Below, one piece after another: positions 1 through 64,000 of a stretch of DNA of 64,000 bases. Origin of the DNA: Neoalteromonas arenosi (GTDB lineage: Bacteria > Pseudomonadota > Gammaproteobacteria > Enterobacterales > Alteromonadaceae); contig NZ_JAUCBP010000006.1 in the NCBI RefSeq assembly GCF_030362855.1, positions 326,336 to 390,335 on the forward strand, read 5' to 3'. Positions within the stretch are counted from its first letter, which is position 1; every line of letters begins with the position of its first letter. The translations under genes were made by a program, and so were the position numbers. The notes below the pieces were generated by a model. That model saw only the letters and a list, made by a program, of their open reading frames with translations. It ran no database searches and was not told the origin of the DNA.

Positions 1-76
1 GGCGCGTGTGGAAGGATTCGAACCTCCGACCGCCTGGTTCGTAGCCAGGTACTCTATCCAGCTGAGCTACACACGC
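1..76 (-). tRNA. tRNA-Arg(ACG), cut by one base at the window edge
   Basis: The minus strand folds as a full cloverleaf: acceptor GCGTGTG/CACACGC, D-arm AGCTCAGCTGGATAGAG, anticodon loop CTACGAA (anticodon ACG) and T-loop GGTTCGAATCC. Discriminator G and CC of the 3' CCA are visible; the last A falls before base 1. It is identical over its length to the copy at 140-216. Confidence 0.95.
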
Positions 77-139
77 GTCGTTTTTATAACTGTAGACCAA
101 AACATCAATGATTGATAGTCATGGAATCTTGTTGAAAAA

Positions 140-216
140 TGGCGCGTGTGGAAGGATTCGAACCTCCGACCGCCTGGTTCGTAGCCAGGTACTCTATCCA
201 GCTGAGCTACACACGC
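140..216 (-). tRNA. tRNA-Arg(ACG), second copy
   Basis: This 77-nt tRNA ends in an encoded CCA (TGG at 140-142 on the plus strand). Acceptor stem, anticodon loop CTACGAA and T-arm match the first copy exactly, while the flanks differ. It lies 20 nt downstream of tRNA-Ser in the same direction, so the three tRNAs are probably one transcript. Confidence 0.97.
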
Positions 217-236
217 GTATTTTTCAAAAAGGCACA

Positions 237-329
237 TGGCGGAGAGGGAGGGATTCGAACCCTCGATACAGCTACAAACTGTATGGTCCCTTAGCAGGGG
301 ACTGGTTTCAGCCACTCACCCACCTCTCC
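237..329 (-). tRNA. tRNA-Ser(GCT)
   Basis: The minus strand gives a class II tRNA of 93 nt with acceptor GGAGAGG/CCTCTCC, anticodon loop CTGCTAA (anticodon GCT, reading AGC/AGU), a long variable arm, T-loop GGTTCGAATCC and encoded CCA. tRNA-Ser(GCT) followed by tRNA-Arg(ACG) next to csrA is a common gammaproteobacterial arrangement. Confidence 0.97.
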
Positions 330-344
330 AAAATGTGGAGTCGC

Positions 345-372
345 AGTTTAATGATTCACAAAGGGAAGTCAA
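345..372 (-). promoter_or_regulatory. Sigma70 promoter of the tRNA operon
   Basis: On the minus strand TTGACT (plus bases 367-372) and TAAACT (345-350) are separated by 16 nt. They are followed by a GC-containing discriminator (GCGACTCC), as is usual for stable-RNA promoters under stringent control. The predicted start is about 10 nt before tRNA-Ser. The rest of 373-500 shows no gene. Confidence 0.7.
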
Positions 373-500
373 CGGTTTTTTAGGTTATATCGGTCGGGTC
401 GAGGAATATTTAATCAATTCTTATTTGTCGACACATTTATCGTGTAATTTGTACACAAATCTATCCTTCAGCGCAGACATCGTTTAGGCATTACAAACAA

Positions 501-529
501 AAAAACCGAGCTATTAAAACTCGGTTTTT
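501..529 (-). terminator. Rho-independent terminator after csrA
   Basis: AAAAACCGAG and CTCGGTTTTT form a 10-bp stem around a 9-nt loop, with T-rich ends on both strands. It lies 22 nt past the csrA stop and so should end the csrA transcript. It could also work in the other direction. Confidence 0.85.
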
Positions 530-551
530 GTGTGCAAAGAACACCGTTTAA

Positions 552-746
552 CTATTCCTCACCCGATTTACCTTTGTCACCCTTCTCGGCTTGAATCCGC
601 ATATAAATTTCTTCACGGTGAACTGATACCTCTTTCGGCGCGTTTACACCAATTCTAACTTGGTTGCCCTTTACACCTAAAACTGTAACGGTAACTTCGT
701 CACCGACCATTAATGTTTCACCTACACGACGGGTCAAAATAAGCAT
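552..746 (-). CDS. csrA: Carbon storage regulator CsrA
   Basis: This 64-aa protein begins [16 protein letters not shown] and contains [24 protein letters not shown], the diagnostic CsrA/RsmA sequence including the C-terminal RNA-binding VHREEI. CsrA dimers bind GGA-containing loops in mRNA leaders and repress or stabilise transcripts for carbon storage, motility and biofilm genes. Length matches the family (61-65 aa), with a short charged tail. A good AGGAG lies 7 nt before the ATG. It follows alaS in the same direction, as in other gammaproteobacteria, and ends before a strong terminator. Its presence near a large flagellar cluster fits the usual CsrA control of motility, but no direct target is proven here. 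Confidence 0.98.
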
Positions 747-791
747 TGTGCTGCTCCTTATCCATATACTAAGAATTGTCCATTACCATGT

Positions 792-822
792 TCGATAACA
801 AATTAGCTCTACCTGTTATCGA
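792..822. repeat. Inverted repeat in the alaS-csrA gap
   Basis: TCGATAACA (792-800) and TGTTATCGA (814-822) form a perfect 9-bp inverted repeat with a 13-nt spacer, about 45 nt upstream of the csrA start. There is no T-run after it, so it does not look like a terminator. An operator or leader hairpin is possible. Confidence 0.6.
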
Positions 823-872
823 CGGCGCTCCTTGTTTTTTGATGTCACTGCAAAAAACTCGCCGAAAAAAAC

Positions 873-3470
873 TTACAATTTGTCTTCCAGATAAGTATTG
901 ACCGAACTAAGCGCTTTTGCCAAGTTTTCTGGCTGACTTCCACCCGCTTGGGCCATATCTGGACGACCACCACCTTTACCGCCTACTTGGGCAGCTACAT
1001 AGTTGACCAGCTCACCAGCTTTAATCTTCCCGGTTAGATCTTTAGTTACACCGCTTATGATACTCACTTTGTCACCGCTTGATGTACCAATACAGATGAC
1101 GCCAGAGCCAATCTGATTTTTCAAATCATCCATCATTGGACGCAAAGCCTTCGATTCAACGCCAGGCATTTCAGTAACCAACACTTTGACACCCTTAATC
1201 TCAACAGCGGATGACAACACATCGGCACCTTTTTGCGCGTTGAGCTTCTGCGTCAATTGCTGGTTCTGCTTTTCCAAGTCTTTACTTAACTGCAATAAGC
1301 CTTTAATTCGTTCGACCAGTGCATTTGGATCAGCTTTGACCAACTGGGCTGCTTGCGCAATTCGGCCTTGTTGTAATTGCACATATTCAAGTGCAGCCGC
1401 ACCTGTAATAGCCTCGATACGTCTCACACCAGACGCAATACCGCCTTCAGAAACGATCTTGAACAGCCCAATATCACCGGTACTTTTTACGTGTGTGCCG
1501 CCACACAACTCAATTGAAAAGTCGCCCATGCGCACTACGCGCACTTCGTCGTCATACTTCTCACCAAACAATGCCATGGCACCCGCGTCTTTTGCTGCGT
1601 CAATTGCCATCAGCTCGGTCGTCAACGGGTTGTTAGCACGAATTTGCGCATTCACCAATTGCTCGATATCCAAAAGCTGTTGGTCGGTAACGGCTTCCAA
1701 ATGTGAAAAATCAAACCGCAGTTTGTCTTTATCAACCAAGCTACCTTTTTGGGTTACATGTTCTCCGAGAAGCTGACGCAATGCCGCATGTAACAGGTGA
1801 GTTGCGCTGTGATTTAATGCGATATCATTACGCGCTTGGCTGTCGATGACTGCAGACACCTGGTCTCCAACGCTAATTTGGCCTGTAATACTGCCTTTAT
1901 GGGCGAAAGCATTACCGACCTTCACAGTATCCTTGACCGTTACTATATTGGTGCCAGCGATTAACATGCCCGTATCGCCTACTTGGCCACCTGACTCAGC
2001 ATAAAACGGGGTCTCGGCTAAGAATACAAGGGCTTCTTCAACATCATTGGCGGCGTCAACCTTCTGACCATCAACCACAATTGCAACCACTTCACTGGTT
2101 TGCTCGACTTTCTCGTAGCCGGTAAATTGCGTTATGTGATCGACACTAACAACATTGGCATAATCGGCGCCAAACTGACTAGATTGCTGCGCGCGCTCAC
2201 GTTGTTTCTGCATATTCGCAGCAAATCCTTCTTCATCAATCGCAAAACCTTTTTCGCGCGCTACGTCGGCAGTTAAATCAGCAGGGAAACCATAAGTATC
2301 ATATAATTTAAACACCAATTCGCCTGGCACAATATCGCCTTCCATGTCGCCAAGCGCTTGATTTAATAAACTCATACCACGTTCAAGCGTGCGGCTAAAC
2401 TGCTCTTCTTCAACGCGCAAGACTTTCTCGATAACCGCCTGTTGCTCTTTAAGCTCAGGATAAGCATCACTCATTTGATCGCACAAAGCCTGTACCAAGC
2501 GATAAAAGAAAATATCACTGGCACCGAGTTTGTACCCGTGGCGAACAGCGCGACGGATTATGCGACGCAACACGTAACCGCGGCCTTCATTTGAAGGCAT
2601 TGCACCATCACAAATCAAAAATGCGCAGGAGCGAATATGATCAGCAATTACGCGCAGTGATTTGTTTTCAATATCAGCTGTTCCGACAATCTCAGCGGCA
2701 GCTTTTATCAATGCTTGGAATAGATCGATCTCATAGTTGCTGTGCACGTTTTGCATGATTGCACTGATGCGCTCAAGTCCCATGCCTGTATCAATCGAAG
2801 GCTTTGGTAGTGGCTCCATGGTCCCGTCGGCTTGACGGTTAAATTGCATGAATACCAAGTTCCAAATTTCAATAAAACGATCACCGTCTTCTTCAGGCGA
2901 TCCCGGAGGACCGCCCCATATGTGTTCGCCGTGGTCGTAAAAAATTTCTGAGCACGGTCCACAAGGCCCTGTATCGCCCATTGACCAGAAATTATCAGAT
3001 GTCGATATACGAATAATTTTTTCTTCAGGGATGCCTATTGTGTCTTTCCAAATGCCATAGGCTTCATCATCTTCAGAGTAAACGGTAACTAGCAATTTCT
3101 CTTTGGGCAGCTTGAGCTCTTCAGTCAAAAACTGCCAGGCAAACTGAATCGCTTCCGTTTTGAAATAATCACCAAAACTGAAGTTACCGAGCATTTCAAA
3201 AAATGTGTGGTGGCGCGCGGTGTAACCGACGTTGTCTAAATCGTTGTGCTTGCCCCCCGCCCTTACACAGCGCTGCGATGAAACTGCTCGCGTGTAAGCG
3301 CGTTTTTCTGCACCGAGAAAAACGTCCTTAAATTGGTTCATTCCAGCATTCGTGAATAACAACGTAGGATCATCATGCGGTATCAATGAAGAGCTCGGTA
3401 CTGCCTGATGGCCCTGCTTGGCAAAGAAGTCGATAAAAGCGCTTCGAATCTGAGCGGTAGATAGCGTCAT
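873..3470 (-). CDS. alaS: Alanine-tRNA ligase
   Basis: Alanyl-tRNA synthetase charges tRNA-Ala and edits mischarged Ser/Gly. The N-terminal class II catalytic core is clear ([15 protein letters not shown], then [15 protein letters not shown]). The editing domain has the zinc motif NHSATHLLH with the partner [10 protein letters not shown], and the C-terminal C-Ala domain ends in a [15 protein letters not shown] segment. The start is set at the ATG of [12 protein letters not shown], 7 codons inside the longest frame, because AGGA sits 6 nt before it and the family normally begins there. The resulting 865 aa compares with about 875 in E. coli. It lies between recX and csrA, the usual order. Confidence 0.98.
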
Positions 3471-3563
3471 GAATTGTCCTGTAGTTATCAAAATTGCTGG
3501 GGTTTACTCGGATCAAACGAGCTCACTTTAAGGGCGCAAAGATACCATGCTTCGCTAGCCGCG

Positions 3564-4022
3564 TTAAGTGTCTGATTGGTCTTCAGCGTTAATGGCGTAA
3601 TTTATTTGATCTAAGGTGAAACCACGGTTGTGTAAAAAACGCTGTTGTTTCTGTTTCTGCTGCCAGTCTTCGGCTCTGTTAGAACCAAACTTTTTTTGTT
3701 TTACTTCAACAGCAAGCGCCCACCAGTCGACTTCGGTTGTTTCCAAATGGTTCTCAATTAAGTACCTTTCAATACCTTTTTGGTACAGGCTCTGAGTAAC
3801 TCGATTGGGCCCGTGACCTTTGTGTAATGCTGAGCGAAACACCATTTCAACGTACCGCTCGTCGCACACCAGACGTTGTTCAAGCAATTGACAGATTACC
3901 TCATCGACCGTTGTTGCGATAAAGCCCTTTGCTACGAGTTTGTCATGTAATTCTTTCGTACCGTGCTCTCGCATCGATAACATTCGCACTGCTGAATTGT
4001 ATATATCCGTCTGATCACTCAT
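3564..4022 (-). CDS. recX: Regulatory protein RecX
   Basis: This 152-aa protein has RecX features: N-terminal RMLSMREHGTKELHDKL (arginine-rich helical repeat) and later ERYVEMVFRSALHKGHGPNRV and QKQRFLHNRGF. RecX binds RecA filaments and inhibits or remodels them. The ATG at 4022 is preferred over the adjacent upstream TTG; neither has a strong ribosome binding site. It sits directly upstream of alaS, 93 nt away, in the conserved recX-alaS order. recA, usually just upstream, is not here; a divergent acetyltransferase-like gene occupies that place. Confidence 0.93.
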   Translation of the reverse strand: MSDQTDIYNSAVRMLSMREHGTKELHDKLVAKGFIATTVDEVICQLLEQRLVCDERYVEMVFRSALHKGHGPNRVTQSLYQKGIERYLIENHLETTEVDWWALAVEVKQKKFGSNRAEDWQQKQKQQRFLHNRGFTLDQINYAINAEDQSDT

Positions 4023-4144
4023 CAATGGCGCCGTTTAAATTCGATCTAATCCAATTTCAATATGGTATATATGTATAATTACTCAAGCTTCAACGGCACC
4101 GTTTGAATTCGCCGTACACAATTACCGGAAATGACAGCTGCATC

Positions 4145-5293
4145 ATGGCATTTCATTTAACCCTTAAATCAACGATCCAAGAGTTTTCTAAACGAACGTG
4201 GCAGCGTTTAAGTGCCAACCAACCGCCCTTCTTGCAATTCGAGTTTTTTGCCGCTTTGGAAGATAGCGAAAGTATTGGTGAAGCGTCGGGTTGGATCCCA
4301 CGCTATGGTCAAGTCACTGACGAACACAATGAAATTGTTGCGGTATTTCCAGCCTTCGAAAAATTGCATAGCTATGGCGAATACTTGTTTGACCATGCGT
4401 GGGCTAATGCATACCACCAGCATGGCTTGGCGTATTACCCTAAGTTATTAGTTGCAGCTCCGTTTACACCGGTAACTGGCAATAAATTAATGGTTGCAGA
4501 AGGAGTCAATAAAACCGCGCTCACTGAGTATGTTTTCACGACGCTGAAAGCCGTGTTAGACAACGATAACTACTCCAGTGCTCACTGGCTGTTTGACGCA
4601 CCGCGATCCGAGCAGTTTCAGACCGACTTTAACTACAGTCAGCGAGTCAGCGTACAGTTTCAGTGGCAAAATCACGACTATCTAAATTTTGATGCGTTTT
4701 TAGCGCGCTTTACCTCTCGAAAACGCAAAGATATCCGCAAAGAAAGGCGCAAGGTTAGTGACCAAGGTATTGATATAAAATGTCTCAGCGGCGATGCAAT
4801 CAGCGCTGAAGACATGCAGTTCTTTTATCTTTGTTATTGCCAAACCTACCTTAAACGCAGTGGTCATACAGGTTATCTCACCGAAGCATTTTTCGAACAA
4901 ATATATGCTACGCTACGGCGTTCGCTGATGGTAGTTATGGCATACCGTGACGAAAAGCCCGTTGCTGCGGCATTGTATCTGTGGAACGAGACCGGATTGT
5001 TTGGCCGCTATTGGGGTTGTATTGAGGAAGTCGATGGACTGCACTTCGAGTGTTGTTATTATTCAGGTATTGAGTTCGCGATAGAACGCAAACTACCAAT
5101 TTTTAATCCCGGGACTCAAGGCGAGCATAAACTGTTGCGCGGTTTCGAACCAATTAGGTGTTATTCACTGCACCATTGTAAGGAACCGGCTTTTCAACAG
5201 GCCGTCGAACAATTTGTTAAACAAGAAACACTTTCAATAGAGCATTACTTTGCGCAAGCGCGTTCAGCAGTGCCTTTTAAACAAACTGAGTGA
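4145..5293 (+). CDS. GNAT/FemAB-like protein of the COG3146 (DUF482) family
   Basis: The 382-aa product resembles COG3146 proteins, predicted N-acyltransferases with a FemAB/GNAT fold and unknown substrate. Typical segments are NQPPFLQFEFFAALEDS and GWIPRY near the N-terminus, FTSRKRKDIRKERRKV in the middle, and FNPGTQGEHKLLRGFEP near the C-terminus. I chose the ATG at 4145 because its N-terminus aligns with the family; a TTG at 4103 would add 14 residues. Neither start has a strong ribosome binding site. It is divergent from recX and 34 nt upstream of the peptidase gene, with which it may be co-transcribed. The family is clear, the exact reaction is not. Confidence 0.82.
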   Translation: MAFHLTLKSTIQEFSKRTWQRLSANQPPFLQFEFFAALEDSESIGEASGWIPRYGQVTDEHNEIVAVFPAFEKLHSYGEYLFDHAWANAYHQHGLAYYPKLLVAAPFTPVTGNKLMVAEGVNKTALTEYVFTTLKAVLDNDNYSSAHWLFDAPRSEQFQTDFNYSQRVSVQFQWQNHDYLNFDAFLARFTSRKRKDIRKERRKVSDQGIDIKCLSGDAISAEDMQFFYLCYCQTYLKRSGHTGYLTEAFFEQIYATLRRSLMVVMAYRDEKPVAAALYLWNETGLFGRYWGCIEEVDGLHFECCYYSGIEFAIERKLPIFNPGTQGEHKLLRGFEPIRCYSLHHCKEPAFQQAVEQFVKQETLSIEHYFAQARSAVPFKQTE

Positions 5294-5327
5294 TCGAAGA
5301 ATCACCCTATAAACAGACAGGAAACTC

Positions 5328-7406
5328 ATGAAAAAGACCTTACTTTCTCTTACTATTGCTGCCAGTTTAGGCCTCGCAGCTTGTAGTCCGCAAACCGCGG
5401 AGCAGCCAACAACCAGCAGCGATGACGCTGTCGAGCAGCAACAAGCGCAAGCAGAATTCGGAAGCTTTGGCGTTGATTTATCTGCGCGAAATGAAACAGT
5501 TAAACCTGGTGATGATTTCTTTATGTATGCGTCAGGTACATGGTACGACAACTATGAACTACCCGCTGATAAAACACGCTTTGGTGCGTTTACTGCTCTA
5601 GCCGAGCGCAGTGAAGACCGTGTGAAAGAAATTATCGACGAACTAAGCCAAACAGAAAATCTCACCGGTGAAGCTAAGCTTATTGCGGATTTCTATAATA
5701 GTTACATGGATACCGAAGCGTTAAATGCCAAAGGTATCAGCCCGATCCAGCCCGTACTTGACGATATTGCAGCGGTTAGTAATACCACTGAATTGACAAG
5801 TGTTTTTGGCGAGGCTTGGCTAACGGGCGGTGTGACTCCTATCTGGGGTGGCATGTGGTACGACCGTTTGGATCCAAATCGTTATCAATTGAATGTCGGC
5901 GTTGCTGGCTTGGGTCTACCAGACCGCGATTATTACTTGAGTGATGACCAACGCTTTGTTGACATCCGCAATGCATATCAAGCGCACATTGAGCAAATGT
6001 TGGCATTTACCGGTACTGAAACCGCAGCTGAACAAGCGGAGGCGATCTTAGCCCTTGAAACTATGATTGCCGAAGTGCAGTGGCCACGTGAAAAACGCCG
6101 CAACCGCGACTTGACCCTCAATCCACTCGAGCGCACCGAGCTAAACAGTCAATACCCTGATTTTGATTGGGATGCGTTCTTCGCCTCTTCGGGTTTTGTG
6201 ATCCCACATTTAAATATTACGCAACCGGATCCCGTTCGCGATGTGATTGCCTTGATTAATTCCGTGCCATTAGAAACCTGGAAGTCGTATGCGACTTATC
6301 ACACGATTAGCAACAATGCCGGATTGTTATCTGAAGACATTTACTTAGCTAACTTTGATTTTTACGGAACGACGCTCAACGGTCAACAAGAGCCGCGTGA
6401 TCGCTGGAAGCGTGCTGTCAGCCAGATGTCGGGGACTGAGTCACTGGGCTTTGCAATTGGTAAAGTGTACGTAGACCGCTACTTCCCAGAGAGTTCTAAA
6501 ACTCAAATGGCAGAACTTGTAGAGAACTTGCGTACTGCACTCGGTCAGCGTATTGAAGGCCTTGACTGGATGGGCGAAGAAACAAAAGTTAACGCACAGG
6601 CTAAACTCGCGGCATTCAATCCTAAAATTGGTTACCCAGATGTTTGGGAAAGCTTTGATGGATTAACTATTAGTGCCGATGACCTCGTTGGCAACGTGCA
6701 AAACATTCGTCAGTTCTTCCAGCAGAAACAAGTTGCAGATGAACTTAAACCAACGGATAGGAACCGTTGGGGTATGACGCCACAACGCGTAAACGCTTAT
6801 TACAATCCATCATTCAATGAGATTGTTTTCCCAGCCGCAATTTTGCAACCGCCATTTTTCGATCCTAATGCGGACCCAGCGGTTAATTATGGCGCTATCG
6901 GCGCTGTTATCGGCCACGAAATGGGTCACGGGTTCGACGATCAAGGGTCTAAATCAGACGCGATGGGTATTCAGCGCAACTGGTGGACCGATGAAGATCG
7001 CGCAGCTTTTGAAGCCAAAACTCAAACGTTGATTGAACAATACAGTGTTTATGAACCAATCGAAGGTAACTTTGTTAACGGTCAAAATAGTCTAGGTGAA
7101 AACATCGGCGACGTCGGTGGGTTAGCCATGGCTTATCACGCCTATAAACTGAGTCTTAATGGCGAAGAAGCGCCAATCATCGATGGCACAACGGGTGATC
7201 AACGTTTCTTCTTAGCATGGGCGCAAGTATGGAAGGAGAAGCGTACCGAGCAAAGTATGCTAAACCAACTTCGTGGCGGCACTCACGCGCCGGGTCGTTA
7301 CCGCGCGCTTGCCCCGCGTAACCACGATGCATGGTATGAAGCCTTTGATGTACAACCCGGTGATGCGTTGTATCTAGCGCCTGAAGAGCGCGTACGTATT
7401 TGGTAG
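5328..7406 (+). CDS. M13 family zinc metallopeptidase, lipoprotein (PepO-like)
   Basis: This 692-aa neprilysin-like endopeptidase begins with a lipoprotein signal peptide (MKKTLLSLTIAASLGLAAC, lipobox Cys19), so it should be anchored to a membrane in the periplasm. The N-terminal M13 domain starts with SARNETVKPGDDFFMYASG. The catalytic domain shows NPSFNEIVFPAAILQPPFF, HEMGH at residues 530-534 (zinc-binding HExxH) and ENIGDVGG (third zinc ligand). It ends with a conserved aromatic tail close to the C-terminus (RVRIW). AGGAAA lies 6 nt before the ATG. It degrades peptides; the natural substrate is unknown. A bidirectional terminator follows. Confidence 0.95.
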   Translation: MKKTLLSLTIAASLGLAACSPQTAEQPTTSSDDAVEQQQAQAEFGSFGVDLSARNETVKPGDDFFMYASGTWYDNYELPADKTRFGAFTALAERSEDRVKEIIDELSQTENLTGEAKLIADFYNSYMDTEALNAKGISPIQPVLDDIAAVSNTTELTSVFGEAWLTGGVTPIWGGMWYDRLDPNRYQLNVGVAGLGLPDRDYYLSDDQRFVDIRNAYQAHIEQMLAFTGTETAAEQAEAILALETMIAEVQWPREKRRNRDLTLNPLERTELNSQYPDFDWDAFFASSGFVIPHLNITQPDPVRDVIALINSVPLETWKSYATYHTISNNAGLLSEDIYLANFDFYGTTLNGQQEPRDRWKRAVSQMSGTESLGFAIGKVYVDRYFPESSKTQMAELVENLRTALGQRIEGLDWMGEETKVNAQAKLAAFNPKIGYPDVWESFDGLTISADDLVGNVQNIRQFFQQKQVADELKPTDRNRWGMTPQRVNAYYNPSFNEIVFPAAILQPPFFDPNADPAVNYGAIGAVIGHEMGHGFDDQGSKSDAMGIQRNWWTDEDRAAFEAKTQTLIEQYSVYEPIEGNFVNGQNSLGENIGDVGGLAMAYHAYKLSLNGEEAPIIDGTTGDQRFFLAWAQVWKEKRTEQSMLNQLRGGTHAPGRYRALAPRNHDAWYEAFDVQPGDALYLAPEERVRIW

Positions 7407-7428
7407 TTTGGCCAAATCCTTACGAATA

Positions 7429-7457
7429 AAAAAGCCAGGCTATTTGCCTGGCTTTTT
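7429..7457. terminator. Bidirectional rho-independent terminator
   Basis: AAAAAGCCAGGC and GCCTGGCTTTTT pair perfectly around the loop TATTT. It lies between two convergent units, the plus-strand M13 peptidase gene (stop 7406) and the minus-strand met operon (stop 7487), and can serve both. Confidence 0.9.
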
Positions 7458-7486
7458 GTTGTTAGTCACGCGTATTAAGCGGCCAT

Positions 7487-8077
7487 CTATTTGCCTTTAA
7501 ACCACACCAATAAACGGTTGTTGGCAGGCATGACGATGTTTTCTGATAAGGTCAATTGCGGCGCCCATGCTTGCAGCTCGCTAATATCTCGATAACCACC
7601 ACACCCTTCCGATAACAAGTACTGGTGGAAATCCGCGTTACTTTGTCCGTCAAATACACCGTTGGTTGTAAATGGGCCGTATTGGCAAAACACGCCGTTT
7701 TGCGGTAATCGCTCCGCAACTACTTGCTGCATAACTTTAACTTCATCGTGCTGCATAATGTGTGCAGTATTGGCGCTAAACACGGCATCAATATGAATGT
7801 TCGGCCAAGTGTCTAGCCCAACAGTAAAATTCACCGGCGAATGCAGATTTGCCAATCCGGCCTCATTTAGCCAAGCTTCTATACCAGCATGGTAATGCGG
7901 TTGATCGCTAGTATGCCACTGCAAATGCGGCAAGCCAGCAGCGAAATGAACCGCATGCTGACCGGTACCAGAGCCTATCTCTAAAACACTCGTCGCCTTA
8001 GCAAAGTGCCTTTGCAATTGCGCCAATATTGGCGCTTTATTATTCTCACAGGCTTGGCTAAAGGGTTTATTCACCAC
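7487..8077 (-). CDS. DUF938 SAM-dependent methyltransferase
   Basis: This 196-aa protein begins with FSQACENNKAPIL and has the SAM-binding motif VLEIGSGTGQHAVHFA followed by LQWHTSDQ, the signature of the DUF938 class I methyltransferase-like family. The substrate is unknown. The start lies 3 nt after the metH C-terminal stop, so it is almost certainly the last gene of the metA-metH operon and shares its MetJ-type control. This suggests a role tied to methionine or AdoMet supply, but that is inference from position only. Confidence 0.85.
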   Translation of the reverse strand: MVNKPFSQACENNKAPILAQLQRHFAKATSVLEIGSGTGQHAVHFAAGLPHLQWHTSDQPHYHAGIEAWLNEAGLANLHSPVNFTVGLDTWPNIHIDAVFSANTAHIMQHDEVKVMQQVVAERLPQNGVFCQYGPFTTNGVFDGQSNADFHQYLLSEGCGGYRDISELQAWAPQLTLSENIVMPANNRLLVWFKGK

Positions 8078-8080
8078 TGA

Positions 8081-10708
<2,628 letters not shown>

Positions 10709-10717
10709 CTATGACTC

Positions 10718-11770
10718 CTAATGTACAAACGGCTCAAGCCCAGATAGGCGCATTTTTTTTTCAATTTGCGGCAACTGTCGCGGATTGTGTTTCGCTACTG
10801 CGGCTGCTATTGCTGCAATGTGCTCGGGTGTGCTTCCACAGCAACCACCGACAATATTGACCAACCCACTTTCTGCCCATTCGCTAATATGCCCCGCCAT
10901 TTCAGGACCTTGCATATCATATTCACCGAACTCATTCGGCAAACCAGCGTTTGGATGCGCAGACACAAAACACTCGCTTATTTTGGCTATCTCAGCCACG
11001 TACTGACGCAACAAGTCTGGACCCAATGCGCAATTCAAACCAAATGAAAACGGTTTGATGTGGCGCAGAGAATAATAGAAGGCTTCGGCGGTTTGCCCAG
11101 ACAAAGTGCGGCCCGACGCATCGGTAATAGTGCCAGAAATCATAACCGGTAAGGTTCGCTCGAGTTCGTCAAATACCTGTTGTACTGCAAATGCTGCGGC
11201 TTTGGCGTTTAGCGTATCAAAGATAGTCTCGATCAAAATCAAATCGGCACCGCCCTCAATCAGCGCATGAGTTGATTCTGCGTAAGCCACGACTAGCTCA
11301 TCAAAGGTCACATTGCGCTTTGCTGGGTCGTTGACGTCAGGTGAAATAGACGCGGTCCGATTGGTTGGTCCAAGCACGCCAGCGACAAAGCGAGGCTTGC
11401 TCGGATCTGCTTGCATAAACTCATCTGCAACCTTCCGTGCTAATTGCGCAGCAGCCACGTTAATCTCACGTGAGATGCTTTGCATGTCATAATCAGCCAT
11501 AGCGATAGTGGTGGCATTAAATGTGTTGGTCTCAATAATATCAGCTCCAGCTGCAAAATATTCAGCATGAATATTTGCAATCAGCTCTGGCTGAGTAATC
11601 GCCAATAAATCGTTGTTCCCTTTGAGATCAACGTGCCAGTCTTTGAATCGCTCACCACGGTAGTCAGCCTCCGTCAACTGATGGCGCTGAATCATAGTAC
11701 CCATAGCACCGTCGAGTATCAGTATCCGCTGTTGGGCTATTGCAGTAATTTTTTCGAGTGTTGTTGTCAT
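10718..11770 (-). CDS. metH: Methionine synthase MetH, homocysteine S-methyltransferase half
   Basis: This 350-aa protein is the homocysteine-binding TIM barrel of MetH. It has [13 protein letters not shown] and [17 protein letters not shown] at the N-terminus. The zinc ligands are the Cys in FGLNCALGP and the Cys pair in [10 protein letters not shown]. It ends right where the pterin module of E. coli MetH would begin. ATG at 11770 is chosen (AAGAAG upstream); an in-frame GTG two codons earlier is possible. It is 47 nt downstream of metA and 9 nt upstream of the second metH gene, all in one direction. Confidence 0.95.
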
Positions 11771-11817
11771 AGTCACTTCTTTGCAGGGTTACTCAGCAGT
11801 CATAGCCGTTAATAACG

Positions 11818-12741
11818 TCAGGATTTGTTTAATTGTTCTAAATCAAACGGCGTGGTTTGATAGACAAAGTAATTCAACCAGTTGGTAAATAACAGATTAC
11901 CATGACTGCGCCAGCGCACCAAAGGCGGTGCGGTTGGGTTGTCCTGTGGAAAATAATTTATGGGTATCGAAGGGTTGAGTCCAGCGTTAAGGTCGCGCGT
12001 GTACTCTTGCTGTAAAGTTTCCGGGTCGTATTCTGGGTGGCCCGTAATAAATACCATACGTTTGTCATCTGAAGCTACCACGTAAGCGCCTGTTTCCTCT
12101 GAACGTGCAATAACCTTTAAGCCATCAACCGTTTCATAGTCACTTTCACTGATCACGCCATAACGAGAATGCGGCGCAAAAAACAGGGAGTCAAAACCGC
12201 GGACTAATTCATTTTTCGGATGCAACACCTCATGTTCATATACGCCACAGAGCTTATCTTCACGCAAATAGCGCTGCTTGCCATAAAAGTGGAACATTGC
12301 GGCGTGTGCCGCCCAACACAAAAACAGGGTTGATTGCACATGTCGTCGTGCCCAATCCATCATTTGGGTCATTTGAGGCCAATATTTTACATCTTTATAG
12401 GCCAAGTGAGCCAAAGGTGCCCCAGTGATGATAAGTCCATCATAGCGCTTGTGAGCAACATCACTGAATGCGTGGTAGAAAGCATTCATATGCTGCTCAG
12501 AGGTGTGCTTTGACACTTGATTATCAATCCGGATCAAATCGACGTTGATCTGCAACGGCGTATTCGATAACAGGCGTAACAACTGCACTTCGGTTTCGAT
12601 TTTATTTGGCATGAGATTCAGGATCCCAACTTCAAGCGGGCGAATATCTTGCTGCGTCGCGCGCTTTTCATCCATACAAAATATGTTCTCACTAGAGAGA
12701 ACATCTTGTGCAGGTAAGTTGCTAGGAATACGAATCGGCAT
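11818..12741 (-). CDS. metA: Homoserine O-succinyltransferase MetA
   Basis: MetA acylates homoserine from succinyl-CoA (some homologues use acetyl-CoA), the first committed step to methionine. The 307-aa sequence starts MPIRIPSNLPAQDVL and contains the nucleophile Cys142 in LFLCWAAHAAM, plus the FITGHPEYD segment that supplies the catalytic His. Length equals E. coli MetA. GGGAAA lies 6 nt upstream of the ATG. It heads the unit metA-metH(N)-metH(C)-DUF938. A MetJ-type operator stands about 60 nt upstream. Acyl donor choice (succinyl or acetyl) cannot be read with certainty from sequence alone. Confidence 0.96.
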   Translation of the reverse strand: MPIRIPSNLPAQDVLSSENIFCMDEKRATQQDIRPLEVGILNLMPNKIETEVQLLRLLSNTPLQINVDLIRIDNQVSKHTSEQHMNAFYHAFSDVAHKRYDGLIITGAPLAHLAYKDVKYWPQMTQMMDWARRHVQSTLFLCWAAHAAMFHFYGKQRYLREDKLCGVYEHEVLHPKNELVRGFDSLFFAPHSRYGVISESDYETVDGLKVIARSEETGAYVVASDDKRMVFITGHPEYDPETLQQEYTRDLNAGLNPSIPINYFPQDNPTAPPLVRWRSHGNLLFTNWLNYFVYQTTPFDLEQLNKS

Positions 12742-12769
12742 GTAATTTCCCGGTTTTTATCAATGCTGT

Positions 12770-12798
12770 TAGTGTGCCGATTTAAGCGAGATTGTCAA
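12770..12798 (-). promoter_or_regulatory. Predicted metA promoter
   Basis: On the minus strand a perfect -35 TTGACA (12793-12798) is followed after about 17 nt by ACACTA, a poor -10. The MetJ boxes begin 5 nt upstream of the -35, a position suited to repression. Confidence 0.5.
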
Positions 12799-12803
12799 CT
12801 TAT

Positions 12804-12835
12804 TTACGTCTAGACGTCCAAACGTTTAGACGGAA
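12804..12835 (-). promoter_or_regulatory. MetJ operator, four tandem met boxes
   Basis: Four contiguous 8-mers, TTACGTCT AGACGTCC AAACGTTT AGACGGAA, match the met-box consensus AGACGTCT at 6, 7, 6 and 5 positions. MetJ with AdoMet binds arrays of such boxes and represses methionine genes. Its place just upstream of the metA promoter implies control of the whole metA-metH-DUF938 unit. Confidence 0.85.
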
Positions 12836-12982
12836 CAAATAATTTACACATAGGGTTTGTTCAACGGCGATATAGATTTGCTAATCAAATTAACAGATTT
12901 ATCCAATCGTTATCTTCAATTGGCTCCGCACAAAGCGAGTAGCCTATGCTTTACTGCAATTAATCGGACACGACGAAAGACA

Positions 12983-13063
12983 ATGACGCTATTGATCACA
13001 TGCCTCTTGGTTGGCTGCTTATTACTCACTGCGGTAATGAATTATATTTGCCCCAACGGTTAA
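12983..13063 (+). CDS. Possible 26-aa single-helix membrane peptide
   Basis: A short plus-strand reading frame encodes MTLLITCLLVGCLLL and then TAVMNYICPNG: one hydrophobic helix with three cysteines and a short polar tail. GAAAG lies a few bases before the ATG. It is an extension-free part of a longer open frame starting at 12857 that looks non-coding upstream. It sits alone in the 375-nt gap between metA and the DUF2802 gene. I do not recognise it; it may be chance. Confidence 0.25.
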   Translation: MTLLITCLLVGCLLLTAVMNYICPNG

Positions 13064-13067
13064 TCAC

Positions 13068-13102
13068 AGTGACCCACCTCTGAGTACTCAGCACGTGTCA
13101 CT
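13068..13102. repeat. Nested palindrome between the small frame and the DUF2802 gene
   Basis: AGTGAC (13068-13073) and GTCACT (13097-13102) enclose the perfect 12-base palindrome CTGAGTACTCAG (13080-13091). It follows the DUF2802 stop on the minus strand. No T-run follows on either strand, so termination is doubtful. Confidence 0.45.
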
Positions 13103-13117
13103 AGTCTCTATTGGGTA

Positions 13118-13555
13118 TTATTTTGTTTGGTGCATGGAAAACAGCAGTTCAACCTCAGCTTTAGGTAAACCGCAGATCTCAATGACCTCAGGTAATTCAG
13201 CGCCGGCAGCAATCATTTGTTTAGCTCGTTGATACATCTTCACCTCGGGATCACTATTCGCTAGTTCCCTAACATTGCCACTGATTGCTTGTTGGGTTTG
13301 CACAATCGTTTGTTGCTGCTGCTCTAAATCTTGTAGCGCTTGCTCTAATTTTGCATTGGCACGCTTAAATGCCAATTGTTGATTGCTTAACGAATGTTGC
13401 AAAAAGTCCGTCTTCTCGCCGAGTTGGTGGCGTAAATAATCGACTTCATCGCGTAACATGCGTTGCTGCTTGCGCAGTGAAGTCCACACAAAAAAGCACA
13501 ACACAATAATGGCTACTGCGCCGATGATACTGCCGATGACTAGAGAATTTTGCAT
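13118..13555 (-). CDS. DUF2802 domain protein of the chemotaxis cluster
   Basis: This protein of about 145 aa has an N-terminal transmembrane helix (SLVIGSIIGAVAIIVLCFF), a coiled coil rich in Gln/Leu (LRKQQRMLRDEVDYL to QQQQTIVQTQ), and a C-terminal DUF2802 segment (VKMYQRAKQMIAAGAELPEV, then CGLPKAEVELL). DUF2802 genes commonly follow cheW in polar-flagellum chemotaxis operons; the role is unknown. The start is uncertain: ATG at 13555 is used, with GTG at 13567 possible; neither has a clear ribosome binding site. It is the last gene of the che block. Confidence 0.85.
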   Translation of the reverse strand: MQNSLVIGSIIGAVAIIVLCFFVWTSLRKQQRMLRDEVDYLRHQLGEKTDFLQHSLSNQQLAFKRANAKLEQALQDLEQQQQTIVQTQQAISGNVRELANSDPEVKMYQRAKQMIAAGAELPEVIEICGLPKAEVELLFSMHQTK

Positions 13556-13616
13556 AGTGTTAAACACGCACTATTGAGCAACGATGCTGTAACACCGTTG
13601 CTCTAATATACAGAGA

Positions 13617-14111
13617 TTAGATATTAGTGATTTCTTCCCACTCTTCATCTGAGAGTAGTTTATTGAGGTCTACCAAGATCAGTAATTCACCATCACGGTT
13701 ACTAACACCTTGGATGAACTTGGCACTTTCTTCAGTACCCACATTAGGTGCACTATCAATTTCGGACGAGCGCAGGTATACGACCTCAGCAACACTGTCG
13801 ACTAGAATACCTACCACTTGCTCATCAGATTCAATAATCACGATTCGCGTATTGTCGGTTATATCGGTTGGTGGCAGCCCGAAACGAGCGCGCGTATCAA
13901 TAACGGTGACCACGTTACCGCGCAAATTGATGATACCTAGCACATAGTCAGGCGCTCCAGGAACTGGAGCAATTTCGGTATGGCGCAGTACTTCCTGCAC
14001 CTGCATGACGTTGATACCGTACGTTTCGTCACCCAGACGGTAGGTAACCCACTGCAAGACCTCGTCGTTATTATCTACAACCGTATTACTACTGGTACTT
14101 TTTTCACTCAT
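13617..14111 (-). CDS. cheW: Chemotaxis coupling protein CheW
   Basis: CheW links receptors to the CheA kinase. This 164-aa protein has a single CheW SH3-like domain: LQWVTYRLGDETYGINVMQV, VLRHTEIAPVPGAPDYVLG, INLRGNVVTVIDTRARFGL. Length is normal. It follows parP after a 27-nt gap and precedes the DUF2802 gene, the order seen in Vibrio, Shewanella and Pseudomonas main chemotaxis operons. Confidence 0.97.
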   Translation of the reverse strand: MSEKSTSSNTVVDNNDEVLQWVTYRLGDETYGINVMQVQEVLRHTEIAPVPGAPDYVLGIINLRGNVVTVIDTRARFGLPPTDITDNTRIVIIESDEQVVGILVDSVAEVVYLRSSEIDSAPNVGTEESAKFIQGVSNRDGELLILVDLNKLLSDEEWEEITNI

Positions 14112-14138
14112 CCTTCATGCTCCCAACAATGACGGTGA

Positions 14139-14888
14139 TCATTTCTGATTGCTATTTAACCCGGCATTTAACAAATCTATTAATTGCTTAACGTCAATTA
14201 AAGCACACATACGCTCTTTTACCATACCCGCTAACCAAGGGCGTTTGTGATCTGACTGACGCCATTTGACATCGCTCTTATTCAACTCAATTGTATTAAT
14301 TAAGCTATTACTGGATAGTCCCCATTCACTCTCAGACAACATAATCACGTACTTGTAGTTTAGCTTGTCTGATTGAATTTGTGCGTACTTTTCGGGCATT
14401 ACCCATTGTGCAGCATCAACGACGTTGATTTTTTCGTCGCGATGTAGCATCACACCCATAAACCAATCGGGCTTTCCAAACAGCGGACCGACTTTTTCTA
14501 GTTGATGAATACCACCTAAATCAATCAGTGGTACAGCCATTGTTAAGCCCGCCACATCAAAAAATAATGCTTGAAACCGCTCTGATAGTCTTTCTGCCAA
14601 TGGTTCAAAGGCTACTTTCGCAGAATCATCATCTAATTTTTCGGCGGAAGTCAGCGCTTCTTTAATTTCCGTAGGCTCTTCAACGTCCTTGGGTAAAACC
14701 GGCTCGACGTCATTGGTGCGTTCTTGTACAGCTGTAGTGTTCGGTTGCTCCAATACAGTAGTCGTAGCGTTTTCTAGGAGTTTTGCTACTTTTTGTGTAG
14801 CTACAACAGGATCAGAGTGGTCAACCAATAGCCCCTCTAAATACTCTTGCATCACTTCTTCTTTAGCAAAACTTTTACTGCGACTCAT
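14139..14888 (-). CDS. parP: CheW-domain protein ParP
   Basis: The 249-aa product has an N-terminal segment (MQEYLEGLLVDHSDPV), an acidic low-complexity linker to about residue 105, and a C-terminal CheW-like domain (RFQALFFDVAGLTMAVPLID, GKPDWFMGVMLHRDEKINVVD). In Vibrio, ParP carries such a domain, binds ParC and the array proteins, and keeps chemotaxis arrays at the flagellated pole. It lies 3 nt downstream of the ParC ATPase gene and just upstream of cheW, which supports ParP over a second CheW. The name rests on context plus architecture. Confidence 0.85.
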   Translation of the reverse strand: MSRSKSFAKEEVMQEYLEGLLVDHSDPVVATQKVAKLLENATTTVLEQPNTTAVQERTNDVEPVLPKDVEEPTEIKEALTSAEKLDDDSAKVAFEPLAERLSERFQALFFDVAGLTMAVPLIDLGGIHQLEKVGPLFGKPDWFMGVMLHRDEKINVVDAAQWVMPEKYAQIQSDKLNYKYVIMLSESEWGLSSNSLINTIELNKSDVKWRQSDHKRPWLAGMVKERMCALIDVKQLIDLLNAGLNSNQK

Positions 14889-14891
14889 CGA

Positions 14892-15659
14892 TTACAGGGT
14901 CTCCAATTCTAATAGCAGTTTTGTATAGGCATATGCGCCACGAGAGCGCGGTGCGTAAATCGATATAGGCGTTTGTGCCTGGCTCGCTTCGCGAAACCGG
15001 GTATCAACTGGAATGGTGCTCTTCCACGTCGCTTCACCGTAGTCACTTTTTAACGCCGCATAGGCCTCTTTTGCCGCGTTCACGCGCTTATCGTACATGG
15101 TGGGCACGATTAGCGCATCGAACATTTTATTGAGTGATTTACTCATAATTTCCAGAGTATGCATCATGCGATCCAGCCCTTTTAATGCTAGAAACTCAGT
15201 CTGAACCGGCACTAATATCCGGTGACAGGCAGCTAGTGCATTTACCATCAAAACACCAAGCACGGGTGGACAATCAATTAAAACATAATCAAATTCATCG
15301 GCGACTGCATTAAGGGCTTTTGTCAATACCAATCCCATTCCACTTTTTGCGCCTAACTTGCGATCCAATGTGGCCAAATTCATTGTTGCAGGCAGTACAA
15401 ACAAAGTATCGAGTTTAGTTGGACACAAACAATCCAACACACGGTCTTTGGTGATTGGGCCATCATCAACAAAAATATCGTAGGTGCTTTTTGTCAGTGC
15501 TTCTGAATCAATCCCAAAGTAGTAACTCAATGATGCATGAGGATCAGTATCAATGAGTAAAACCCGCTGGTTCTTCTGTGCCAAGATACCGCCTAAAGTG
15601 ACCGTTGTCGTGGTTTTACCCACTCCACCTTTTTGATTGGCTACGGTCCATATTTTCAT
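14892..15659 (-). CDS. parC: ParA-like ATPase ParC of chemotaxis-array positioning
   Basis: This 255-aa MinD/ParA-type ATPase has the deviant Walker A KGGVGKTTTT, the Walker B-like YVLIDCPPVLG, and DTDPHAS. ParC ATPases form a polar dynamic that recruits chemotaxis arrays with ParP (this is unrelated to topoisomerase ParC). The start is set at the ATG of MKIWTVANQKGG, because ParA proteins begin just before Walker A; the longest frame would overlap cheB by 41 nt. The start is 7 nt after the cheB stop. Confidence 0.92.
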   Translation of the reverse strand: MKIWTVANQKGGVGKTTTTVTLGGILAQKNQRVLLIDTDPHASLSYYFGIDSEALTKSTYDIFVDDGPITKDRVLDCLCPTKLDTLFVLPATMNLATLDRKLGAKSGMGLVLTKALNAVADEFDYVLIDCPPVLGVLMVNALAACHRILVPVQTEFLALKGLDRMMHTLEIMSKSLNKMFDALIVPTMYDKRVNAAKEAYAALKSDYGEATWKSTIPVDTRFREASQAQTPISIYAPRSRGAYAYTKLLLELETL

Positions 15660-15666
15660 TCGTGTA

Positions 15667-16758
15667 TTACCCTTTGGTAGCGGTAATAATTTCACTAGCG
15701 ATAACATCCAACGCTAAACTGCGTTCGGATATTCCCGCAACGGTGACGGCTTGCGGCATGCCATAAACTACGCTGCTAGCCTCGTCTTGTGCCCATATTG
15801 TTGCGCCTTTTGATTTGAGGGTTTTGCACCCCTCGCGTCCGTCAGCTCCCATTCCTGTTAGGATGATTCCAAGTACATCACCGTGAAACACTTTACTCAG
15901 TGATTCAAAGGTTAAGTCAACACTGGGCTTGTAGGTGTGGTCTTCTCCCGCGACACTATCAATGATTTTGAGTCGGGCCGCGGAGCTACTGCCTTCGACT
16001 AACATTTGTTTACCACCTGGCGCTAAATAAGCGTGGCCCGGCCTCAACAAATCACCGTTTTGAGCTTCTGACACACCAATTTTGCACATACCATTTAAAC
16101 GTTGTGCGAAAGCACTGGTGAAAGTGCCGGGCATGTGTTGGACTAACAATATAGGTAACGGAAAGTCGGCCGCTAATGGAGTAAGTATTTTTTGTAGTGC
16201 TACCGGCCCACCGGTGGATGAGCCAATCGCCATCAATTTGTAATTTCTGCGCATTGAGCGCGAAGACACTGGTGTCGACAATAGCGAAGAAGACTTGAAG
16301 AACTTCTGCGTAGCTGCAGTGCGTCCCGGTGACTTCAGAGTATTAGCGCTAGTAGGCATGCGTTTACCCGCAATGCTTTTCACTTTTGCACGTAACATAC
16401 TCGTCGCTTGCTGACGATCTTTTGCAATGTCTTCAAAATTCTTTGGTAAAAAATCAAGCGCACCAGCTTCTAATGCACTAATTGTTGCTTCGGCACCGTC
16501 TTGAGTAATCGAAGAGAACATTAATATAGGCGTGGGGGAGCTCTTCATAATCTGGCGAACCGCTGCAATACCATCCATCACTGGCATCTCAACATCCATA
16601 GTGATTACATCAGGCTGCAATTTTTGCATTTGCTCAATGGCTACCTGACCATTATTCGCCTCGCCGATGACTTCCAGATTAGGGTCTTGGTTGAGTATTT
16701 CCCGCACTCGTCGCCGGTAGAACGAAGAATCATCCACGACTAGTACTTTAAAAGGCAT
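15667..16758 (-). CDS. cheB: Chemotaxis protein-glutamate methylesterase CheB
   Basis: CheB removes methyl groups from (and deamidates) chemoreceptors for adaptation. Residues 1-120 form a receiver domain (VLVVDDSSFYRRR, with phospho-Asp in VITMDVEMPVMDG). A flexible linker follows, then the C-terminal methylesterase domain with catalytic Ser in IGSSTGGPVAL, His in LLVQHMPG and Asp in LTGMGADGREG. Length is 363 aa. It lies between cheA and parC. No cheR is present in the window. Confidence 0.97.
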   Translation of the reverse strand: MPFKVLVVDDSSFYRRRVREILNQDPNLEVIGEANNGQVAIEQMQKLQPDVITMDVEMPVMDGIAAVRQIMKSSPTPILMFSSITQDGAEATISALEAGALDFLPKNFEDIAKDRQQATSMLRAKVKSIAGKRMPTSANTLKSPGRTAATQKFFKSSSLLSTPVSSRSMRRNYKLMAIGSSTGGPVALQKILTPLAADFPLPILLVQHMPGTFTSAFAQRLNGMCKIGVSEAQNGDLLRPGHAYLAPGGKQMLVEGSSSAARLKIIDSVAGEDHTYKPSVDLTFESLSKVFHGDVLGIILTGMGADGREGCKTLKSKGATIWAQDEASSVVYGMPQAVTVAGISERSLALDVIASEIITATKG

Positions 16759-16825
16759 TTATGCTTTACTTCCTAATTTTGTTACTGAGCACACGAGACT
16801 GCGTACTCACATAATGATGGTTTGG

Positions 16826-19066
16826 CTACTTGTTTAAAGCCTTGCGAGCATATCGCTTCAACAAGCCTGGTATATCGAGAATCAGTGCAATACCACCATC
16901 AGATGTAATCGTCGCACCTGCCATACCCGGAGTTCCTTGAAGCAGAGCATCCAGTGGTTTTATTACCACCTCTTCCTGACCAATCAATGCATCGACAACA
17001 AATCCCATTTGCTGTGTACCAATTTGCACAACAACAACGTGGCCTTTGTCTTTTTGTACATTGCTCTTGCCGCGCTTGAGCCATTCCCCTAAATAAAACA
17101 ACGGAATCGCTTTTGAACGCACAATCATGGTTAACTGTCCATCGACGGTATTAGTTTTACCAATATCCATGTTAATGATTTCATTAACCGCCCCCAACGG
17201 TAGGGCAAAGGTCTGTTCGCCAACAATGATCATAAGGGTTGGGAGGATAGCCAACGTAAGTGGAACTTTGATTTCCAAACGCGTTCCGCGGCCAAGCTGC
17301 GAATCAATACTCACGCTACCATTTAGCTGATTAATTTTAGTTTTCACTACGTCCATACCGACACCGCGGCCGGATATGTCACTGATCTCGGTCTTGGTCG
17401 AAAAGCCCGGAGCAAAAATCAGGTTAAAGGCTTCAACATCTGACATACGGGCCGCTGCATCAGCATCCAATACACCACGACTAATCGCAATTTCTTTTAA
17501 CTTTTCGGCATCCATCCCTTTACCATCATCATCGATAGTTAGCAGGATATGGTCACCCTCTTGTGATGCGGACAGTTTAACGGTACCCATGCGCGGCTTA
17601 CCAGCCGCCGCACGCTCATCTGGCATCTCAATACCATGGTCGACCGAGTTGCGCACCAAATGCACGAGCGGATCAGCCAGGGCCTCTACTAAGTTCTTAT
17701 CTAAATCTGTCTCTTCGCCTTCTAGCTCAAGCGTGATTTCCTTTTTCAAGCTGCGGGCTAAATCTCGAACAACGCGAGGGAATCGGCCGAAGACCTTCTT
17801 AATTGGCTGCATCCGCGTTTTCATCACGGCGCCTTGCAGATCCCCCGTAACGACGTCCAGATTAGCAATCGCTTTGGTCATGCTTTCGTCGTTACTGGTA
17901 ATTCCCAAGCTCAGTAAACGGTTGCGCACTAATACCAACTCACCAACCATATTCATTATCTGGTCGAGACGCTTGGTATCAACCCGGACGGTTGTTTCAG
18001 CCGGTGGTGGTGCGGGTTGACCTTTCTTGTCATCTTTCTTCGCTGCGGGTTTAGCCGGCGCTTTAGCCGCAGGTTTATTCGGCTCCTCAGCCTTCGCTAC
18101 TGGTTTTGCTTTCGGTGTATCTGCTTTAGGCGTTTCCGGTTGCGCAGCGGGCTTAGCTGCTGGTGCTTTTGCGGCAGGCTTGGCTTCGGCTTCATCTTTA
18201 GCTTTCGCCGAAGGCCCCTGACCTTGACCGTGCAACTGGTCTAACAACGATTCAAATTCATCGTCGGTGATCTCATCACCATCGCTGGATTCTGTCTTAG
18301 GTTCAGCCGGAGTGTCTGCAGGAGTAGTTTCTTTTCCTGCGTCGAATTTGCCTTTACCGTGAAGTTGGTCGAGTAATGCTTCAAATTCGTCATCACTGAT
18401 ATCTTCATCATCGCTACTGCTAGTTGGCTCATCAACTACTGGTTTAGGTTTTGTATCTTTACCTGGTGCGCCACTGCCATGCAGTTCGTCAAGCAGTGCT
18501 TCAAACTCATCTTCGGTTATCTCTTCTATGGAACCGCCTGCGTCGGTGGCTGTTGTATCAGTATCCTGAGGTTCTGCTTCTGATGCAGACTCTGGCTCGT
18601 CAGCAGGTTCTTCCTCGACTGCGAACTCCATATCAGCAGCCTCGCCTTCGGAGCCAAAAATGTCTTCGCCTTCTTCCTCAGGCTTACTTAATTTGTGCAG
18701 TAAATCGATGAGTTCGGGAGATGCAGGTTCGAGTGCCTCTCGCGCTTTAACGTTGTCGAACATTTCTACAACAACGTCCGTTGCCTGCAAAATAACATCC
18801 ATCAATTCGGGTGTTAAAGAACGCTGACCATTGCGCATCACATCGAACACATTCTCAGCACCATGGCAGACGTCCACGAGTTCGGTCAGAGATAAGAAAC
18901 CTGCTCCACCCTTAACTGTGTGATAGCCACGAAAAATGGCGTTCAGCAAATCAGCGTCTTCTGGATTGTTTTCCAAATCAACGAGTTGTTCTTGTAATTG
19001 TTCAAGTATCTCCCCAGCCTCAACTAGAAAGTCTTGCAATATTTCCTCGTCTACATCAAACGCCAT
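16826..19066 (-). CDS. cheA: Chemotaxis histidine kinase CheA
   Basis: CheA autophosphorylates and passes phosphate to CheY and CheB. The order in this 746-aa protein is as follows. The N-terminal Hpt domain has phospho-His49 (YHTVKGGAGF). An acidic linker at about 135-285 contains a motif of the type ITDDEFEALLDQLHG three times (182-197, 222-237, 265-280). A Lys/Ala/Pro-rich spacer runs to about 360. Dimerisation and HATPase domains follow (VHLVRNSVDHG, DDDGKGMD, DISGRGVGMDVVK), then a C-terminal CheW-like domain. The linker has no clear CheY-binding P2 domain. In Vibrio a CheA linker region (LID) contacts ParP; the repeats may do so here. Confidence 0.97.
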   Translation of the reverse strand: MAFDVDEEILQDFLVEAGEILEQLQEQLVDLENNPEDADLLNAIFRGYHTVKGGAGFLSLTELVDVCHGAENVFDVMRNGQRSLTPELMDVILQATDVVVEMFDNVKAREALEPASPELIDLLHKLSKPEEEGEDIFGSEGEAADMEFAVEEEPADEPESASEAEPQDTDTTATDAGGSIEEITEDEFEALLDELHGSGAPGKDTKPKPVVDEPTSSSDDEDISDDEFEALLDQLHGKGKFDAGKETTPADTPAEPKTESSDGDEITDDEFESLLDQLHGQGQGPSAKAKDEAEAKPAAKAPAAKPAAQPETPKADTPKAKPVAKAEEPNKPAAKAPAKPAAKKDDKKGQPAPPPAETTVRVDTKRLDQIMNMVGELVLVRNRLLSLGITSNDESMTKAIANLDVVTGDLQGAVMKTRMQPIKKVFGRFPRVVRDLARSLKKEITLELEGEETDLDKNLVEALADPLVHLVRNSVDHGIEMPDERAAAGKPRMGTVKLSASQEGDHILLTIDDDGKGMDAEKLKEIAISRGVLDADAAARMSDVEAFNLIFAPGFSTKTEISDISGRGVGMDVVKTKINQLNGSVSIDSQLGRGTRLEIKVPLTLAILPTLMIIVGEQTFALPLGAVNEIINMDIGKTNTVDGQLTMIVRSKAIPLFYLGEWLKRGKSNVQKDKGHVVVVQIGTQQMGFVVDALIGQEEVVIKPLDALLQGTPGMAGATITSDGGIALILDIPGLLKRYARKALNK
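18227..18523 (-). repeat. Three in-frame copies of a DDEFEALLDQLHG-type motif in cheA
   Basis: Residues 182-197 (EITEDEFEALLDELHG), 222-237 (DISDDEFEALLDQLHG) and 265-280 (EITDDEFESLLDQLHG) of CheA are nearly identical, separated by 24-27 divergent residues. The conserved acid-hydrophobic pattern suggests a short helix used as a repeated docking site. Confidence 0.9.
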
Positions 19067-19078
19067 TAATACGTTCTC

Positions 19079-19825
19079 CTAAAACCCTAAGCTAGACAAT
19101 AGATCATCAACGTCATCTTGGCCACTTACTACGTCGTCGCGTGTTTCGGCATCGATGATTGGACCTTCCGCTTTCACTGTATCGGTCTGTTTTTCTTTTT
19201 GTTGAGGTTTTTGCGTCATATCTGGATCACCAAACATGGTTAACATGTTAACCAGACTGTCCTCTACCTCTTTAACTAGTTCAATTACGCGCCGGATCAC
19301 CTGACCAGTCAGGTCCTGGTAACCCTGAGCCATTAGCACTTCAGTCAATAGTGAGTTCAGTTTAGCTGTGTCAGTTGAAGCGTCCTCAAGCAACTTGTCG
19401 AGCTCCGTACACAGCGTTTTGAATTCGCCCAATTCGATTTGGCGGTTCATGAGTTTTTTCCATTCCGGCAACACCGCTGCAATACGGTCATTGAGTTTTT
19501 CAGCTAATGGCATACTCGTTTCGACCGCATCCATAGTGGTATTTGCGGCTTTTTCGGTTTCTTCTATGACGTACAGCAAGCGTGTTTGTGCGTCGGGGAT
19601 TTCTTCACTTGCTAAACCTTTGATGCGATCATCAACCTGAAAACTATTTAAAGAATCGTGTAACTGTCGAGTTAACTTGCCTACTTCGGCGAATAACTCA
19701 ATTGACTCTTTCATAGACGCAACTTCAAGTAGTGCGTTCGCAGATTCATTATCGCCAGCCTCAAGGTAGGCAACCAACTGTTTGGCTTCCTCTAGCGAAA
19801 TTGGTACGGTGGATTTCTCAGTCAT
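19079..19825 (-). CDS. cheZ: CheY phosphatase CheZ
   Basis: CheZ dephosphorylates CheY-P. This 248-aa protein has the long helical hairpin of the family with the catalytic segment VLMAQGYQDLTGQVIRRV (the Gln in QDLTGQ). It ends with the CheY-binding tail DDVDDLLSSLGF, which terminates the protein exactly as in other CheZ. It lies between cheA (12 nt) and cheY (16 nt past the cheY stop... in the same direction), so it is part of one operon. Confidence 0.97.
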   Translation of the reverse strand: MTEKSTVPISLEEAKQLVAYLEAGDNESANALLEVASMKESIELFAEVGKLTRQLHDSLNSFQVDDRIKGLASEEIPDAQTRLLYVIEETEKAANTTMDAVETSMPLAEKLNDRIAAVLPEWKKLMNRQIELGEFKTLCTELDKLLEDASTDTAKLNSLLTEVLMAQGYQDLTGQVIRRVIELVKEVEDSLVNMLTMFGDPDMTQKPQQKEKQTDTVKAEGPIIDAETRDDVVSGQDDVDDLLSSLGF

Positions 19826-19858
19826 CCAGTGTCTCCTTTGTGCAGTAGACCGTCTGGA

Positions 19859-20242
19859 TCAACCTAAACGTTCGAAAATCTTTTCGAGTTTTTCTTTCAA
19901 CGTAGCCGCTGTAAATGGTTTTACTACATATCCATTCACGCCCGCTTGCGCTGCAGCTACGATTTGCTCTTTTTTCGCCTCAGCAGTAACCATCAACACA
20001 GGTAGGTGCTTCAAGCTGTCATCAGTGCGAATCGCTCGTAATAGGTCAATCCCTTGCATGCCAGGCATGTTCCAGTCTGTCACGACGAAATCAAAATCGC
20101 CCTGTTGCAACATCGGCAATGCGGTACTGCCATCATCCGCTTCCTGAATGTTTGAAAAACCCAAATCTTTGAGCAAGTTCTTTATGATGCGTCTCATTGT
20201 TGAAAAATCGTCAACAACAAGAATTTTCATATTTTTATCCAA
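19859..20242 (-). CDS. cheY: Chemotaxis response regulator CheY
   Basis: CheY-P binds the flagellar switch (FliM/FliN). The receiver domain shows [19 protein letters not shown], the phospho-Asp in [23 protein letters not shown] and [10 protein letters not shown] place the start at a TTG (20242) reading M-DKNMKIL: GGAGG lies 5 nt before it, and homologues begin MDKNMKIL or similar. The GTG 4 codons further upstream would lie inside that GGAGG region. Product is 127 aa. It sits 33 nt after fliA. Confidence 0.96.
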
Positions 20243-20275
20243 AACAGCCTCCACTGAGGAACAAAGTCATTATTT

Positions 20276-21010
20276 TTATTGTGTTTCAGTCATTCGCCAT
20301 GACTGCATACGCGATTTTAATTTCAACATGGCTTGGCTATGAATCTGGCTCACCCTTGATTCACTTACCTCAAGCACTTCACCTATTTCACGAAGATTGA
20401 GCTCTTCATCATAGTACAGCGACAACACTATTGCCTCTCGTTCTGGCAAAGTCGTTATCGCATGTGCCAGGGCTTTTTGAAAAGCGCCTTGCATTAAATC
20501 TTCGAAGGGAATGTCGGAGCCTTTGGTCTGTTCGTCTCCAATGACATCTTCAGACACCCCTAAATCTTCAATTGCCACCAACTTACCGGCATTTACTTCG
20601 TTGAGCATTTGATGGTATTGCGCCAGTGTTACATTCAGTTTAGCAGCTATATCAACATCTCGTGCATCAGCACCGGTTTCTCGCTCTACTTGCGTAATAG
20701 CTTCTGTGATCGTACGGCTATTTTTGTGCACTGAACGCGGTGTCCAGTCACCCTTTCTAATTTCATCGAGCATCGCACCACGAATACGAATACCGGCAAA
20801 AGTTTCGAAACTAGCACCTTTTGATCCGTCAAAGTTTTTCGCAGCTTCAAGCAGGCCGATCATGCCTGATTGAATCAAATCATCAACAATAACACTTGCC
20901 GGAAGACGCGCCATTAAATGGTGCGCAATCCGCTTAACCAGCGGCGCATGTCGCTCAACGATAGCGTTCATATCGACGCTTTGTTGGTACGCTGCCACTT
21001 TACTATTCAC
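20276..21010 (-). CDS. fliA: Flagellar sigma factor FliA (sigma28)
   Basis: Sigma28 directs late flagellar and chemotaxis genes. The 244-aa sequence has region 2 (VKRIAHHLMARLPASV, DDLIQSGMIGLLEA, FETFAGIRIRGAMLDEIRKGDW), region 3, and region 4 with an HTH (LPEREAIVLSLYYDEEL, NLREIGEVLEVSESRVSQIH). The GTG start overlaps the flhG stop in GTGA, which indicates translational coupling. No anti-sigma flgM is in the window. Confidence 0.98.
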   Translation of the reverse strand: MNSKVAAYQQSVDMNAIVERHAPLVKRIAHHLMARLPASVIVDDLIQSGMIGLLEAAKNFDGSKGASFETFAGIRIRGAMLDEIRKGDWTPRSVHKNSRTITEAITQVERETGADARDVDIAAKLNVTLAQYHQMLNEVNAGKLVAIEDLGVSEDVIGDEQTKGSDIPFEDLMQGAFQKALAHAITTLPEREAIVLSLYYDEELNLREIGEVLEVSESRVSQIHSQAMLKLKSRMQSWRMTETQ

Positions 21011-21873
21011 CCGCTCTCACCAACCGCCTTACGCGTTAGTAACTGTTCGAGGAAGAACTCCAAATGCCCCCCAGGTTGATTGGGAATTGGCCATTGACCA
21101 GCTGCCGCTGCTAATTCAGAGATTGCTACAGCTGCTGGAGAACCGGGGAAGGCATCAACAATCGGCGTTTGCTTGCGCACGGCTTTGCGAATATTTTCAT
21201 CAAATGGCACTGTGGCTACGAGTTCGAGTGCCACATCAAGGAATCGTCCAGTGACTTTAGACAACTTATTGAACAACTCCTGGCCTTCTCTGACGTTGCG
21301 TACCATATTGGCGACGACTTTAAATTTAAACACGCCGTGTTCGCGATTCAGAATTTTAATCAGCGCGTATGCATCTGTTAGTGAGGTGGGTTCATCGCAT
21401 ACTACTACAAGGATATCTTGAGCTGCTCGCGAGAAGCTCAAAACCATATCCGATATGCCTGCTGCAGTATCGACTATCAGTACGTCAATAGGCGTTTTGA
21501 GCTCACTAAATGCGCGAATTAAGCCGGCGTGTTGCGTCGGCGTCAATTCTGTCATTGATTGTGAACCACTTGTTGCGGGCGCAATTTTTATGCCGTGAGG
21601 ACCCGTTACCAATACTTCGTCTAAGGTACATTCACCGGATAAGACATGTGATAGATTTTTGTCGACACGCAAACCCAACATAACATCGACGTTCGCCAAT
21701 CCCAGGTCAGCATCAAGGACTAGCACGCGTTGACCTTGCTTCGCCATGGCGACTGCCGTGTTTAACGTGATATTGGTTTTACCTACGCCACCTTTACCGC
21801 CGGTGACGGCGATAACCTTTATTAACCGTGGTTGTTTCATTCTTCTTAAGCCGCTAGCCTGATCTTCAATCAT
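21007..21873 (-). CDS. flhG: Flagellar number regulator FlhG (FleN)
   Basis: FlhG is a MinD-type ATPase that limits polar flagellum number, working with FlhF and often inhibiting FlrA/FleQ. The 288-aa protein has the Walker A GGKGGVGKTN, DADLGLANVDVMLGL and DVLIVDTAAGISD, all hallmark FlhG segments. It is preceded by a short N-terminal extension (MIEDQASGLRRMKQP) matching the DQA(S)GLR motif that activates FlhF. Its ATG overlaps the flhF stop (ATGA). Confidence 0.97.
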   Translation of the reverse strand: MIEDQASGLRRMKQPRLIKVIAVTGGKGGVGKTNITLNTAVAMAKQGQRVLVLDADLGLANVDVMLGLRVDKNLSHVLSGECTLDEVLVTGPHGIKIAPATSGSQSMTELTPTQHAGLIRAFSELKTPIDVLIVDTAAGISDMVLSFSRAAQDILVVVCDEPTSLTDAYALIKILNREHGVFKFKVVANMVRNVREGQELFNKLSKVTGRFLDVALELVATVPFDENIRKAVRKQTPIVDAFPGSPAAVAISELAAAAGQWPIPNQPGGHLEFFLEQLLTRKAVGESG

Positions 21874-23195
21874 ACTGCTCTTGCTGCATTTGCCGCTATA
21901 TGGTTGCTAGTATGGTGCAACTTGTACTTTTTATAAAGCCTTGCTGCGAGAGAAATAAGATTTTTTCCATTCGCAGTCGCAATATCTTCTGGTACTTTTT
22001 GCCCGTCCGTAATAAAACTCAGTGGCAAGTTATATGCAATAGCGATACTTAACATCTCGCCTAAAGAGTAACATTCATCTAACTTCGTGAATATACACCC
22101 TTGAATTTTAACGTTTTTATACGCTTCAACCACGCCTTGTAACGACGCGTATTGTGCATTTGCTTGCGCAACTAAGTAATAGTTTATAGGCATGTTAATG
22201 CCAGTCGAAAAATCTCGCAACTGGCCGATTAAGCGCGCATCGCGTTGAGAAAAACCTGCCGTATCAATCAATATCATTTTTTTATGTCGCAATTGATATA
22301 AAACATCGGCGAGTTCTTCTCCTGATTGCGCCTTTTTAACCACACAACCGATAATTTTGCCATAGGTCGATAATTGTTCATAAGCAGCGATTCTATAAGT
22401 ATCAATAGTCACCATTGCCACATGCTCGGCCCCATACTTTTGCGCGTAGCGCGCCGCTAATTTTGCCACAGTTGTGGTTTTTCCTGCGCCGGTTGGGCCT
22501 ACCATTGCGACCACTCCTGATTGCGACAACAGCTGATGGCCTTCAATATGCAATCGATTCGCCATCAACTTAAGGAGTGCCAACCAAGCTTCACGTTCAT
22601 CGGCGTCTGAGGGCAAATAGCTAATGAATTGGTCACACAATGCCGGTGTTATTCCCATCGCTTGGAGTTGATGGTGTAAATAACCATGCAAAGGGTTTTT
22701 TGCCTGCTTCTGCTGTTGAGAAAGTGCAGCAACTTGAAATGATAATACGTTGCGCAATGACGCCAACTCTTCTTTGACGTCTTGTAAATCACTAGGTGTT
22801 ACGCTTACTTGACGATCGTCTGGTTTAGCTGAATTGTCATTGTGCGATGTATGAGAATAATGTTCCGCTGGCGCTGGACGTTTCACCGATGGCTTTGCGA
22901 TCGCAGGTTCGCCTGCTGGTTTAGACGCCTGTGCTTGCTGCTGTTCGAGTAATTGGCGTAGGCTGTCTGGCCCCGAGTCACCGATAATTTCACTGAGCGT
23001 CGGCGTCGGCTTAACTGATATCGATGGTTCAGCCTTTACTCTGGCATTCGGTTGTTCTTTGTCAAATGCGGCCGTGAGCTCAATCCCCTCTGATGTCTTG
23101 CGAGTAGACATTATTACCGCATCTGCGCCAAGTTCGTCCTTTACTTTGCGTAATGCCTCGCGCATATCTATGCCGACAAATCGTCTAATTTTCAT
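21870..23195 (-). CDS. flhF: Flagellar biosynthesis GTPase FlhF
   Basis: FlhF is an SRP-type GTPase that places the flagellum at the pole. The 441-aa protein starts with the B domain (FVGIDMREALRKVKDELGAD), has a variable linker to about residue 190, and then the NG domain with P-loop GPTGAGKTTTVAKLAARYA, DTYRIAAYEQL, DTAGFSQRD and TKLDEC. It overlaps flhG by 4 nt and lies 27 nt downstream of flhA. Confidence 0.97.
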   Translation of the reverse strand: MKIRRFVGIDMREALRKVKDELGADAVIMSTRKTSEGIELTAAFDKEQPNARVKAEPSISVKPTPTLSEIIGDSGPDSLRQLLEQQQAQASKPAGEPAIAKPSVKRPAPAEHYSHTSHNDNSAKPDDRQVSVTPSDLQDVKEELASLRNVLSFQVAALSQQQKQAKNPLHGYLHHQLQAMGITPALCDQFISYLPSDADEREAWLALLKLMANRLHIEGHQLLSQSGVVAMVGPTGAGKTTTVAKLAARYAQKYGAEHVAMVTIDTYRIAAYEQLSTYGKIIGCVVKKAQSGEELADVLYQLRHKKMILIDTAGFSQRDARLIGQLRDFSTGINMPINYYLVAQANAQYASLQGVVEAYKNVKIQGCIFTKLDECYSLGEMLSIAIAYNLPLSFITDGQKVPEDIATANGKNLISLAARLYKKYKLHHTSNHIAANAARAV

Positions 23196-23222
23196 AATGT
23201 ATACTCCACCTTAACTATCACG

Positions 23223-25325
23223 CTATTGACCAATCGCGCTGACAATTCGAATTTGTTTATCATCTGGAATTTCCTGATACGACAGCACGTGTAAACCGGT
23301 AACTGTGTGTTTGAGGAATCGCGACAAGACTGGTCGCAACATGCCAGAGGTTAATAAGACTGCAGGCTCACCAGCGAGTTCTTGCTGCTGAGACGCTTCG
23401 GTTAATGACTGCTGAATCCGATCAGCTAAGCCGGGTTCTATGCCAGCGCCTTCTTCGCCACCGGCCTGTAAAGATTTATGTAAGATTTGCTCTAAGTCTG
23501 GCGCCAGTGTTATTACAGGTAGCTCTGCTCCACCGCTATTAATTTCCTGGATGATAAGACGCTTCAGAGCAATTCGCACAGCCGAAACTAATACGTCAGG
23601 ATCTTGACTCTTCGGTCCGAATTCAGCCAAGGTTTGAAGAATCGTACGCATATCCCGGATTGGTACACCCTCGTAAAGCAAGGTGCGCAAGACTTTTACT
23701 ACACTACTCAAGGGTAGGATATCCGGAATCAAGCCCTCTACTAACTTCGGATTAGTCTTCGCTAATAGGTCTAGGAGTTGCTGTACTTCTTCGTGGCCGA
23801 GCAATTGATAGGCGTTGGTGGTAAGCAACTGACTTAAATGAGTAGCAATCACAGTTGCTGTGTCGACAACGGTGTAACCAAGTGTTTGAGCATGCTCGCG
23901 TTGCGATGGTTTAATCCACACGGCATCTAGACCGAATGCAGGATCTTTAGTCGGCTTGCCGTCTAATTTACCAAATACCTGCCCGGGATTAATTGCCAGT
24001 TCACTGTCATGGTTAATATCTGCATCGCCAACATTGACGCCTAGCATCGAAATCGTATACGTGGTTGGATTGAGGTCGAGATTATCGCGAATATGAACCG
24101 GCGGGATTAAAAAGCCCAATTCTTGGGACAGCTTTTTGCGTACGCCTTTGATCCGCGTAAGTAGCTCTCCACCCTGGGCTTTATCGACCAGCGGAATCAA
24201 TCGGTAACCGACTTCTAAACCAATCGTATCGACCTGCTGCACATCATCCCAGCCCAATTCTTTAATCTCTGCAGGCTGCTGATTCTCAGCAGGTGCTAAT
24301 TCAGCACTCGCCTGCTGTAATTCTTGCTCTTGAGCGACTCGGCGACTTTTGAAGTACGCAAACGCACCAATACCAAAGCTGAAACCCAAGAACGCTAGGT
24401 GTGGCATGCCTGGCACAACGCCCATTACAAATAAAATACCACTGGCAATATACAAGGCACGGGGCTCAGTCAATTGCTTGTTAACTTCATCACCCATCTC
24501 TTGACTGTCGTTTTCACGCGTTACAATGATTGCCGTAGCGACAGACAGTAATAGCGACGGAATCTGTGCCACTAGACCGTCGCCGATGGTCAAGATGGTA
24601 TACACCTCAAGCGCTCGACTGAAGGGTAAGTCGTATTGAATAATACCGATAAACAAGCCACCGACGATATTGATCAACATAATGAACAAACCAGCGATTG
24701 CATCACCTTTGACGAATTTTGACGCACCATCCATCGAACCGTAAAAATCGGCTTCGGTGGTTATTTCTTCGCGGCGCTTACGTGCTTCGTCTTGGTCGAT
24801 ATAGCCGGCATTGAGATCGGCGTCAATTGCCATCTGTTTGCCCGGCATAGCATCTAGAGTAAAGCGAGCACTCACCTCTGAGATCCTTCCAGCACCGGCA
24901 GTCACAACTTTGAAGTTAATAATTAGCAAAATGGCGAATACTACAATACCGACTGCGTAGTTACCGCCGATTACGACTTCACCAAATGCTTGAATCACCT
25001 TACCGGCAGCATCCCCACCCTCGTGGCCATGCAGGAGGACCACTCGCGTTGACGCCACGTTCAGTGCCAAGCGCAAAACAGTAGCAATCAATAGAACTAA
25101 CGGGAAAATACCAAAATCTACGGGTTTCTTTGTAAATACACAGACGAGAATAATAACAATCGACAGTGAAATATTGAAACTGAACAGCACGTCGAGTAAG
25201 AACGGTGGCATGGGTAAGATGACCATTCCCATAATCGAAAGCAACACCAAAGGCGCACCTAGCCCAGTGCTAAAACGCTTGAATTGGTTTTTGTCGAATT
25301 TTTGCCAGTAGGCCGCTAATTCCAT
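23223..25325 (-). CDS. flhA: Flagellar export apparatus protein FlhA
   Basis: FlhA is the large export-gate subunit. This 700-aa protein has eight predicted N-terminal membrane helices with the FHIPEP-type loop (SARFTLDAMPGKQMAIDADLN, residues near 160-180) and a long cytoplasmic C-domain that docks substrates. Length matches E. coli and Vibrio FlhA (about 690-700). A sigma54 site lies 60 nt upstream. It heads the flhA-flhF-flhG-fliA-cheY unit. Confidence 0.98.
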   Translation of the reverse strand: MELAAYWQKFDKNQFKRFSTGLGAPLVLLSIMGMVILPMPPFLLDVLFSFNISLSIVIILVCVFTKKPVDFGIFPLVLLIATVLRLALNVASTRVVLLHGHEGGDAAGKVIQAFGEVVIGGNYAVGIVVFAILLIINFKVVTAGAGRISEVSARFTLDAMPGKQMAIDADLNAGYIDQDEARKRREEITTEADFYGSMDGASKFVKGDAIAGLFIMLINIVGGLFIGIIQYDLPFSRALEVYTILTIGDGLVAQIPSLLLSVATAIIVTRENDSQEMGDEVNKQLTEPRALYIASGILFVMGVVPGMPHLAFLGFSFGIGAFAYFKSRRVAQEQELQQASAELAPAENQQPAEIKELGWDDVQQVDTIGLEVGYRLIPLVDKAQGGELLTRIKGVRKKLSQELGFLIPPVHIRDNLDLNPTTYTISMLGVNVGDADINHDSELAINPGQVFGKLDGKPTKDPAFGLDAVWIKPSQREHAQTLGYTVVDTATVIATHLSQLLTTNAYQLLGHEEVQQLLDLLAKTNPKLVEGLIPDILPLSSVVKVLRTLLYEGVPIRDMRTILQTLAEFGPKSQDPDVLVSAVRIALKRLIIQEINSGGAELPVITLAPDLEQILHKSLQAGGEEGAGIEPGLADRIQQSLTEASQQQELAGEPAVLLTSGMLRPVLSRFLKHTVTGLHVLSYQEIPDDKQIRIVSAIGQ

Positions 25326-25384
25326 CTGTACACAGACTCCCCAATAACGGAATTTTGACGCTAAAATGCCATATCAGTAGTTAT

Positions 25385-25400
25385 TACAACTACCGTGCCA
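25385..25400 (-). promoter_or_regulatory. Sigma54 promoter upstream of flhA
   Basis: The minus strand reads TGGCACGGTAGTTGTA, matching the -24 element exactly (TGGCACG) with 4 nt to TTGTA, one base off the -12 consensus TTGCA/T. It lies 60 nt before the flhA ATG, inside the 121-nt flhB-flhA gap. Confidence 0.8.
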
Positions 25401-25446
25401 GAGTCACAGATTGGTTCGATTTTTATTGGAAAAAAGCGCGCTTTAC

Positions 25447-26571
25447 TTAACGGCGATATTCCTGCGGGATCGGTAAGTCTTTGCGCAACGGTTTCGGACG
25501 CTGCCCTTTACCGGCTTTAAATGCTTTGAGCTGATAGACATAGGCAAGGACTTGCGCCACTGCCATAAACAGTTTGCTGGGGATCTCTTGATCGGGTTCT
25601 GTTGAGTAATAAATCGCTCGGGCTAGCATCGGTGAAGGAATCAGTGGCACCTCATGAGCGGTTGCAATCTTTCGAATATGCATTGCCAGTTCGTCAACAC
25701 CTTTAGCGACAACAACCGGTGCGCGATCACCATTTTCGTCATACTTAAGGGCCACTGAGAAATGCGTTGGGTTAGTCACAACAACGTCTGCTTTAGGGAC
25801 TTCCTGCATCATCCGGTTGGCAGCAGCTTGCATCTGCAAACGCCGGATCCGTCCCTTGACCTGCGGGTCTCCTTCAGCATTCTTGCGTTCGTCCTTGACC
25901 TCTTGCTTGGTCATTTTCATTTCTTCTTTGTGCTTGTAGCTTTGATAGGGAACGTCAATCAAAACGATTGGAATAAGGGCACAGCAAAGAATTAAAAAGG
26001 CCCATTCGATCATGCTAAGAGCGTGAAAAATACTCAACGGATAGAGTTCCTGATCCAAATGCAGAGCTTCATCCTTAAACAGCAACAGCGACAAGTATGC
26101 AGCACCCGCAATGACCACAAATTTGGCGATGGCTTTTAGTAATTCCACTAACCCCTCAACACCGAACATGCGCTTGAAACCATTGATTGGATTGATTTTC
26201 TCGGCTCTTGGTTTGGCCGAATACCACGTAAAGTTGTAACCGCCAAGCGCAATAGAACCATAAATACCAGCGACCATCGCGATGATCATATAAAACAATA
26301 CTGGTGTGCTTACCTCAGAGAACGCACTTCCCCATGCTTGAAACATATGCGTGATATCGTAGGTTTCATCACGTGACAACTTAAATGTTCGTTGCGTTAC
26401 ACTGAACAGTGCAGTAGCGATATATGAGCCCATTAGCAAGAATGCGACAGCACTGGCTATCAACACTAGCGCTGTTGATAACTCCCGCGAACGCGCGACT
26501 TGCCCTTTATTGCGGGAGTCTTTGATTTTTTTGGATGTGGGTTCCTCCGTTTTTTCGTATGAATCAGCCAT
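25447..26571 (-). CDS. flhB: Flagellar export switch protein FlhB
   Basis: FlhB switches export specificity from rod/hook to filament proteins. The 374-aa protein has a charged N-terminus (EKTEEPTSKKIKDSRNKGQV), four membrane helices and a cytoplasmic domain with the autocleavage motif NPTH in VVVTNPTHFSVAL. A proline/lysine-rich tail ends it. It follows fliR after 3 nt. Confidence 0.98.
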   Translation of the reverse strand: MADSYEKTEEPTSKKIKDSRNKGQVARSRELSTALVLIASAVAFLLMGSYIATALFSVTQRTFKLSRDETYDITHMFQAWGSAFSEVSTPVLFYMIIAMVAGIYGSIALGGYNFTWYSAKPRAEKINPINGFKRMFGVEGLVELLKAIAKFVVIAGAAYLSLLLFKDEALHLDQELYPLSIFHALSMIEWAFLILCCALIPIVLIDVPYQSYKHKEEMKMTKQEVKDERKNAEGDPQVKGRIRRLQMQAAANRMMQEVPKADVVVTNPTHFSVALKYDENGDRAPVVVAKGVDELAMHIRKIATAHEVPLIPSPMLARAIYYSTEPDQEIPSKLFMAVAQVLAYVYQLKAFKAGKGQRPKPLRKDLPIPQEYRR

Positions 26572-26574
26572 GCG

Positions 26575-27357
26575 CTAAGTCCCACAAATCCGAAGAAGCT
26601 GACACATCATCAATTCAGCGCGTTGCCACTGCGATTGATAATGAGATACGAAATTGGCCATAGTGATCCAAATGATCACTAAACCCATGATTTGTGCAAT
26701 TGAAAAACCGATACTAAAAATATTTAACTGCGGTGCTGCTTTCGTCATGACACCAAAGGCCAAGTTAACGATGAGTAGCGACACAATTGGGGCCAGTGTA
26801 ACCACTACTGCTGAGGTAAACATCCAACCGGCCCAATGCGCAATCGCTTGGAACTGTTCTGGCTCCCACCAGCCTTCAGCAATCGGAAACGCTTGGAAGC
26901 TCATGGCTATCATCTGGATCATGGCCAAGTGGCCATCGAACGTCCAAAACAACAACGTCGCCAAAATAAGATAAAATTGACCGACCGCAGGCACGTTAAT
27001 GCCGTTTACCGGATCGACGATTGACGCAAAGCCAAGACCGGTCTGCATAGCGATAATTTGTCCGGCAAGAACAAAGGTATTGAGGACCATCATTGACACA
27101 AAGCCGATTGCGATACCGATGACCAGCTGCTGGATAGCCAGTACAAAAGTTCCGACACTGACCATATCAACAACCGGTGATTTAGGGATCATTGGTAACA
27201 TCATTACGGTTAACAAAACTGCAAACAATGACTTAACCGGTGTGGGTATGGTTTTAGCACTGAGGCCAACCATCGATGCAAACATGCCTGAAATCCGACA
27301 AAACGGCAGCAAAGTGTCGGCCAAAAACTGCATAATGACAGCTTCAGCAATAACCAT
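26575..27357 (-). CDS. fliR: Flagellar export protein FliR
   Basis: FliR is a membrane component of the export gate with FliP and FliQ. About 260 aa with several hydrophobic helices (FCRISGMFASMVGLSAKTIP, LVIGIAIGFVSMMVLNTFVL, GQIIAMQTGLGFASIVDP); the last is a strongly conserved FliR segment. The ATG at 27357 is favoured; a TTG three codons upstream (27366) would overlap fliQ by 8 nt. Both are weakly supported by a ribosome binding site. Confidence 0.95.
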   Translation of the reverse strand: MVIAEAVIMQFLADTLLPFCRISGMFASMVGLSAKTIPTPVKSLFAVLLTVMMLPMIPKSPVVDMVSVGTFVLAIQQLVIGIAIGFVSMMVLNTFVLAGQIIAMQTGLGFASIVDPVNGINVPAVGQFYLILATLLFWTFDGHLAMIQMIAMSFQAFPIAEGWWEPEQFQAIAHWAGWMFTSAVVVTLAPIVSLLIVNLAFGVMTKAAPQLNIFSIGFSIAQIMGLVIIWITMANFVSHYQSQWQRAELMMCQLLRICGT

Positions 27358-27358
27358 A

Positions 27359-27628
27359 TTAACCAACGACCTGTGGTATGCGTTCTACCATCATAAAGGT
27401 AAAATCCATGACCTTATTCACTAGCCAGTTACCGCCCCAACTGAGCGCCAGTAAGGTCACAATTAAGCGCGGCAAGAAGCTCATGGTTTGTTCATTGATA
27501 GATGTGGCCGCTTGGAAAACAGCGACAATTAACCCTACTATCAAGCTCGGTACAATCACCGCTGAAACCAGCAAGATGACGATAAACATGGACTCACGTA
27601 AAATCTCGACAAAGGCCTCTGGACTCAT
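27359..27628 (-). CDS. fliQ: Flagellar export protein FliQ
   Basis: This 89-aa protein has two membrane helices (MFIVILLVSAVIVPSLIVG; LIVTLLALSWGGNWLVNKV) with GLIVAVFQAATSINEQT between them, the classic FliQ sequence. It is part of the FliPQR export-gate complex. It is 9 nt downstream of fliP and directly abuts fliR. Confidence 0.97.
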   Translation of the reverse strand: MSPEAFVEILRESMFIVILLVSAVIVPSLIVGLIVAVFQAATSINEQTMSFLPRLIVTLLALSWGGNWLVNKVMDFTFMMVERIPQVVG

Positions 27629-27637
27629 ATGGCTCTC

Positions 27638-28405
27638 CTAGACCCCCATTCCGAAACTGGTTGCTAACGTACCAAAAATCAAATTCCAACCATCGACTAG
27701 GACAAACAACATAAGCTTGAAGGGCAAAGATACAATCATCGGTGACAACATCATCATACCCATCGCCATCAAAATCGATGCAACGACCAAATCGAGAATC
27801 AAAAATGGGATAAACAACATAAAACCGATTTGAAATGCGGTTTTTAACTCACTGGTGACAAATGCCGGTACTAGCACTGTCATTGGCACGTCGGCAGGAT
27901 CATCAAATTGACCTTCGTAGCCACCAATTCGAACAAAGGTCTCCAGGTCTTTCACGCGCGTTTGCGAGAGCATAAATTCACGCATCGGCAATTTGGCCGC
28001 CTCAAAGGCCTGCAAGGAAGTCATCTCTTCATTTAAGTATGGCTGCAGAGCGGTTTCGTTTACCTCTTCAAAGACCGGTGCCATGATGAACATGCTCAGA
28101 AATAAACTAACCCCGATTAAAATCTGGTTGGATGGGGATTGTTGCAAGCCGATTGCCTGTCGGAGAATTGACAGTACGACAATGATTCGCGTAAACGAGG
28201 TCATCATCATGACGAAAGCGGGAATCAAACTCAGCGCTGTCATAATAAACAGCGCTTGTAATGTCATTGAATATTCTTGTGCGCCATCCGGATTAGTAGT
28301 GACGGTAACCGCAGAGACCCCCTGTTGAGCGAGAACTTCACAGGGAAACATCAACAGCGCAACCACTATCGCAATGCGCGAGGCGAGTTTAAGGGTGATC
28401 TTCAT
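27638..28405 (-). CDS. fliP: Flagellar export protein FliP
   Basis: This 255-aa protein has a cleavable signal peptide ([20 protein letters not shown]), then helices with [40 protein letters not shown] and [20 protein letters not shown], all diagnostic for FliP, the core of the FliPQR gate. The ATG overlaps the fliO stop by 4 nt. Confidence 0.98.
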
Positions 28406-28896
28406 TGTGCCGCATCACCCTTAATACCGGGCAACTTGCCTGCCATTGCTTGTACCAACTTTTGTTTAAACTGGTCACCAGAAACCGATGGCTTGCCAGC
28501 AATGGGAGTCGGCAGGGTCGCCAAATGATTGATGTTATGAGCCGTAATCCCAAGCAGGTATTGCTCGTCGCCTACTTCGACGACCATCAAGCGCTCTTTT
28601 GTCCCTGCAACCATACTGGCAACGACCTTCATATCGCCATTACCGGAATGAGCGACATTAAACCGTCGCATCACATACGCCAATGCGAAAATTATCCCGA
28701 CAACAACTAAAAGTGATAGAAAAATTGACGCTATTGAACTGGCGCTAGAGGCTGTATTGCTTGACTGAGCGAATGCAGGGAGGCTAATTACGCATCCACC
28801 AAAAATTGAAAACAAAGTGTAGCTAATTGATTTAGCTACACTTTTCGTTGATAAGCTACCTGAGCTTTTTAATTCTCTCGATTTGACTAATAACAT
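28402..28896 (-). CDS. fliO: Flagellar biosynthesis protein FliO
   Basis: FliO helps assemble or stabilise FliP. The 164-aa protein has an N-terminal hydrophobic segment with a possible signal (CVISLPAFA), a second helix ([25 protein letters not shown]), and a C-terminal FliO domain (VKVVASM-like: [20 protein letters not shown], then YLLGIT). The start overlaps fliN by 41 nt; no closer normal start keeps the first hydrophobic segment with a positive charge, so the overlap is probably real. Confidence 0.92.
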
Positions 28897-29269
28897 CCGT
28901 TAACCGAATACCAAATTTATCGTTGACCACTACTACTTCTCCATGAGCAATCAACGTGCCATTCACTAATACGTCTAACGGTTCACCAGCAACTCGGTCT
29001 AATTCAACCACCGAGCCTTGGTTTAATTGTAATAAATTGCGGATACTAATTTGGCTACGTCCAACCTCCATTGAGATCGTGACAGGAATGTCCAAAATTG
29101 TATCGAGTTTTTTCTTTTGTTCCTGAGTAATGGGTTCGTCATCGTTAAGCTCGTCCAACTCTGCGACTTGGACGTCATCACCTGCATCACCTTCAGCTTC
29201 AGCCTCTTCAGACTCTGCTTGTTCGGCCATTGCTGCGGCCCAATCGTCCATACCGTCTTCTTCACTCAT
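28856..29269 (-). CDS. fliN: Flagellar motor switch protein FliN
   Basis: This 137-aa protein has an acidic N-terminal half (EEDGMDDWAAAMAEQAESEEAEAE) and the C-terminal SpoA domain with DIPVTISMEVGRSQISIRNL, SVVELDRVAGEPLDVLVNG and GIRLTDVIS. FliN forms the bulk of the C-ring with FliM and binds CheY-P. The acidic extension is common in Vibrio and Shewanella relatives. It follows fliM after 17 nt. Confidence 0.98.
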   Translation of the reverse strand: MSEEDGMDDWAAAMAEQAESEEAEAEGDAGDDVQVAELDELNDDEPITQEQKKKLDTILDIPVTISMEVGRSQISIRNLLQLNQGSVVELDRVAGEPLDVLVNGTLIAHGEVVVVNDKFGIRLTDVISQIERIKKLR

Positions 29270-29286
29270 GACGTTGTCCTCTTCTC

Positions 29287-30345
29287 TTATAAATCTTCTT
29301 CTAATACCTGTAATTCGGCATCGTTATCTATTACGCGCCCACCTCGCGTCAGAAGTTGTAACTCTGACTTCACGGATGTCGGGCGTTCTATTTTCTCGGT
29401 GATTTTTAGCGCAACGTTTTCACGACTGCGACCAAGTTTAGCTCTGAAAGTCGGTAAATCTTCAATCAATACAGTAATGTGTTCTGGCATCTCAATAGGG
29501 ATGATGTCGCCCGCTTTTAAGTCCATCATTGCATGCAATGGAATATCAACATCTAGCATGTGCGTACTTAAATTGACTTTGACATCCATAATTTCATCGC
29601 GTAAAGCTTTTGACCACCTAAAGTCTGTGTCTTCCTTATCGCTTTGCACACCTGCATCTAATAACTCTCTAATTGGCTCGAGCATTGAGTAAGGAAGTGA
29701 GACGTGGAAGTCACCGCCACCGCCATCCAGCTCAATATGGAAAGAGCTGATTACAACCACCTCTGTCGGCGACACAATATTGGCCATGGCTGGGTTAACT
29801 TCCGAATCTAGGTATTCAAAAGAAACATCCATGACCGGTGCCCATGCCTCTTTGTAATCTTCAAAGATGAGCTTTAATAGCATTTGAATAATGCGCCGTT
29901 CGGTGGGTGTAAATTCACGACCTTCTATCTTCGCGTGGTAACGTCCATCTCCGCCAAAGAAGTTGTCCACTAGAATGAATACCAAGCGCGCTTCCATAGT
30001 TATCAGGCCGGTGCCTTTGAGCGGTCTAAACCGCACCATATTCAAACTCGTTGGGACGAATAACGTATGGATGTATTCACCAAATTTGATCATTTGGATA
30101 CCGTTGATTGATACCTCGGCTGAGCGACGCATCATATTGAACAGACTGACACGCATATGCCGAGCAAATCGCTCATTAACGATCTCCAAGGTCGGCATGC
30201 GGCCACGAACGATTCGGTCTTGCGAAGAGAAATCGTACTCAAGAGCAGAGGCATCGACTTCTGAATCGCCAACCTCTTCCTCTTCAACGTCGTCTACTCC
30301 GTGGAGAAGCGCATCAATTTCATCTTGAGATAATAAATCGCTCAC
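29287..30345 (-). CDS. fliM: Flagellar motor switch protein FliM
   Basis: FliM carries the CheY-P binding peptide (LLSQDEIDALLHGV, residues 3-16), a central domain (SQDRIVRGRMPTLEIVNERF; GTGLITMEARLVFILVDNFFGG) and a C-terminal SpoA domain. The 352-aa length is close to the usual 330-360. It lies 12 nt downstream of fliL. Confidence 0.98.
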   Translation of the reverse strand: MSDLLSQDEIDALLHGVDDVEEEEVGDSEVDASALEYDFSSQDRIVRGRMPTLEIVNERFARHMRVSLFNMMRRSAEVSINGIQMIKFGEYIHTLFVPTSLNMVRFRPLKGTGLITMEARLVFILVDNFFGGDGRYHAKIEGREFTPTERRIIQMLLKLIFEDYKEAWAPVMDVSFEYLDSEVNPAMANIVSPTEVVVISSFHIELDGGGGDFHVSLPYSMLEPIRELLDAGVQSDKEDTDFRWSKALRDEIMDVKVNLSTHMLDVDIPLHAMMDLKAGDIIPIEMPEHITVLIEDLPTFRAKLGRSRENVALKITEKIERPTSVKSELQLLTRGGRVIDNDAELQVLEEDL

Positions 30346-30357
30346 AATCTATCCTAT

Positions 30358-30876
30358 TTATTGCATCACAAAGCCAGTGAACAGGACTTCTTCTACTACG
30401 TCTGCTCCTGCCAGTTCCTGCATTTTCATTTGTACTTCGCGCACGGCTTCTTCTCGAAGTGCAATTTTACCTGCTTCAGTTACTAAATCATCAGCGTTAC
30501 TACTACTAAACACTTGCAGTAAGGTACCGCGAATCGAAGTTAAGTGAGATTTAGCAATTTCTTCGTTTTCAGAACCGCGGACCATCAGTTGAACTTTAAT
30601 TTCCACCAATCGCTCGCGGCTAGCACCAGGCACGTTCAATACAAACGGTCGAGCAATGGCGACGTATAATGCTGTACCTGTCTTCGCCGAGCCCGCATTT
30701 GCAGTTGGAGTACCACCGGTCTCAACGGCTTCAATATCAGATGACTGTGAATCATCACCGCCAAGAAAGAAGTACGCAGCAGCAGCTCCCACGACGATCA
30801 CCACAGCGACAATGATGATGATCATCATCTTGCCCTTTTTGCCACCTTCTTCGATTTTTAATTCTTCTTCAGCCAT
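30358..30876 (-). CDS. fliL: Flagellar basal body protein FliL
   Basis: FliL is a stator-associated membrane protein. The 172-aa sequence has a basic start (EEGGKKGKMMIIIIV), one membrane helix (MMIIIIVAVVIVVGAAAAYFF), and a periplasmic FliL domain with FVLNVPGASRERLVEIKVQ and ending in DVVEEVLFTGFVMQ. It sits between fliK (84-nt gap) and fliM. Confidence 0.96.
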   Translation of the reverse strand: MAEEELKIEEGGKKGKMMIIIIVAVVIVVGAAAAYFFLGGDDSQSSDIEAVETGGTPTANAGSAKTGTALYVAIARPFVLNVPGASRERLVEIKVQLMVRGSENEEIAKSHLTSIRGTLLQVFSSSNADDLVTEAGKIALREEAVREVQMKMQELAGADVVEEVLFTGFVMQ

Positions 30877-30960
30877 TACTCTATTCTCTTCACTAACCTA
30901 TCCGTATTATCGGTAGCTTAGCGCTAAATCACAACATGTGGTTATTTAAATCAGCTGCGA

Positions 30961-32901
30961 TTAAGCATAAAAATCAATCCCACCGGCGCTACCATTAACT
31001 ACGCGCTGCTCGATTACTTCACCGGCAATTTCATCCATGCCATCATCGGCGTTCCCTTCGGCAAATTGACCTTGCTGCTGTTCACCTTGCTGCTGTTGAT
31101 TGTCTTGTTGAACCGAAGACTGCCCCAACTCTATGCCTTGTTGATTGAGCATATCCCGCAATCTAGGTAATGCTTGGTCTAGCGCATCACGGGCCTGTTG
31201 GGACTGCACGACAAAGCTTACGGCCGCTGCTTCACCCGCCATATTTACTTTGACTTGTACACTCCCTAACTCTGGTGGATCCAGGCGAATTTCAGCAAAT
31301 GAGTTACGCGCATTTACAATCCAACGGATTTTTTCAGCAAACTGTGTTTGTCCCTCAGGTTTAAGGATATTTGCCGGCTTATCTAACACGGCTTGTGATT
31401 GCGTATTACGTTGCCCTTCCACTAACTGAGCGACATCAGAGCTACTGGCATCGGTTCGCACTTGGGCATGGCGCAGTAGTTCGTCAGAATCTCGACGCAA
31501 TTGCTGCACTGCATCGGCTAACACCAACGTTTGTGCGACTTGTTCGGTCACTTTCGCAATCGCCATGTCGCCTTGGTTAGCCTGTGGTATATCCGCAGCG
31601 ACTAACGCCTCATTGACGAGGCTCTTGAGGCTAATACCCGGCTCACGACCTTGTTTTAGCTGTTCCTTATATTCGCTTATTCCCGCCTGTAACGCTGCGA
31701 TAAGGTTTTGCTGCTGGTTTTGGCTTAGCGGCGTATTACTTCCGTCGTTAATGAGTTGGGTTAGCGTTTCTAAGGTTCGAAGCTGTTGCTCCTCACTACC
31801 TTTAATGACAACATCAATTGCCGCTTTATCATTGTTTTGTGGCTGTAATGTCAATTGCCCAGGGCTTACAATCACTGGTGCTTGTGCGCGGTCTGTCGCA
31901 TCACTTTGAGTGGCCGCCACTGTCTCCAGTATTTGAGCGGACTCAAGCGTCTCTGTAGACTCATCATCACTCGCTAGTAGTGACTGCAGCATTGTCACTA
32001 ACGCTTCGTTTTGAGCCTCATCACTTTGCTCGACACCAGGCAGAGCAATCACACCGTCTAGCGCTTCAATTGGCCCAACGTATAGATCATTTTCAATATT
32101 AAGCGGCTCAACATATAGATCATTTTCAATATTAACCGGATCCACGTTTTGCTCTGTTACTTGCTTGTTTATATCTATCACCAACTCAACCGCGCTTTCT
32201 GTTTGCGCTATCTTTTGCTCAATATCCAACGGTAATTGGATCACTACGGGCGCCTGTTCGACAGCTTGTAAACTCGACTGCTCACCTGTGATTTGGAGTT
32301 CATCAATAAAGTTACTGACATCCGTACCATCGTATGTAGTCGCGCCATTATTTTCTGTCACTTGCGCCTTCCCTAACGAATCTTTGCCGAGTAATTGCAC
32401 TTGCTCAACTAGGTCAACCCAGTTAATTTCCTCTTGGTTGGCGATCAGCTGCGGATCGATCTGAGGGTCAATCGGTAATTCCTTAACGATAATGGGTAGT
32501 GGCAAAACTTCCTCACTTGCTCCAGCGCTTTGCTTAGCGCCTTCGCTAATAGCGACTTGCTCTGTCATTTCAGTTGTATCAGCTGGCTCGATTTTGCTAA
32601 CAACTTTTGGCTTTGGGTCGACCGCTGCGCTCACTTCTGTTTCTTCAGCTGTAGCCTCGGTTGATGTTACGCCTGACTGCGCAGATTTTTGTTCGGTTGA
32701 ATCATTTAAAGCCTTTTGCGATGGCTTACTCGCATCGCTCTGCTGGGCGCGTTTTTCAGAGGTCAACACCTGACTAAAGGCTTGCCCACTCTCTCCCGCT
32801 GACTGGCTTCCAGTACCGAGCCACATTTGTTCGGAATCAAGCGCTACATCCCCTGCGGGTTTAGCGGCAAGATCTGTTTGTAGGGGGGCAATATGTTGCA
32901 T
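30961..32901 (-). CDS. fliK: Flagellar hook-length control protein FliK
   Basis: FliK measures hook length and triggers the FlhB switch. The 646-aa protein is mostly low-complexity and acidic (to about residue 520), as usual. The conserved C-terminal domain begins at about residue 535 (FAEIRLDPPELGSVQVKV) and is followed by a Gln-rich tail (QQDNQQQQGEQQQGQ). An 11-residue repeat NIENDLYVxPL/I occurs twice in the middle. ATG at 32901 follows the sigma54 site by about 90 nt. Confidence 0.93.
   Translation of the reverse strand: MQHIAPLQTDLAAKPAGDVALDSEQMWLGTGSQSAGESGQAFSQVLTSEKRAQQSDASKPSQKALNDSTEQKSAQSGVTSTEATAEETEVSAAVDPKPKVVSKIEPADTTEMTEQVAISEGAKQSAGASEEVLPLPIIVKELPIDPQIDPQLIANQEEINWVDLVEQVQLLGKDSLGKAQVTENNGATTYDGTDVSNFIDELQITGEQSSLQAVEQAPVVIQLPLDIEQKIAQTESAVELVIDINKQVTEQNVDPVNIENDLYVEPLNIENDLYVGPIEALDGVIALPGVEQSDEAQNEALVTMLQSLLASDDESTETLESAQILETVAATQSDATDRAQAPVIVSPGQLTLQPQNNDKAAIDVVIKGSEEQQLRTLETLTQLINDGSNTPLSQNQQQNLIAALQAGISEYKEQLKQGREPGISLKSLVNEALVAADIPQANQGDMAIAKVTEQVAQTLVLADAVQQLRRDSDELLRHAQVRTDASSSDVAQLVEGQRNTQSQAVLDKPANILKPEGQTQFAEKIRWIVNARNSFAEIRLDPPELGSVQVKVNMAGEAAAVSFVVQSQQARDALDQALPRLRDMLNQQGIELGQSSVQQDNQQQQGEQQQGQFAEGNADDGMDEIAGEVIEQRVVNGSAGGIDFYA
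32076..32135 (-). repeat. 33-bp tandem duplication inside fliK
   Basis: The 27-base units at 32076-32102 and 32109-32135 differ at one base and are spaced with a 33-nt period. They encode two copies of NIENDLYV in FliK, so the duplication stays in frame. The near identity suggests it is recent. Confidence 0.9.
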
Positions 32902-32990
32902 AACTCAACCAACCTCAAAATATATTACTTATACATTTCAGCAACTTAGAAAACCAACGGGGTTGCTGACTTGCTTTTGTGGATAGAGAT

Positions 32991-33006
32991 TGCAAAGAGC
33001 GTTCCA
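32991..33006 (-). promoter_or_regulatory. Sigma54 promoter upstream of fliK
   Basis: The minus strand reads TGGAACGCTCTTTGCA, one base off the -24 TGGCACG and an exact TTGCA -12 with 4 nt between. It lies in the 137-nt fliJ-fliK gap and should start the fliK-fliL-M-N-O-P-Q-R-flhB transcript. Confidence 0.8.
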
Positions 33007-33038
33007 AGTTAAGATTACGCTAATGATATACACAGAGT

Positions 33039-33488
33039 TTAACCCGTTTTACGCTCACGCCTAACGAAGCTTTGCAGCGCAAATTCATCTAACTGTAGCT
33101 GCTCTAACTTTGCTTCTCGCGCCAGTCGTTGCTGTTGCTGTTTTTCAATCAAGTGCTCGATCGCCCGGCGCTTGCGCTGTTGAGCCAACCACGCTTGCTT
33201 GCGTTGATCGGCAACTAAAATCGCCTGGCTAATGACACTGTTTTGTTGCACACAAGCGTTATCCAGCTGTGCGACAAAGTTCAAATGCTGAGTATATTTC
33301 TGCGCATCAAAGCCGCTTTTACCAGCTTGCGATATAGAGTTGATGTATTCGAGACGATAACGCTCGATGCTCTCTAAGCGCATGCGCTGTTGTTGCAGGT
33401 ATTGTTGAGCCTGATGAAAATCCTGCGCGCGTTTATCTTCTTTTTGCCGTTCCCAATCGGCAACTTTTTGTAGCTGTGAGACAGCCAT
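33039..33488 (-). CDS. fliJ: Flagellar export chaperone FliJ
   Basis: This 149-aa protein is almost entirely alpha-helical coiled coil rich in Gln, Arg and Lys (QKVADWERQKEDKRAQDF, QQQRLAREAKLEQLQL), typical of FliJ, which links FliI to the export gate. It ends in RRERKTG. Its start overlaps the fliI stop by one base. Confidence 0.92.
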   Translation of the reverse strand: MAVSQLQKVADWERQKEDKRAQDFHQAQQYLQQQRMRLESIERYRLEYINSISQAGKSGFDAQKYTQHLNFVAQLDNACVQQNSVISQAILVADQRKQAWLAQQRKRRAIEHLIEKQQQQRLAREAKLEQLQLDEFALQSFVRRERKTG

Positions 33489-34849
33489 TAATTAGCTCCT
33501 TGAAGTCCACCCGCTAATGCTTGCATCGTTTGTAGACTCTCGTCATACGGAATCACTTGTTGCATGCCTTGTTGGAAAAATGCATTAATCGCCGGTTCCG
33601 CCTGAATTGCCAGATCAATTCTCGGATCAGCACCTTTGGTGTACGCGCCAATGGCAATAAGATCTCGGTTTTGTTGATACAATGAATAAACTTGGCGAAT
33701 ACGCCGCATCGATTCTAGATGCTCTGGACTAACAACTTGAGGCATCACCCGACTAACTGAAGCTGGAACATCAATTGCTGGGTAGTGACCGCTATCAGCT
33801 AAGGTTCGTGATAACACGATATGACCGTCTAAAATCGCTCGCGCAGCGTCTGCGATAGGATCTTGTAAATCATCACCTTCGGTTAAAACGGTATAAAAAG
33901 CGGTAATTGACCCCTGTCCTTCACTACCATTACCGGCTCGCTCTACTAGCGCAGGGAGTCTGGCAAACACTGATGGCGGATACCCCTTGGTTGCGGGAGG
34001 CTCGCCAACAGCTAAGGCAATTTCGCGCTGTGCCATCGCATAACGGGTCAAGGAATCAACCAATAACAGTACGTTAAGTCCCTGATCGCGAAAGTATTCA
34101 GCAATAGATACTGCTGTTTCGCAGCCTTTTAGTCGCATCAGTGGCGATGTATCAGCCGGTGCAGCGACTATGACAGCTCGTTTGCGCTCCTCCTCTGATA
34201 AGATGTCGTGGATAAACTCTTTAACCTCTCGACCACGCTCTCCGACAAGTCCCACAACCACCACGTCTGCCGCTGTGCCACGCGTCATCATGCCCAGTAA
34301 AACACTTTTACCCACACCACTGCCGGCAAACAATCCCATACGTTGGCCTGTACCAACGGTGAGCATACTATTGATGGCTCGTACGCCGACGTCGAGTGGT
34401 TGATTTATGGGTCTGCGTGTGAGTGGGTTAATGGGTGGCTTGGTTGTGGCAACACGTGTTTGAATTTCAATTGGCCCGAGCCCGTCTAGCGGTTGTGCAT
34501 TAGCATCTACCACTCGGCCTAACAACCCTAGACCTACGGGTAACCCAGCCTGGCGCGATAGGGGCTCAACGCGTGAGCCTGGAACAATACCTTTTACCGC
34601 TTCAGTTGGCATTAAATAGGTGATGTGGTCACCAAATCCAACAACTTCTGCTTCAATTTGACCATCGACCGTCTGCACCAAACACTGCGCGCCGACGGGC
34701 ATTTGACAGCCAACAGCCTCTAACGTTAAACCAATACCGCGAACTAACTTGCCAGCTGCAACCGGTGGACATCCGGGCACGTGTTGTGCCATCCGAGACA
34801 GTTTATCCGTTAAGCTTTTGACGTTCTTGTCAATTACATCATTGCTCAT
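33488..34849 (-). CDS. fliI: Flagellum-specific ATPase FliI
   Basis: FliI is the F1-like ATPase of flagellar export. The sequence has the P-loop [30 protein letters not shown], and [19 protein letters not shown] followed by [15 protein letters not shown]. 453 aa is the normal length. ATG at 34849 is used; an in-frame GTG one codon before is possible. It overlaps fliH by 11 nt. Confidence 0.98.
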
Positions 34850-35618
34850 CACTCAACCCGTGTTGCAGTAAAAAACGATCGATGACTTCTTTACACCGTC
34901 GCTCTATTGAATGGTCAACTGCATTGTCTTGCGTCATCACTTCGCAACCACCTATTGTTAGCTCGGGTGCTGCAATGAGGTGCCAGTGATTTTCGGCAAT
35001 TTGCTCTGGACTAAAGTGTTGCTCAACGAAGGCTAGATCATCTGGGTGAAGACGAATTCTAATTGTTTGGTCTGCGACAGGAAGCACTGATATCGCCTCG
35101 CGCAAAGCTGTAAGAATAATTTCAGATGGTACCTTCACTTCTGTGCGAATAACCGATTTGGCTAATGAGACAGCCAGTAACATGAGTTGACGCTCTACTT
35201 CTTGATGCGTTTTTGCCACGGGATTATAAAGCTCATTTACGAGTTGCTGCCATTGTTGAGCTTGTTGTGTAATATCCTGCTCCGCATCAGCTAAACCCTG
35301 TGCGAGCCCTTCTTTGTGTCCCTCGGAGAAACCTTCACTTTTGCCTGCCGCGTAACCTTCCTGATGCCCTTGGCTACGACCTTCAGCAAGACCTGATTCA
35401 AAGCCTTCACTATGAGCAGCTGCGCGTATCGCTTCAATTTCTTCAGCGGTTGGTGGCAAAATCTCTTCTTCAGGTTCTGGTGGTTCATATTTCCACTCGG
35501 AACGCTTGTTGAATGCGTTGGTAGTCTGAAGATCATCAGGGCGGTCGTCTTCAACGTAAGGATAACTCCACGCTTCCGCATCAGAACCTGATAACTTTTT
35601 AAGATTAGGCTGAGTCAT
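34839..35618 (-). CDS. fliH: Flagellar export regulator FliH
   Basis: FliH binds and controls FliI. The 259-aa protein has an N-terminal Pro/Glu region, a Gly-spaced repeat from residue 71 to 109 ([20 protein letters not shown] and on: GxxxG-type repeats known in FliH), a coiled coil, and the C-terminal domain ([30 protein letters not shown]). It lies 24 nt after fliG. Confidence 0.95.
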
Positions 35619-35642
35619 ACTGCAGCTGTTAACCTATCGCTC

Positions 35643-36683
35643 TTAGAGGAATTCATCACCACCACCTCCACCAAGCATAATCTCACCGGCGTCAGCCAAA
35701 CGACGGGCCACAGACAAGATTTCTTTCTGCGCTGTCTCGACTTCACTAATGCGTACAGGCCCTAATGCGTCAAGATCATCAAGCAGCATTTCGGCTGCGC
35801 GTTTTGACATATTCTTGGTGATTTTCTCTTTGAGCTCTTCGTCAGCACCTTTGATTGCTTTGAGCAGAGACTCTTGCTGAACTTCGCGCAGAATGGCTTG
35901 AATACCGCGATCATCAACATCAACAAGGTTATCAAATACGAACATCAAGTCTTGGATTTGTTGACTCATCTCTTCGTCTTGTTCGCGGATAGCGTCCATC
36001 AACTGGCCTTCGATATTCGTATCGAGATAGTTCATGATATCTGCCGCAGATTTCAGTCCGCCCATTTTGGCTGCTTGCGCACCTGCTTGACCAGCAAATT
36101 GTTTCTCCATAATCTCGTTGAGTTCTTGTAACGCAGCCGGCTGAACTTCTTCTAAGTTGGCAACGCGCATTAAGAGGTCCAGACGTACCTTTTCTGGGAA
36201 TTGAGATAAGATCTCCGCCGACTGCTCTGGCTCTAAATAAGACATGACGATGGTTTGAATCTGCGGGTGTTCGTTGCGAATAATACTCGCCACTTGTTTT
36301 GAATCCATCCACTTCAATGAGTCCAAACCTTTAGCTCCAGAACCCATCAAAATTTGGTCGATTAAGTTCGCGGCTTTATCTTCGCCAAGCGCTGCAGTTA
36401 GGGCACGTTTCACAAAGTCCTGACTCTGGAATCCAATCGTACTGTAGTTCTGAATTTCTTCGATGAAATGCTTGTGAACCGCAGTAATTTTGGTCTGTGT
36501 CATATCGTCGACTTTGGCCATTGCCGTGCCGAGTTTTTGCACTTGTTTGGGTTCAAGATGCTTGAGGATTTGTGCCGCATCTTCTTCGGATAAACTCAGT
36601 AACAGGATGGCTGCCTTATCAACCCCTTCCAGTTTACCAACGTCATATCCTACGTCTTCTGCAACTGCAACTTCGTTAGCCAT
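35643..36683 (-). CDS. fliG: Flagellar motor switch protein FliG
   Basis: FliG couples the MS ring to torque generation. The 346-aa protein shows KAAILLLSLSEEDAAQILKH, the middle domain with QTIVMSYLEPEQSAEILSQF, and a C-terminal domain with charged helix residues (LLKAIKGADEELKEKITKNM, then RAAEMLLDDLDALGPVR). A glycine-rich MLGGGGGDEFL tail ends it. It follows fliF after 8 nt. Confidence 0.98.
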   Translation of the reverse strand: MANEVAVAEDVGYDVGKLEGVDKAAILLLSLSEEDAAQILKHLEPKQVQKLGTAMAKVDDMTQTKITAVHKHFIEEIQNYSTIGFQSQDFVKRALTAALGEDKAANLIDQILMGSGAKGLDSLKWMDSKQVASIIRNEHPQIQTIVMSYLEPEQSAEILSQFPEKVRLDLLMRVANLEEVQPAALQELNEIMEKQFAGQAGAQAAKMGGLKSAADIMNYLDTNIEGQLMDAIREQDEEMSQQIQDLMFVFDNLVDVDDRGIQAILREVQQESLLKAIKGADEELKEKITKNMSKRAAEMLLDDLDALGPVRISEVETAQKEILSVARRLADAGEIMLGGGGGDEFL

Positions 36684-36691
36684 AATTACCT

Positions 36692-38386
36692 CTATTCATC
36701 CATCAACAACCAGCCCTTGACCACCTGGGCTGAGAGTTCAGGTTCGTTTGCAACTAGTGCTCGAACCGCTTTCAATACATCTTCATCTTTATGTAAGTCT
36801 GGCAACATCAAAGAGCCATCGGCAGCAAAGCCCACTTGCCCTTCATCAAACTCTTGCGACAGCATACTGATGGTTTCGTCGCCTAAATCAAGTGCATCAT
36901 CAGCATCAAATCCATCGGCGTCGATATCATCTTCAGGATGAATCAGTTTACGCAACATCGGTCTCACGACTGCAAGGATAAGGGTAATAATCACCAAACC
37001 ACCGATTACATATTTAAGTATAGGAATAAATTCAGGACGCTCCCAAATCGGCAACTCCTCAACCACGCCGGTATCCATTCTGCTGAAGGGAATACTAACC
37101 ACCTCGAGGCTGTCACCACGGGTCACATCGAAGCCAATGCCTCCTTGCAGTAGACGACGAATGTTGAGTAACTCGGCTTGCTCACGCGGTGCATTGGTTA
37201 CCGTGCCGTCCTCAGCAGTAGTTGCGACATAATCAACCGCAACCGAAACGCTCAAACGTCGAATAACTCCGGTTTGCTGCTTGGTATGACTAATGGTGGT
37301 ATCTAATTCGTAGTTCCGGGTAAACTCTTTACTGCTGCGCCCAGGTACTGTTTGTTGTGACGTGCTACCGGTTGCTTGTTCGGGAATATTCGCATCCAAT
37401 GGCGGTTGATTGGTCAGGGCTCCTGGGATCCCTCCAACAGTCGAGCCAACGCTGTTTTCTTCAACGCCCATTTCACTGCGCAGAGCCGGCAAATCAGGAT
37501 TGTAGCGACGCTGGGTTTGCTCTACCGCAGTAAAATCCATAGTCACGTCAGCTTGCGCGGTATAATTACCAACTCCCAGTACTGGGATCAGAATCGAGTC
37601 TATTTTTTGTAAGTACTCGTCTTCGCGTGCTTTTTCCATCTCATATTCTTTGCGCGCGCGTGCGCTCATAGAATCTTGAGAGCCTGAATTCAACAACCGA
37701 CCGTTATTGTCAGTCACAGTAACACGCCCTGGCTCCATACCTTGCACCGCTGATGCGACAATATCGACGACCGCATCAACTTCTTCACCGGAAATCACAT
37801 TGCCGCGTTTTGCGGTCAGTACTACCGTAGCACTCGCCTGCTTTTCACGGCGGGCAAACACGTTTTCTTTGGGCATCGCGAGTAACACGTTGGCTTTTGC
37901 AATGCCGTTAATACTTTCGATGGTGCGAGCTATTTGCTGTTCCCGCGCATGTTTTAAGCGCTCCATCTCTACGCGCTGACTGACACCAAACCCCATATCT
38001 TGCATGATGATATCGGTGCCCGCAGATACTTCCTGAGATATGCCTTGACGCGCCATCCCCAAGCGAATGTCCTGTACCTGATTGTCACGGACGTAAATCG
38101 TATTGCCTTCGAGTCGGTACTCAATTTGGTTTTGATCGAAATAATCGAGAGTCTCAATCAATTCGTCAGTAGGCATAGTGGCAAGTGGCCGATAATCTGG
38201 CTCTTGTGCCCAGATAAAGATAATTACAGTAATAGCGGCACAGATAACCAATGCTACAACAAGCATCAACTGACGCATTATGTCAGTTGAGCCCAAGGTA
38301 TCCATGAATCCCGACTTTTGTTCTACGTCGGTATCACCGCCGTAGCCATCACTGATGGCGAGTTCTGTACTGGTTGCTTCAGCCAC
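36692..38386 (-). CDS. fliF: Flagellar MS-ring protein FliF
   Basis: FliF forms the MS ring in the inner membrane. The 564-aa protein has an N-terminal helix (LVVALVICAAITVIIFIW), ring-building motifs (RLGMARQGISQEVSAGTDI, KANVLLAMPKENVFARREKQ), and a second helix (YVIGGLVIITLILAVVRPML) before the cytoplasmic FliG-binding tail. It lies 11 nt after fliE. Confidence 0.98.
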   Translation of the reverse strand: MAEATSTELAISDGYGGDTDVEQKSGFMDTLGSTDIMRQLMLVVALVICAAITVIIFIWAQEPDYRPLATMPTDELIETLDYFDQNQIEYRLEGNTIYVRDNQVQDIRLGMARQGISQEVSAGTDIIMQDMGFGVSQRVEMERLKHAREQQIARTIESINGIAKANVLLAMPKENVFARREKQASATVVLTAKRGNVISGEEVDAVVDIVASAVQGMEPGRVTVTDNNGRLLNSGSQDSMSARARKEYEMEKAREDEYLQKIDSILIPVLGVGNYTAQADVTMDFTAVEQTQRRYNPDLPALRSEMGVEENSVGSTVGGIPGALTNQPPLDANIPEQATGSTSQQTVPGRSSKEFTRNYELDTTISHTKQQTGVIRRLSVSVAVDYVATTAEDGTVTNAPREQAELLNIRRLLQGGIGFDVTRGDSLEVVSIPFSRMDTGVVEELPIWERPEFIPILKYVIGGLVIITLILAVVRPMLRKLIHPEDDIDADGFDADDALDLGDETISMLSQEFDEGQVGFAADGSLMLPDLHKDEDVLKAVRALVANEPELSAQVVKGWLLMDE

Positions 38387-38397
38387 GACTAATCACC

Positions 38398-38724
38398 CTA
38401 TACCGGCATATTCATAATTTGCTTGTAGGCTTCAAGCACCTTGTTGCGCACTTGTACGGTTGCTTCAAACGCTATACCGGACTTTTCTTTGGCCACCATC
38501 ACATCCGCCAAACTCAGGCCCTCTACGCCCATTTCAAAGGCTTTCTGCGTTTCTCTGGAATAACGCTGCATGTCATTGACGTTATTCACCGCGTTGGCAA
38601 GCATGTCGGCAAAGTTTTCCCCTGACGGATTTTTCCCTATGCCAGGCACAGCTTCCGTCGTCGGTCTGACATCGAGTGCCATTGATTGCATTTCTTGATA
38701 AAGAGAATTTGCTTTTATGTCCAT
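38398..38724 (-). CDS. fliE: Flagellar hook-basal body protein FliE
   Basis: FliE joins MS ring and rod. About 108 aa, with SGENFADMLANAVNNVNDMQ and the conserved C-terminus ATVQVRNKVLEAYKQIMNMPV. ATG at 38724 is favoured because GGTG lies 6 nt upstream; in-frame GTGs lie 1 and 3 codons before. It is the first gene of the fliE-F-G-H-I-J unit. Confidence 0.96.
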   Translation of the reverse strand: MDIKANSLYQEMQSMALDVRPTTEAVPGIGKNPSGENFADMLANAVNNVNDMQRYSRETQKAFEMGVEGLSLADVMVAKEKSGIAFEATVQVRNKVLEAYKQIMNMPV

Positions 38725-38770
38725 CACATTCACCCACGATAAGGACTCTACCTATAACTAAGTCTGATTC

Positions 38771-38786
38771 AGCAAATTACGCGCCA
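38771..38786 (-). promoter_or_regulatory. Sigma54 promoter of the fliE operon
   Basis: The minus strand reads TGGCGCGTAATTTGCT, matching -24 (TGGCRCG) and -12 (TTGCT) with 4 nt between. It lies 46 nt upstream of the fliE ATG and downstream of the flrC terminator, so fliE-J is its own unit. Confidence 0.88.
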
Positions 38787-38862
38787 AAAATATTTATTGT
38801 TAAAATTCAAAGGGTTAAACATTACAATTAAGTCCCAGATTTTTTTATGTCATTTTTTTGAC

Positions 38863-38888
38863 AAAAAAAAGCCGCTGAAAACAGCGGC
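38863..38888 (-). terminator. Rho-independent terminator after flrC
   Basis: On the minus strand GCCGCTG-TTTT-CAGCGGC is followed by eight T residues, 27 nt after the flrC stop. It separates flrBC from fliE. Confidence 0.95.
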
Positions 38889-38915
38889 CGAAGGGGTGCT
38901 TTGCAGCGCTAAATA

Positions 38916-40247
38916 TTATGCCGGTACGTCAATACCATCTTCACGCATACGCGCGAGTTTGTAACGCAAAGTCCGTGGACTGATCCCGAGCTTTTCTGCA
39001 ACATCTTTGCGTTTGCCATTACAGGAGACCAGTGTATCAAGAATGATCTGATGCTCCTGTTGACGTAATTCTGAGCCGAGCAAACTGCTATCTTCTTCAA
39101 TAACTTGCGTCTGCGTCTCTGGTACTTGATCATTAAACTCAATCATCAAGTCACTCGCATCAATATGCTCGCCCTGTGACAGTATCAATGCGCGCTGGAT
39201 AACATTCTCTAACTCTCGCACATTGCCTGGCCAGGCGTGGGTCATTAGTTTGTTACGAGCTGCAGCGGTAAGTTTCGGGGTTCCTGCCACTGCGTGCCGT
39301 GCAATTAAATGCTCAGCTAGCGGAACTATGTCACCTGGGCGTTTTGCCAATGGTAACCATGTAATTGGAAACACGTTAAGTCGATAATACAGATCTTCGC
39401 GAAACTCGCCCTTGTCGACAGCTACGCGCAAATCTCGGTTACTGGTGGCAATAACACGCACATCTAAGGCGACAGTTTTGCGCGAACCGAGGCGCTCCAC
39501 TTCTTTTTCCTGTAACACACGCAACAGCTTGGCTTGCAGTGCCATATCCATCTCAGTGATTTCATCGAGTAGAATAGTGCCGCCTTGCGCTTGTTCAAAT
39601 TTTCCCGGACAGGCCTGTATCGCACCAGTAAACGCCCCTTTCTCATAACCAAATAAAGTCGCTTCGAGCATATTTTCCGGTATTGCAGCGCAGTTGATTG
39701 CTACGAACGCTTCGTCTTTGCGATTGGACAAATCATGAATGTAGCGCGACAGCACTTCTTTTCCCGAACCCGAGGGCCCTAGTACCATTACAGTTGCGTC
39801 AGAGGCAGCGACTTTCGCAGCCAATGCTAACAATGCTTCACTACTCGGATCACCAACCACCGGCGTGCGCGAAAGTACTTTTTGCGCTGGTGCGTAGCGT
39901 CCAACCAAATTGAGTAGTACCTGTGGTGCAAAAGGCTTCGATAAGTAATCCGTAGCACCATCACGCATTGCTTGAACTGCGTCATTGATTGTTGCAAAGG
40001 CGGTCATTAATAGCACAGGCAACTGTGGATATCGGGCTTTGATACTGCGCAACAGTGAAAGCCCAGACATTTCCCCCATCTGAATATCACTTACAACCAA
40101 ATCAACTTGGTGTTGGTTTAACATAACCAGCGCCATTTCGGCGTTTTCTGCAGCGATAACGTTGTATCCACCAAGCTCCAGTGTGTCGCTTAACGCTTCG
40201 CGTAAGCCGGCATCATCTTCAACAATTAGGATATGCGTTTTATTCAT
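38916..40247 (-). CDS. flrC: Sigma54-dependent response regulator FlrC (FleR)
   Basis: FlrC activates sigma54 promoters of later flagellar genes after phosphorylation by FlrB. The 443-aa protein has a receiver domain (ILIVEDDAGLREAL; phospho-Asp in VSDIQMGEMSG), an AAA+ domain with Walker A GPSGSGKEVLSRY, the sigma54 contact GAFTGA, and a C-terminal Fis-type HTH. The start is the ATG of MNKTHILIVED, with GGAGAG 6 nt upstream; the longer frame would run deep into flrB. Confidence 0.96.
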   Translation of the reverse strand: MNKTHILIVEDDAGLREALSDTLELGGYNVIAAENAEMALVMLNQHQVDLVVSDIQMGEMSGLSLLRSIKARYPQLPVLLMTAFATINDAVQAMRDGATDYLSKPFAPQVLLNLVGRYAPAQKVLSRTPVVGDPSSEALLALAAKVAASDATVMVLGPSGSGKEVLSRYIHDLSNRKDEAFVAINCAAIPENMLEATLFGYEKGAFTGAIQACPGKFEQAQGGTILLDEITEMDMALQAKLLRVLQEKEVERLGSRKTVALDVRVIATSNRDLRVAVDKGEFREDLYYRLNVFPITWLPLAKRPGDIVPLAEHLIARHAVAGTPKLTAAARNKLMTHAWPGNVRELENVIQRALILSQGEHIDASDLMIEFNDQVPETQTQVIEEDSSLLGSELRQQEHQIILDTLVSCNGKRKDVAEKLGISPRTLRYKLARMREDGIDVPA

Positions 40248-40248
40248 A

Positions 40249-41400
40249 TTAACTCTCCAACTCAGCTTCCGCTTGCGGCGACTGGGAAAAATGACTGATG
40301 GGTAACCAAATCGTAAACTCTGCGCCACCAAGCTTATGATTCGACGCCTTGATGCGGCCTTTATGTGCACGGACAGCTTGATTCACTACCGCTAACCCCA
40401 GGCCCGTACCATTGGTTTTGGTGGTATAAAAAGGTTCAAATAATGTTGCGGCCTTAGTAGTCGGTAAACCTTTGCCTTGATCGCGACAAGATATGATAAG
40501 TTCTTTGTTGTGCACATCGACTGACACAGCAATTGAAACCGTCGTGCCCGGCTCTGATGCCTGTACTGCATTTTGAACTAAATTGACCAGTGCCCCTTGT
40601 AGTGCTGTCGCATTCGCTTGTAAAACTGCACTGCGAGCAGCCTTATCAATAGTTACCTGTACGTGGGTATTTGATTGCGCTAACAACGAAGAGCAACTCG
40701 ACTCGACTTGATGAATAATCTCAACAATCGACGTTGGGGCAATAATATTCTGATCACCGCTTTTTGCAAACAACAGCATGTCGTTGACTTGCGATTCAAG
40801 TTCGTGCAGTCGATCCAGTAGCTTACTGGCGAACTTATTGGTTAACCCTGGGTTCATTTTATCTTGCGCTAGATTTGCTGCGTACAGCAAAGCCGCTGAT
40901 AGTGGCGTGCGGATCTGATGGGCCAGAGAAGCGACCATTTTGCCCAGTGATGACAAACGTTGCATATGACTCACGCGCGCTTGCAGTTGGCGTGTTTCCG
41001 TCAAATCAGTGATTACGATTAACTGCCCAGGCTCTTCGATTAAGGGAGTAATTGATAACTTAACACGTCGGCCATCACGCAAGGACACTTCATGACCATC
41101 GTCAGCACGAGGCTTGAAAGAGCGCGCAATGATATCGCGCCATATTTCGGCTTCCAGTGGTTCGCCAAGCAGTTGTCTGGCTAATCGGTTTGCTTGACGT
41201 ACGACACCTTTACCATCAATCACGATAACACCTGCAGGCATAACCTGTAACAATCGTTCTAAACGTTGTGACTGACGTTTTAGGGAAAGATATGACTCTT
41301 GCTCAATCATTTCAGAGCTATTATCCATAACCGCAGTACGATTAGAGCCGCTGTTTAAATCTTCAAAGTCGTGTTCAACTTGGGCTTGGTTATATAGCAT
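40249..41400 (-). CDS. flrB: Flagellar sensor histidine kinase FlrB (FleS)
   Basis: FlrB phosphorylates FlrC. The 383-aa protein has no membrane helix. A PAS-like domain (MPAGVIVIDGKGVVRQANRL) precedes the H-box SLAHQIRTPLSAAL and a HATPase domain (NLVQNAVQASEP, DQGKGLP, TNGTGLGLAVV). GAGG lies 5 nt before the ATG. It is 1 nt upstream of flrC and follows a sigma54 site. Confidence 0.95.
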   Translation of the reverse strand: MLYNQAQVEHDFEDLNSGSNRTAVMDNSSEMIEQESYLSLKRQSQRLERLLQVMPAGVIVIDGKGVVRQANRLARQLLGEPLEAEIWRDIIARSFKPRADDGHEVSLRDGRRVKLSITPLIEEPGQLIVITDLTETRQLQARVSHMQRLSSLGKMVASLAHQIRTPLSAALLYAANLAQDKMNPGLTNKFASKLLDRLHELESQVNDMLLFAKSGDQNIIAPTSIVEIIHQVESSCSSLLAQSNTHVQVTIDKAARSAVLQANATALQGALVNLVQNAVQASEPGTTVSIAVSVDVHNKELIISCRDQGKGLPTTKAATLFEPFYTTKTNGTGLGLAVVNQAVRAHKGRIKASNHKLGGAEFTIWLPISHFSQSPQAEAELES

Positions 41401-41449
41401 TACTACCTCGTGTCAAAAACCTGTCAGCGGTTTTACTAACAGTAGAGAT

Positions 41450-41465
41450 AGCACGTGCCGTGCCA
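41450..41465 (-). promoter_or_regulatory. Sigma54 promoter of flrBC
   Basis: The minus strand reads TGGCACGGCACGTGCT: exact -24 TGGCACG, correct 10-nt GG-to-GC spacing and a one-base change in -12 (GTGCT for TTGCT). It lies 50 nt before the flrB ATG, fitting FlrA activation of flrBC as in Vibrio. Confidence 0.82.
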
Positions 41466-41560
41466 TATTTTAAAACTTTAAAATCAATGCCTTACATGAT
41501 GAAAGTGTAGTCAATGCATTGACCGGTGGGAAAATATGCGAGTGATTTAACGGGAATAAG

Positions 41561-43009
41561 CTACGCTTCAGCCTCGCGTTGGATGTTGTACTTACGCATT
41601 TTCTCGACCAAGGTCGTTCTGCGCATGCCGAGTTTGTCAGCTGCGCGAGCAACAACCCAGTCCGATTGCTCCAAAGCTTGCAGTACTAAATTAATTTCAA
41701 GCTCTGACAAATACTCTTTCAAGTTTACCCCTTCATCAGGTAGAGCTGTATCAGCAGCTTGAGGCAAAGTAACGTCATGACTGTTCTCGTCAAGTTCAGC
41801 AGACTCAGCAAACAGTTCATTAAACGCTTGCCGCTCAAGCACTTCTTCCGGGTAATCTGGCTCGTACTGCTCGAATTCCCCGTGCTGGTACTTGCTGGGT
41901 AACTCACTGACATCGATTAATTGGTTCGGATAGAGAATAGTCAAACGCTCAACTAAGTTACTGAGCTCCCTCACATTTCCCGGCCATGGATGTTCCATTA
42001 GAGACTTAATAGCTTGCTCGGTAAAGCGAACAACCGTTTCTGAGTCATCTTGAATACGAGTGACCAACTCTTGCAATAACAGCGGAATATCTTCCTGTCG
42101 CTCGCGCAACGCTGGACTTTCAATCGGAAAAACATTCAATCGATAATAGAGATCCTCGCGGAACTTGTCTTTTTCTATCATCCCTTCTAAATCGCGATGC
42201 GTTGCAGCAATAACCCTTACATTACACGCTATAGGTCGAGTCCCCCCGACGCGTTCAAATGTGCGCTCTTGCAAAACGCGTAGAAGCTTAACTTGCATCT
42301 GTAGTGGCATGTCACCGATTTCATCAAGGAACAGAGTCCCTCCTTCGGCTAATTCAAAACGACCTTTGCGGCTGTTAACCGCCCCCGTAAATGCGCCTTT
42401 TTCATGTCCAAATAGCTCACTCTCGAGCAACTCACCAGGGATAGCACCACAGTTTATTGGAATAAACTCAGCATCTTTGCGCGACGACATGAAATGAATA
42501 TTGCGCGCAATGACCTCTTTACCAGTACCAGATTCGCCCAAAATCAATACATTGGCATCCGTAGGTGCCACTTGCTCAACCAGCTTACGCACTGATTGAA
42601 TCAGCGGGCTTTGCCCTACCAAGCTACGGAACAAACGCATTTTGCTTTGTACTGACTTAACGTTGTTAGGGTTGCGCTTTAAATACTCTTGGGCGCGATA
42701 CAATGCCTGTGTCAGGAATGGATAAGTGATGGGCAAACCTATGTGTGCAACAAGGTTCTTACTGACTTTTTCAGAGTCGCCAGTATCGCTGATACCAACA
42801 AACGGTATATGCGGATACGTTTTAACAAGGTGGGGACTCTCTTGGGCGGTTAGGTCTAATAATACAATTGTATTCTCTGGGGCTTTTTTGAGTGACGAAT
42901 CGGCATCAGCGCAGGCACTGATTTCATGCTCTTCAGACATAAATTGCAAGATGGTTTGCAAAGTCTGAATGACTGCCGAATTATCGCTGACAATCAAAAT
43001 GTGGTTCAT
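41561..43009 (-). CDS. flrA: Flagellar master regulator FlrA (FleQ)
   Basis: FlrA starts the flagellar cascade by activating sigma54 at early promoters. The 482-aa protein has a divergent, receiver-like FleQ N-terminus (HILIVSDNSAVIQTLQTIL), an AAA+ domain with Walker A GESGTGKEVIARN, the sigma54-contact GAFTGA in GHEKGAFTGAVNS and LDEIGDMPLQMQ, and a C-terminal Fis HTH (VVARAADKLGMRRTTLVEKM). FleQ-type proteins can also bind cyclic-di-GMP; that cannot be confirmed here. Confidence 0.96.
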   Translation of the reverse strand: MNHILIVSDNSAVIQTLQTILQFMSEEHEISACADADSSLKKAPENTIVLLDLTAQESPHLVKTYPHIPFVGISDTGDSEKVSKNLVAHIGLPITYPFLTQALYRAQEYLKRNPNNVKSVQSKMRLFRSLVGQSPLIQSVRKLVEQVAPTDANVLILGESGTGKEVIARNIHFMSSRKDAEFIPINCGAIPGELLESELFGHEKGAFTGAVNSRKGRFELAEGGTLFLDEIGDMPLQMQVKLLRVLQERTFERVGGTRPIACNVRVIAATHRDLEGMIEKDKFREDLYYRLNVFPIESPALRERQEDIPLLLQELVTRIQDDSETVVRFTEQAIKSLMEHPWPGNVRELSNLVERLTILYPNQLIDVSELPSKYQHGEFEQYEPDYPEEVLERQAFNELFAESAELDENSHDVTLPQAADTALPDEGVNLKEYLSELEINLVLQALEQSDWVVARAADKLGMRRTTLVEKMRKYNIQREAEA

Positions 43010-43056
43010 CGTTACCCCGAGCGCAATTGTTTTTATTAATATATGCTGCCTCTAAG

Positions 43057-43084
43057 ATTGTAACCGCAACCGAATTTTACGCAA
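43057..43084 (-). promoter_or_regulatory. Possible sigma70 promoter of flrA
   Basis: On the minus strand TTGCGT (43079-43084) and TACAAT (43057-43062) are 16 nt apart, about 50 nt before the flrA start. The -35 is weak. No sigma54 site is seen here, which is expected for the top regulator. Confidence 0.4.
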
Positions 43085-43105
43085 CTAGATTAGGTCTTAG
43101 AATAC

Positions 43106-43132
43106 AAAAAAGACGGCTAAAGCCATCTTTTT
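43106..43132 (-). terminator. Terminator after the flagellin gene
   Basis: AAAAAGACGGC-TAAA-GCCATCTTTTT forms a stem with one mismatch and ends in a T-run, 26 nt after the flagellin stop. It should keep flagellin and flrA transcripts apart. Confidence 0.75.
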
Positions 43133-43158
43133 AAGCATAAAATCAAGTGGTTAATTGC

Positions 43159-43959
43159 TTAGCTCAGCAAACTTAAAACCTGCCCTTGTTGCTGATTCGC
43201 CTGCGCTTGCACGCTCAACGCTGACTGACCTAAAACACCCGCGGCGGCGTTTTCAGATGTCGTTTGCGCGAAATCAGTGTCTTGAATACGACTACGAGCG
43301 GCAGCAGTGTTGACATCAGTTTGCGACAAGTTACGCGCAGCACTCTCGAATTGGTTTTGTGTTGCACCAAGCTCTGAGCGCGCACCACCAATAAACTCAA
43401 GCGCTTCATCAGTCGCCGCTAGGGCTTCTTGCAAACCTTCGCTGGACGTCACATCGACATTGAGTAAATCGGTCAATTGTGATTGTACATCATTGGTACT
43501 GACTGATATCTGCTGGCCTGCGTTTGCGCCCACTTGGAAATCAATATTACCGTCTTCACTCAGTAGCTGACGACCGCCAAAGGTAGTTTGCTCAACTGTT
43601 TGTGTGATATTTTCTTGCAGTTGCGTTATTTCAGCTTGAATCGCCTGACGATCAGCATCATTTAATGTGCCATTGCCCGCTTGCAAGGTTAATTCACGAA
43701 TGCGCTGCGCATCGTTATTGATGCCTTCTAAGCCACTTTCAGCAACTTGAGCCAAGGACACGCCATCATAAGCATTGCGAATAGACTGGCGGTTGCCTTC
43801 TACTTGAGACGTCAATCGGTCAATGATTTGCTGTGCAGCGGAATCATCAGCCGCACTGTTGACACGCCGCCCCGTGGCTAAGCGCTCTAACAACGTGTCT
43901 TGACGCTGTTGCACCTGCTGTAAAATTGACGCATTTGAATCTGTATTGAAATTAATCAT
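43159..43959 (-). CDS. Short, divergent flagellin
   Basis: This 266-aa protein has the N-terminal flagellin helix region (RLATGRRVNSAADDSAAQQI, then NAYDGVSLAQVAESGLEGIN) and the C-terminal one (RIQDTDFAQTTSENAAAGVL, ending QANQQQGQVLSLLS). The middle is short, so variable D2/D3 domains are missing or minimal. The N-terminus (MINFNTDSNASILQQVQQRQ) and the RLATGRR sequence differ from the usual RLSSGLR. GAGGGGG lies just before the ATG. It is the only flagellin in the window; others may exist elsewhere. Confidence 0.92.
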   Translation of the reverse strand: MINFNTDSNASILQQVQQRQDTLLERLATGRRVNSAADDSAAQQIIDRLTSQVEGNRQSIRNAYDGVSLAQVAESGLEGINNDAQRIRELTLQAGNGTLNDADRQAIQAEITQLQENITQTVEQTTFGGRQLLSEDGNIDFQVGANAGQQISVSTNDVQSQLTDLLNVDVTSSEGLQEALAATDEALEFIGGARSELGATQNQFESAARNLSQTDVNTAAARSRIQDTDFAQTTSENAAAGVLGQSALSVQAQANQQQGQVLSLLS

Positions 43960-43982
43960 AATTCCCCCTCATACCTCTTTCG

Positions 43983-43991
43983 AGTATAGCA
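43983..43991 (-). promoter_or_regulatory. Possible extended -10 promoter of flagellin
   Basis: The minus strand has TGCTATACT, a complete extended -10, about 24 nt before the ATG. I find no good -35, no sigma28 (TAAA...CCGATAA) and no sigma54 element in the 155-nt upstream gap. Confidence 0.3.
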
Positions 43992-44044
43992 AAAGGACGA
44001 ATAAAAATTAAACAATGTTGCCTGAGACAGGTATTAATTGATAT

Positions 44045-44108
44045 ACCTACGTATAACCAGCGAGAGCTAAAGTAGTGGGCTTTGCTGAGCAGTTGGTTAT
44101 ACGTAGGT
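44045..44108. repeat. 15-bp perfect inverted repeat between flagellin and glycan genes
   Basis: ACCTACGTATAACCA (44045-44059) and its exact reverse complement (44094-44108) are separated by 34 nt. It starts 6 nt past the stop of the cytidylyltransferase gene. No T-run follows on the minus strand, so it is an unusual terminator if it is one. Confidence 0.85.
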
Positions 44109-44114
44109 TAGGAT

Positions 44115-45263
44115 CTACTGAGGTCCTTCTGGATACACATGGGCTACGTCAGCACGACTCACGGCTAAGCGAATGGCCGGACCATTTCCAGTGGCGGTAA
44201 TTTTGTGTACTTTGTTTTTCGGCATAAATACAAAATCACCTTTTTTGACGATAGATTCTTTACCTTCAATTTCCCAGATCCACTCACCATCAATGATATA
44301 CCACCATTCGTTCCAGTCTGGGTGATAGTGCTTGCGATTGCCTTGACCTGGCAATTGTGAAATCAGCGTAGCGCTATTACTTTCGGTATTGACTAAGCGA
44401 TGACACCAAGAGTTAGTATTGTTTTTGGCAGCAATTAAGTCCGGAATATGCACATGTGGTGCATTCTCATGGTCAAAGTCGGCCTGTTCGATGCCGTCTA
44501 TTTTAAGTATAGAAGGCACATCAGCTTCACTGTGATGCGCAGTTGTATTTCCTTTACTTTGGTAATACTTGGGTTCGCTTGCTTCCCCCTTCTGCGCCAA
44601 ATACGCCAGAACCGCTTCTGCCAAGCGGAAATCTTCTTCATTGTCGATATCCACAGCAGAAAAACCCTTTAACGGGAAATAGCCTATCTTGCCATCACCG
44701 CCATGGTAGCCAAAACCTAGGTTATCCATATTCTGTAGGAACTTTTCTCGTTGCCAGCCCATAAGCACCGTTGCATAAGACGCTACGGGTTGCATATCCT
44801 GCGATGAGATATGCGGCTCAAGTGGACTAAAGTTCACACCTTTGTTTTGATAAACACACGCAATTTGATGCTCTACGGTTGAAACCAATGTATCAACTTG
44901 TTGCTCTTGCATAGCGTTTACGAACGCTTGTATTTCTTCAGCCGAGATAAAGGGTGATGTTGGCAAAATTTGCACAACAATATCGGCATCGACGTTTTGA
45001 CAAAAGTCGAGCAAAAACTCGTCGTTATTTGAGGCATCAGTAGCAAACTGATCCGGGCGCTGGTAAAAACTGACGCCATAATCTTCAGCCAATTCGGCAA
45101 AGATTGGGGCTTCTGAATTAATATAAACAGCATCAAACACCCCGGCATCTCTAGCGGTTTCGGTCACATACGCGATGAGGGGCTTATCGCCAAGCATCCG
45201 TAGATTTTTTTTCGGAACTCGCTTGCTGCCCAAACGAGCTGGAATCATTGCCACAATTTTCAT
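44115..45263 (-). CDS. Acylneuraminate cytidylyltransferase-like protein fused to a cupin
   Basis: Residues 1-225 match CMP-sugar synthetases (PARLGSKRVPKKNLRMLGDK, QILPTSPFISAEEIQAF, DIDNEEDFRLAEAVL), which activate 2-keto acids such as Neu5Ac or pseudaminic acid with CTP. Residues from about 265 form a cupin (HYHPDWNEWWYIIDGEW, GDFVFMPKNKVH) that could be an isomerase, epimerase or binding domain. The fusion is unusual. It is the last gene of the glycan block and is nearest to flagellin. No NeuB/PseI synthase is in the window, so the activated sugar is uncertain. Confidence 0.85.
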   Translation of the reverse strand: MKIVAMIPARLGSKRVPKKNLRMLGDKPLIAYVTETARDAGVFDAVYINSEAPIFAELAEDYGVSFYQRPDQFATDASNNDEFLLDFCQNVDADIVVQILPTSPFISAEEIQAFVNAMQEQQVDTLVSTVEHQIACVYQNKGVNFSPLEPHISSQDMQPVASYATVLMGWQREKFLQNMDNLGFGYHGGDGKIGYFPLKGFSAVDIDNEEDFRLAEAVLAYLAQKGEASEPKYYQSKGNTTAHHSEADVPSILKIDGIEQADFDHENAPHVHIPDLIAAKNNTNSWCHRLVNTESNSATLISQLPGQGNRKHYHPDWNEWWYIIDGEWIWEIEGKESIVKKGDFVFMPKNKVHKITATGNGPAIRLAVSRADVAHVYPEGPQ

Positions 45264-45274
45264 TTACAGACTTC

Positions 45275-45982
45275 CTATTTACTTGTAAAGCCACCATCAA
45301 TGATGATGTTTTGACCCGTGATGTATGTATTTGCTGTTGAACATAAAAACACACACGCCTGGGCAATTTCTTCTGGTTGCGCTAATCGCTGTATTGGTAT
45401 TTGTTCCGCGATTACGCGTTGTTCACTATCACTCAACCACTCTTCAACCATGTCGGTTAAAGTGGGCCCCGGTGACAACGTATTTATCAGCACCCCACAG
45501 CTTGCCAGCTCAACAGCTAAAGACCGCAAAGCACCAACAAATCCCGCCTTACTTCCTGAGTAAACCGTAGAATTGGGTTTAGAAACGATTGAAGCTATGG
45601 ATCCGATGCCGACAATCTTGCCACCACCTCTTTGGCCCATTAAGCTCCCTGCCAGCGCTAAAATCCGAATGGGTGCGTGCAGATTAACTGCCATAACATC
45701 GTCAATCGTTGCTGTTGTAATCTTATCGGCCGGTTCAGGAAAAATTATACCCGCACAATAAATAACGACGTCGTAGCTGAAATCCTGTTCTAGCCAATGA
45801 CAAAACGCATCAACGCTGGCGCTATCTGCAAGATCTAAGTGTTTGATAGAATCTTGGCCGTCAGCATGGCGCGACGTACCAATTACGTTTGCGCCAGCGC
45901 TGTACAATTGTTCTTTGACTGCTTTGCCAATGCCCCGTTCACTGCCAATAATCAGTACGTTTTTATCGTTAAACTCATGCAT
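45275..45982 (-). CDS. SDR-family oxidoreductase
   Basis: This 235-aa short-chain dehydrogenase has the dinucleotide motif IGSERGIGKAV (a variant of GxxxGxG), catalytic YSGSKAGFVG (Tyr-x3-Lys) and a C-terminal TGQNIIIDGGFTSK. It likely oxidises or reduces a hydroxyl or keto group on a sugar or cyclitol intermediate. It lies 11 nt upstream of the cytidylyltransferase-cupin gene. Confidence 0.85.
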   Translation of the reverse strand: MHEFNDKNVLIIGSERGIGKAVKEQLYSAGANVIGTSRHADGQDSIKHLDLADSASVDAFCHWLEQDFSYDVVIYCAGIIFPEPADKITTATIDDVMAVNLHAPIRILALAGSLMGQRGGGKIVGIGSIASIVSKPNSTVYSGSKAGFVGALRSLAVELASCGVLINTLSPGPTLTDMVEEWLSDSEQRVIAEQIPIQRLAQPEEIAQACVFLCSTANTYITGQNIIIDGGFTSK

Positions 45983-45998
45983 GCTTAAATCCTGGCGT

Positions 45999-46916
45999 TT
46001 ACCGCAAGTGTTCGACTAAATGCGCGATCGCTGAGCGCCCCATAGCCAGCGTAGCTTCTTTGGAATTACCACCAATGTGAGGGGTACAAATTAGATTTGG
46101 CATGGACAGAAGTTCTGGGTGCTGTGGTGGCTCTTGGTCATAAACATCAATTGCTGCCGCAGATATCTGACCTGTTTCTAAGGCCCGTTGTAGTGCCGGT
46201 AGATCAATTAAATCACCTCGAGCGGTATTGAGCACAATCGGCGCACGTTGCATTGCAGCGAATGCCGATTTATCGAATAGATGAAATGTTGAATCATCCA
46301 ATGGTGTATGCAGTGAAATGATATCCGCTCGCGCATATATCTCAGTTTTACTGGCTAGCTGTGCTCCGAACGCATCACATTGTGTGGATACGTCAATGAT
46401 GTCATTGACCAATAAACGACAGTTAAATGGCTGTAAAATCCGCGCTAACTCTTGACCAATGTGCCCAAAGCCAATAATACCAATCGTCTTGCCATATAAA
46501 CTTTGGCCGCCCGACTTATTCCATGTCCCGGCCTTTAACTGATTTGAGGTCACATATAAATTGCGGCTCAACATCAGCATAAAGCCCAGAGCCATTTCCG
46601 CTACGGATTGCTTATTAACCCCCGCTGTCCACTTAACGGGTATGTTTTTACTACGACAGTAGTCCAAATCAATATTGTTAAGACCCACGCCAAATTTAGC
46701 GATGACTTTAAGTTTATCCAGCGTATCTAGTACTGGCGCTACAACCTCCTCCATAGCGACTATTGCGCCATCACAATCGGTTAAAAACTCGATAAATTCA
46801 GTTTCAGTTAGCAAACGCCCGGTTGTGTTGAAGCGACAGTCTTCGAAATGGGACTCCACTTCCTGACGCAGAGTTGGGTTATTGGCGAATGCTTTTGAAG
46901 TAATCGCTACTTTCAT
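45999..46916 (-). CDS. D-isomer-specific 2-hydroxyacid dehydrogenase
   Basis: The 305-aa protein has the NAD motif IGIIGFGHIGQELARIL and the catalytic trio Arg in LNTARGDLID, Glu in DVYDQEPPQHPEL and His in CTPHIGGNS. Family members (SerA-like, glycerate and formate dehydrogenases) act on 2-hydroxy/2-keto acids. Its place between a sugar-phosphate cyclase and an SDR suggests it makes or reduces a 2-keto acid in the pathway. It overlaps the cyclase gene by 4 nt. Confidence 0.88.
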   Translation of the reverse strand: MKVAITSKAFANNPTLRQEVESHFEDCRFNTTGRLLTETEFIEFLTDCDGAIVAMEEVVAPVLDTLDKLKVIAKFGVGLNNIDLDYCRSKNIPVKWTAGVNKQSVAEMALGFMLMLSRNLYVTSNQLKAGTWNKSGGQSLYGKTIGIIGFGHIGQELARILQPFNCRLLVNDIIDVSTQCDAFGAQLASKTEIYARADIISLHTPLDDSTFHLFDKSAFAAMQRAPIVLNTARGDLIDLPALQRALETGQISAAAIDVYDQEPPQHPELLSMPNLICTPHIGGNSKEATLAMGRSAIAHLVEHLR

Positions 46917-47980
46917 GAAACCCTCAACAAGGGTAAAACCGTGGCAATCGCGTTGTCTACCTCAAGCGGCGTTACATCGTCAGCTTTAATTGCCTCGATA
47001 GTATCGCTACTAGGAATGATCATGGTCAGATCTTTACCCACCCGCTTCTTGTCATTTTTCAAACATTCAACGATCGCTTCAGCACCGAAATGGTCGGCCT
47101 GAAAGGTGATGGGTAATGTGGGCAAAAACAAGCGTTTGTTCACGTCAGTGAAAAACTCATCGCTAATCAACCCGCGACCTAAGGCAACAGCATTGGCGAC
47201 CATCATACCGACTACTACAGCTAACCCGTGAGGCACTGCATAGTGGCTTGTTGCTTCTAGTGCATGCCCAAAACAGTGACCGTAGTTGAACAAATTGCGT
47301 TTCCCCAAATCAAACTCATCTTCGGCGATAAAGCGTTGTTTTACGGCTAGTGACGAGCGAATGGCCTCAATTCGATTGCGACGGTCATACAAGGCCTTGG
47401 CAAGTTTCTCGATAGCTTGAATGTCCGGCGCTTGCAGATCATCGAGGAGTAAGAACTTAATCACCTCGCCTATGCCACTGTAATAATCTCTATCCGAGAG
47501 TGAATCGAGGAAAGCGGGACACATGTAAATGGTATTGGGAGGATAAAACCCGCCGAGTATATTTTTATAGCTCTCGAAGTTAAGCGATGTTTTGCTGCCT
47601 ACGCAGCTATCCGCTTGAGCTAAGAATGTCGTCGGGAGAAACGACCAAGGCACGCCGCGGTACAAAGTTTGCGCGACAAACCCCGTGATATCCTGAATGA
47701 TGCCACCGCCAATCGATATTAAATGCATTTTCTTCTTTTCAGGAAACGGGGTTAGAAAGCGATAAACACCTTGGACTTTATCCAGTGTTTTGTTTTCCTC
47801 AATTGCCTCAATCAACATTACACGGTGCGACGCCACCCCAGATAGTAATGAAGGATACAAAGCAGCTATTTGGGCATCACAAACGAACACCGCATTGGGC
47901 TGCGCTTTTAAGGCGTCAAAAAAGGCGAAATCAGCTTCAAACTTCACTTCGTAGTTATGAATATTCGATTGAATAATCAT
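46913..47980 (-). CDS. 3-dehydroquinate synthase-like sugar-phosphate cyclase
   Basis: This 355-aa AroB-like protein keeps NAD and metal motifs of the family: GGGIIQDITGFVAQT, FLPTTFLAQADSCVGSK, YYSGIGEVIKFLLLDD and GHCFGHALEA. The usual HGEAV is HGLAV here. Family members cyclise DAHP (AroB), sedoheptulose-7-phosphate (EEVS and related) or glucose-6-phosphate (DOIS). It is not in an aro context, so I think it is a dedicated C7 (or C6) cyclase for surface glycan. Substrate cannot be read from these motifs. Confidence 0.85.
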   Translation of the reverse strand: MIIQSNIHNYEVKFEADFAFFDALKAQPNAVFVCDAQIAALYPSLLSGVASHRVMLIEAIEENKTLDKVQGVYRFLTPFPEKKKMHLISIGGGIIQDITGFVAQTLYRGVPWSFLPTTFLAQADSCVGSKTSLNFESYKNILGGFYPPNTIYMCPAFLDSLSDRDYYSGIGEVIKFLLLDDLQAPDIQAIEKLAKALYDRRNRIEAIRSSLAVKQRFIAEDEFDLGKRNLFNYGHCFGHALEATSHYAVPHGLAVVVGMMVANAVALGRGLISDEFFTDVNKRLFLPTLPITFQADHFGAEAIVECLKNDKKRVGKDLTMIIPSSDTIEAIKADDVTPLEVDNAIATVLPLLRVS

Positions 47981-48630
47981 TAGCTCGTAAAACCTCCATC
48001 AACAATGATTGATTGGCCCGTCAAGTAGGCAGTCTCAGGTTCGATAAGAAATGCAACTACTCGAGCGATTTCATCTGGCGTGGCCATCCGTTGGGCTGGA
48101 ATTTGCGCAATGATTTCTTTTTTCTCTGATTCAGACAGTGACTGCTGCGTTAGTTCAGTTTGGGTAAACCCGGGACAAACCGCGTTTACCGTAACATTAC
48201 TAGCGGCAAATTCACGAGCAAACCCTTTGGTTGCGCCAATCAAGCCAAACTTGGTGCCGCTGTACAGGGCACGTTGGGCTTTAGAGCGAACTCCCCATAT
48301 AGAACTGATGTTGACGACACGCCCAAAGCTTCTTTCGGCCATGCCAGGCAAAATAGCTTGCATTAACTGCAATGGCGCTAAATAGTTAACCTGATTAATC
48401 AATTGCATATCAGCATCGGTAATTTGCGCGGTCGGTTTGATAATATTAATGCCCGCGTTGTTTATTAGGCCATCGAATTGATTGCCATTCTCGAGAAAAC
48501 GAGCAACGCTTGTCGGTGAACTCAGATCCAGTTCATCGCGTGTTGGGCATACCACATGGTGTTGTGATTCGAGTCGAGACTTTATCGCAGCGCCAATTCC
48601 GCGACTGCCTCCAGTGAGTAAAATTTTCAT
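47980..48630 (-). CDS. Second SDR-family oxidoreductase
   Basis: This 216-aa short-chain dehydrogenase has ILLTGGSRGIGAAIKSRL, GLINNAGINII, catalytic YSGTKFGLIGATKGFA and TGQSIIVDGGFTS. It resembles the SDR at 45275 in its C-terminus but is shorter. Its stop base is shared with the cyclase start, so coupling is likely. It probably acts on the product or precursor of the cyclase. Confidence 0.86.
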   Translation of the reverse strand: MKILLTGGSRGIGAAIKSRLESQHHVVCPTRDELDLSSPTSVARFLENGNQFDGLINNAGINIIKPTAQITDADMQLINQVNYLAPLQLMQAILPGMAERSFGRVVNISSIWGVRSKAQRALYSGTKFGLIGATKGFAREFAASNVTVNAVCPGFTQTELTQQSLSESEKKEIIAQIPAQRMATPDEIARVVAFLIEPETAYLTGQSIIVDGGFTS

Positions 48631-48633
48631 AAA

Positions 48634-49650
48634 CTAATTGTCGTAAAAGCCACTGACCGCGTAGATGTCTTCAATCAATGACAAAACTTTTAACGCGTCT
48701 TCACTATTGCCATTGGGCAGAGGTTGATCATTGAGTATTGCCGCGACAAACTCAGCGTGCTCAAGACGCCAACTGTCATCATTTTCAAACCACACGGTTT
48801 GCTCGGCCGGCTTACCCATTGCAAAGGTGATGTCTTCGAACTCGCGCTTCCCAGTAACGAGTTTTTCCGGGGCATAACTTCTCGACTCAGATAAGATACC
48901 ATCGAGATTGATAAAACCATTCTCAAAGCACATTTCAAGCAGGAACTTATGCTTCCACTGCGTTGCACTGCTGTGCAAGGTCGCAATCACGTCGCCTGAT
49001 TTGAGGGTTACAAAGGCATTGTCCTCAACGTCGACATCCCAATAACCTTTGGATAGTTGAGCCGCCGTCACGTCAAACGATAACCCGCTCAAATGATGGA
49101 ACAAATCAAGCATGTGAATGCCTTGGTCCATCAAGATGCCGCCGCCGCTATAGTTTTTAAAGTTACGCCAGTTCTCGTGATAATCGATGCTACCCGCTTT
49201 ACCATAAACACCACGCATCCAAATCAGACGGCCAAATTCACGGCGTTCAATCAGTTGCTTCGCTTGACTAACGCTATAGTGTAAACGGTGGTTAAATCCG
49301 TACTTAAGTACTCGATCTGAGTCTGCTTCAGTCGCAATTACAGTAGCAAGTTCGGCTGACGTCTTAGCCGGTGGTTTTTCACAGAAAACGTGTAAACCTT
49401 TTTCTAAGCCTTGCTTGGTGTATATTGCAGCGACATTGTTAAACGCGCACACAAATAATGCATCAAGGTCGGCATTGAGCAATTCGTCAAAGGATTGGCA
49501 TTGGGTTACCGCGGAGGGAATATTAGCGGCGTAATCAGGATTAGTTTCAAAAACTGCAGTCAGCACAGTGTCGGGATGATGCGCGATTTCTCGCGCACGA
49601 ATTTGTCCCATTTTGCCAAAACCGGCAATCCCGCATTTCAGCTGGGCCAT
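48634..49650 (-). CDS. Gfo/Idh/MocA family oxidoreductase
   Basis: This 338-aa protein has the N-terminal Rossmann motif CGIAGFGKMGQIRA and the family EKP motif in GLHVFCEKPPAKTSAE. The C-terminal domain contains SGGGILMDQGIHMLDL with the conserved His. Members act on sugars, inositols or their nucleotides with NAD(P). Inositol dehydrogenase-like activity would suit a cyclitol intermediate. Confidence 0.88.
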   Translation of the reverse strand: MAQLKCGIAGFGKMGQIRAREIAHHPDTVLTAVFETNPDYAANIPSAVTQCQSFDELLNADLDALFVCAFNNVAAIYTKQGLEKGLHVFCEKPPAKTSAELATVIATEADSDRVLKYGFNHRLHYSVSQAKQLIERREFGRLIWMRGVYGKAGSIDYHENWRNFKNYSGGGILMDQGIHMLDLFHHLSGLSFDVTAAQLSKGYWDVDVEDNAFVTLKSGDVIATLHSSATQWKHKFLLEMCFENGFINLDGILSESRSYAPEKLVTGKREFEDITFAMGKPAEQTVWFENDDSWRLEHAEFVAAILNDQPLPNGNSEDALKVLSLIEDIYAVSGFYDN

Positions 49651-49652
49651 AC

Positions 49653-50243
49653 TTAACCTACGTCTTTTAACTCAGCACTTGATTGTAAATGTTGATAGTA
49701 AGAAAAAATCACGTGATCAACCATCATGTGCAGATCTTCTACCACACCATAATCACCTTTCTCCGTAGCAACGTGGAAAACGTGATCAGCATCTTTGCGC
49801 AGTTCGCCACCATCAAATCCGGTAAGACCGACAACAGGAGTACCGATTGATTTAGCGTATTTAACCGCTTTAACGATATTGGGCGAGTTTCCGCTACAGG
49901 AAATACCAATAAGTAAATCTTCAGGCTTTAAGCGCCCTTCTAGCTGTGTGCTGAAAATATTTTCATAACCCGTGTCATTAGCAATTGCAGTACACACTGA
50001 CACATTGTCACCTAAGCTCTCTACGTCAAATTGGCGGATCCCGCGTAATTTCAAACCGACTGCCAGGTCATTTGCCATATGTGACGCTGTGGCTGCACTG
50101 CCACCATTACCCATAACGAAAATACGACCAGATGCAGCATGACAACGCTCGAGCGCTTGAATAATGTCAACGATCTCCTGTGGATCGATGCGCGACAACA
50201 CTTGCTTAATTCTTTCAATATAGCCCTGCACAAAACTTAGCAT
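49653..50243 (-). CDS. SIS-domain isomerase, GmhA (phosphoheptose isomerase)-like
   Basis: The 196-aa protein has FVMGNGGSAATASHMANDL, ISCSGNSPNIVKAVKYAK and the C-terminal VEDLHMMVDHVIFSYY of GmhA-type isomerases, which turn sedoheptulose-7-phosphate into D-glycero-manno-heptose-7-phosphate. The ATG at 50243 is used, as AGGGG lies 7 nt before it. Sedoheptulose-7-phosphate is also a substrate of some AroB-like cyclases, which gives a link with 46913. Confidence 0.85.
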   Translation of the reverse strand: MLSFVQGYIERIKQVLSRIDPQEIVDIIQALERCHAASGRIFVMGNGGSAATASHMANDLAVGLKLRGIRQFDVESLGDNVSVCTAIANDTGYENIFSTQLEGRLKPEDLLIGISCSGNSPNIVKAVKYAKSIGTPVVGLTGFDGGELRKDADHVFHVATEKGDYGVVEDLHMMVDHVIFSYYQHLQSSAELKDVG

Positions 50244-50253
50244 GGTATTCCCC

Positions 50254-51561
50254 TTAAACTGTATCAATAAGGTATATCTGTTTTATTTTATCGTCGGAAA
50301 TTCCAACTTCTGAAGTTAAATATTTCCTGATCGCTTGTTCTCGCCCTAACACACAGATCAAAACCACGTCGTATTCGAGCTGTTTTAGTCTTCTCGGATC
50401 CTCAACAAATTCCCACTGTTGATAGTTCAAATCCACGGTGCAAATCACACTATCTTCGAGTAACGGAGTTATCAACCGTCGAAAATGACTATTGCCATAT
50501 AGCACGATCCGATGATACTCGGCTTGCAGTTGCGTCAGTTGTTCGATGACGGTGTTGAGCTGCTTGCTAAAGCGCAGCAGAGCCGCCTCGTTGGCGCCAC
50601 CAGAATCATGCTTAACCTTATCTGACATTGACGCAGAATAGAAGCATTGACGTAACTTTAGCAGCGTTGGTTGGTCGTCAATGTTATCGAAAAAATCAAA
50701 GTCGTCGAATTTATAACCAAAGCGCATAAAGCGCTGCTGAATTTTCTCAAAACGTTGTAACGCAGCGGCAGAATATTGATTGTCTAATTTTTTTACTAAG
50801 GCAAGTGCACATAGCGCCAAACGCTTTTTGAACGCCTGCGGCTCAGCTTCTTCTTGATTGGCAAGCCATTCGCGCGTTTGTTCCAACATCCAAAACATAT
50901 CCTCGATATTTTTGTCTGATAACACGTTGGTTAATGACTCTGCAGCAACGTAATAGTGATACAAAGGTTCTTTTATGACCTGCACATTATTCGCATGCCA
51001 ATACAACTTGTAGCTTGTGGCTAAATCCTCATAAACCCTATGCTCTGGAAAACCTATGCCGTAGTCCTTAAACAATGCCAGCGAAAACACGCGAGAGCAT
51101 GCTGAACTGTCGCTTTCGCAGCGCAATACTCTTGCATAATTACCCGTCACACTGCGTCGCATGCGCCAAATATATTGTCCATCCGGTGCACGCCGCTCGT
51201 AATCGAACTCAATAATGTCGGGGTGTTCTGCATGAATGATTGTGAGGAGCTTTTGCAACGCTAGAGGGGCTAATTGATCGTCACTGTCGACAAACATAAC
51301 GTAGCTACCCGTAGCCGCGCTGACCCCAGTATTACGCGCGCCCCCCAAGCCTTTGTTTGATTGATTTAGCAAGCGCGAGTTGGGAATATCGCGCAAAGTA
51401 CGCTCCACAAGCTCCGGCGTGCTGTCTGTCGAGCCATCATTGACGACAATCAGCTCGCACTGTTCAAAAGCCGTTTGATTAACGATGCTACACAAAGTCG
51501 CTGAAACCGAAGTTTCAGCGTTAAAGGCCGGTACGACAATACTGATGTAGGGCTGAGTCAT
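50254..51561 (-). CDS. Family 2 glycosyltransferase with extra C-terminal domain
   Basis: The 435-aa protein has a GT2 fold (YISIVVPAFNAETSVSATL, VVNDGSTDSTPELVERT, metal-binding DSDD in MFVDSDDQLAP, and RVYEDLATSYKLY). The C-terminal third holds a Rossmann-like part (YHRIVLYGNSHFRRL) of unknown role. The ATG at 51561 overlaps the upstream stop (ATGA). Donor and acceptor are unknown. Confidence 0.85.
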   Translation of the reverse strand: MTQPYISIVVPAFNAETSVSATLCSIVNQTAFEQCELIVVNDGSTDSTPELVERTLRDIPNSRLLNQSNKGLGGARNTGVSAATGSYVMFVDSDDQLAPLALQKLLTIIHAEHPDIIEFDYERRAPDGQYIWRMRRSVTGNYARVLRCESDSSACSRVFSLALFKDYGIGFPEHRVYEDLATSYKLYWHANNVQVIKEPLYHYYVAAESLTNVLSDKNIEDMFWMLEQTREWLANQEEAEPQAFKKRLALCALALVKKLDNQYSAAALQRFEKIQQRFMRFGYKFDDFDFFDNIDDQPTLLKLRQCFYSASMSDKVKHDSGGANEAALLRFSKQLNTVIEQLTQLQAEYHRIVLYGNSHFRRLITPLLEDSVICTVDLNYQQWEFVEDPRRLKQLEYDVVLICVLGREQAIRKYLTSEVGISDDKIKQIYLIDTV

Positions 51562-53474
51562 CGCTTCTGGCAAATGAGCATTTGTGTCGCCTGATGATAG
51601 TTTGTGACGCGATGGTCAATCACGTCAAATGCGCTATCGATATAGCGTCTGAATTCGGCAAATCCCCATTCGCGTTGATGCGCCTTGTTGCGCGGCGGCC
51701 CGAGCTGGAAAGGTGAATCTGGCGGGTAGACCAAATCGCGATCAGGGGTTGATAAAATCAAGTACTTGAACTCTTGATGCTGTAAAAAGCGCAGTAAGTC
51801 ATCTGGATCAACCAAGTGCTCAATCACATCTGAACACACTACAACATCAGCACTAAATTGATGCTCAGTAGTAAACTCTGACACCTGCCAATTGTGCTCT
51901 GGATACTTTTTCCGCAGTGTTTCAACATTGACTGGCAATTCTAATCCCAGCGTATCGTAATCACCTAAGTACTTGATGAGCTTATATCCCGAACCTGCGC
52001 CGACATCGACAATGCGCTTGAACCCGTGAGTTTTCATCAAGCCCAATGCATGTAAATAGACCTCCAGTTGCCACTCGTCTTCGCAGTCAGTATCGTCGTA
52101 GTGATGATATTCCGTGCGCGATACATAATGACTAGGTAACTCAAATGTTTTCGGCGGTGCAAATGACACATGACTGCGTTCTTCGATGAGAGTTTTAACC
52201 CGCTGGGCTGCTAAATCTGAAGGAGCAACGGCTGCTGGCAAGTTACATTTGCGCGCCAAGAATTGTGCTGCCTTTTTGCGCACGTCGACGCGTACCGCAA
52301 GATTGTGAGCTATTGCTTTGGCCAAGTCTTGTTCGTTATCAACAATATCAAACGCCCCCATTGGATCGTTATACAGCTTAACTTGCTCACCGTGCGGGTT
52401 AAAGTAGATGACGGGTTTACCCAAGGCCAACGCTTCAATTAATACTGTACTAAAACGCGTTATGACAAGTGAGGATTCGGCGATTGTTTTATAGACCGAC
52501 GTGGTAGAAACTTTATCCGCGGGCAATTCCCCTTTGTCCGCAGGATGCTGTGAGATGATAAAATCAGCGCCCGCTTGATCACATGCCGCAATAGCTTGAG
52601 ACACCCAACCATCTCGCGCTTCTTCAAACGAACCGTAAGTAAAGTTTACATTTAACATTACGCGTGGCGTATCGGGCTCGTCGACCGGCCGATGATACAT
52701 AGCAAATAGTTTGGGTAAGCCAACAACTGTGCATTTGTCCGCCTTGTTAGTCAGGAATTTTAAATCGTCACTGCCCATGGTCATCACATATTCGACGGTT
52801 TGATAGGCGTTGCGATCATAGCTGTAGTCGGTATCCTCGAAATCTTCGATACCATCAACCATACCAATAGTGAGAATACCGCGCTCTCGCTCGCTTTGAA
52901 TGAATGGTCGCCCGAATGCTTGTTCCCAGTCGATCGATGCTACAACACAGCGACGATTAACATTAGCTAATGCATCACGGCGCACGCGGGGAATATCGCT
53001 GTTCTGTTGATACCCATGGGTCACGTCTGATTCTGGGCCGCCGCCAATATCGATGATCGCAGAACGGATATTTATTTTACTTAACGAACGACTCAGTAAC
53101 GACATATCCGTTACATTTGAACGATTAAACGGCAGCAGCAATACATCGTAGTCGTTCGAAGCGTTCAACAGTGCCTCAAAGTCACTGACCGCAATATATT
53201 GAAAAGAAGCGGTGTCATAAACAAATGCGGGCGCTGCAAAATTGGTGGCGATTTCACGCCAATAGTTCGGGCTATTGATGACGATACAATCTGCCGCGTT
53301 TGCAGCAGTGATATCAACACCGTCTGCACTTTGCTTATATGAGTCAAAGAAGCCAACTACATTGGCGCCGGTGGCTTCTAAATCCGCCTTCATCTGGCGA
53401 GTGAGATCGTTATCTGGTGCGAGTACTATCGATTTATTGGCAAAAAAGCTAATGGGTTTAAACTGATCTTTCAT
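51558..53474 (-). CDS. GT-B/CDP-glycerophosphotransferase-like and methyltransferase fusion
   Basis: This 638-aa protein appears to be two enzymes. Residues to about 430 include a region resembling CDP-glycerol glycerophosphotransferase/KpsS-type GT-B transferases (DFIISQHPADKGELPADKVS and SSLVITRFSTVLIEALALGK). From residue 485 a SAM methyltransferase follows (FKRIVDVGAGSGYKL, VVVCSDVIEHLVDPDD). The first domain assignment is weak, the second strong. It may transfer and then methylate a glycan unit. An 88-nt gap separates it from maf. Confidence 0.72.
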   Translation of the reverse strand: MKDQFKPISFFANKSIVLAPDNDLTRQMKADLEATGANVVGFFDSYKQSADGVDITAANAADCIVINSPNYWREIATNFAAPAFVYDTASFQYIAVSDFEALLNASNDYDVLLLPFNRSNVTDMSLLSRSLSKINIRSAIIDIGGGPESDVTHGYQQNSDIPRVRRDALANVNRRCVVASIDWEQAFGRPFIQSERERGILTIGMVDGIEDFEDTDYSYDRNAYQTVEYVMTMGSDDLKFLTNKADKCTVVGLPKLFAMYHRPVDEPDTPRVMLNVNFTYGSFEEARDGWVSQAIAACDQAGADFIISQHPADKGELPADKVSTTSVYKTIAESSLVITRFSTVLIEALALGKPVIYFNPHGEQVKLYNDPMGAFDIVDNEQDLAKAIAHNLAVRVDVRKKAAQFLARKCNLPAAVAPSDLAAQRVKTLIEERSHVSFAPPKTFELPSHYVSRTEYHHYDDTDCEDEWQLEVYLHALGLMKTHGFKRIVDVGAGSGYKLIKYLGDYDTLGLELPVNVETLRKKYPEHNWQVSEFTTEHQFSADVVVCSDVIEHLVDPDDLLRFLQHQEFKYLILSTPDRDLVYPPDSPFQLGPPRNKAHQREWGFAEFRRYIDSAFDVIDHRVTNYHQATQMLICQKR

Positions 53475-53562
53475 TAAGCACCCTGCGGTCTATTCGTTTT
53501 ATATGATAGGTATGGTGTTAGTATCGACATAAAAATTATTTTCTAAATAGCTGCAACTGGCT

Positions 53563-56500
53563 TCAACCGCGCTGCAATCCATAGTCATCAGTGATAAGTG
53601 GAATCAATCCATCGCGCAGCTGCTGCGCAAATGTCTCGGCTTTATCCAACGGATAAACCGAACGGATTAGCGCTTCAAGCAGGATTGGATGCCCTACCGG
53701 TCGCCCAGCATTCATCGCTTTGTCAACCAAGTTTTCTGCGTCTATTGCAGCTTCAAACGGTATGTATAGATAGTATGGAAATTCGATGTATTGATTAAAT
53801 TCGCTAAAGCATTCAACCAATTGCAATAACTCCGGATTGCGTTCTTGATAATTTTCAACAAACGTCAGTTTGGGAATCACTATCGTATTAACGAGCTCTT
53901 CTTCAACTGCCCTCGCACCGTGCATAACGTGCATCGGATCGACGTAATAACTGCGGTTTCCGGTAAGAAATTCGGTCACTTGACTGTCACAGCGGATTGC
54001 ATCATGAGCAAACACCATGGCGAGGTTAAGTGACTCGTATGTTTGTCTAAGTCCCTGAAAAGCCGACAAGTCATGGGTGACAATAACAATTTGTGGGGGT
54101 TGCTCGGTGCTAGCTGCCATACGCAAGTCTTGATGCACTTGATCTAATGGTATGGTGTCCATGAAAATCAAAAGTGCATCAACATCTGCTGTATTAGTTT
54201 GATTGTCGACTACCACTAACTTGGGCGCTACTTTAGCTAAGATCCGCGTGGTTTTCTCTTGATAGTTCGGTGTAACTCGCACCATGGTACGTCGTTCAAC
54301 TAGATTCCGCTCAAGATAGATTTGTTCGCGCTGATGGTGAAGCGAATGAGCGAAATCATAGCTATTCGCAAAACACAGATACTCTGATTCAACGGCACGC
54401 AACATCTTTTGCCACGCATGCACAGCTTTCATCAGCGGCGACGCCTCGCCGCCGTCACTGTCAGCCGAATCACCGAGAGAAATCAGCTTACTAAATACCG
54501 CATGCGCATAATTACTACTGCCATAAATCAGATAAAACAACAATGAACGACCGGATTGATAGCTGTTATGCAACGTAACTTTGGTTTGGCTGATTAAGCT
54601 TTCCACGTCAATTTCGTCGGCTAAACACTGTGTCGTCAAACTTATCAGGTGCGCGATCTCTTTCTTTAATAACTCAAGCGAGTAGCGATGCCCAAACTTC
54701 TGCTGGTAATCCCCTTGCTCGCCCACGCCCTTAAAGCAGTTAGTTTTGATTGCCGCGAGTGCTGACTGCTGTTCAGTTGGTGATGAGGTAATTAGCACAT
54801 CTTCCAAACGCAACGGACTAGTGCCAGCGATTCTCGCTCCGTCTGAGCAATTAAAACTTTCAACAGTATGCGAGCGCAAAGAAAGCTCAAGAATATCTTT
54901 TGCAATTTTAAATTCGTACTTGGTTGATACAACCTTACGAAAATTACCCGCCACTAATAATTGCGAACGATTTTTGCGTTTGTAATCATACAGCTGTACG
55001 CCTTTGTCATCGTAATATCCGCTGAGTTTCGAATGATGGGATTCCCAATCAATAAACCCCAAATCAACGCCCAAAAAGTAAAGTTGATGAAAACCCAGCT
55101 CGAGAAATAAATTGACGACAAAATTGGTCACGGTTGGAAACGCGAATTCGAGTGTCGCCCATTCATCGGCCAACAGCTTTTGCGCTGACACCGTCGAAGA
55201 CTCTCCTTCCTTGAAAGCCAGCATAGTATCTTTAAATAACGCGGCAGTGTGCGGGTGAATGCCATTGCATGACAACAAGGTTATAGATTTTAAAAACTCA
55301 AACGCATTGATCCGCGAGTTCCAATCAAAAGTGGCGCGATTCTGCTCAATCTCTGCGTGAAAGTCTGGTGTAATTCCACTGCGATAAAGTACTTGTAAAG
55401 CAGTACCACAAGATACCACGATAACGTTTTCGCGCTCCGCTTTAATCAGTTCAATAGACTGATCAAGCGATGGTCCATTACCGACAACAAAAACAGGAAC
55501 ATCGCGGTGGGCAAGACTCAACGAGGTAGAGGCGTTCTTTATTAAAAATTTAGCGCCGTCGTTAATTAATGCACTGGTATGTGTTATGCCGAAACGCGCG
55601 TGATCAAAACACTCACCCATAGCAATAACCACTTGAAGCTGCTCGCGCAGGTGATTGACAGCATCGACTAAATCCGACCTAAAATAACCTTGATAGAAGA
55701 ACGTATTGGCCAACATATATGGCCCAATCGCATAGAACTGATTGAGTAAATCTCGAAATAGGTTCTCGCCATTATCACCAATGTTCAGATATATGCGACG
55801 CTCAGTAGCGTCGATATCTTTCAATAGCGAAGACCAATCTAAGGCGAATAAGCTGGCGTAAAAAAAGTCTGGGTCAGGTTCACAAATGAATAAATTTTGA
55901 ACTTCGTGAGCAGCGGTTAATTCCTGTAGTGAATAGCCTTGCAACAAGCCGAATAAAATTAATGATTGGACGTTTTCTGGCAGTTCATTGCGCTTTTCTT
56001 CGGTGTCTTCGAGTAACACTTCGGTGGCTTTAACAAAGCGATAATGAGTATAGGCTTTTAATTTTTCACCATCGTACCCCAAGATCAAACCATCTTTGTT
56101 GGGAAAGCGTTTGAACGTCTCATAACTGTTGTGACCGTCTTGTTCTGCACCATTGACAGAATAGACTTCGGCCAGTGTTTTATGCACTAACTCCACACTG
56201 CCTGCCGCATTTCGCATGGGTAACCATTGTTTCGGCTTATAGTCACCAAACTGGTTAGCTAAGTCTGGAAAGTACTCCTTAAACGCAATCATGTTTTGCT
56301 GAAAACGATGATCGTCTAACGGACTAATTTCCGAGAAGTTCTCACTCTGCAACGACCGAGTCCATCGAGGTAGTGACAACGAGGATGTCTGATAGAGATT
56401 GAACGGCAGTGGTTTAGACTTTAACTCCGCCCAAGAGTGCGCCAAAAATTCCTGCTGGATGGCATTAAATACGGTGTTATTGCAGTGCTTGTAAATATAC

Positions 56501-57111
56501 ACAGAGCTTGCATTAGTATGCTCAATAAGTTCCGTTAAATCGCTGATAATGTTCGCGCCGCTCTCGCCCACTTGAAAATAGATTGACGTATTTTTTTGTT
56601 GCGCAGCTTTGAGAATTTCGCGCCAATCGCAGCTGAGTAATGAGCCTTTAAACAATGATGTTTCTGGCTCATAAATGACCAAATGTCGGATCGTATAATC
56701 ATTGATCAAACGCTGTAAGTGATAACCTAACCCAACCCCCAAAACCACTACGCATTCAGATATTTCCGTAGGCTCCTGAGGTGGGTGTATGGTAGTCGAA
56801 TGAAACTCAACAAAGGGCAATCGGTGGATATGCGTGCGATATTGTTCTTCGACCTCTTGTCTGGGGGACTGCCCATAAAAAACACTCCCGGTGGTGACAT
56901 CGACAAAATTCATCTGCCCAGATTGATTTAAAAATACGCTAATCGCATCCTCGCTATGCCTATTTAAATGCGCCAGTACGTTTGGGGCATAGAGTTTGAA
57001 CGCGCGAATGTTTTGGCGCTGCCGCAGATCGAGTTCGCTGCTGAGGTTTGATTCAATAGCAGTTTGAGTTTGCTCATCAAAATCTAAGTGCGCACGAATA
57101 TTTTGATACAT
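53563..57111 (-). CDS. maf: Maf-type flagellin glycosyltransferase (6-hydroxymethylpterin pyrophosphokinase MptE-like domain)
   Basis: Maf proteins transfer pseudaminic or legionaminic acid-like sugars to flagellin in the cytoplasm before export. This 1182-aa protein has the MptE-like core from about residue 537 (VPVFVVGNGPSLDQSIEL, CGTALQVLYRSGITPDFHAE). Two related nucleotide-fold domains precede it, at 115-210 (VVLGVGLGYHLQRL, IYEPE) and 380-475 (LILFGLLQGYSLQEL, CEPDP). Most Maf proteins have one. Residues after about 850 form a helical C-terminal part plus a further domain that I do not recognise. Confidence 0.85.
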   Translation of the reverse strand: MYQNIRAHLDFDEQTQTAIESNLSSELDLRQRQNIRAFKLYAPNVLAHLNRHSEDAISVFLNQSGQMNFVDVTTGSVFYGQSPRQEVEEQYRTHIHRLPFVEFHSTTIHPPQEPTEISECVVVLGVGLGYHLQRLINDYTIRHLVIYEPETSLFKGSLLSCDWREILKAAQQKNTSIYFQVGESGANIISDLTELIEHTNASSVYIYKHCNNTVFNAIQQEFLAHSWAELKSKPLPFNLYQTSSLSLPRWTRSLQSENFSEISPLDDHRFQQNMIAFKEYFPDLANQFGDYKPKQWLPMRNAAGSVELVHKTLAEVYSVNGAEQDGHNSYETFKRFPNKDGLILGYDGEKLKAYTHYRFVKATEVLLEDTEEKRNELPENVQSLILFGLLQGYSLQELTAAHEVQNLFICEPDPDFFYASLFALDWSSLLKDIDATERRIYLNIGDNGENLFRDLLNQFYAIGPYMLANTFFYQGYFRSDLVDAVNHLREQLQVVIAMGECFDHARFGITHTSALINDGAKFLIKNASTSLSLAHRDVPVFVVGNGPSLDQSIELIKAERENVIVVSCGTALQVLYRSGITPDFHAEIEQNRATFDWNSRINAFEFLKSITLLSCNGIHPHTAALFKDTMLAFKEGESSTVSAQKLLADEWATLEFAFPTVTNFVVNLFLELGFHQLYFLGVDLGFIDWESHHSKLSGYYDDKGVQLYDYKRKNRSQLLVAGNFRKVVSTKYEFKIAKDILELSLRSHTVESFNCSDGARIAGTSPLRLEDVLITSSPTEQQSALAAIKTNCFKGVGEQGDYQQKFGHRYSLELLKKEIAHLISLTTQCLADEIDVESLISQTKVTLHNSYQSGRSLLFYLIYGSSNYAHAVFSKLISLGDSADSDGGEASPLMKAVHAWQKMLRAVESEYLCFANSYDFAHSLHHQREQIYLERNLVERRTMVRVTPNYQEKTTRILAKVAPKLVVVDNQTNTADVDALLIFMDTIPLDQVHQDLRMAASTEQPPQIVIVTHDLSAFQGLRQTYESLNLAMVFAHDAIRCDSQVTEFLTGNRSYYVDPMHVMHGARAVEEELVNTIVIPKLTFVENYQERNPELLQLVECFSEFNQYIEFPYYLYIPFEAAIDAENLVDKAMNAGRPVGHPILLEALIRSVYPLDKAETFAQQLRDGLIPLITDDYGLQRG

Positions 57112-57206
57112 GTCTGAGTTTTTTATGGTTATAGCGACAGTGAGATAACAATAACACAGTCTGATTTAAGAGTCTGGCTTTCAGCGTGTCTAAACAAAGT
57201 GGAATT

Positions 57207-58991
57207 TTAAAAAACTGTCGTATTGTTGAGCGACTGTAAGTTCCAATTTTTGTCAGGTGTACGCCAATCGCCGTAATGGGTAGTCAGATAGTCGTCTGTT
57301 TGCGCTGGTATCGGATACGAAAATCCGTCTATTACTTGTGTTGATAACTGACGAGAGAGCGCGGCCGGCATTCTAATCCCTCGGCTTGCCAAGCAATAAT
57401 CACTGTGTTGTTGGTCTGCATATTTGACAAAAAAATCAATGCTAGGCAAGTCTTGCTTGTCTTTACAACACAACTTGAACGAGCGCAGTGCGCCTGCAGG
57501 CACGTTGCCAAACCCTTGATCTGTGTATAACACCTGTAAGTCCCAATGCGATCGACATACACGTGCAAGTTCTTGCTGGAGTGCTGCCAATGCCACTTTC
57601 AACTCGTCAAGCTGAGCACTACTGACCGCAAAGTCGAGGTCATCATCCCACGGGATTAAGCTATTATCGCGGTATAGACCTAACAGGGTGCCAGCGTCAA
57701 TATGGAAATACAGGCCCGATTGTTCAAGCTGCTGACAACATAGTTGCAGGATACGAATATTGGCTCCGCTGTGCGTCCCCGAGTCAGCAAAGGTCGTTGC
57801 GGTCATCATTCGCGCCGGGATATTGCGTACTTTACTGGGGGTAACGCCAAAGCGTTCAAGGAGTTCCCCTTGAATTTGCTCGAAGTACTCACTGGCGACA
57901 AAAACTGCATCAACATGCCGAAACCGCTCAGTTTCTGGAGCATTAATGGGTAAACCTTGAATCATTGAACCGTGTTTATCACTGTCATTGTCAATAAATC
58001 CGAGTACATCATATTGCTCCTGAATATGAGACAGCGAGCGCTGCCCTGCCAAACCCGCACCAAAGATCAATGCGCGCGGTTTTACCTGCTCAGTTGCAAC
58101 TTTATCTGTAGCCATAAGTGTGCCCTTTGCCATCGTCAAACGCCGTTTTGCTTCAGCTAGATAGCCGGGATAATCTGAGCCTATCGCATTGGCAATCTTG
58201 TTGAGCACTGTTTCGACAGTCTTAAAACGTGTCGGACAGTTGTAACAAAAGTCCATGTAATGTTTAACTTCTTCATCCGTTAATTCTAGGCCAGCGGTAG
58301 ACAAAAACTCTGTGAAGCGCAGTCGATATTGGCGATCGCGTAGCTCTTCATGTTGATATATCACCGAATCACTGTGCTGACGATAGTGATACAAATCTTC
58401 CTGCACATTGTGTAGCGTGACATTGGACTGCCCCACCAACCTAAATAAGAAATCTAAGTCTTCGATATGAGTGTATTGCGGTTGAAAAGGATGGCCTTCA
58501 AACACTTCACGGTCAGCGAGTAAACTCGCGTGAATTAATGGACAACGGCCAAAGAACGCCAACATGCGGATATCGTTATCGTGCTCGCGATAATGCCATA
58601 CAGCCTGTTTAGCACCAAAAAGCGAAACCCAACAGCCCACAGCTGCTGGTCTTGAAAGTGTTTGGATAGCGGCGAACTGCTGAGCCAATCGCTGTGGCGC
58701 TGATAAATCATCGGCATCCATGCGGGCCAGCAATGGCGCTGTAGACCATGCTGTCAGCTCATTAAGCGTTGCAACCAGTCCTCTATTTTCCCGCGACTTT
58801 ACCCGTATACGCGGTTCTTTTTCTTGCCACTTTTGAGCTATAAGTAAAGAACTATCGGTCGAACCATCGTCGAGTATTAACAGCTGCCAATCGCGTAGTG
58901 ACTGATCAACGATACTCTGGATCGCGGCGTCCAAATGCTCACCAGCGTTGTAGACTGGCATAAGAATTTGAATTTCCACGCTATCGCTCAT
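57207..58991 (-). CDS. GT2 - Rossmann - LicD-type fusion protein
   Basis: This 594-aa protein has three parts. A GT2 domain (residues 1-230) shows IQILMPVYNAGEHLDAAI and DADD at 92-95. A Rossmann-like domain lies at 305-390 (ALIFGAGLAGQRSLSHI, GFIDND). A LicD-like nucleotidyltransferase fold follows from about 405 (IDAGTLLGLYRDNSLIPWDD DLDFAV, written with a gap). LicD proteins transfer phosphocholine or related groups to glycans. It overlaps the LuxC-like gene by 4 nt and precedes maf by 95 nt. Both transfer activities are inferred. Confidence 0.82.
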   Translation of the reverse strand: MSDSVEIQILMPVYNAGEHLDAAIQSIVDQSLRDWQLLILDDGSTDSSLLIAQKWQEKEPRIRVKSRENRGLVATLNELTAWSTAPLLARMDADDLSAPQRLAQQFAAIQTLSRPAAVGCWVSLFGAKQAVWHYREHDNDIRMLAFFGRCPLIHASLLADREVFEGHPFQPQYTHIEDLDFLFRLVGQSNVTLHNVQEDLYHYRQHSDSVIYQHEELRDRQYRLRFTEFLSTAGLELTDEEVKHYMDFCYNCPTRFKTVETVLNKIANAIGSDYPGYLAEAKRRLTMAKGTLMATDKVATEQVKPRALIFGAGLAGQRSLSHIQEQYDVLGFIDNDSDKHGSMIQGLPINAPETERFRHVDAVFVASEYFEQIQGELLERFGVTPSKVRNIPARMMTATTFADSGTHSGANIRILQLCCQQLEQSGLYFHIDAGTLLGLYRDNSLIPWDDDLDFAVSSAQLDELKVALAALQQELARVCRSHWDLQVLYTDQGFGNVPAGALRSFKLCCKDKQDLPSIDFFVKYADQQHSDYCLASRGIRMPAALSRQLSTQVIDGFSYPIPAQTDDYLTTHYGDWRTPDKNWNLQSLNNTTVF

Positions 58992-60187
58992 CGCACATTT
59001 ACCACGCGTGTTAGTCCACTGAGTAAATCAATACCATCCCACAGATAATTAAAATCCAGTGCTTCACCGATTGGTACTACGCGATCAATCCCGGTGTATT
59101 GCGGCGCGGTGAGTATTGTGGCAATTTCCTCTGACTGATAACCCGCGTAGGTTAAGGTCTGAAACCTATCAGTAATATATGCGCCAATATCACTGGGTTG
59201 AGTAACGGGTATCACAATAAAGCACCACTGCCCCAAATGTTGACTTATAACTGCTTCAGGCTGTTGAGTCACTATTGCTGTTATTTGACCGCGCCAAATA
59301 ACTTCAGCGCCATTGTTGGCTGCCGCATACTGACTGAACACCAGTTGTTCGTTAGCACGGGTGAGCGAAGGCTGAATTTGTTCGTTTAACAATTCGGCTA
59401 ACGATTCTAGTAACGCCGTTAAAGCGCTCGTACTTCCTTGCCAAAATATCATCCGTGGCGATGAACAGGCTTGTTGGTCATAGGGCAATGTATCGCGTAA
59501 TAGCCGCTGTGCCGTATGGGCAATTTTATCGTTATTGTCGAGTTCATCACCGTTGAGAATAGCGGCTGATACGCGATCGGCAAAACAGATATCTCGTGTT
59601 CGCGGTTTCGCAGCATAGGCACGAATGCTATTTACACTGGTATCGCCTCCCCAGATCACGCGCGCATCCGCAATTGCACTCAATCTTGCTGTCCAATTAC
59701 TGGTTTTTGGGTATTGGACAAATTTATTGCGTGCAGCCAGCTGAGCAAACTCTGGCAATTGCAAGAGTGCATTAATGGCGTTGATGAGTGCAGATTGTAT
59801 AGGCGTTACCTGAGATGCTAAGCGGACAATGTTTTTATTTCCCAGTAGTAAGCCGTAACACCAGCTGTAGACAAACATAGTATCCACATTACCCGGGGCA
59901 AAATGCACAGTTAGCCCAATCGGCTTATGCAATTGGGCATCAGACTGTGCTGTCAGAGGACAACTGACATTGCGAAGCCAAAATCCCAATGCCACAATCT
60001 CAGGGAAGTTTTTATTCTTAGGGTCGAGTAGGCTTTTCGATAACGCTTTAACAAAACTCAAGGCAATAGCGTCCTTAACCGGCATACAACTAGCGGCTTG
60101 AACTTCATTAAGCCAATCGCAATCGGAGCCGAACGACGGAGCTAATAGCGTTATGTCATCTTTATCTGTTGGTGGGTATTCATTCAT
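58988..60187 (-). CDS. LuxC-like acyl-CoA/acyl-enzyme reductase
   Basis: LuxC family proteins (PF05893) reduce an activated acyl group to an aldehyde using NADPH. The 399-aa protein shows LTVHFAPGNVDTMFVYSW and the nucleophile Cys241 in YDQQACSSPRMIFW. The ATG at 60187 is used since the longer frame would run 113 nt into the LuxE-like gene; the overlap is then 8 nt. There is no luxA, luxB or luxD here, so light production is unlikely. Confidence 0.82.
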   Translation of the reverse strand: MNEYPPTDKDDITLLAPSFGSDCDWLNEVQAASCMPVKDAIALSFVKALSKSLLDPKNKNFPEIVALGFWLRNVSCPLTAQSDAQLHKPIGLTVHFAPGNVDTMFVYSWCYGLLLGNKNIVRLASQVTPIQSALINAINALLQLPEFAQLAARNKFVQYPKTSNWTARLSAIADARVIWGGDTSVNSIRAYAAKPRTRDICFADRVSAAILNGDELDNNDKIAHTAQRLLRDTLPYDQQACSSPRMIFWQGSTSALTALLESLAELLNEQIQPSLTRANEQLVFSQYAAANNGAEVIWRGQITAIVTQQPEAVISQHLGQWCFIVIPVTQPSDIGAYITDRFQTLTYAGYQSEEIATILTAPQYTGIDRVVPIGEALDFNYLWDGIDLLSGLTRVVNVR

Positions 60188-61283
60188 GTGTATCACTACA
60201 ACCTCTAACCTCGACTTTGGGTAACCGACCGCTAACCGAAAAATATTTACCCTTCCATCCGCATGCACAATCGTCCTCGCCATGCAAAACACCCAGGTCC
60301 TCTGTCAGCAGACTGTGGCCGGGATAACTGGTCGGAACGGCAGATAACACTTGCAACAAGCCCTGCTGCTCAAAGCCTGTAACTCGTAAAGTATTTGGGT
60401 CTCGAGCAACTACGTCGGCAAAACTTGGTGCGTGTAAGTAACCGTGTGAACACTCCATGAAAATTGAACCGACTTGCTCGGCCATACCATAAAAATTATG
60501 CACCGCGGTAATGCCCGTAAAGTCTTTAATCGTGCGCTTGAAAGCAGTATTGTCAACCTTCAGGTGCTCGAGTTTTTTCCAGCCCCCACTGTGCAATAAA
60601 ACACCATGAGGTAAGTTCAGTGTTTGGTTTTTCTGCGCTAAAGCGTCCAACCAATACTGCCACACCATAAAAGTAAAACCGAATACCAACACTGGGCCAG
60701 AGCCGTGCTCAGCACAAAACTGAGAAATCGCTGACCAATTAGGCGTCATATCATCGTTAAGTGCGTAGGTGTGATGACGCCCAAAAAAAGCTAGACCTTG
60801 AATACCTGCCGCTCTAGCACTAAACGCAGCATCTCTGCCGACCGTGGCGGGTGCATCTATTATCAGCATCGGCAGCCGCTGTTTACCTAAAACCTGCTGC
60901 AAAATAGCCACCAACACTTTAGATTGACGTTGGCTAGTGGCCTTATCCAGCGTTACCCTTGCTGGCGTTTGGCCAGTGGTCCCTGAAGACTGTAAAAGTC
61001 GAAAAACATCTTCGTTTGCGACACTTTTCAGTTCCATGAGCTTGAATAAGCGCACCGCTAGAAAAGGCAAAGTATCAATTGTTGAGGCCGACTCATTACT
61101 AAAGCTGCCGAGGATATTGGCAAAACCGGCACATCGCTGTTGATGCAGCTCTGTTAACGTCGCAAGAAGCGGCAGTAAGAGGCGCTGTTTTGCAGCTCGA
61201 TCCAATCCGAACACAGGCTGGCTTAGCAATGCATCAAATTGCTGCTGATAGCATGCTTGTATGTCTTTTGTACTCGTACTCAT
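60180..61283 (-). CDS. LuxE-like acyl-protein synthetase
   Basis: This 367-aa protein belongs to the LuxE/acyl-protein synthetase family (PF04443): LLQSSGTTGQTPARVTLD is the ATP-binding loop, and VLVFGFTFMVWQYWLDAL and YGMAEQVGSIFMECSHG are family segments. In bioluminescence LuxE activates a fatty acid as acyl-AMP and passes it to LuxC. It lies directly upstream of the LuxC-like gene and 4 nt inside the AMP ligase, so the two probably form a reductase complex. Confidence 0.82.
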   Translation of the reverse strand: MSTSTKDIQACYQQQFDALLSQPVFGLDRAAKQRLLLPLLATLTELHQQRCAGFANILGSFSNESASTIDTLPFLAVRLFKLMELKSVANEDVFRLLQSSGTTGQTPARVTLDKATSQRQSKVLVAILQQVLGKQRLPMLIIDAPATVGRDAAFSARAAGIQGLAFFGRHHTYALNDDMTPNWSAISQFCAEHGSGPVLVFGFTFMVWQYWLDALAQKNQTLNLPHGVLLHSGGWKKLEHLKVDNTAFKRTIKDFTGITAVHNFYGMAEQVGSIFMECSHGYLHAPSFADVVARDPNTLRVTGFEQQGLLQVLSAVPTSYPGHSLLTEDLGVLHGEDDCACGWKGKYFSVSGRLPKVEVRGCSDTHE

Positions 61284-62662
61284 CGCGTTACTGCCTGCGC
61301 TGCCAATTGGTCAATAGCTGAATAATCACGCTTCCCATTAGCTGTTAGCGGCAGTGATGGTAATTGTATGAGTTGAACCGCGCTGAAATGGATACGGGTT
61401 TCGCTTTGCAAATATTGTTGCAAATCTTCTTTTTGTTCGTGTGAAAGTGTTTCTGTTGCAACGATTAAGCGCTTGTCAGTGCCGCTACAATAGCACTCAA
61501 CACCCCGTGCTCGAATATTGTTTTCAAGCAAATCCAAGTCAATCCGAATTCCAAAAGGCTTAATAAACCGCTTCTTGCGACCAACAATGTAATAATTTCG
61601 TTGTGCATCAACCTCCGCTAGATCACCGGTAGCCAGCCATTCAATTGGCTCAAAATTCGCAAAGTCCTCGGCATCATGAACGTACCCCATCATTACATTC
61701 GGGCCCGCATACTGTAATTCTCCATCCTTCAGCCGGAATTGACCATTCACAATCGCTCGGCCAATTATGCCTGGGGTGACATCGTCTTGTTCAACTTCAT
61801 AGTAGGCCATGCGCGCGGTCGCTTCGGTTTGCCCATACATAATAAAAAAGCGTTTGTTGGAGCTCCGACTGAATTCACATAACGCAGTTAAAGTATCCGC
61901 TGCGAGCTTCCCACCGGCTTGAGTAAAATACTTTAAGTGGGGCAAGGTCATCCGCGTAAACCTCAGTCTGATCAGCATTTCATAGAAATGGGGTACACCT
62001 GCGAAGCTTGTAACACCAGCGGTTTTCATCAACTGCCAAAATGCTTTATCAACAATGGTATAAGGCGTTAATAGCAGACTTGCACCACTGAGCAAATGTG
62101 TATTGAGGACTGATAAGCCGTAAGAGTAAAACAGCGGCAGCGTATTCATTGCACAATCACCTGAAGCGATTGGCAAATAAGCACATATCGATTCAGCATT
62201 AGCCTGCAAGTTAGCATAGCTCAACGCTACATATTTAGCTCCACCGGTTGAGCCTGACGTTGGGAGGAGAATTGCAACATCGCTGTCGATCGAAAATTGT
62301 TGTTGCCCGTTTTCACAGAGTTTTCCAGCGTCTAAAATTGCGTGCGCTTGAAACTGCTTCGCTAGTTGCTGATGGCTGGACTCCGTCATTTCTGGGTCAA
62401 TAATAATTGCCACGCAGCGCTGCTGAAGAGCCGCTAGGTAGTCAATTACACTGTCCAGCGTTGCGTGCATCTTAACTAACAATACGCACCGCTGCTGCGC
62501 TGGCAACGCTGCCTCCAACCGCGCCAACATCTCTCTGCGCCGAGCCACTAACTGCGCTAACTCTGCGTATGTAATGGCAACTTCAGAATAGTCTTGACCA
62601 TTCGTCGACGTAACCGAATTTAAAGCGACTGCATTTGGGTTTTGTTTCAGTTCAAAAAACAT
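61280..62662 (-). CDS. AMP-dependent acyl ligase
   Basis: This ANL-family enzyme of about 460 aa has the P-loop LLPTSGSTGGAKYVALSY, YGQTEATARMAYY, the ATGDLAEVD motif, GRKKRFIKPFGIRIDLDLLE and the C-terminal catalytic lysine in LTANGKRDYSAI. It would activate a carboxylic acid with ATP, likely for loading on the ACP encoded at 63416. ATG at 62662 is used; a GTG at 62704 would overlap the upstream gene by 29 nt. Confidence 0.85.
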   Translation of the reverse strand: MFFELKQNPNAVALNSVTSTNGQDYSEVAITYAELAQLVARRREMLARLEAALPAQQRCVLLVKMHATLDSVIDYLAALQQRCVAIIIDPEMTESSHQQLAKQFQAHAILDAGKLCENGQQQFSIDSDVAILLPTSGSTGGAKYVALSYANLQANAESICAYLPIASGDCAMNTLPLFYSYGLSVLNTHLLSGASLLLTPYTIVDKAFWQLMKTAGVTSFAGVPHFYEMLIRLRFTRMTLPHLKYFTQAGGKLAADTLTALCEFSRSSNKRFFIMYGQTEATARMAYYEVEQDDVTPGIIGRAIVNGQFRLKDGELQYAGPNVMMGYVHDAEDFANFEPIEWLATGDLAEVDAQRNYYIVGRKKRFIKPFGIRIDLDLLENNIRARGVECYCSGTDKRLIVATETLSHEQKEDLQQYLQSETRIHFSAVQLIQLPSLPLTANGKRDYSAIDQLAAQAVTR

Positions 62663-62675
62663 AGGTGTTGCCGCA

Positions 62676-63404
62676 CTAGAGGCGCATACCGCCGTCGACA
62701 CCAATAATTTGACCGGTAATATAACTGGCGTGATCGGATAACAGAAAACTGACTAAATCGGCAACATCTTGGGTGTTACCCATGCGGCCCAAACCAATAT
62801 TGGCGAGTATTTCTTCGCGCTGGCCAGCGGTAAAGTCAGCCGTCATATCAGTATCAATGAACCCCGGGGCCACGCCATTGATCCGAACTCCCAACGGCGC
62901 GAACTCCTTTGCCATGGCTTTGGTCATACCCGAAACTGCCGCTTTAGAAGTCGCATAGGCTGCCTGTCCGGCACTGCCCTGTTCACCAATAATTGAGCAC
63001 AAATTAACAATCGCCCCCGACTGCTGTTTAGCCATCAGTCGGGTGGCCAATTGCGCATGCTGAAAAGTGGCAACCGTGTTTACATCCAATTGTGCTCTTA
63101 AATCGGCTATTCGGGTCATGCCCACTGGAGCACTCTGCATGGCCCCCGCATTGTTCACTAGCCCATCAAGTCTCCCTATATGCTGCTTGATATGGCCAAA
63201 TGCCGCCTTAACTTGCTCCTCGTCGGCAATGTCATAAGCCATCGGGATTGCGTTTTCACCCAGTTGCTCAGCAATGATTTCAAGTTGTGCATCATTGCGG
63301 CCCGCCAACAAAACGATTGCGCCCAAACGGGTGCAGACCTGCGCGATAGTCAATCCAATGCCGCGATTGGCACCAGTGATAAGAATAACTTTCTGCTCTA
63401 ACAC
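62676..63404 (-). CDS. FabG-like 3-oxoacyl-ACP reductase (SDR)
   Basis: This 242-aa SDR has ILITGANRGIGLTIAQV, GLVNNAGAM, catalytic Ser in NLCSIIGEQGS, YATSKAAVSGMTKAMAKEF and ITGQIIGVDGGMRL, all close to FabG. The genomic setting (ACP on one side, AMP ligase on the other) supports reduction of a 3-oxoacyl-ACP to 3-hydroxyacyl-ACP. Start is GTG. Confidence 0.87.
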   Translation of the reverse strand: MLEQKVILITGANRGIGLTIAQVCTRLGAIVLLAGRNDAQLEIIAEQLGENAIPMAYDIADEEQVKAAFGHIKQHIGRLDGLVNNAGAMQSAPVGMTRIADLRAQLDVNTVATFQHAQLATRLMAKQQSGAIVNLCSIIGEQGSAGQAAYATSKAAVSGMTKAMAKEFAPLGVRINGVAPGFIDTDMTADFTAGQREEILANIGLGRMGNTQDVADLVSFLLSDHASYITGQIIGVDGGMRL

Positions 63405-63415
63405 ATCGTTACTCG

Positions 63416-63652
63416 TTAAAACTGCACGTTGTATTTCGCTAAAATACGCTTTGCTTCAGCAACCGAGCTCATATCAATGATATCGTCAGTATCGAGCATA
63501 ATATCGAAAGTGTCCTCAAGCTCAGCAATAAGGATCATATGGGCTGTTGAATCCCATTCTGGAATGGTGTTATAGGTTAAATCATCAGTCACTTTGTCGT
63601 CTGTTAAGCCAAGTGCATGAACAAACGCAGCCGTTAGTTTTTGTTGGGACAT
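63416..63652 (-). CDS. Acyl carrier protein
   Basis: This 78-aa acidic protein has the carrier motif IPEWDSTAHMILIAELED, with the phosphopantetheine Ser35 in DST (DSL in FabD-type ACPs). Dedicated ACPs of this kind are found in flagellin or O-antigen glycan clusters. AGGAAAACT precedes the ATG. It lies 8 nt downstream of the GNAT gene. Confidence 0.92.
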   Translation of the reverse strand: MSQQKLTAAFVHALGLTDDKVTDDLTYNTIPEWDSTAHMILIAELEDTFDIMLDTDDIIDMSSVAEAKRILAKYNVQF

Positions 63653-63660
63653 AGTTTTCC

Positions 63661-64000
63661 TTATCTTCGAGTTGGACGATTTAACAATGATTTTAGTGGC
63701 TTACTGTGCACTTCATAATCCGACTGACGCAACCACATCTCGATAATATCGCCACGGTGAACGACTGCATAACCCAGTTTTTCGTTGTAGCGAAGGGCTG
63801 CAGCATTCTCTGGCTTCACCACCGCGTATAATTGCTTAGCCTGCAATTCACTGAAACAGTAATCGGCCATCAATAACGTTGGCGCAAACGCAATGATATT
63901 ACCCAAGTAACGTTGCTCACCGATATACAAACCGAGTTCAAAGTGCTTAGCTGTACTTATATCGGCAGCTTTACCGCGAGTCTTGATGTTACAAGAGCCA
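63661..64000 (-). CDS. GNAT family N-acetyltransferase, truncated at the window edge
   Basis: The reading frame has no stop up to base 64000 and continues beyond it, so only the C-terminal part (at least 113 codons) is seen. ELGLYIGEQRYLGNIIAFA and NAAALRYNEKLGYAVV are GNAT acetyl-CoA-binding and substrate segments. The type resembles PseH-like sugar N-acetyltransferases, but the missing N-terminus prevents a firm name. A TTG at 63930 sits inside the frame and should not be taken as the start. Confidence 0.82.
   Translation of the reverse strand, partial: GSCNIKTRGKAADISTAKHFELGLYIGEQRYLGNIIAFAPTLLMADYCFSELQAKQLYAVVKPENAAALRYNEKLGYAVVHRGDIIEMWLRQSDYEVHSKPLKSLLNRPTRR

Follow-up and report, generated by a model that had tools for sequence, protein, structure and literature searches.

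The 64,000-nucleotide stretch of DNA analyzed here (the window) carries, within a flagellin glycosylation island, seven adjacent genes that constitute an additional CMP-sugar module beside a complete pseudaminic acid (Pse) pathway. The presence of a non-housekeeping AroB-family cyclase and a third cytidylyltransferase in a conserved module at a flagellin locus makes a new CMP-activated sugar the best reading of this set, in keeping with what an earlier note on this DNA had proposed. More specifically, we suggest that the seven genes may form a self-contained, exchangeable module for the second CMP-activated sugar of a flagellin heteroglycan that begins with pseudaminic acid, and that this sugar would be made independently of NeuB through the stepwise route proposed below, a reading to which we assign roughly even chances.

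Gene content and genomic setting

The seven open reading frames lie on the minus strand between 44115 and 50243, spaced by 2-16 bp or overlapping by 1-4 bp. Pfam matches over the seven proteins comprise CTP_transf_3 and Cupin_2 (in a single protein), two short-chain dehydrogenases, 2-Hacid_dh, DHQ_synthase with DHQS_C, GFO_IDH_MocA and SIS, so that both the tight packing and the enzyme types named in the earlier note agree with the data. On inspection by eye, the catalytic motifs of all seven proteins are apparently intact. The set is listed here with its neighbors:

43159..43959, minus strand: small flagellin gene (open reading frame), on the far side of the variable cassette
44115..45263, minus strand: CMP-transferase (NeuA/PseF-like) fused to a cupin (PF02348 and PF07883)
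45275..45982, minus strand: short-chain dehydrogenase SDR_b (PF13561)
45999..46916, minus strand: D-2-hydroxyacid dehydrogenase, phosphoglycerate-dehydrogenase-like (PF02826/PF00389)
46913..47980, minus strand: AroB-like cyclase of family TIGR04425 (424.3 bits, cut-off 400)
47980..48630, minus strand: short-chain dehydrogenase SDR_a (PF13561)
48634..49650, minus strand: Gfo/Idh/MocA oxidoreductase (PF01408/PF22725), with homologues in 8 of 10 TIGR04425 loci
49653..50243, minus strand: SIS-domain sugar-phosphate isomerase, GmhA-like (PF13580/PF01380)
50254..51573, minus strand: GT2 glycosyltransferase (PF00535)
51558..53474, minus strand: p638, a putative glycosyltransferase region with a C-terminal methyltransferase (PF13489)
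53563..57111, minus strand: Maf flagellin glycosyltransferase (PF20157, PF01973)
57207..63404, minus strand: conserved island genes GT2-LicD, LuxC, LuxE, AMP-ligase and FabG-like SDR, the same set being present in the same-genus genomes G001, G002 and G003
63661..64000, minus strand: PseH-like acetyltransferase (GNAT) straddling the window end, from where Pse genes run on to ~70115

PseB, PseC, PseF, PseG and PseI each score above their NCBIfam cut-offs, and together with the PseH-like gene their genes occupy ~63661-70115. The sole NeuB-family gene of the genome is that of PseI, located 1.2-2.3 kb past base 64000 and flanked by those of PseG, PseF, PseC and PseB; the seven genes have no NeuB-family synthase of their own. 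The earlier report of no NeuB/PseI synthase and no PseB/C enzyme thus stands inside the window, but PseI, PseB and PseC are encoded just past its end, which is where the note had held that NulO synthesis genes would count against its proposal. With a complete Pse pathway next door, the seven genes do not replace NulO synthesis, and the part of the proposal that had them do so has to be abandoned. Maf would be expected to add pseudaminic acid. Homologues of the small flagellin are found in G005 (63%) and G002 (87% over 159 aa).

The cytidylyltransferases of the genome comprise PseF, one protein that is KdsB-like by eye and, as the third, the NeuA-cupin fusion. The latter exceeds the Pfam gathering score for PF02348 (90.8 bits, cut-off 22.6) and falls below the cut-off for PseF (TIGR03584; 90.9 vs 205.7 bits), against 334 for the neighboring PseF. 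Its cupin residues H312, H314, E319 and H353, kept in three homologues, conform to the usual metal-ligand pattern. The 2-hydroxyacid dehydrogenase has phosphoglycerate dehydrogenase as its top NCBIfam match, with a score under the cut-off for that enzyme. GC content (45.6% over the seven genes vs 46.4% for the window) gives no indication of recent foreign origin.

In its gene layout, the island resembles the Aeromonas-type Group II islands. It shares with the polar flagellin island of that group the Pse genes, a FabG-like gene, an AMP-ligase, LuxE, LuxC, a glycosyltransferase gene following luxC, Maf and a stretch of high variability (PMC7874193). In Aeromonas Group II a heteroglycan is built on Pse, with Fgi-1 putting a sugar onto it, and the terms 'dehydroquinate' and 'cytidylyltransferase' are both absent from the main text of the paper (PMC7874193). 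A second parallel is provided by the species-specific sfmABCDE genes of Shewanella oneidensis, which are required for a flagellin modification that carries a 236/250/264 Da moiety on a 274 Da nonulosonic acid; they encode a NeuB-like protein, a TPP enzyme, an SDR, a methyltransferase and an ATP-grasp protein, and neither an AroB-like cyclase nor an additional CMP-transferase is described in the sections consulted (PMC3765264).

Two genes beside the set encode candidate transferases. The GT2 gene is not conserved with the module, having no homologue between the SIS and p638 genes in G005. Homologues of p638 adjoin the module in G005 (66%) and lie ~7 kb away from it in G1148 (47%), and none is present in the stretch read in G662. 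The protein resembles TIGR04396/BFO_1060 weakly, with scores far under the cut-offs, and we regard it as a candidate transferase for the new sugar. Its identification by fold as a CMP-dependent transferase was discarded, given a model with a mean pLDDT of 38 and a PDB profile search (E up to 1) that returned two methyltransferases only.

The AroB-like cyclase

The cyclase surpasses the curated cut-off of TIGR04425 (AroB-related putative sugar phosphate phospholyase, cyclizing), a catalogued family that is labeled hypothetical. It also shares its fold and most of its active-site residues with 3-dehydroquinate synthase (DHQS, AroB): in the numbering of the A. nidulans enzyme, 14 of 15 active-site residues are identical, and the best PDB matches of its AlphaFold2 model (pLDDT 90.9) are DHQS. 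One reading of these similarities is that of a spare dehydroquinate synthase in an operon devoid of a dedicated product, an interpretation that we consider barely credible. The cyclase fails the AroB equivalog cut-off (TIGR01357; 243.7 vs 305 bits, with 292.5 for the G952 member), the gene set is conserved, and a second aroB-type gene, on contig C11, encodes an AroB that clusters with its counterpart from a same-genus genome (support 100/98). Forcing the TIGR04425 rows and the genome's own AroB into one clade is rejected by the AU test (p 4.2e-7; 8 family rows and own AroB, in a tree of 35 rows from which six of the original 41 had been removed as long, odd or duplicate), although this rejection may stem in part from sister rows that adjoin the family in the tree; uniting 10 family rows, 4 sister rows and own AroB (40 rows) is not clearly rejected (p 0.07). 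The cyclase belongs to a lineage apart from housekeeping AroB, as the proposal of the earlier note required, and is not the only aroB-type gene present.

Several features set the cyclase apart from AroB. Besides its own tree group, these include a DSCxGSK loop, an SDR gene next to the cyclase gene in all ten TIGR04425 loci and Asp at position 260, where 25 of 25 DHQS rows have Glu. The E260D replacement is seen outside the family too (rows o_G844 and aro_NBC01768), and x_G870 lacks it; in G660 and G297, His takes the place of K197.

EEVS, DOIS and other sugar phosphate cyclases (names after PMC4426668) belong to the same superfamily as the window cyclase and share its expected first chemical steps. 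K250, R264, N268 and H275 are common to the window cyclase, the TIGR04425 rows and DHQS, whereas ValA and DOIS depart from them within this quartet, in a comparison limited to these two kinds of cyclase. The single EEVS reference (ValA, 4p53) shows K250M, N268D and H275P, and the two DOIS rows R264A/G and N268E. R264 alone was dropped as a discriminator between DHQS and EEVS, as ValA retains this Arg and the difference lies at 250, 268 and 275, in one EEVS only. Since DHQS-like residues are kept at substrate-contact positions where ValA and DOIS differ, a DHQS-type pocket is indicated, and a DAHP-like 2-keto-acid phosphate is favored over sedoheptulose-7-phosphate as the probable substrate.

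The earlier note had envisaged direct cyclization of sedoheptulose-7-phosphate. In its full form, this explanation posits EEVS-like ring closure, oxidation, CMP activation and attachment by Maf as the primary flagellin sugar, with no NulO involved. The GmhA-like isomerase of the operon is in its favor; the complete Pse pathway and a pocket unlike that of the one EEVS compared are against it, and the isomerase itself departs from GmhA. With its start placed at 50243, in agreement with the G005 homologue and not at the upstream TTG at 50267, the SIS protein scores 109.9 bits against gmhA TIGR00441 (cut-off 209) and carries two substitutions at the metal/catalytic site of GmhA (Asp for Glu, Glu for Gln), each of them present in 6 of 6 aligned cluster copies. 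We thus deem direct cyclization very unlikely, even if sedoheptulose-7-phosphate could be an earlier precursor of the pathway.

Distribution of the module

The seven-gene set recurs in divergent genomes. Genes for SIS, Gfo/Idh, SDR, AroB-like cyclase, 2-hydroxyacid dehydrogenase and CMP-transferase occur together in 6/10 TIGR04425 genomes, and a CMP-transferase accompanies the cyclase locus in seven. Of 390 family genomes, three gave a match to the NeuA-cupin fusion at E 1e-50, the same three that carry the full set; SDR_b is found in G005 and G662. The set of G1148 has no second SDR, and its NeuA and cupin are two adjacent genes, while G073 and L003 hold only the SDR-cyclase pair. The islands of G001, G002 and G003 are present without the set, their stretch being occupied by other genes. 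The module is co-inherited and looks exchangeable.

Matches to mobile elements amount to 71 plasmid and 14 phage records, all below 60% identity; among the matches listed (40/71 plasmid, 14/14 phage) most are annotated as aroB or unannotated, and four plasmid neighborhoods were inspected. Viral contigs gave 36 pattern matches and no relative, with a single-protein query that detects close relatives only.

The expectation that the set would always sit near flagellin or maf does not hold. The module lies in flagellar/Pse loci in four of the ten TIGR04425 genomes, and no flagellar setting was seen in the other six. In G660 it is found in a surface-polysaccharide locus, surrounded by genes of the Wzx, Wzy_C, Wzz and Poly_export families, and further copies lie, by eye, amid sugar and glycosyltransferase genes. 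Such settings are what would be seen if the module served LPS or another surface glycan and had been inserted in the flagellar island by chance. The four flagellar/Pse loci, however, belong to four genera and two families, and the fact that different genes fill the same stretch in same-genus islands also argues against chance insertion, which we judge improbable.

Proposed pathway and its implications

Few routes to CMP-activated sugars are known, and nearly all involve a PEP-condensing synthase. For the module, we infer the substrate, the order of steps, the product, the ring in the final product, the transferase, the target and the linkage as follows. The SIS isomerase and the Gfo/Idh enzyme would supply a C7-type aldonate phosphate, and the 2-hydroxyacid dehydrogenase would oxidize it at C2 to a 2-keto acid. 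The AroB-like enzyme would then act on this DAHP-like substrate in the manner of DHQS, oxidizing it, eliminating phosphate and closing the ring. SDR_a may subsequently reduce the ketone of the ring, with tailoring by SDR_b and the cupin, and the CMP-transferase would activate the sugar acid. Either p638 or the GT2 enzyme beside the module would then transfer the new sugar, possibly methylated by p638, onto the Pse placed by Maf. The product is probably a ring-closed, CMP-activated C7-type sugar acid.

Genes for HpcH/HpaI-type (pyruvate-type) aldolases in six genomes (G952, L003, G870, G364, G215 and G399) and a 2-keto-pentenoate-hydratase-like gene in G660, with a score far under the cut-off, fit 2-keto-acid chemistry. 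DUF115 (Maf-core) proteins, encoded within ~5 kb of the module in G660 and G1148, also speak for the proposal. The supply steps are tentative, since in G952 an aldolase takes the place of the SIS enzyme and the 2-hydroxyacid dehydrogenase is kept. Moreover, a CMP ester formed at the tertiary carbinol of a closed carbocycle lacks a ring oxygen, and ordinary glycosyl transfer would therefore call for a product in which an anomeric keto group is retained or restored.

An alternative pathway would have the AroB-like enzyme only oxidize and eliminate phosphate, the final product being a deoxy or unsaturated ulosonic acid without a carbocycle, activated like Kdo or NulO. KdsB-type CMP-transferases, which normally use 3-deoxy-ulosonic acids, stand for the NeuA-type in G091 and G952, above the NCBIfam subfamily cut-off of that kind, and the DUF115 proteins near the module in the G660 and G1148 genomes hint that the donor is an ordinary CMP-ulosonate. 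The retention of the DHQS active site noted above runs counter to it, and we know of no DHQS homologue that halts before ring closure; on balance, this alternative seems unlikely, though worth bearing in mind.

No publication on this gene set was recognized among the matches listed in literature searches. Bradyrhizose was considered as a precedent and set aside: 'dehydroquinate' does not occur in the passages of PMC3899966 consulted, which give a gene list, and the literature listing suggested no AroB route.

Returning to the ring-closing route, a broader and more tentative proposal is that the module defines a class of CMP-activated sugar acids independent of both NeuB and KdsA: quinate-like carbasugar acids, produced by DHQS-type closure of a 2-keto-acid phosphate and deployed on flagellin and surface polysaccharides through cassette exchange. 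If correct, an AroB-family route to CMP activation would provide a testable pathway for the hypothetical family TIGR04425, and would bring a chemically new sugar into the glycans of flagellin and polysaccharides.

Gene content of the island and adjoining pseudaminic acid genes

Seven ORFs, separated by 2-16 bp or overlapping by 1-4 bp, follow one another on the minus strand at 44115-50243, exactly where an earlier note on this DNA had placed them. The gene content and conservation of this module are solid, and its components and surroundings are as follows.

44115-50243, minus strand: the module, by Pfam and in order of transcription SIS, Gfo/Idh/MocA, SDR_a, DHQ_synthase (the AroB-like cyclase, 46913-47980), 2HADH, SDR_b and a cytidylyltransferase-cupin fusion (NeuA-cupin)
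Upstream of the module, minus strand: GT2, p638, Maf, GT2-LicD, LuxC, LuxE, AMP-ligase and FabG-like SDR
51558-53474, minus strand: p638, 638 aa, a putative glycosyltransferase region with a methyltransferase in the C-terminal part
57207-58991, minus strand: GT2 and LicD parts fused (two separate genes in genome G005, L068 15718-17494)
44044-44110: inverted repeat with 15 paired bases and the core TACGTATAACCA, lying between the cassette and a flagellin gene and immediately following the stop codon of NeuA-cupin

The inverted repeat has an RNA fold z-score of -5.4 and lacks a T run; it may represent an insertion scar or a hairpin at the operon end. Its core occurs in 2 of the 123 fetched loci, both representing the same site of the window genome. 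As for the lux-type genes, a single 758-aa protein joins the LuxE and LuxC homologues in G662 (L080 4197-6473).

The earlier note took the module to replace NulO synthesis, which proved wrong, as the pseudaminic acid (Pse) genes lie just beyond the window end. A PseH-like GNAT spans position 64000, and past it (locus L066) come PseG, PseI, a 332-aa protein without Pfam match, PseF, PseC and PseB, the five named Pse proteins all scoring above their NCBIfam cut-offs. FliS, FliD, FlaG and four flagellins, assigned by eye, then follow; the four flagellin genes are consecutive (L066 13009-18012, outside the window), and hence several flagellins may carry the glycan. The window genome holds one NeuB-family gene, which is PseI, two DAHP_synth_1 genes, both outside the cassette, two DHQ_synthase genes and three cytidylyltransferases, the third KdsB-like by eye. 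The complete adjoining Pse genes and these counts thus indicate conventional synthesis of pseudaminic acid by the island, to which the seven genes are an addition.

Co-inheritance and exchange of the cassette

Against TIGR04425, whose cut-off is 400 bits, the AroB-like protein reaches 424. Counting the window genome, this cut-off is exceeded in 2 of 59 relatives and in 5/398 genomes of the phylum, 2/340 of the class, 3/355 of the order and 4/395 of the family, as well as in one of four genomes reached through loci; these draws overlap, and their union is ten genomes (G000, the window genome, G005, G660, G662, G1148, G091, G073, G297, G952 and G794, which holds L003). In all ten the cyclase has an SDR gene as its direct neighbour, with Gfo/Idh nearby in eight and SIS, 2HADH and a CMP-transferase in seven each. 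The complete six-enzyme set is present in six (G000, G005, G662, G1148, G660 and G091). The contig of G297 ends just past the cyclase, G952 has an HpcH/HpaI aldolase and no SIS, and G073 and L003 have only the SDR-cyclase pair of the set, alongside which L003 encodes a TPP enzyme as well as an aldolase-like protein. The module's CMP-transferase is NeuA/PseF-like in G000, G005, G662, G1148 and G660 and KdsB-like in G091 and G952; that differing CMP-transferases serve the same set suggests that CMP activation is its goal. A search for the NeuA-cupin protein at E <= 1e-50 gave hits in 3 of 390 family genomes, and these three are also the ones where the seven-gene set was observed; in G1148 the two halves of the protein are encoded separately by adjacent genes.

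A second AroB-like context, combining a TPP enzyme, an HpcH-type aldolase and an SDR, was observed in L003, L081, L082, L083 and L116, loci rich by eye in nucleotide-sugar genes, and perhaps leads to branched higher sugars.

In G005, G662 and G1148 the set sits beside flagellar regulators and Pse genes (in G662 PseG and PseI, and in G1148 PseF and PseB, score above their own cut-offs). Three genomes of the window's genus (G001, G002 and G003) all possess Pse genes, FabG-like, AMP-ligase, LuxE, LuxC, LicD and Maf, and yielded neither a TIGR04425 match above cut-off nor a NeuA-cupin protein; the stretch holding the cassette carries other genes there (on the LicD side only in G001 and G003). Maf adjoins PseB in G001 and G003, as it does in G005. 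Judged by these sequence comparisons, the module is an exchangeable cassette. Nor is it tied to flagella, since the G660 copy lies in a locus for surface polysaccharide that also encodes Wzx-, Wzy_C-, Wzz- and Poly_export-type proteins. The stretch separating the module from the Pse genes in G1148 encodes, at L115 10510-12304, a DUF115 protein and next to it a further CMP-transferase that shares 49% identity with its counterpart in the G660 module.

In Aeromonas Group II islands the luxC-pseC stretch varies strongly (PMC7874193), a layout matched by the common genes and variable stretch of the window-genus islands. Our literature search found no paper on TIGR04425 and, among the papers listed, none that we recognised as describing the gene set.

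Active site, fold and phylogeny of the cyclase

Active-site positions of 3-dehydroquinate synthase (DHQS) are given here in A. nidulans numbering, with the roles assigned to them in that enzyme. The window cyclase is identical to DHQS at 14 of 15 of them. Comparison was made with 25 hand-picked DHQS rows (three PDB chains plus 22 loci selected for their best match to 3okf; two of the 25 are identical). The family resembles these at positions 250, 264, 268 and 275 but differs at 260, where 13 of the 14 family and sister rows carry Asp (x_G870 carries Glu) and the DHQS rows carry Glu in 25/25; at 264, Arg is present throughout both sets (14 and 25 rows). Among five rows in neither group, 260 is Asp in o_G844 and aro_NBC01768 and Glu in o_G1065, aro_Shalst and aro_Thermovirga. 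G660 and G297 carry His at position 197. At 250, 264, 268 and 275 the family agrees with neither DOIS, in which 264 is Ala/Gly and 268 is Glu (2/2), nor the EEVS ValA (4p53), which by alignment keeps Arg 264 but has Met 250, Asp 268 and Pro 275. Fifteen columns are invariant across all ten family rows and deviate from the residue most frequent in DHQS (at least 18 of 25 rows), several of them near the pocket (DSSIGGK to DSCxGSK, and Leu to Tyr after N268).

Ranked by E-value, the 19 best matches of an AlphaFold2 model (14 sequences, pLDDT 90.9) are all DHQS entries, the first ten of them at TM 0.82-0.86; DOIS, ValA and DDGS come next (0.77-0.84), so that fold alone does not discriminate. In each of three maximum-likelihood trees the TIGR04425 rows cluster together, supported at 96/96 (8 rows), 73/93 (8 rows, after removal of six rows from the tree) and 85/91 (10 rows), and three or four sister rows join them in a larger group (100/99, 100/99 and 99/98). 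The genome's other aroB-type gene, on contig C11, groups with the AroB of a same-genus genome (100/98). Constraining it to one clade with eight family rows was rejected (p-AU 4.2e-7); a wider constraint including the sister rows was not (p 0.07).

Proposed chemistry and proposed flagellin glycan

From the DHQS-type pocket we infer that the cyclase would act on a 2-keto acid with a terminal phosphate. Six loci of the family or its sisters have an HpcH/HpaI-type aldolase gene close to the cyclase, called by family search in G952, L003 and G870 and by similarity in G364, G215 and G399; in G660 there is a gene resembling 2-keto-pentenoate hydratase, with an E of about 1e-10 and a score far below the cut-off. 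In the window, a heptose phosphate could be converted to the same 2-keto acid by SIS, Gfo/Idh and 2HADH. The SIS protein is unlike GmhA at two site residues in 6/6 copies, and hence its substrate may not be sedoheptulose-7-phosphate. The weak point of the proposed chemistry is the CMP ester of a ring-closed tertiary alcohol; as this is not a normal glycosyl donor, either the product would keep a keto group or transfer would be unusual.

Aeromonas Fgi-1 attaches the first sugar of a heteroglycan onto Pse (PMC7874193). In S. oneidensis flagellin, a 274-Da nonulosonic acid bears a further moiety of 236-264 Da, resembling the arrangement proposed for the window (PMC3765264). The best reading of the island is that the flagellin would carry a second CMP-sugar of new origin.
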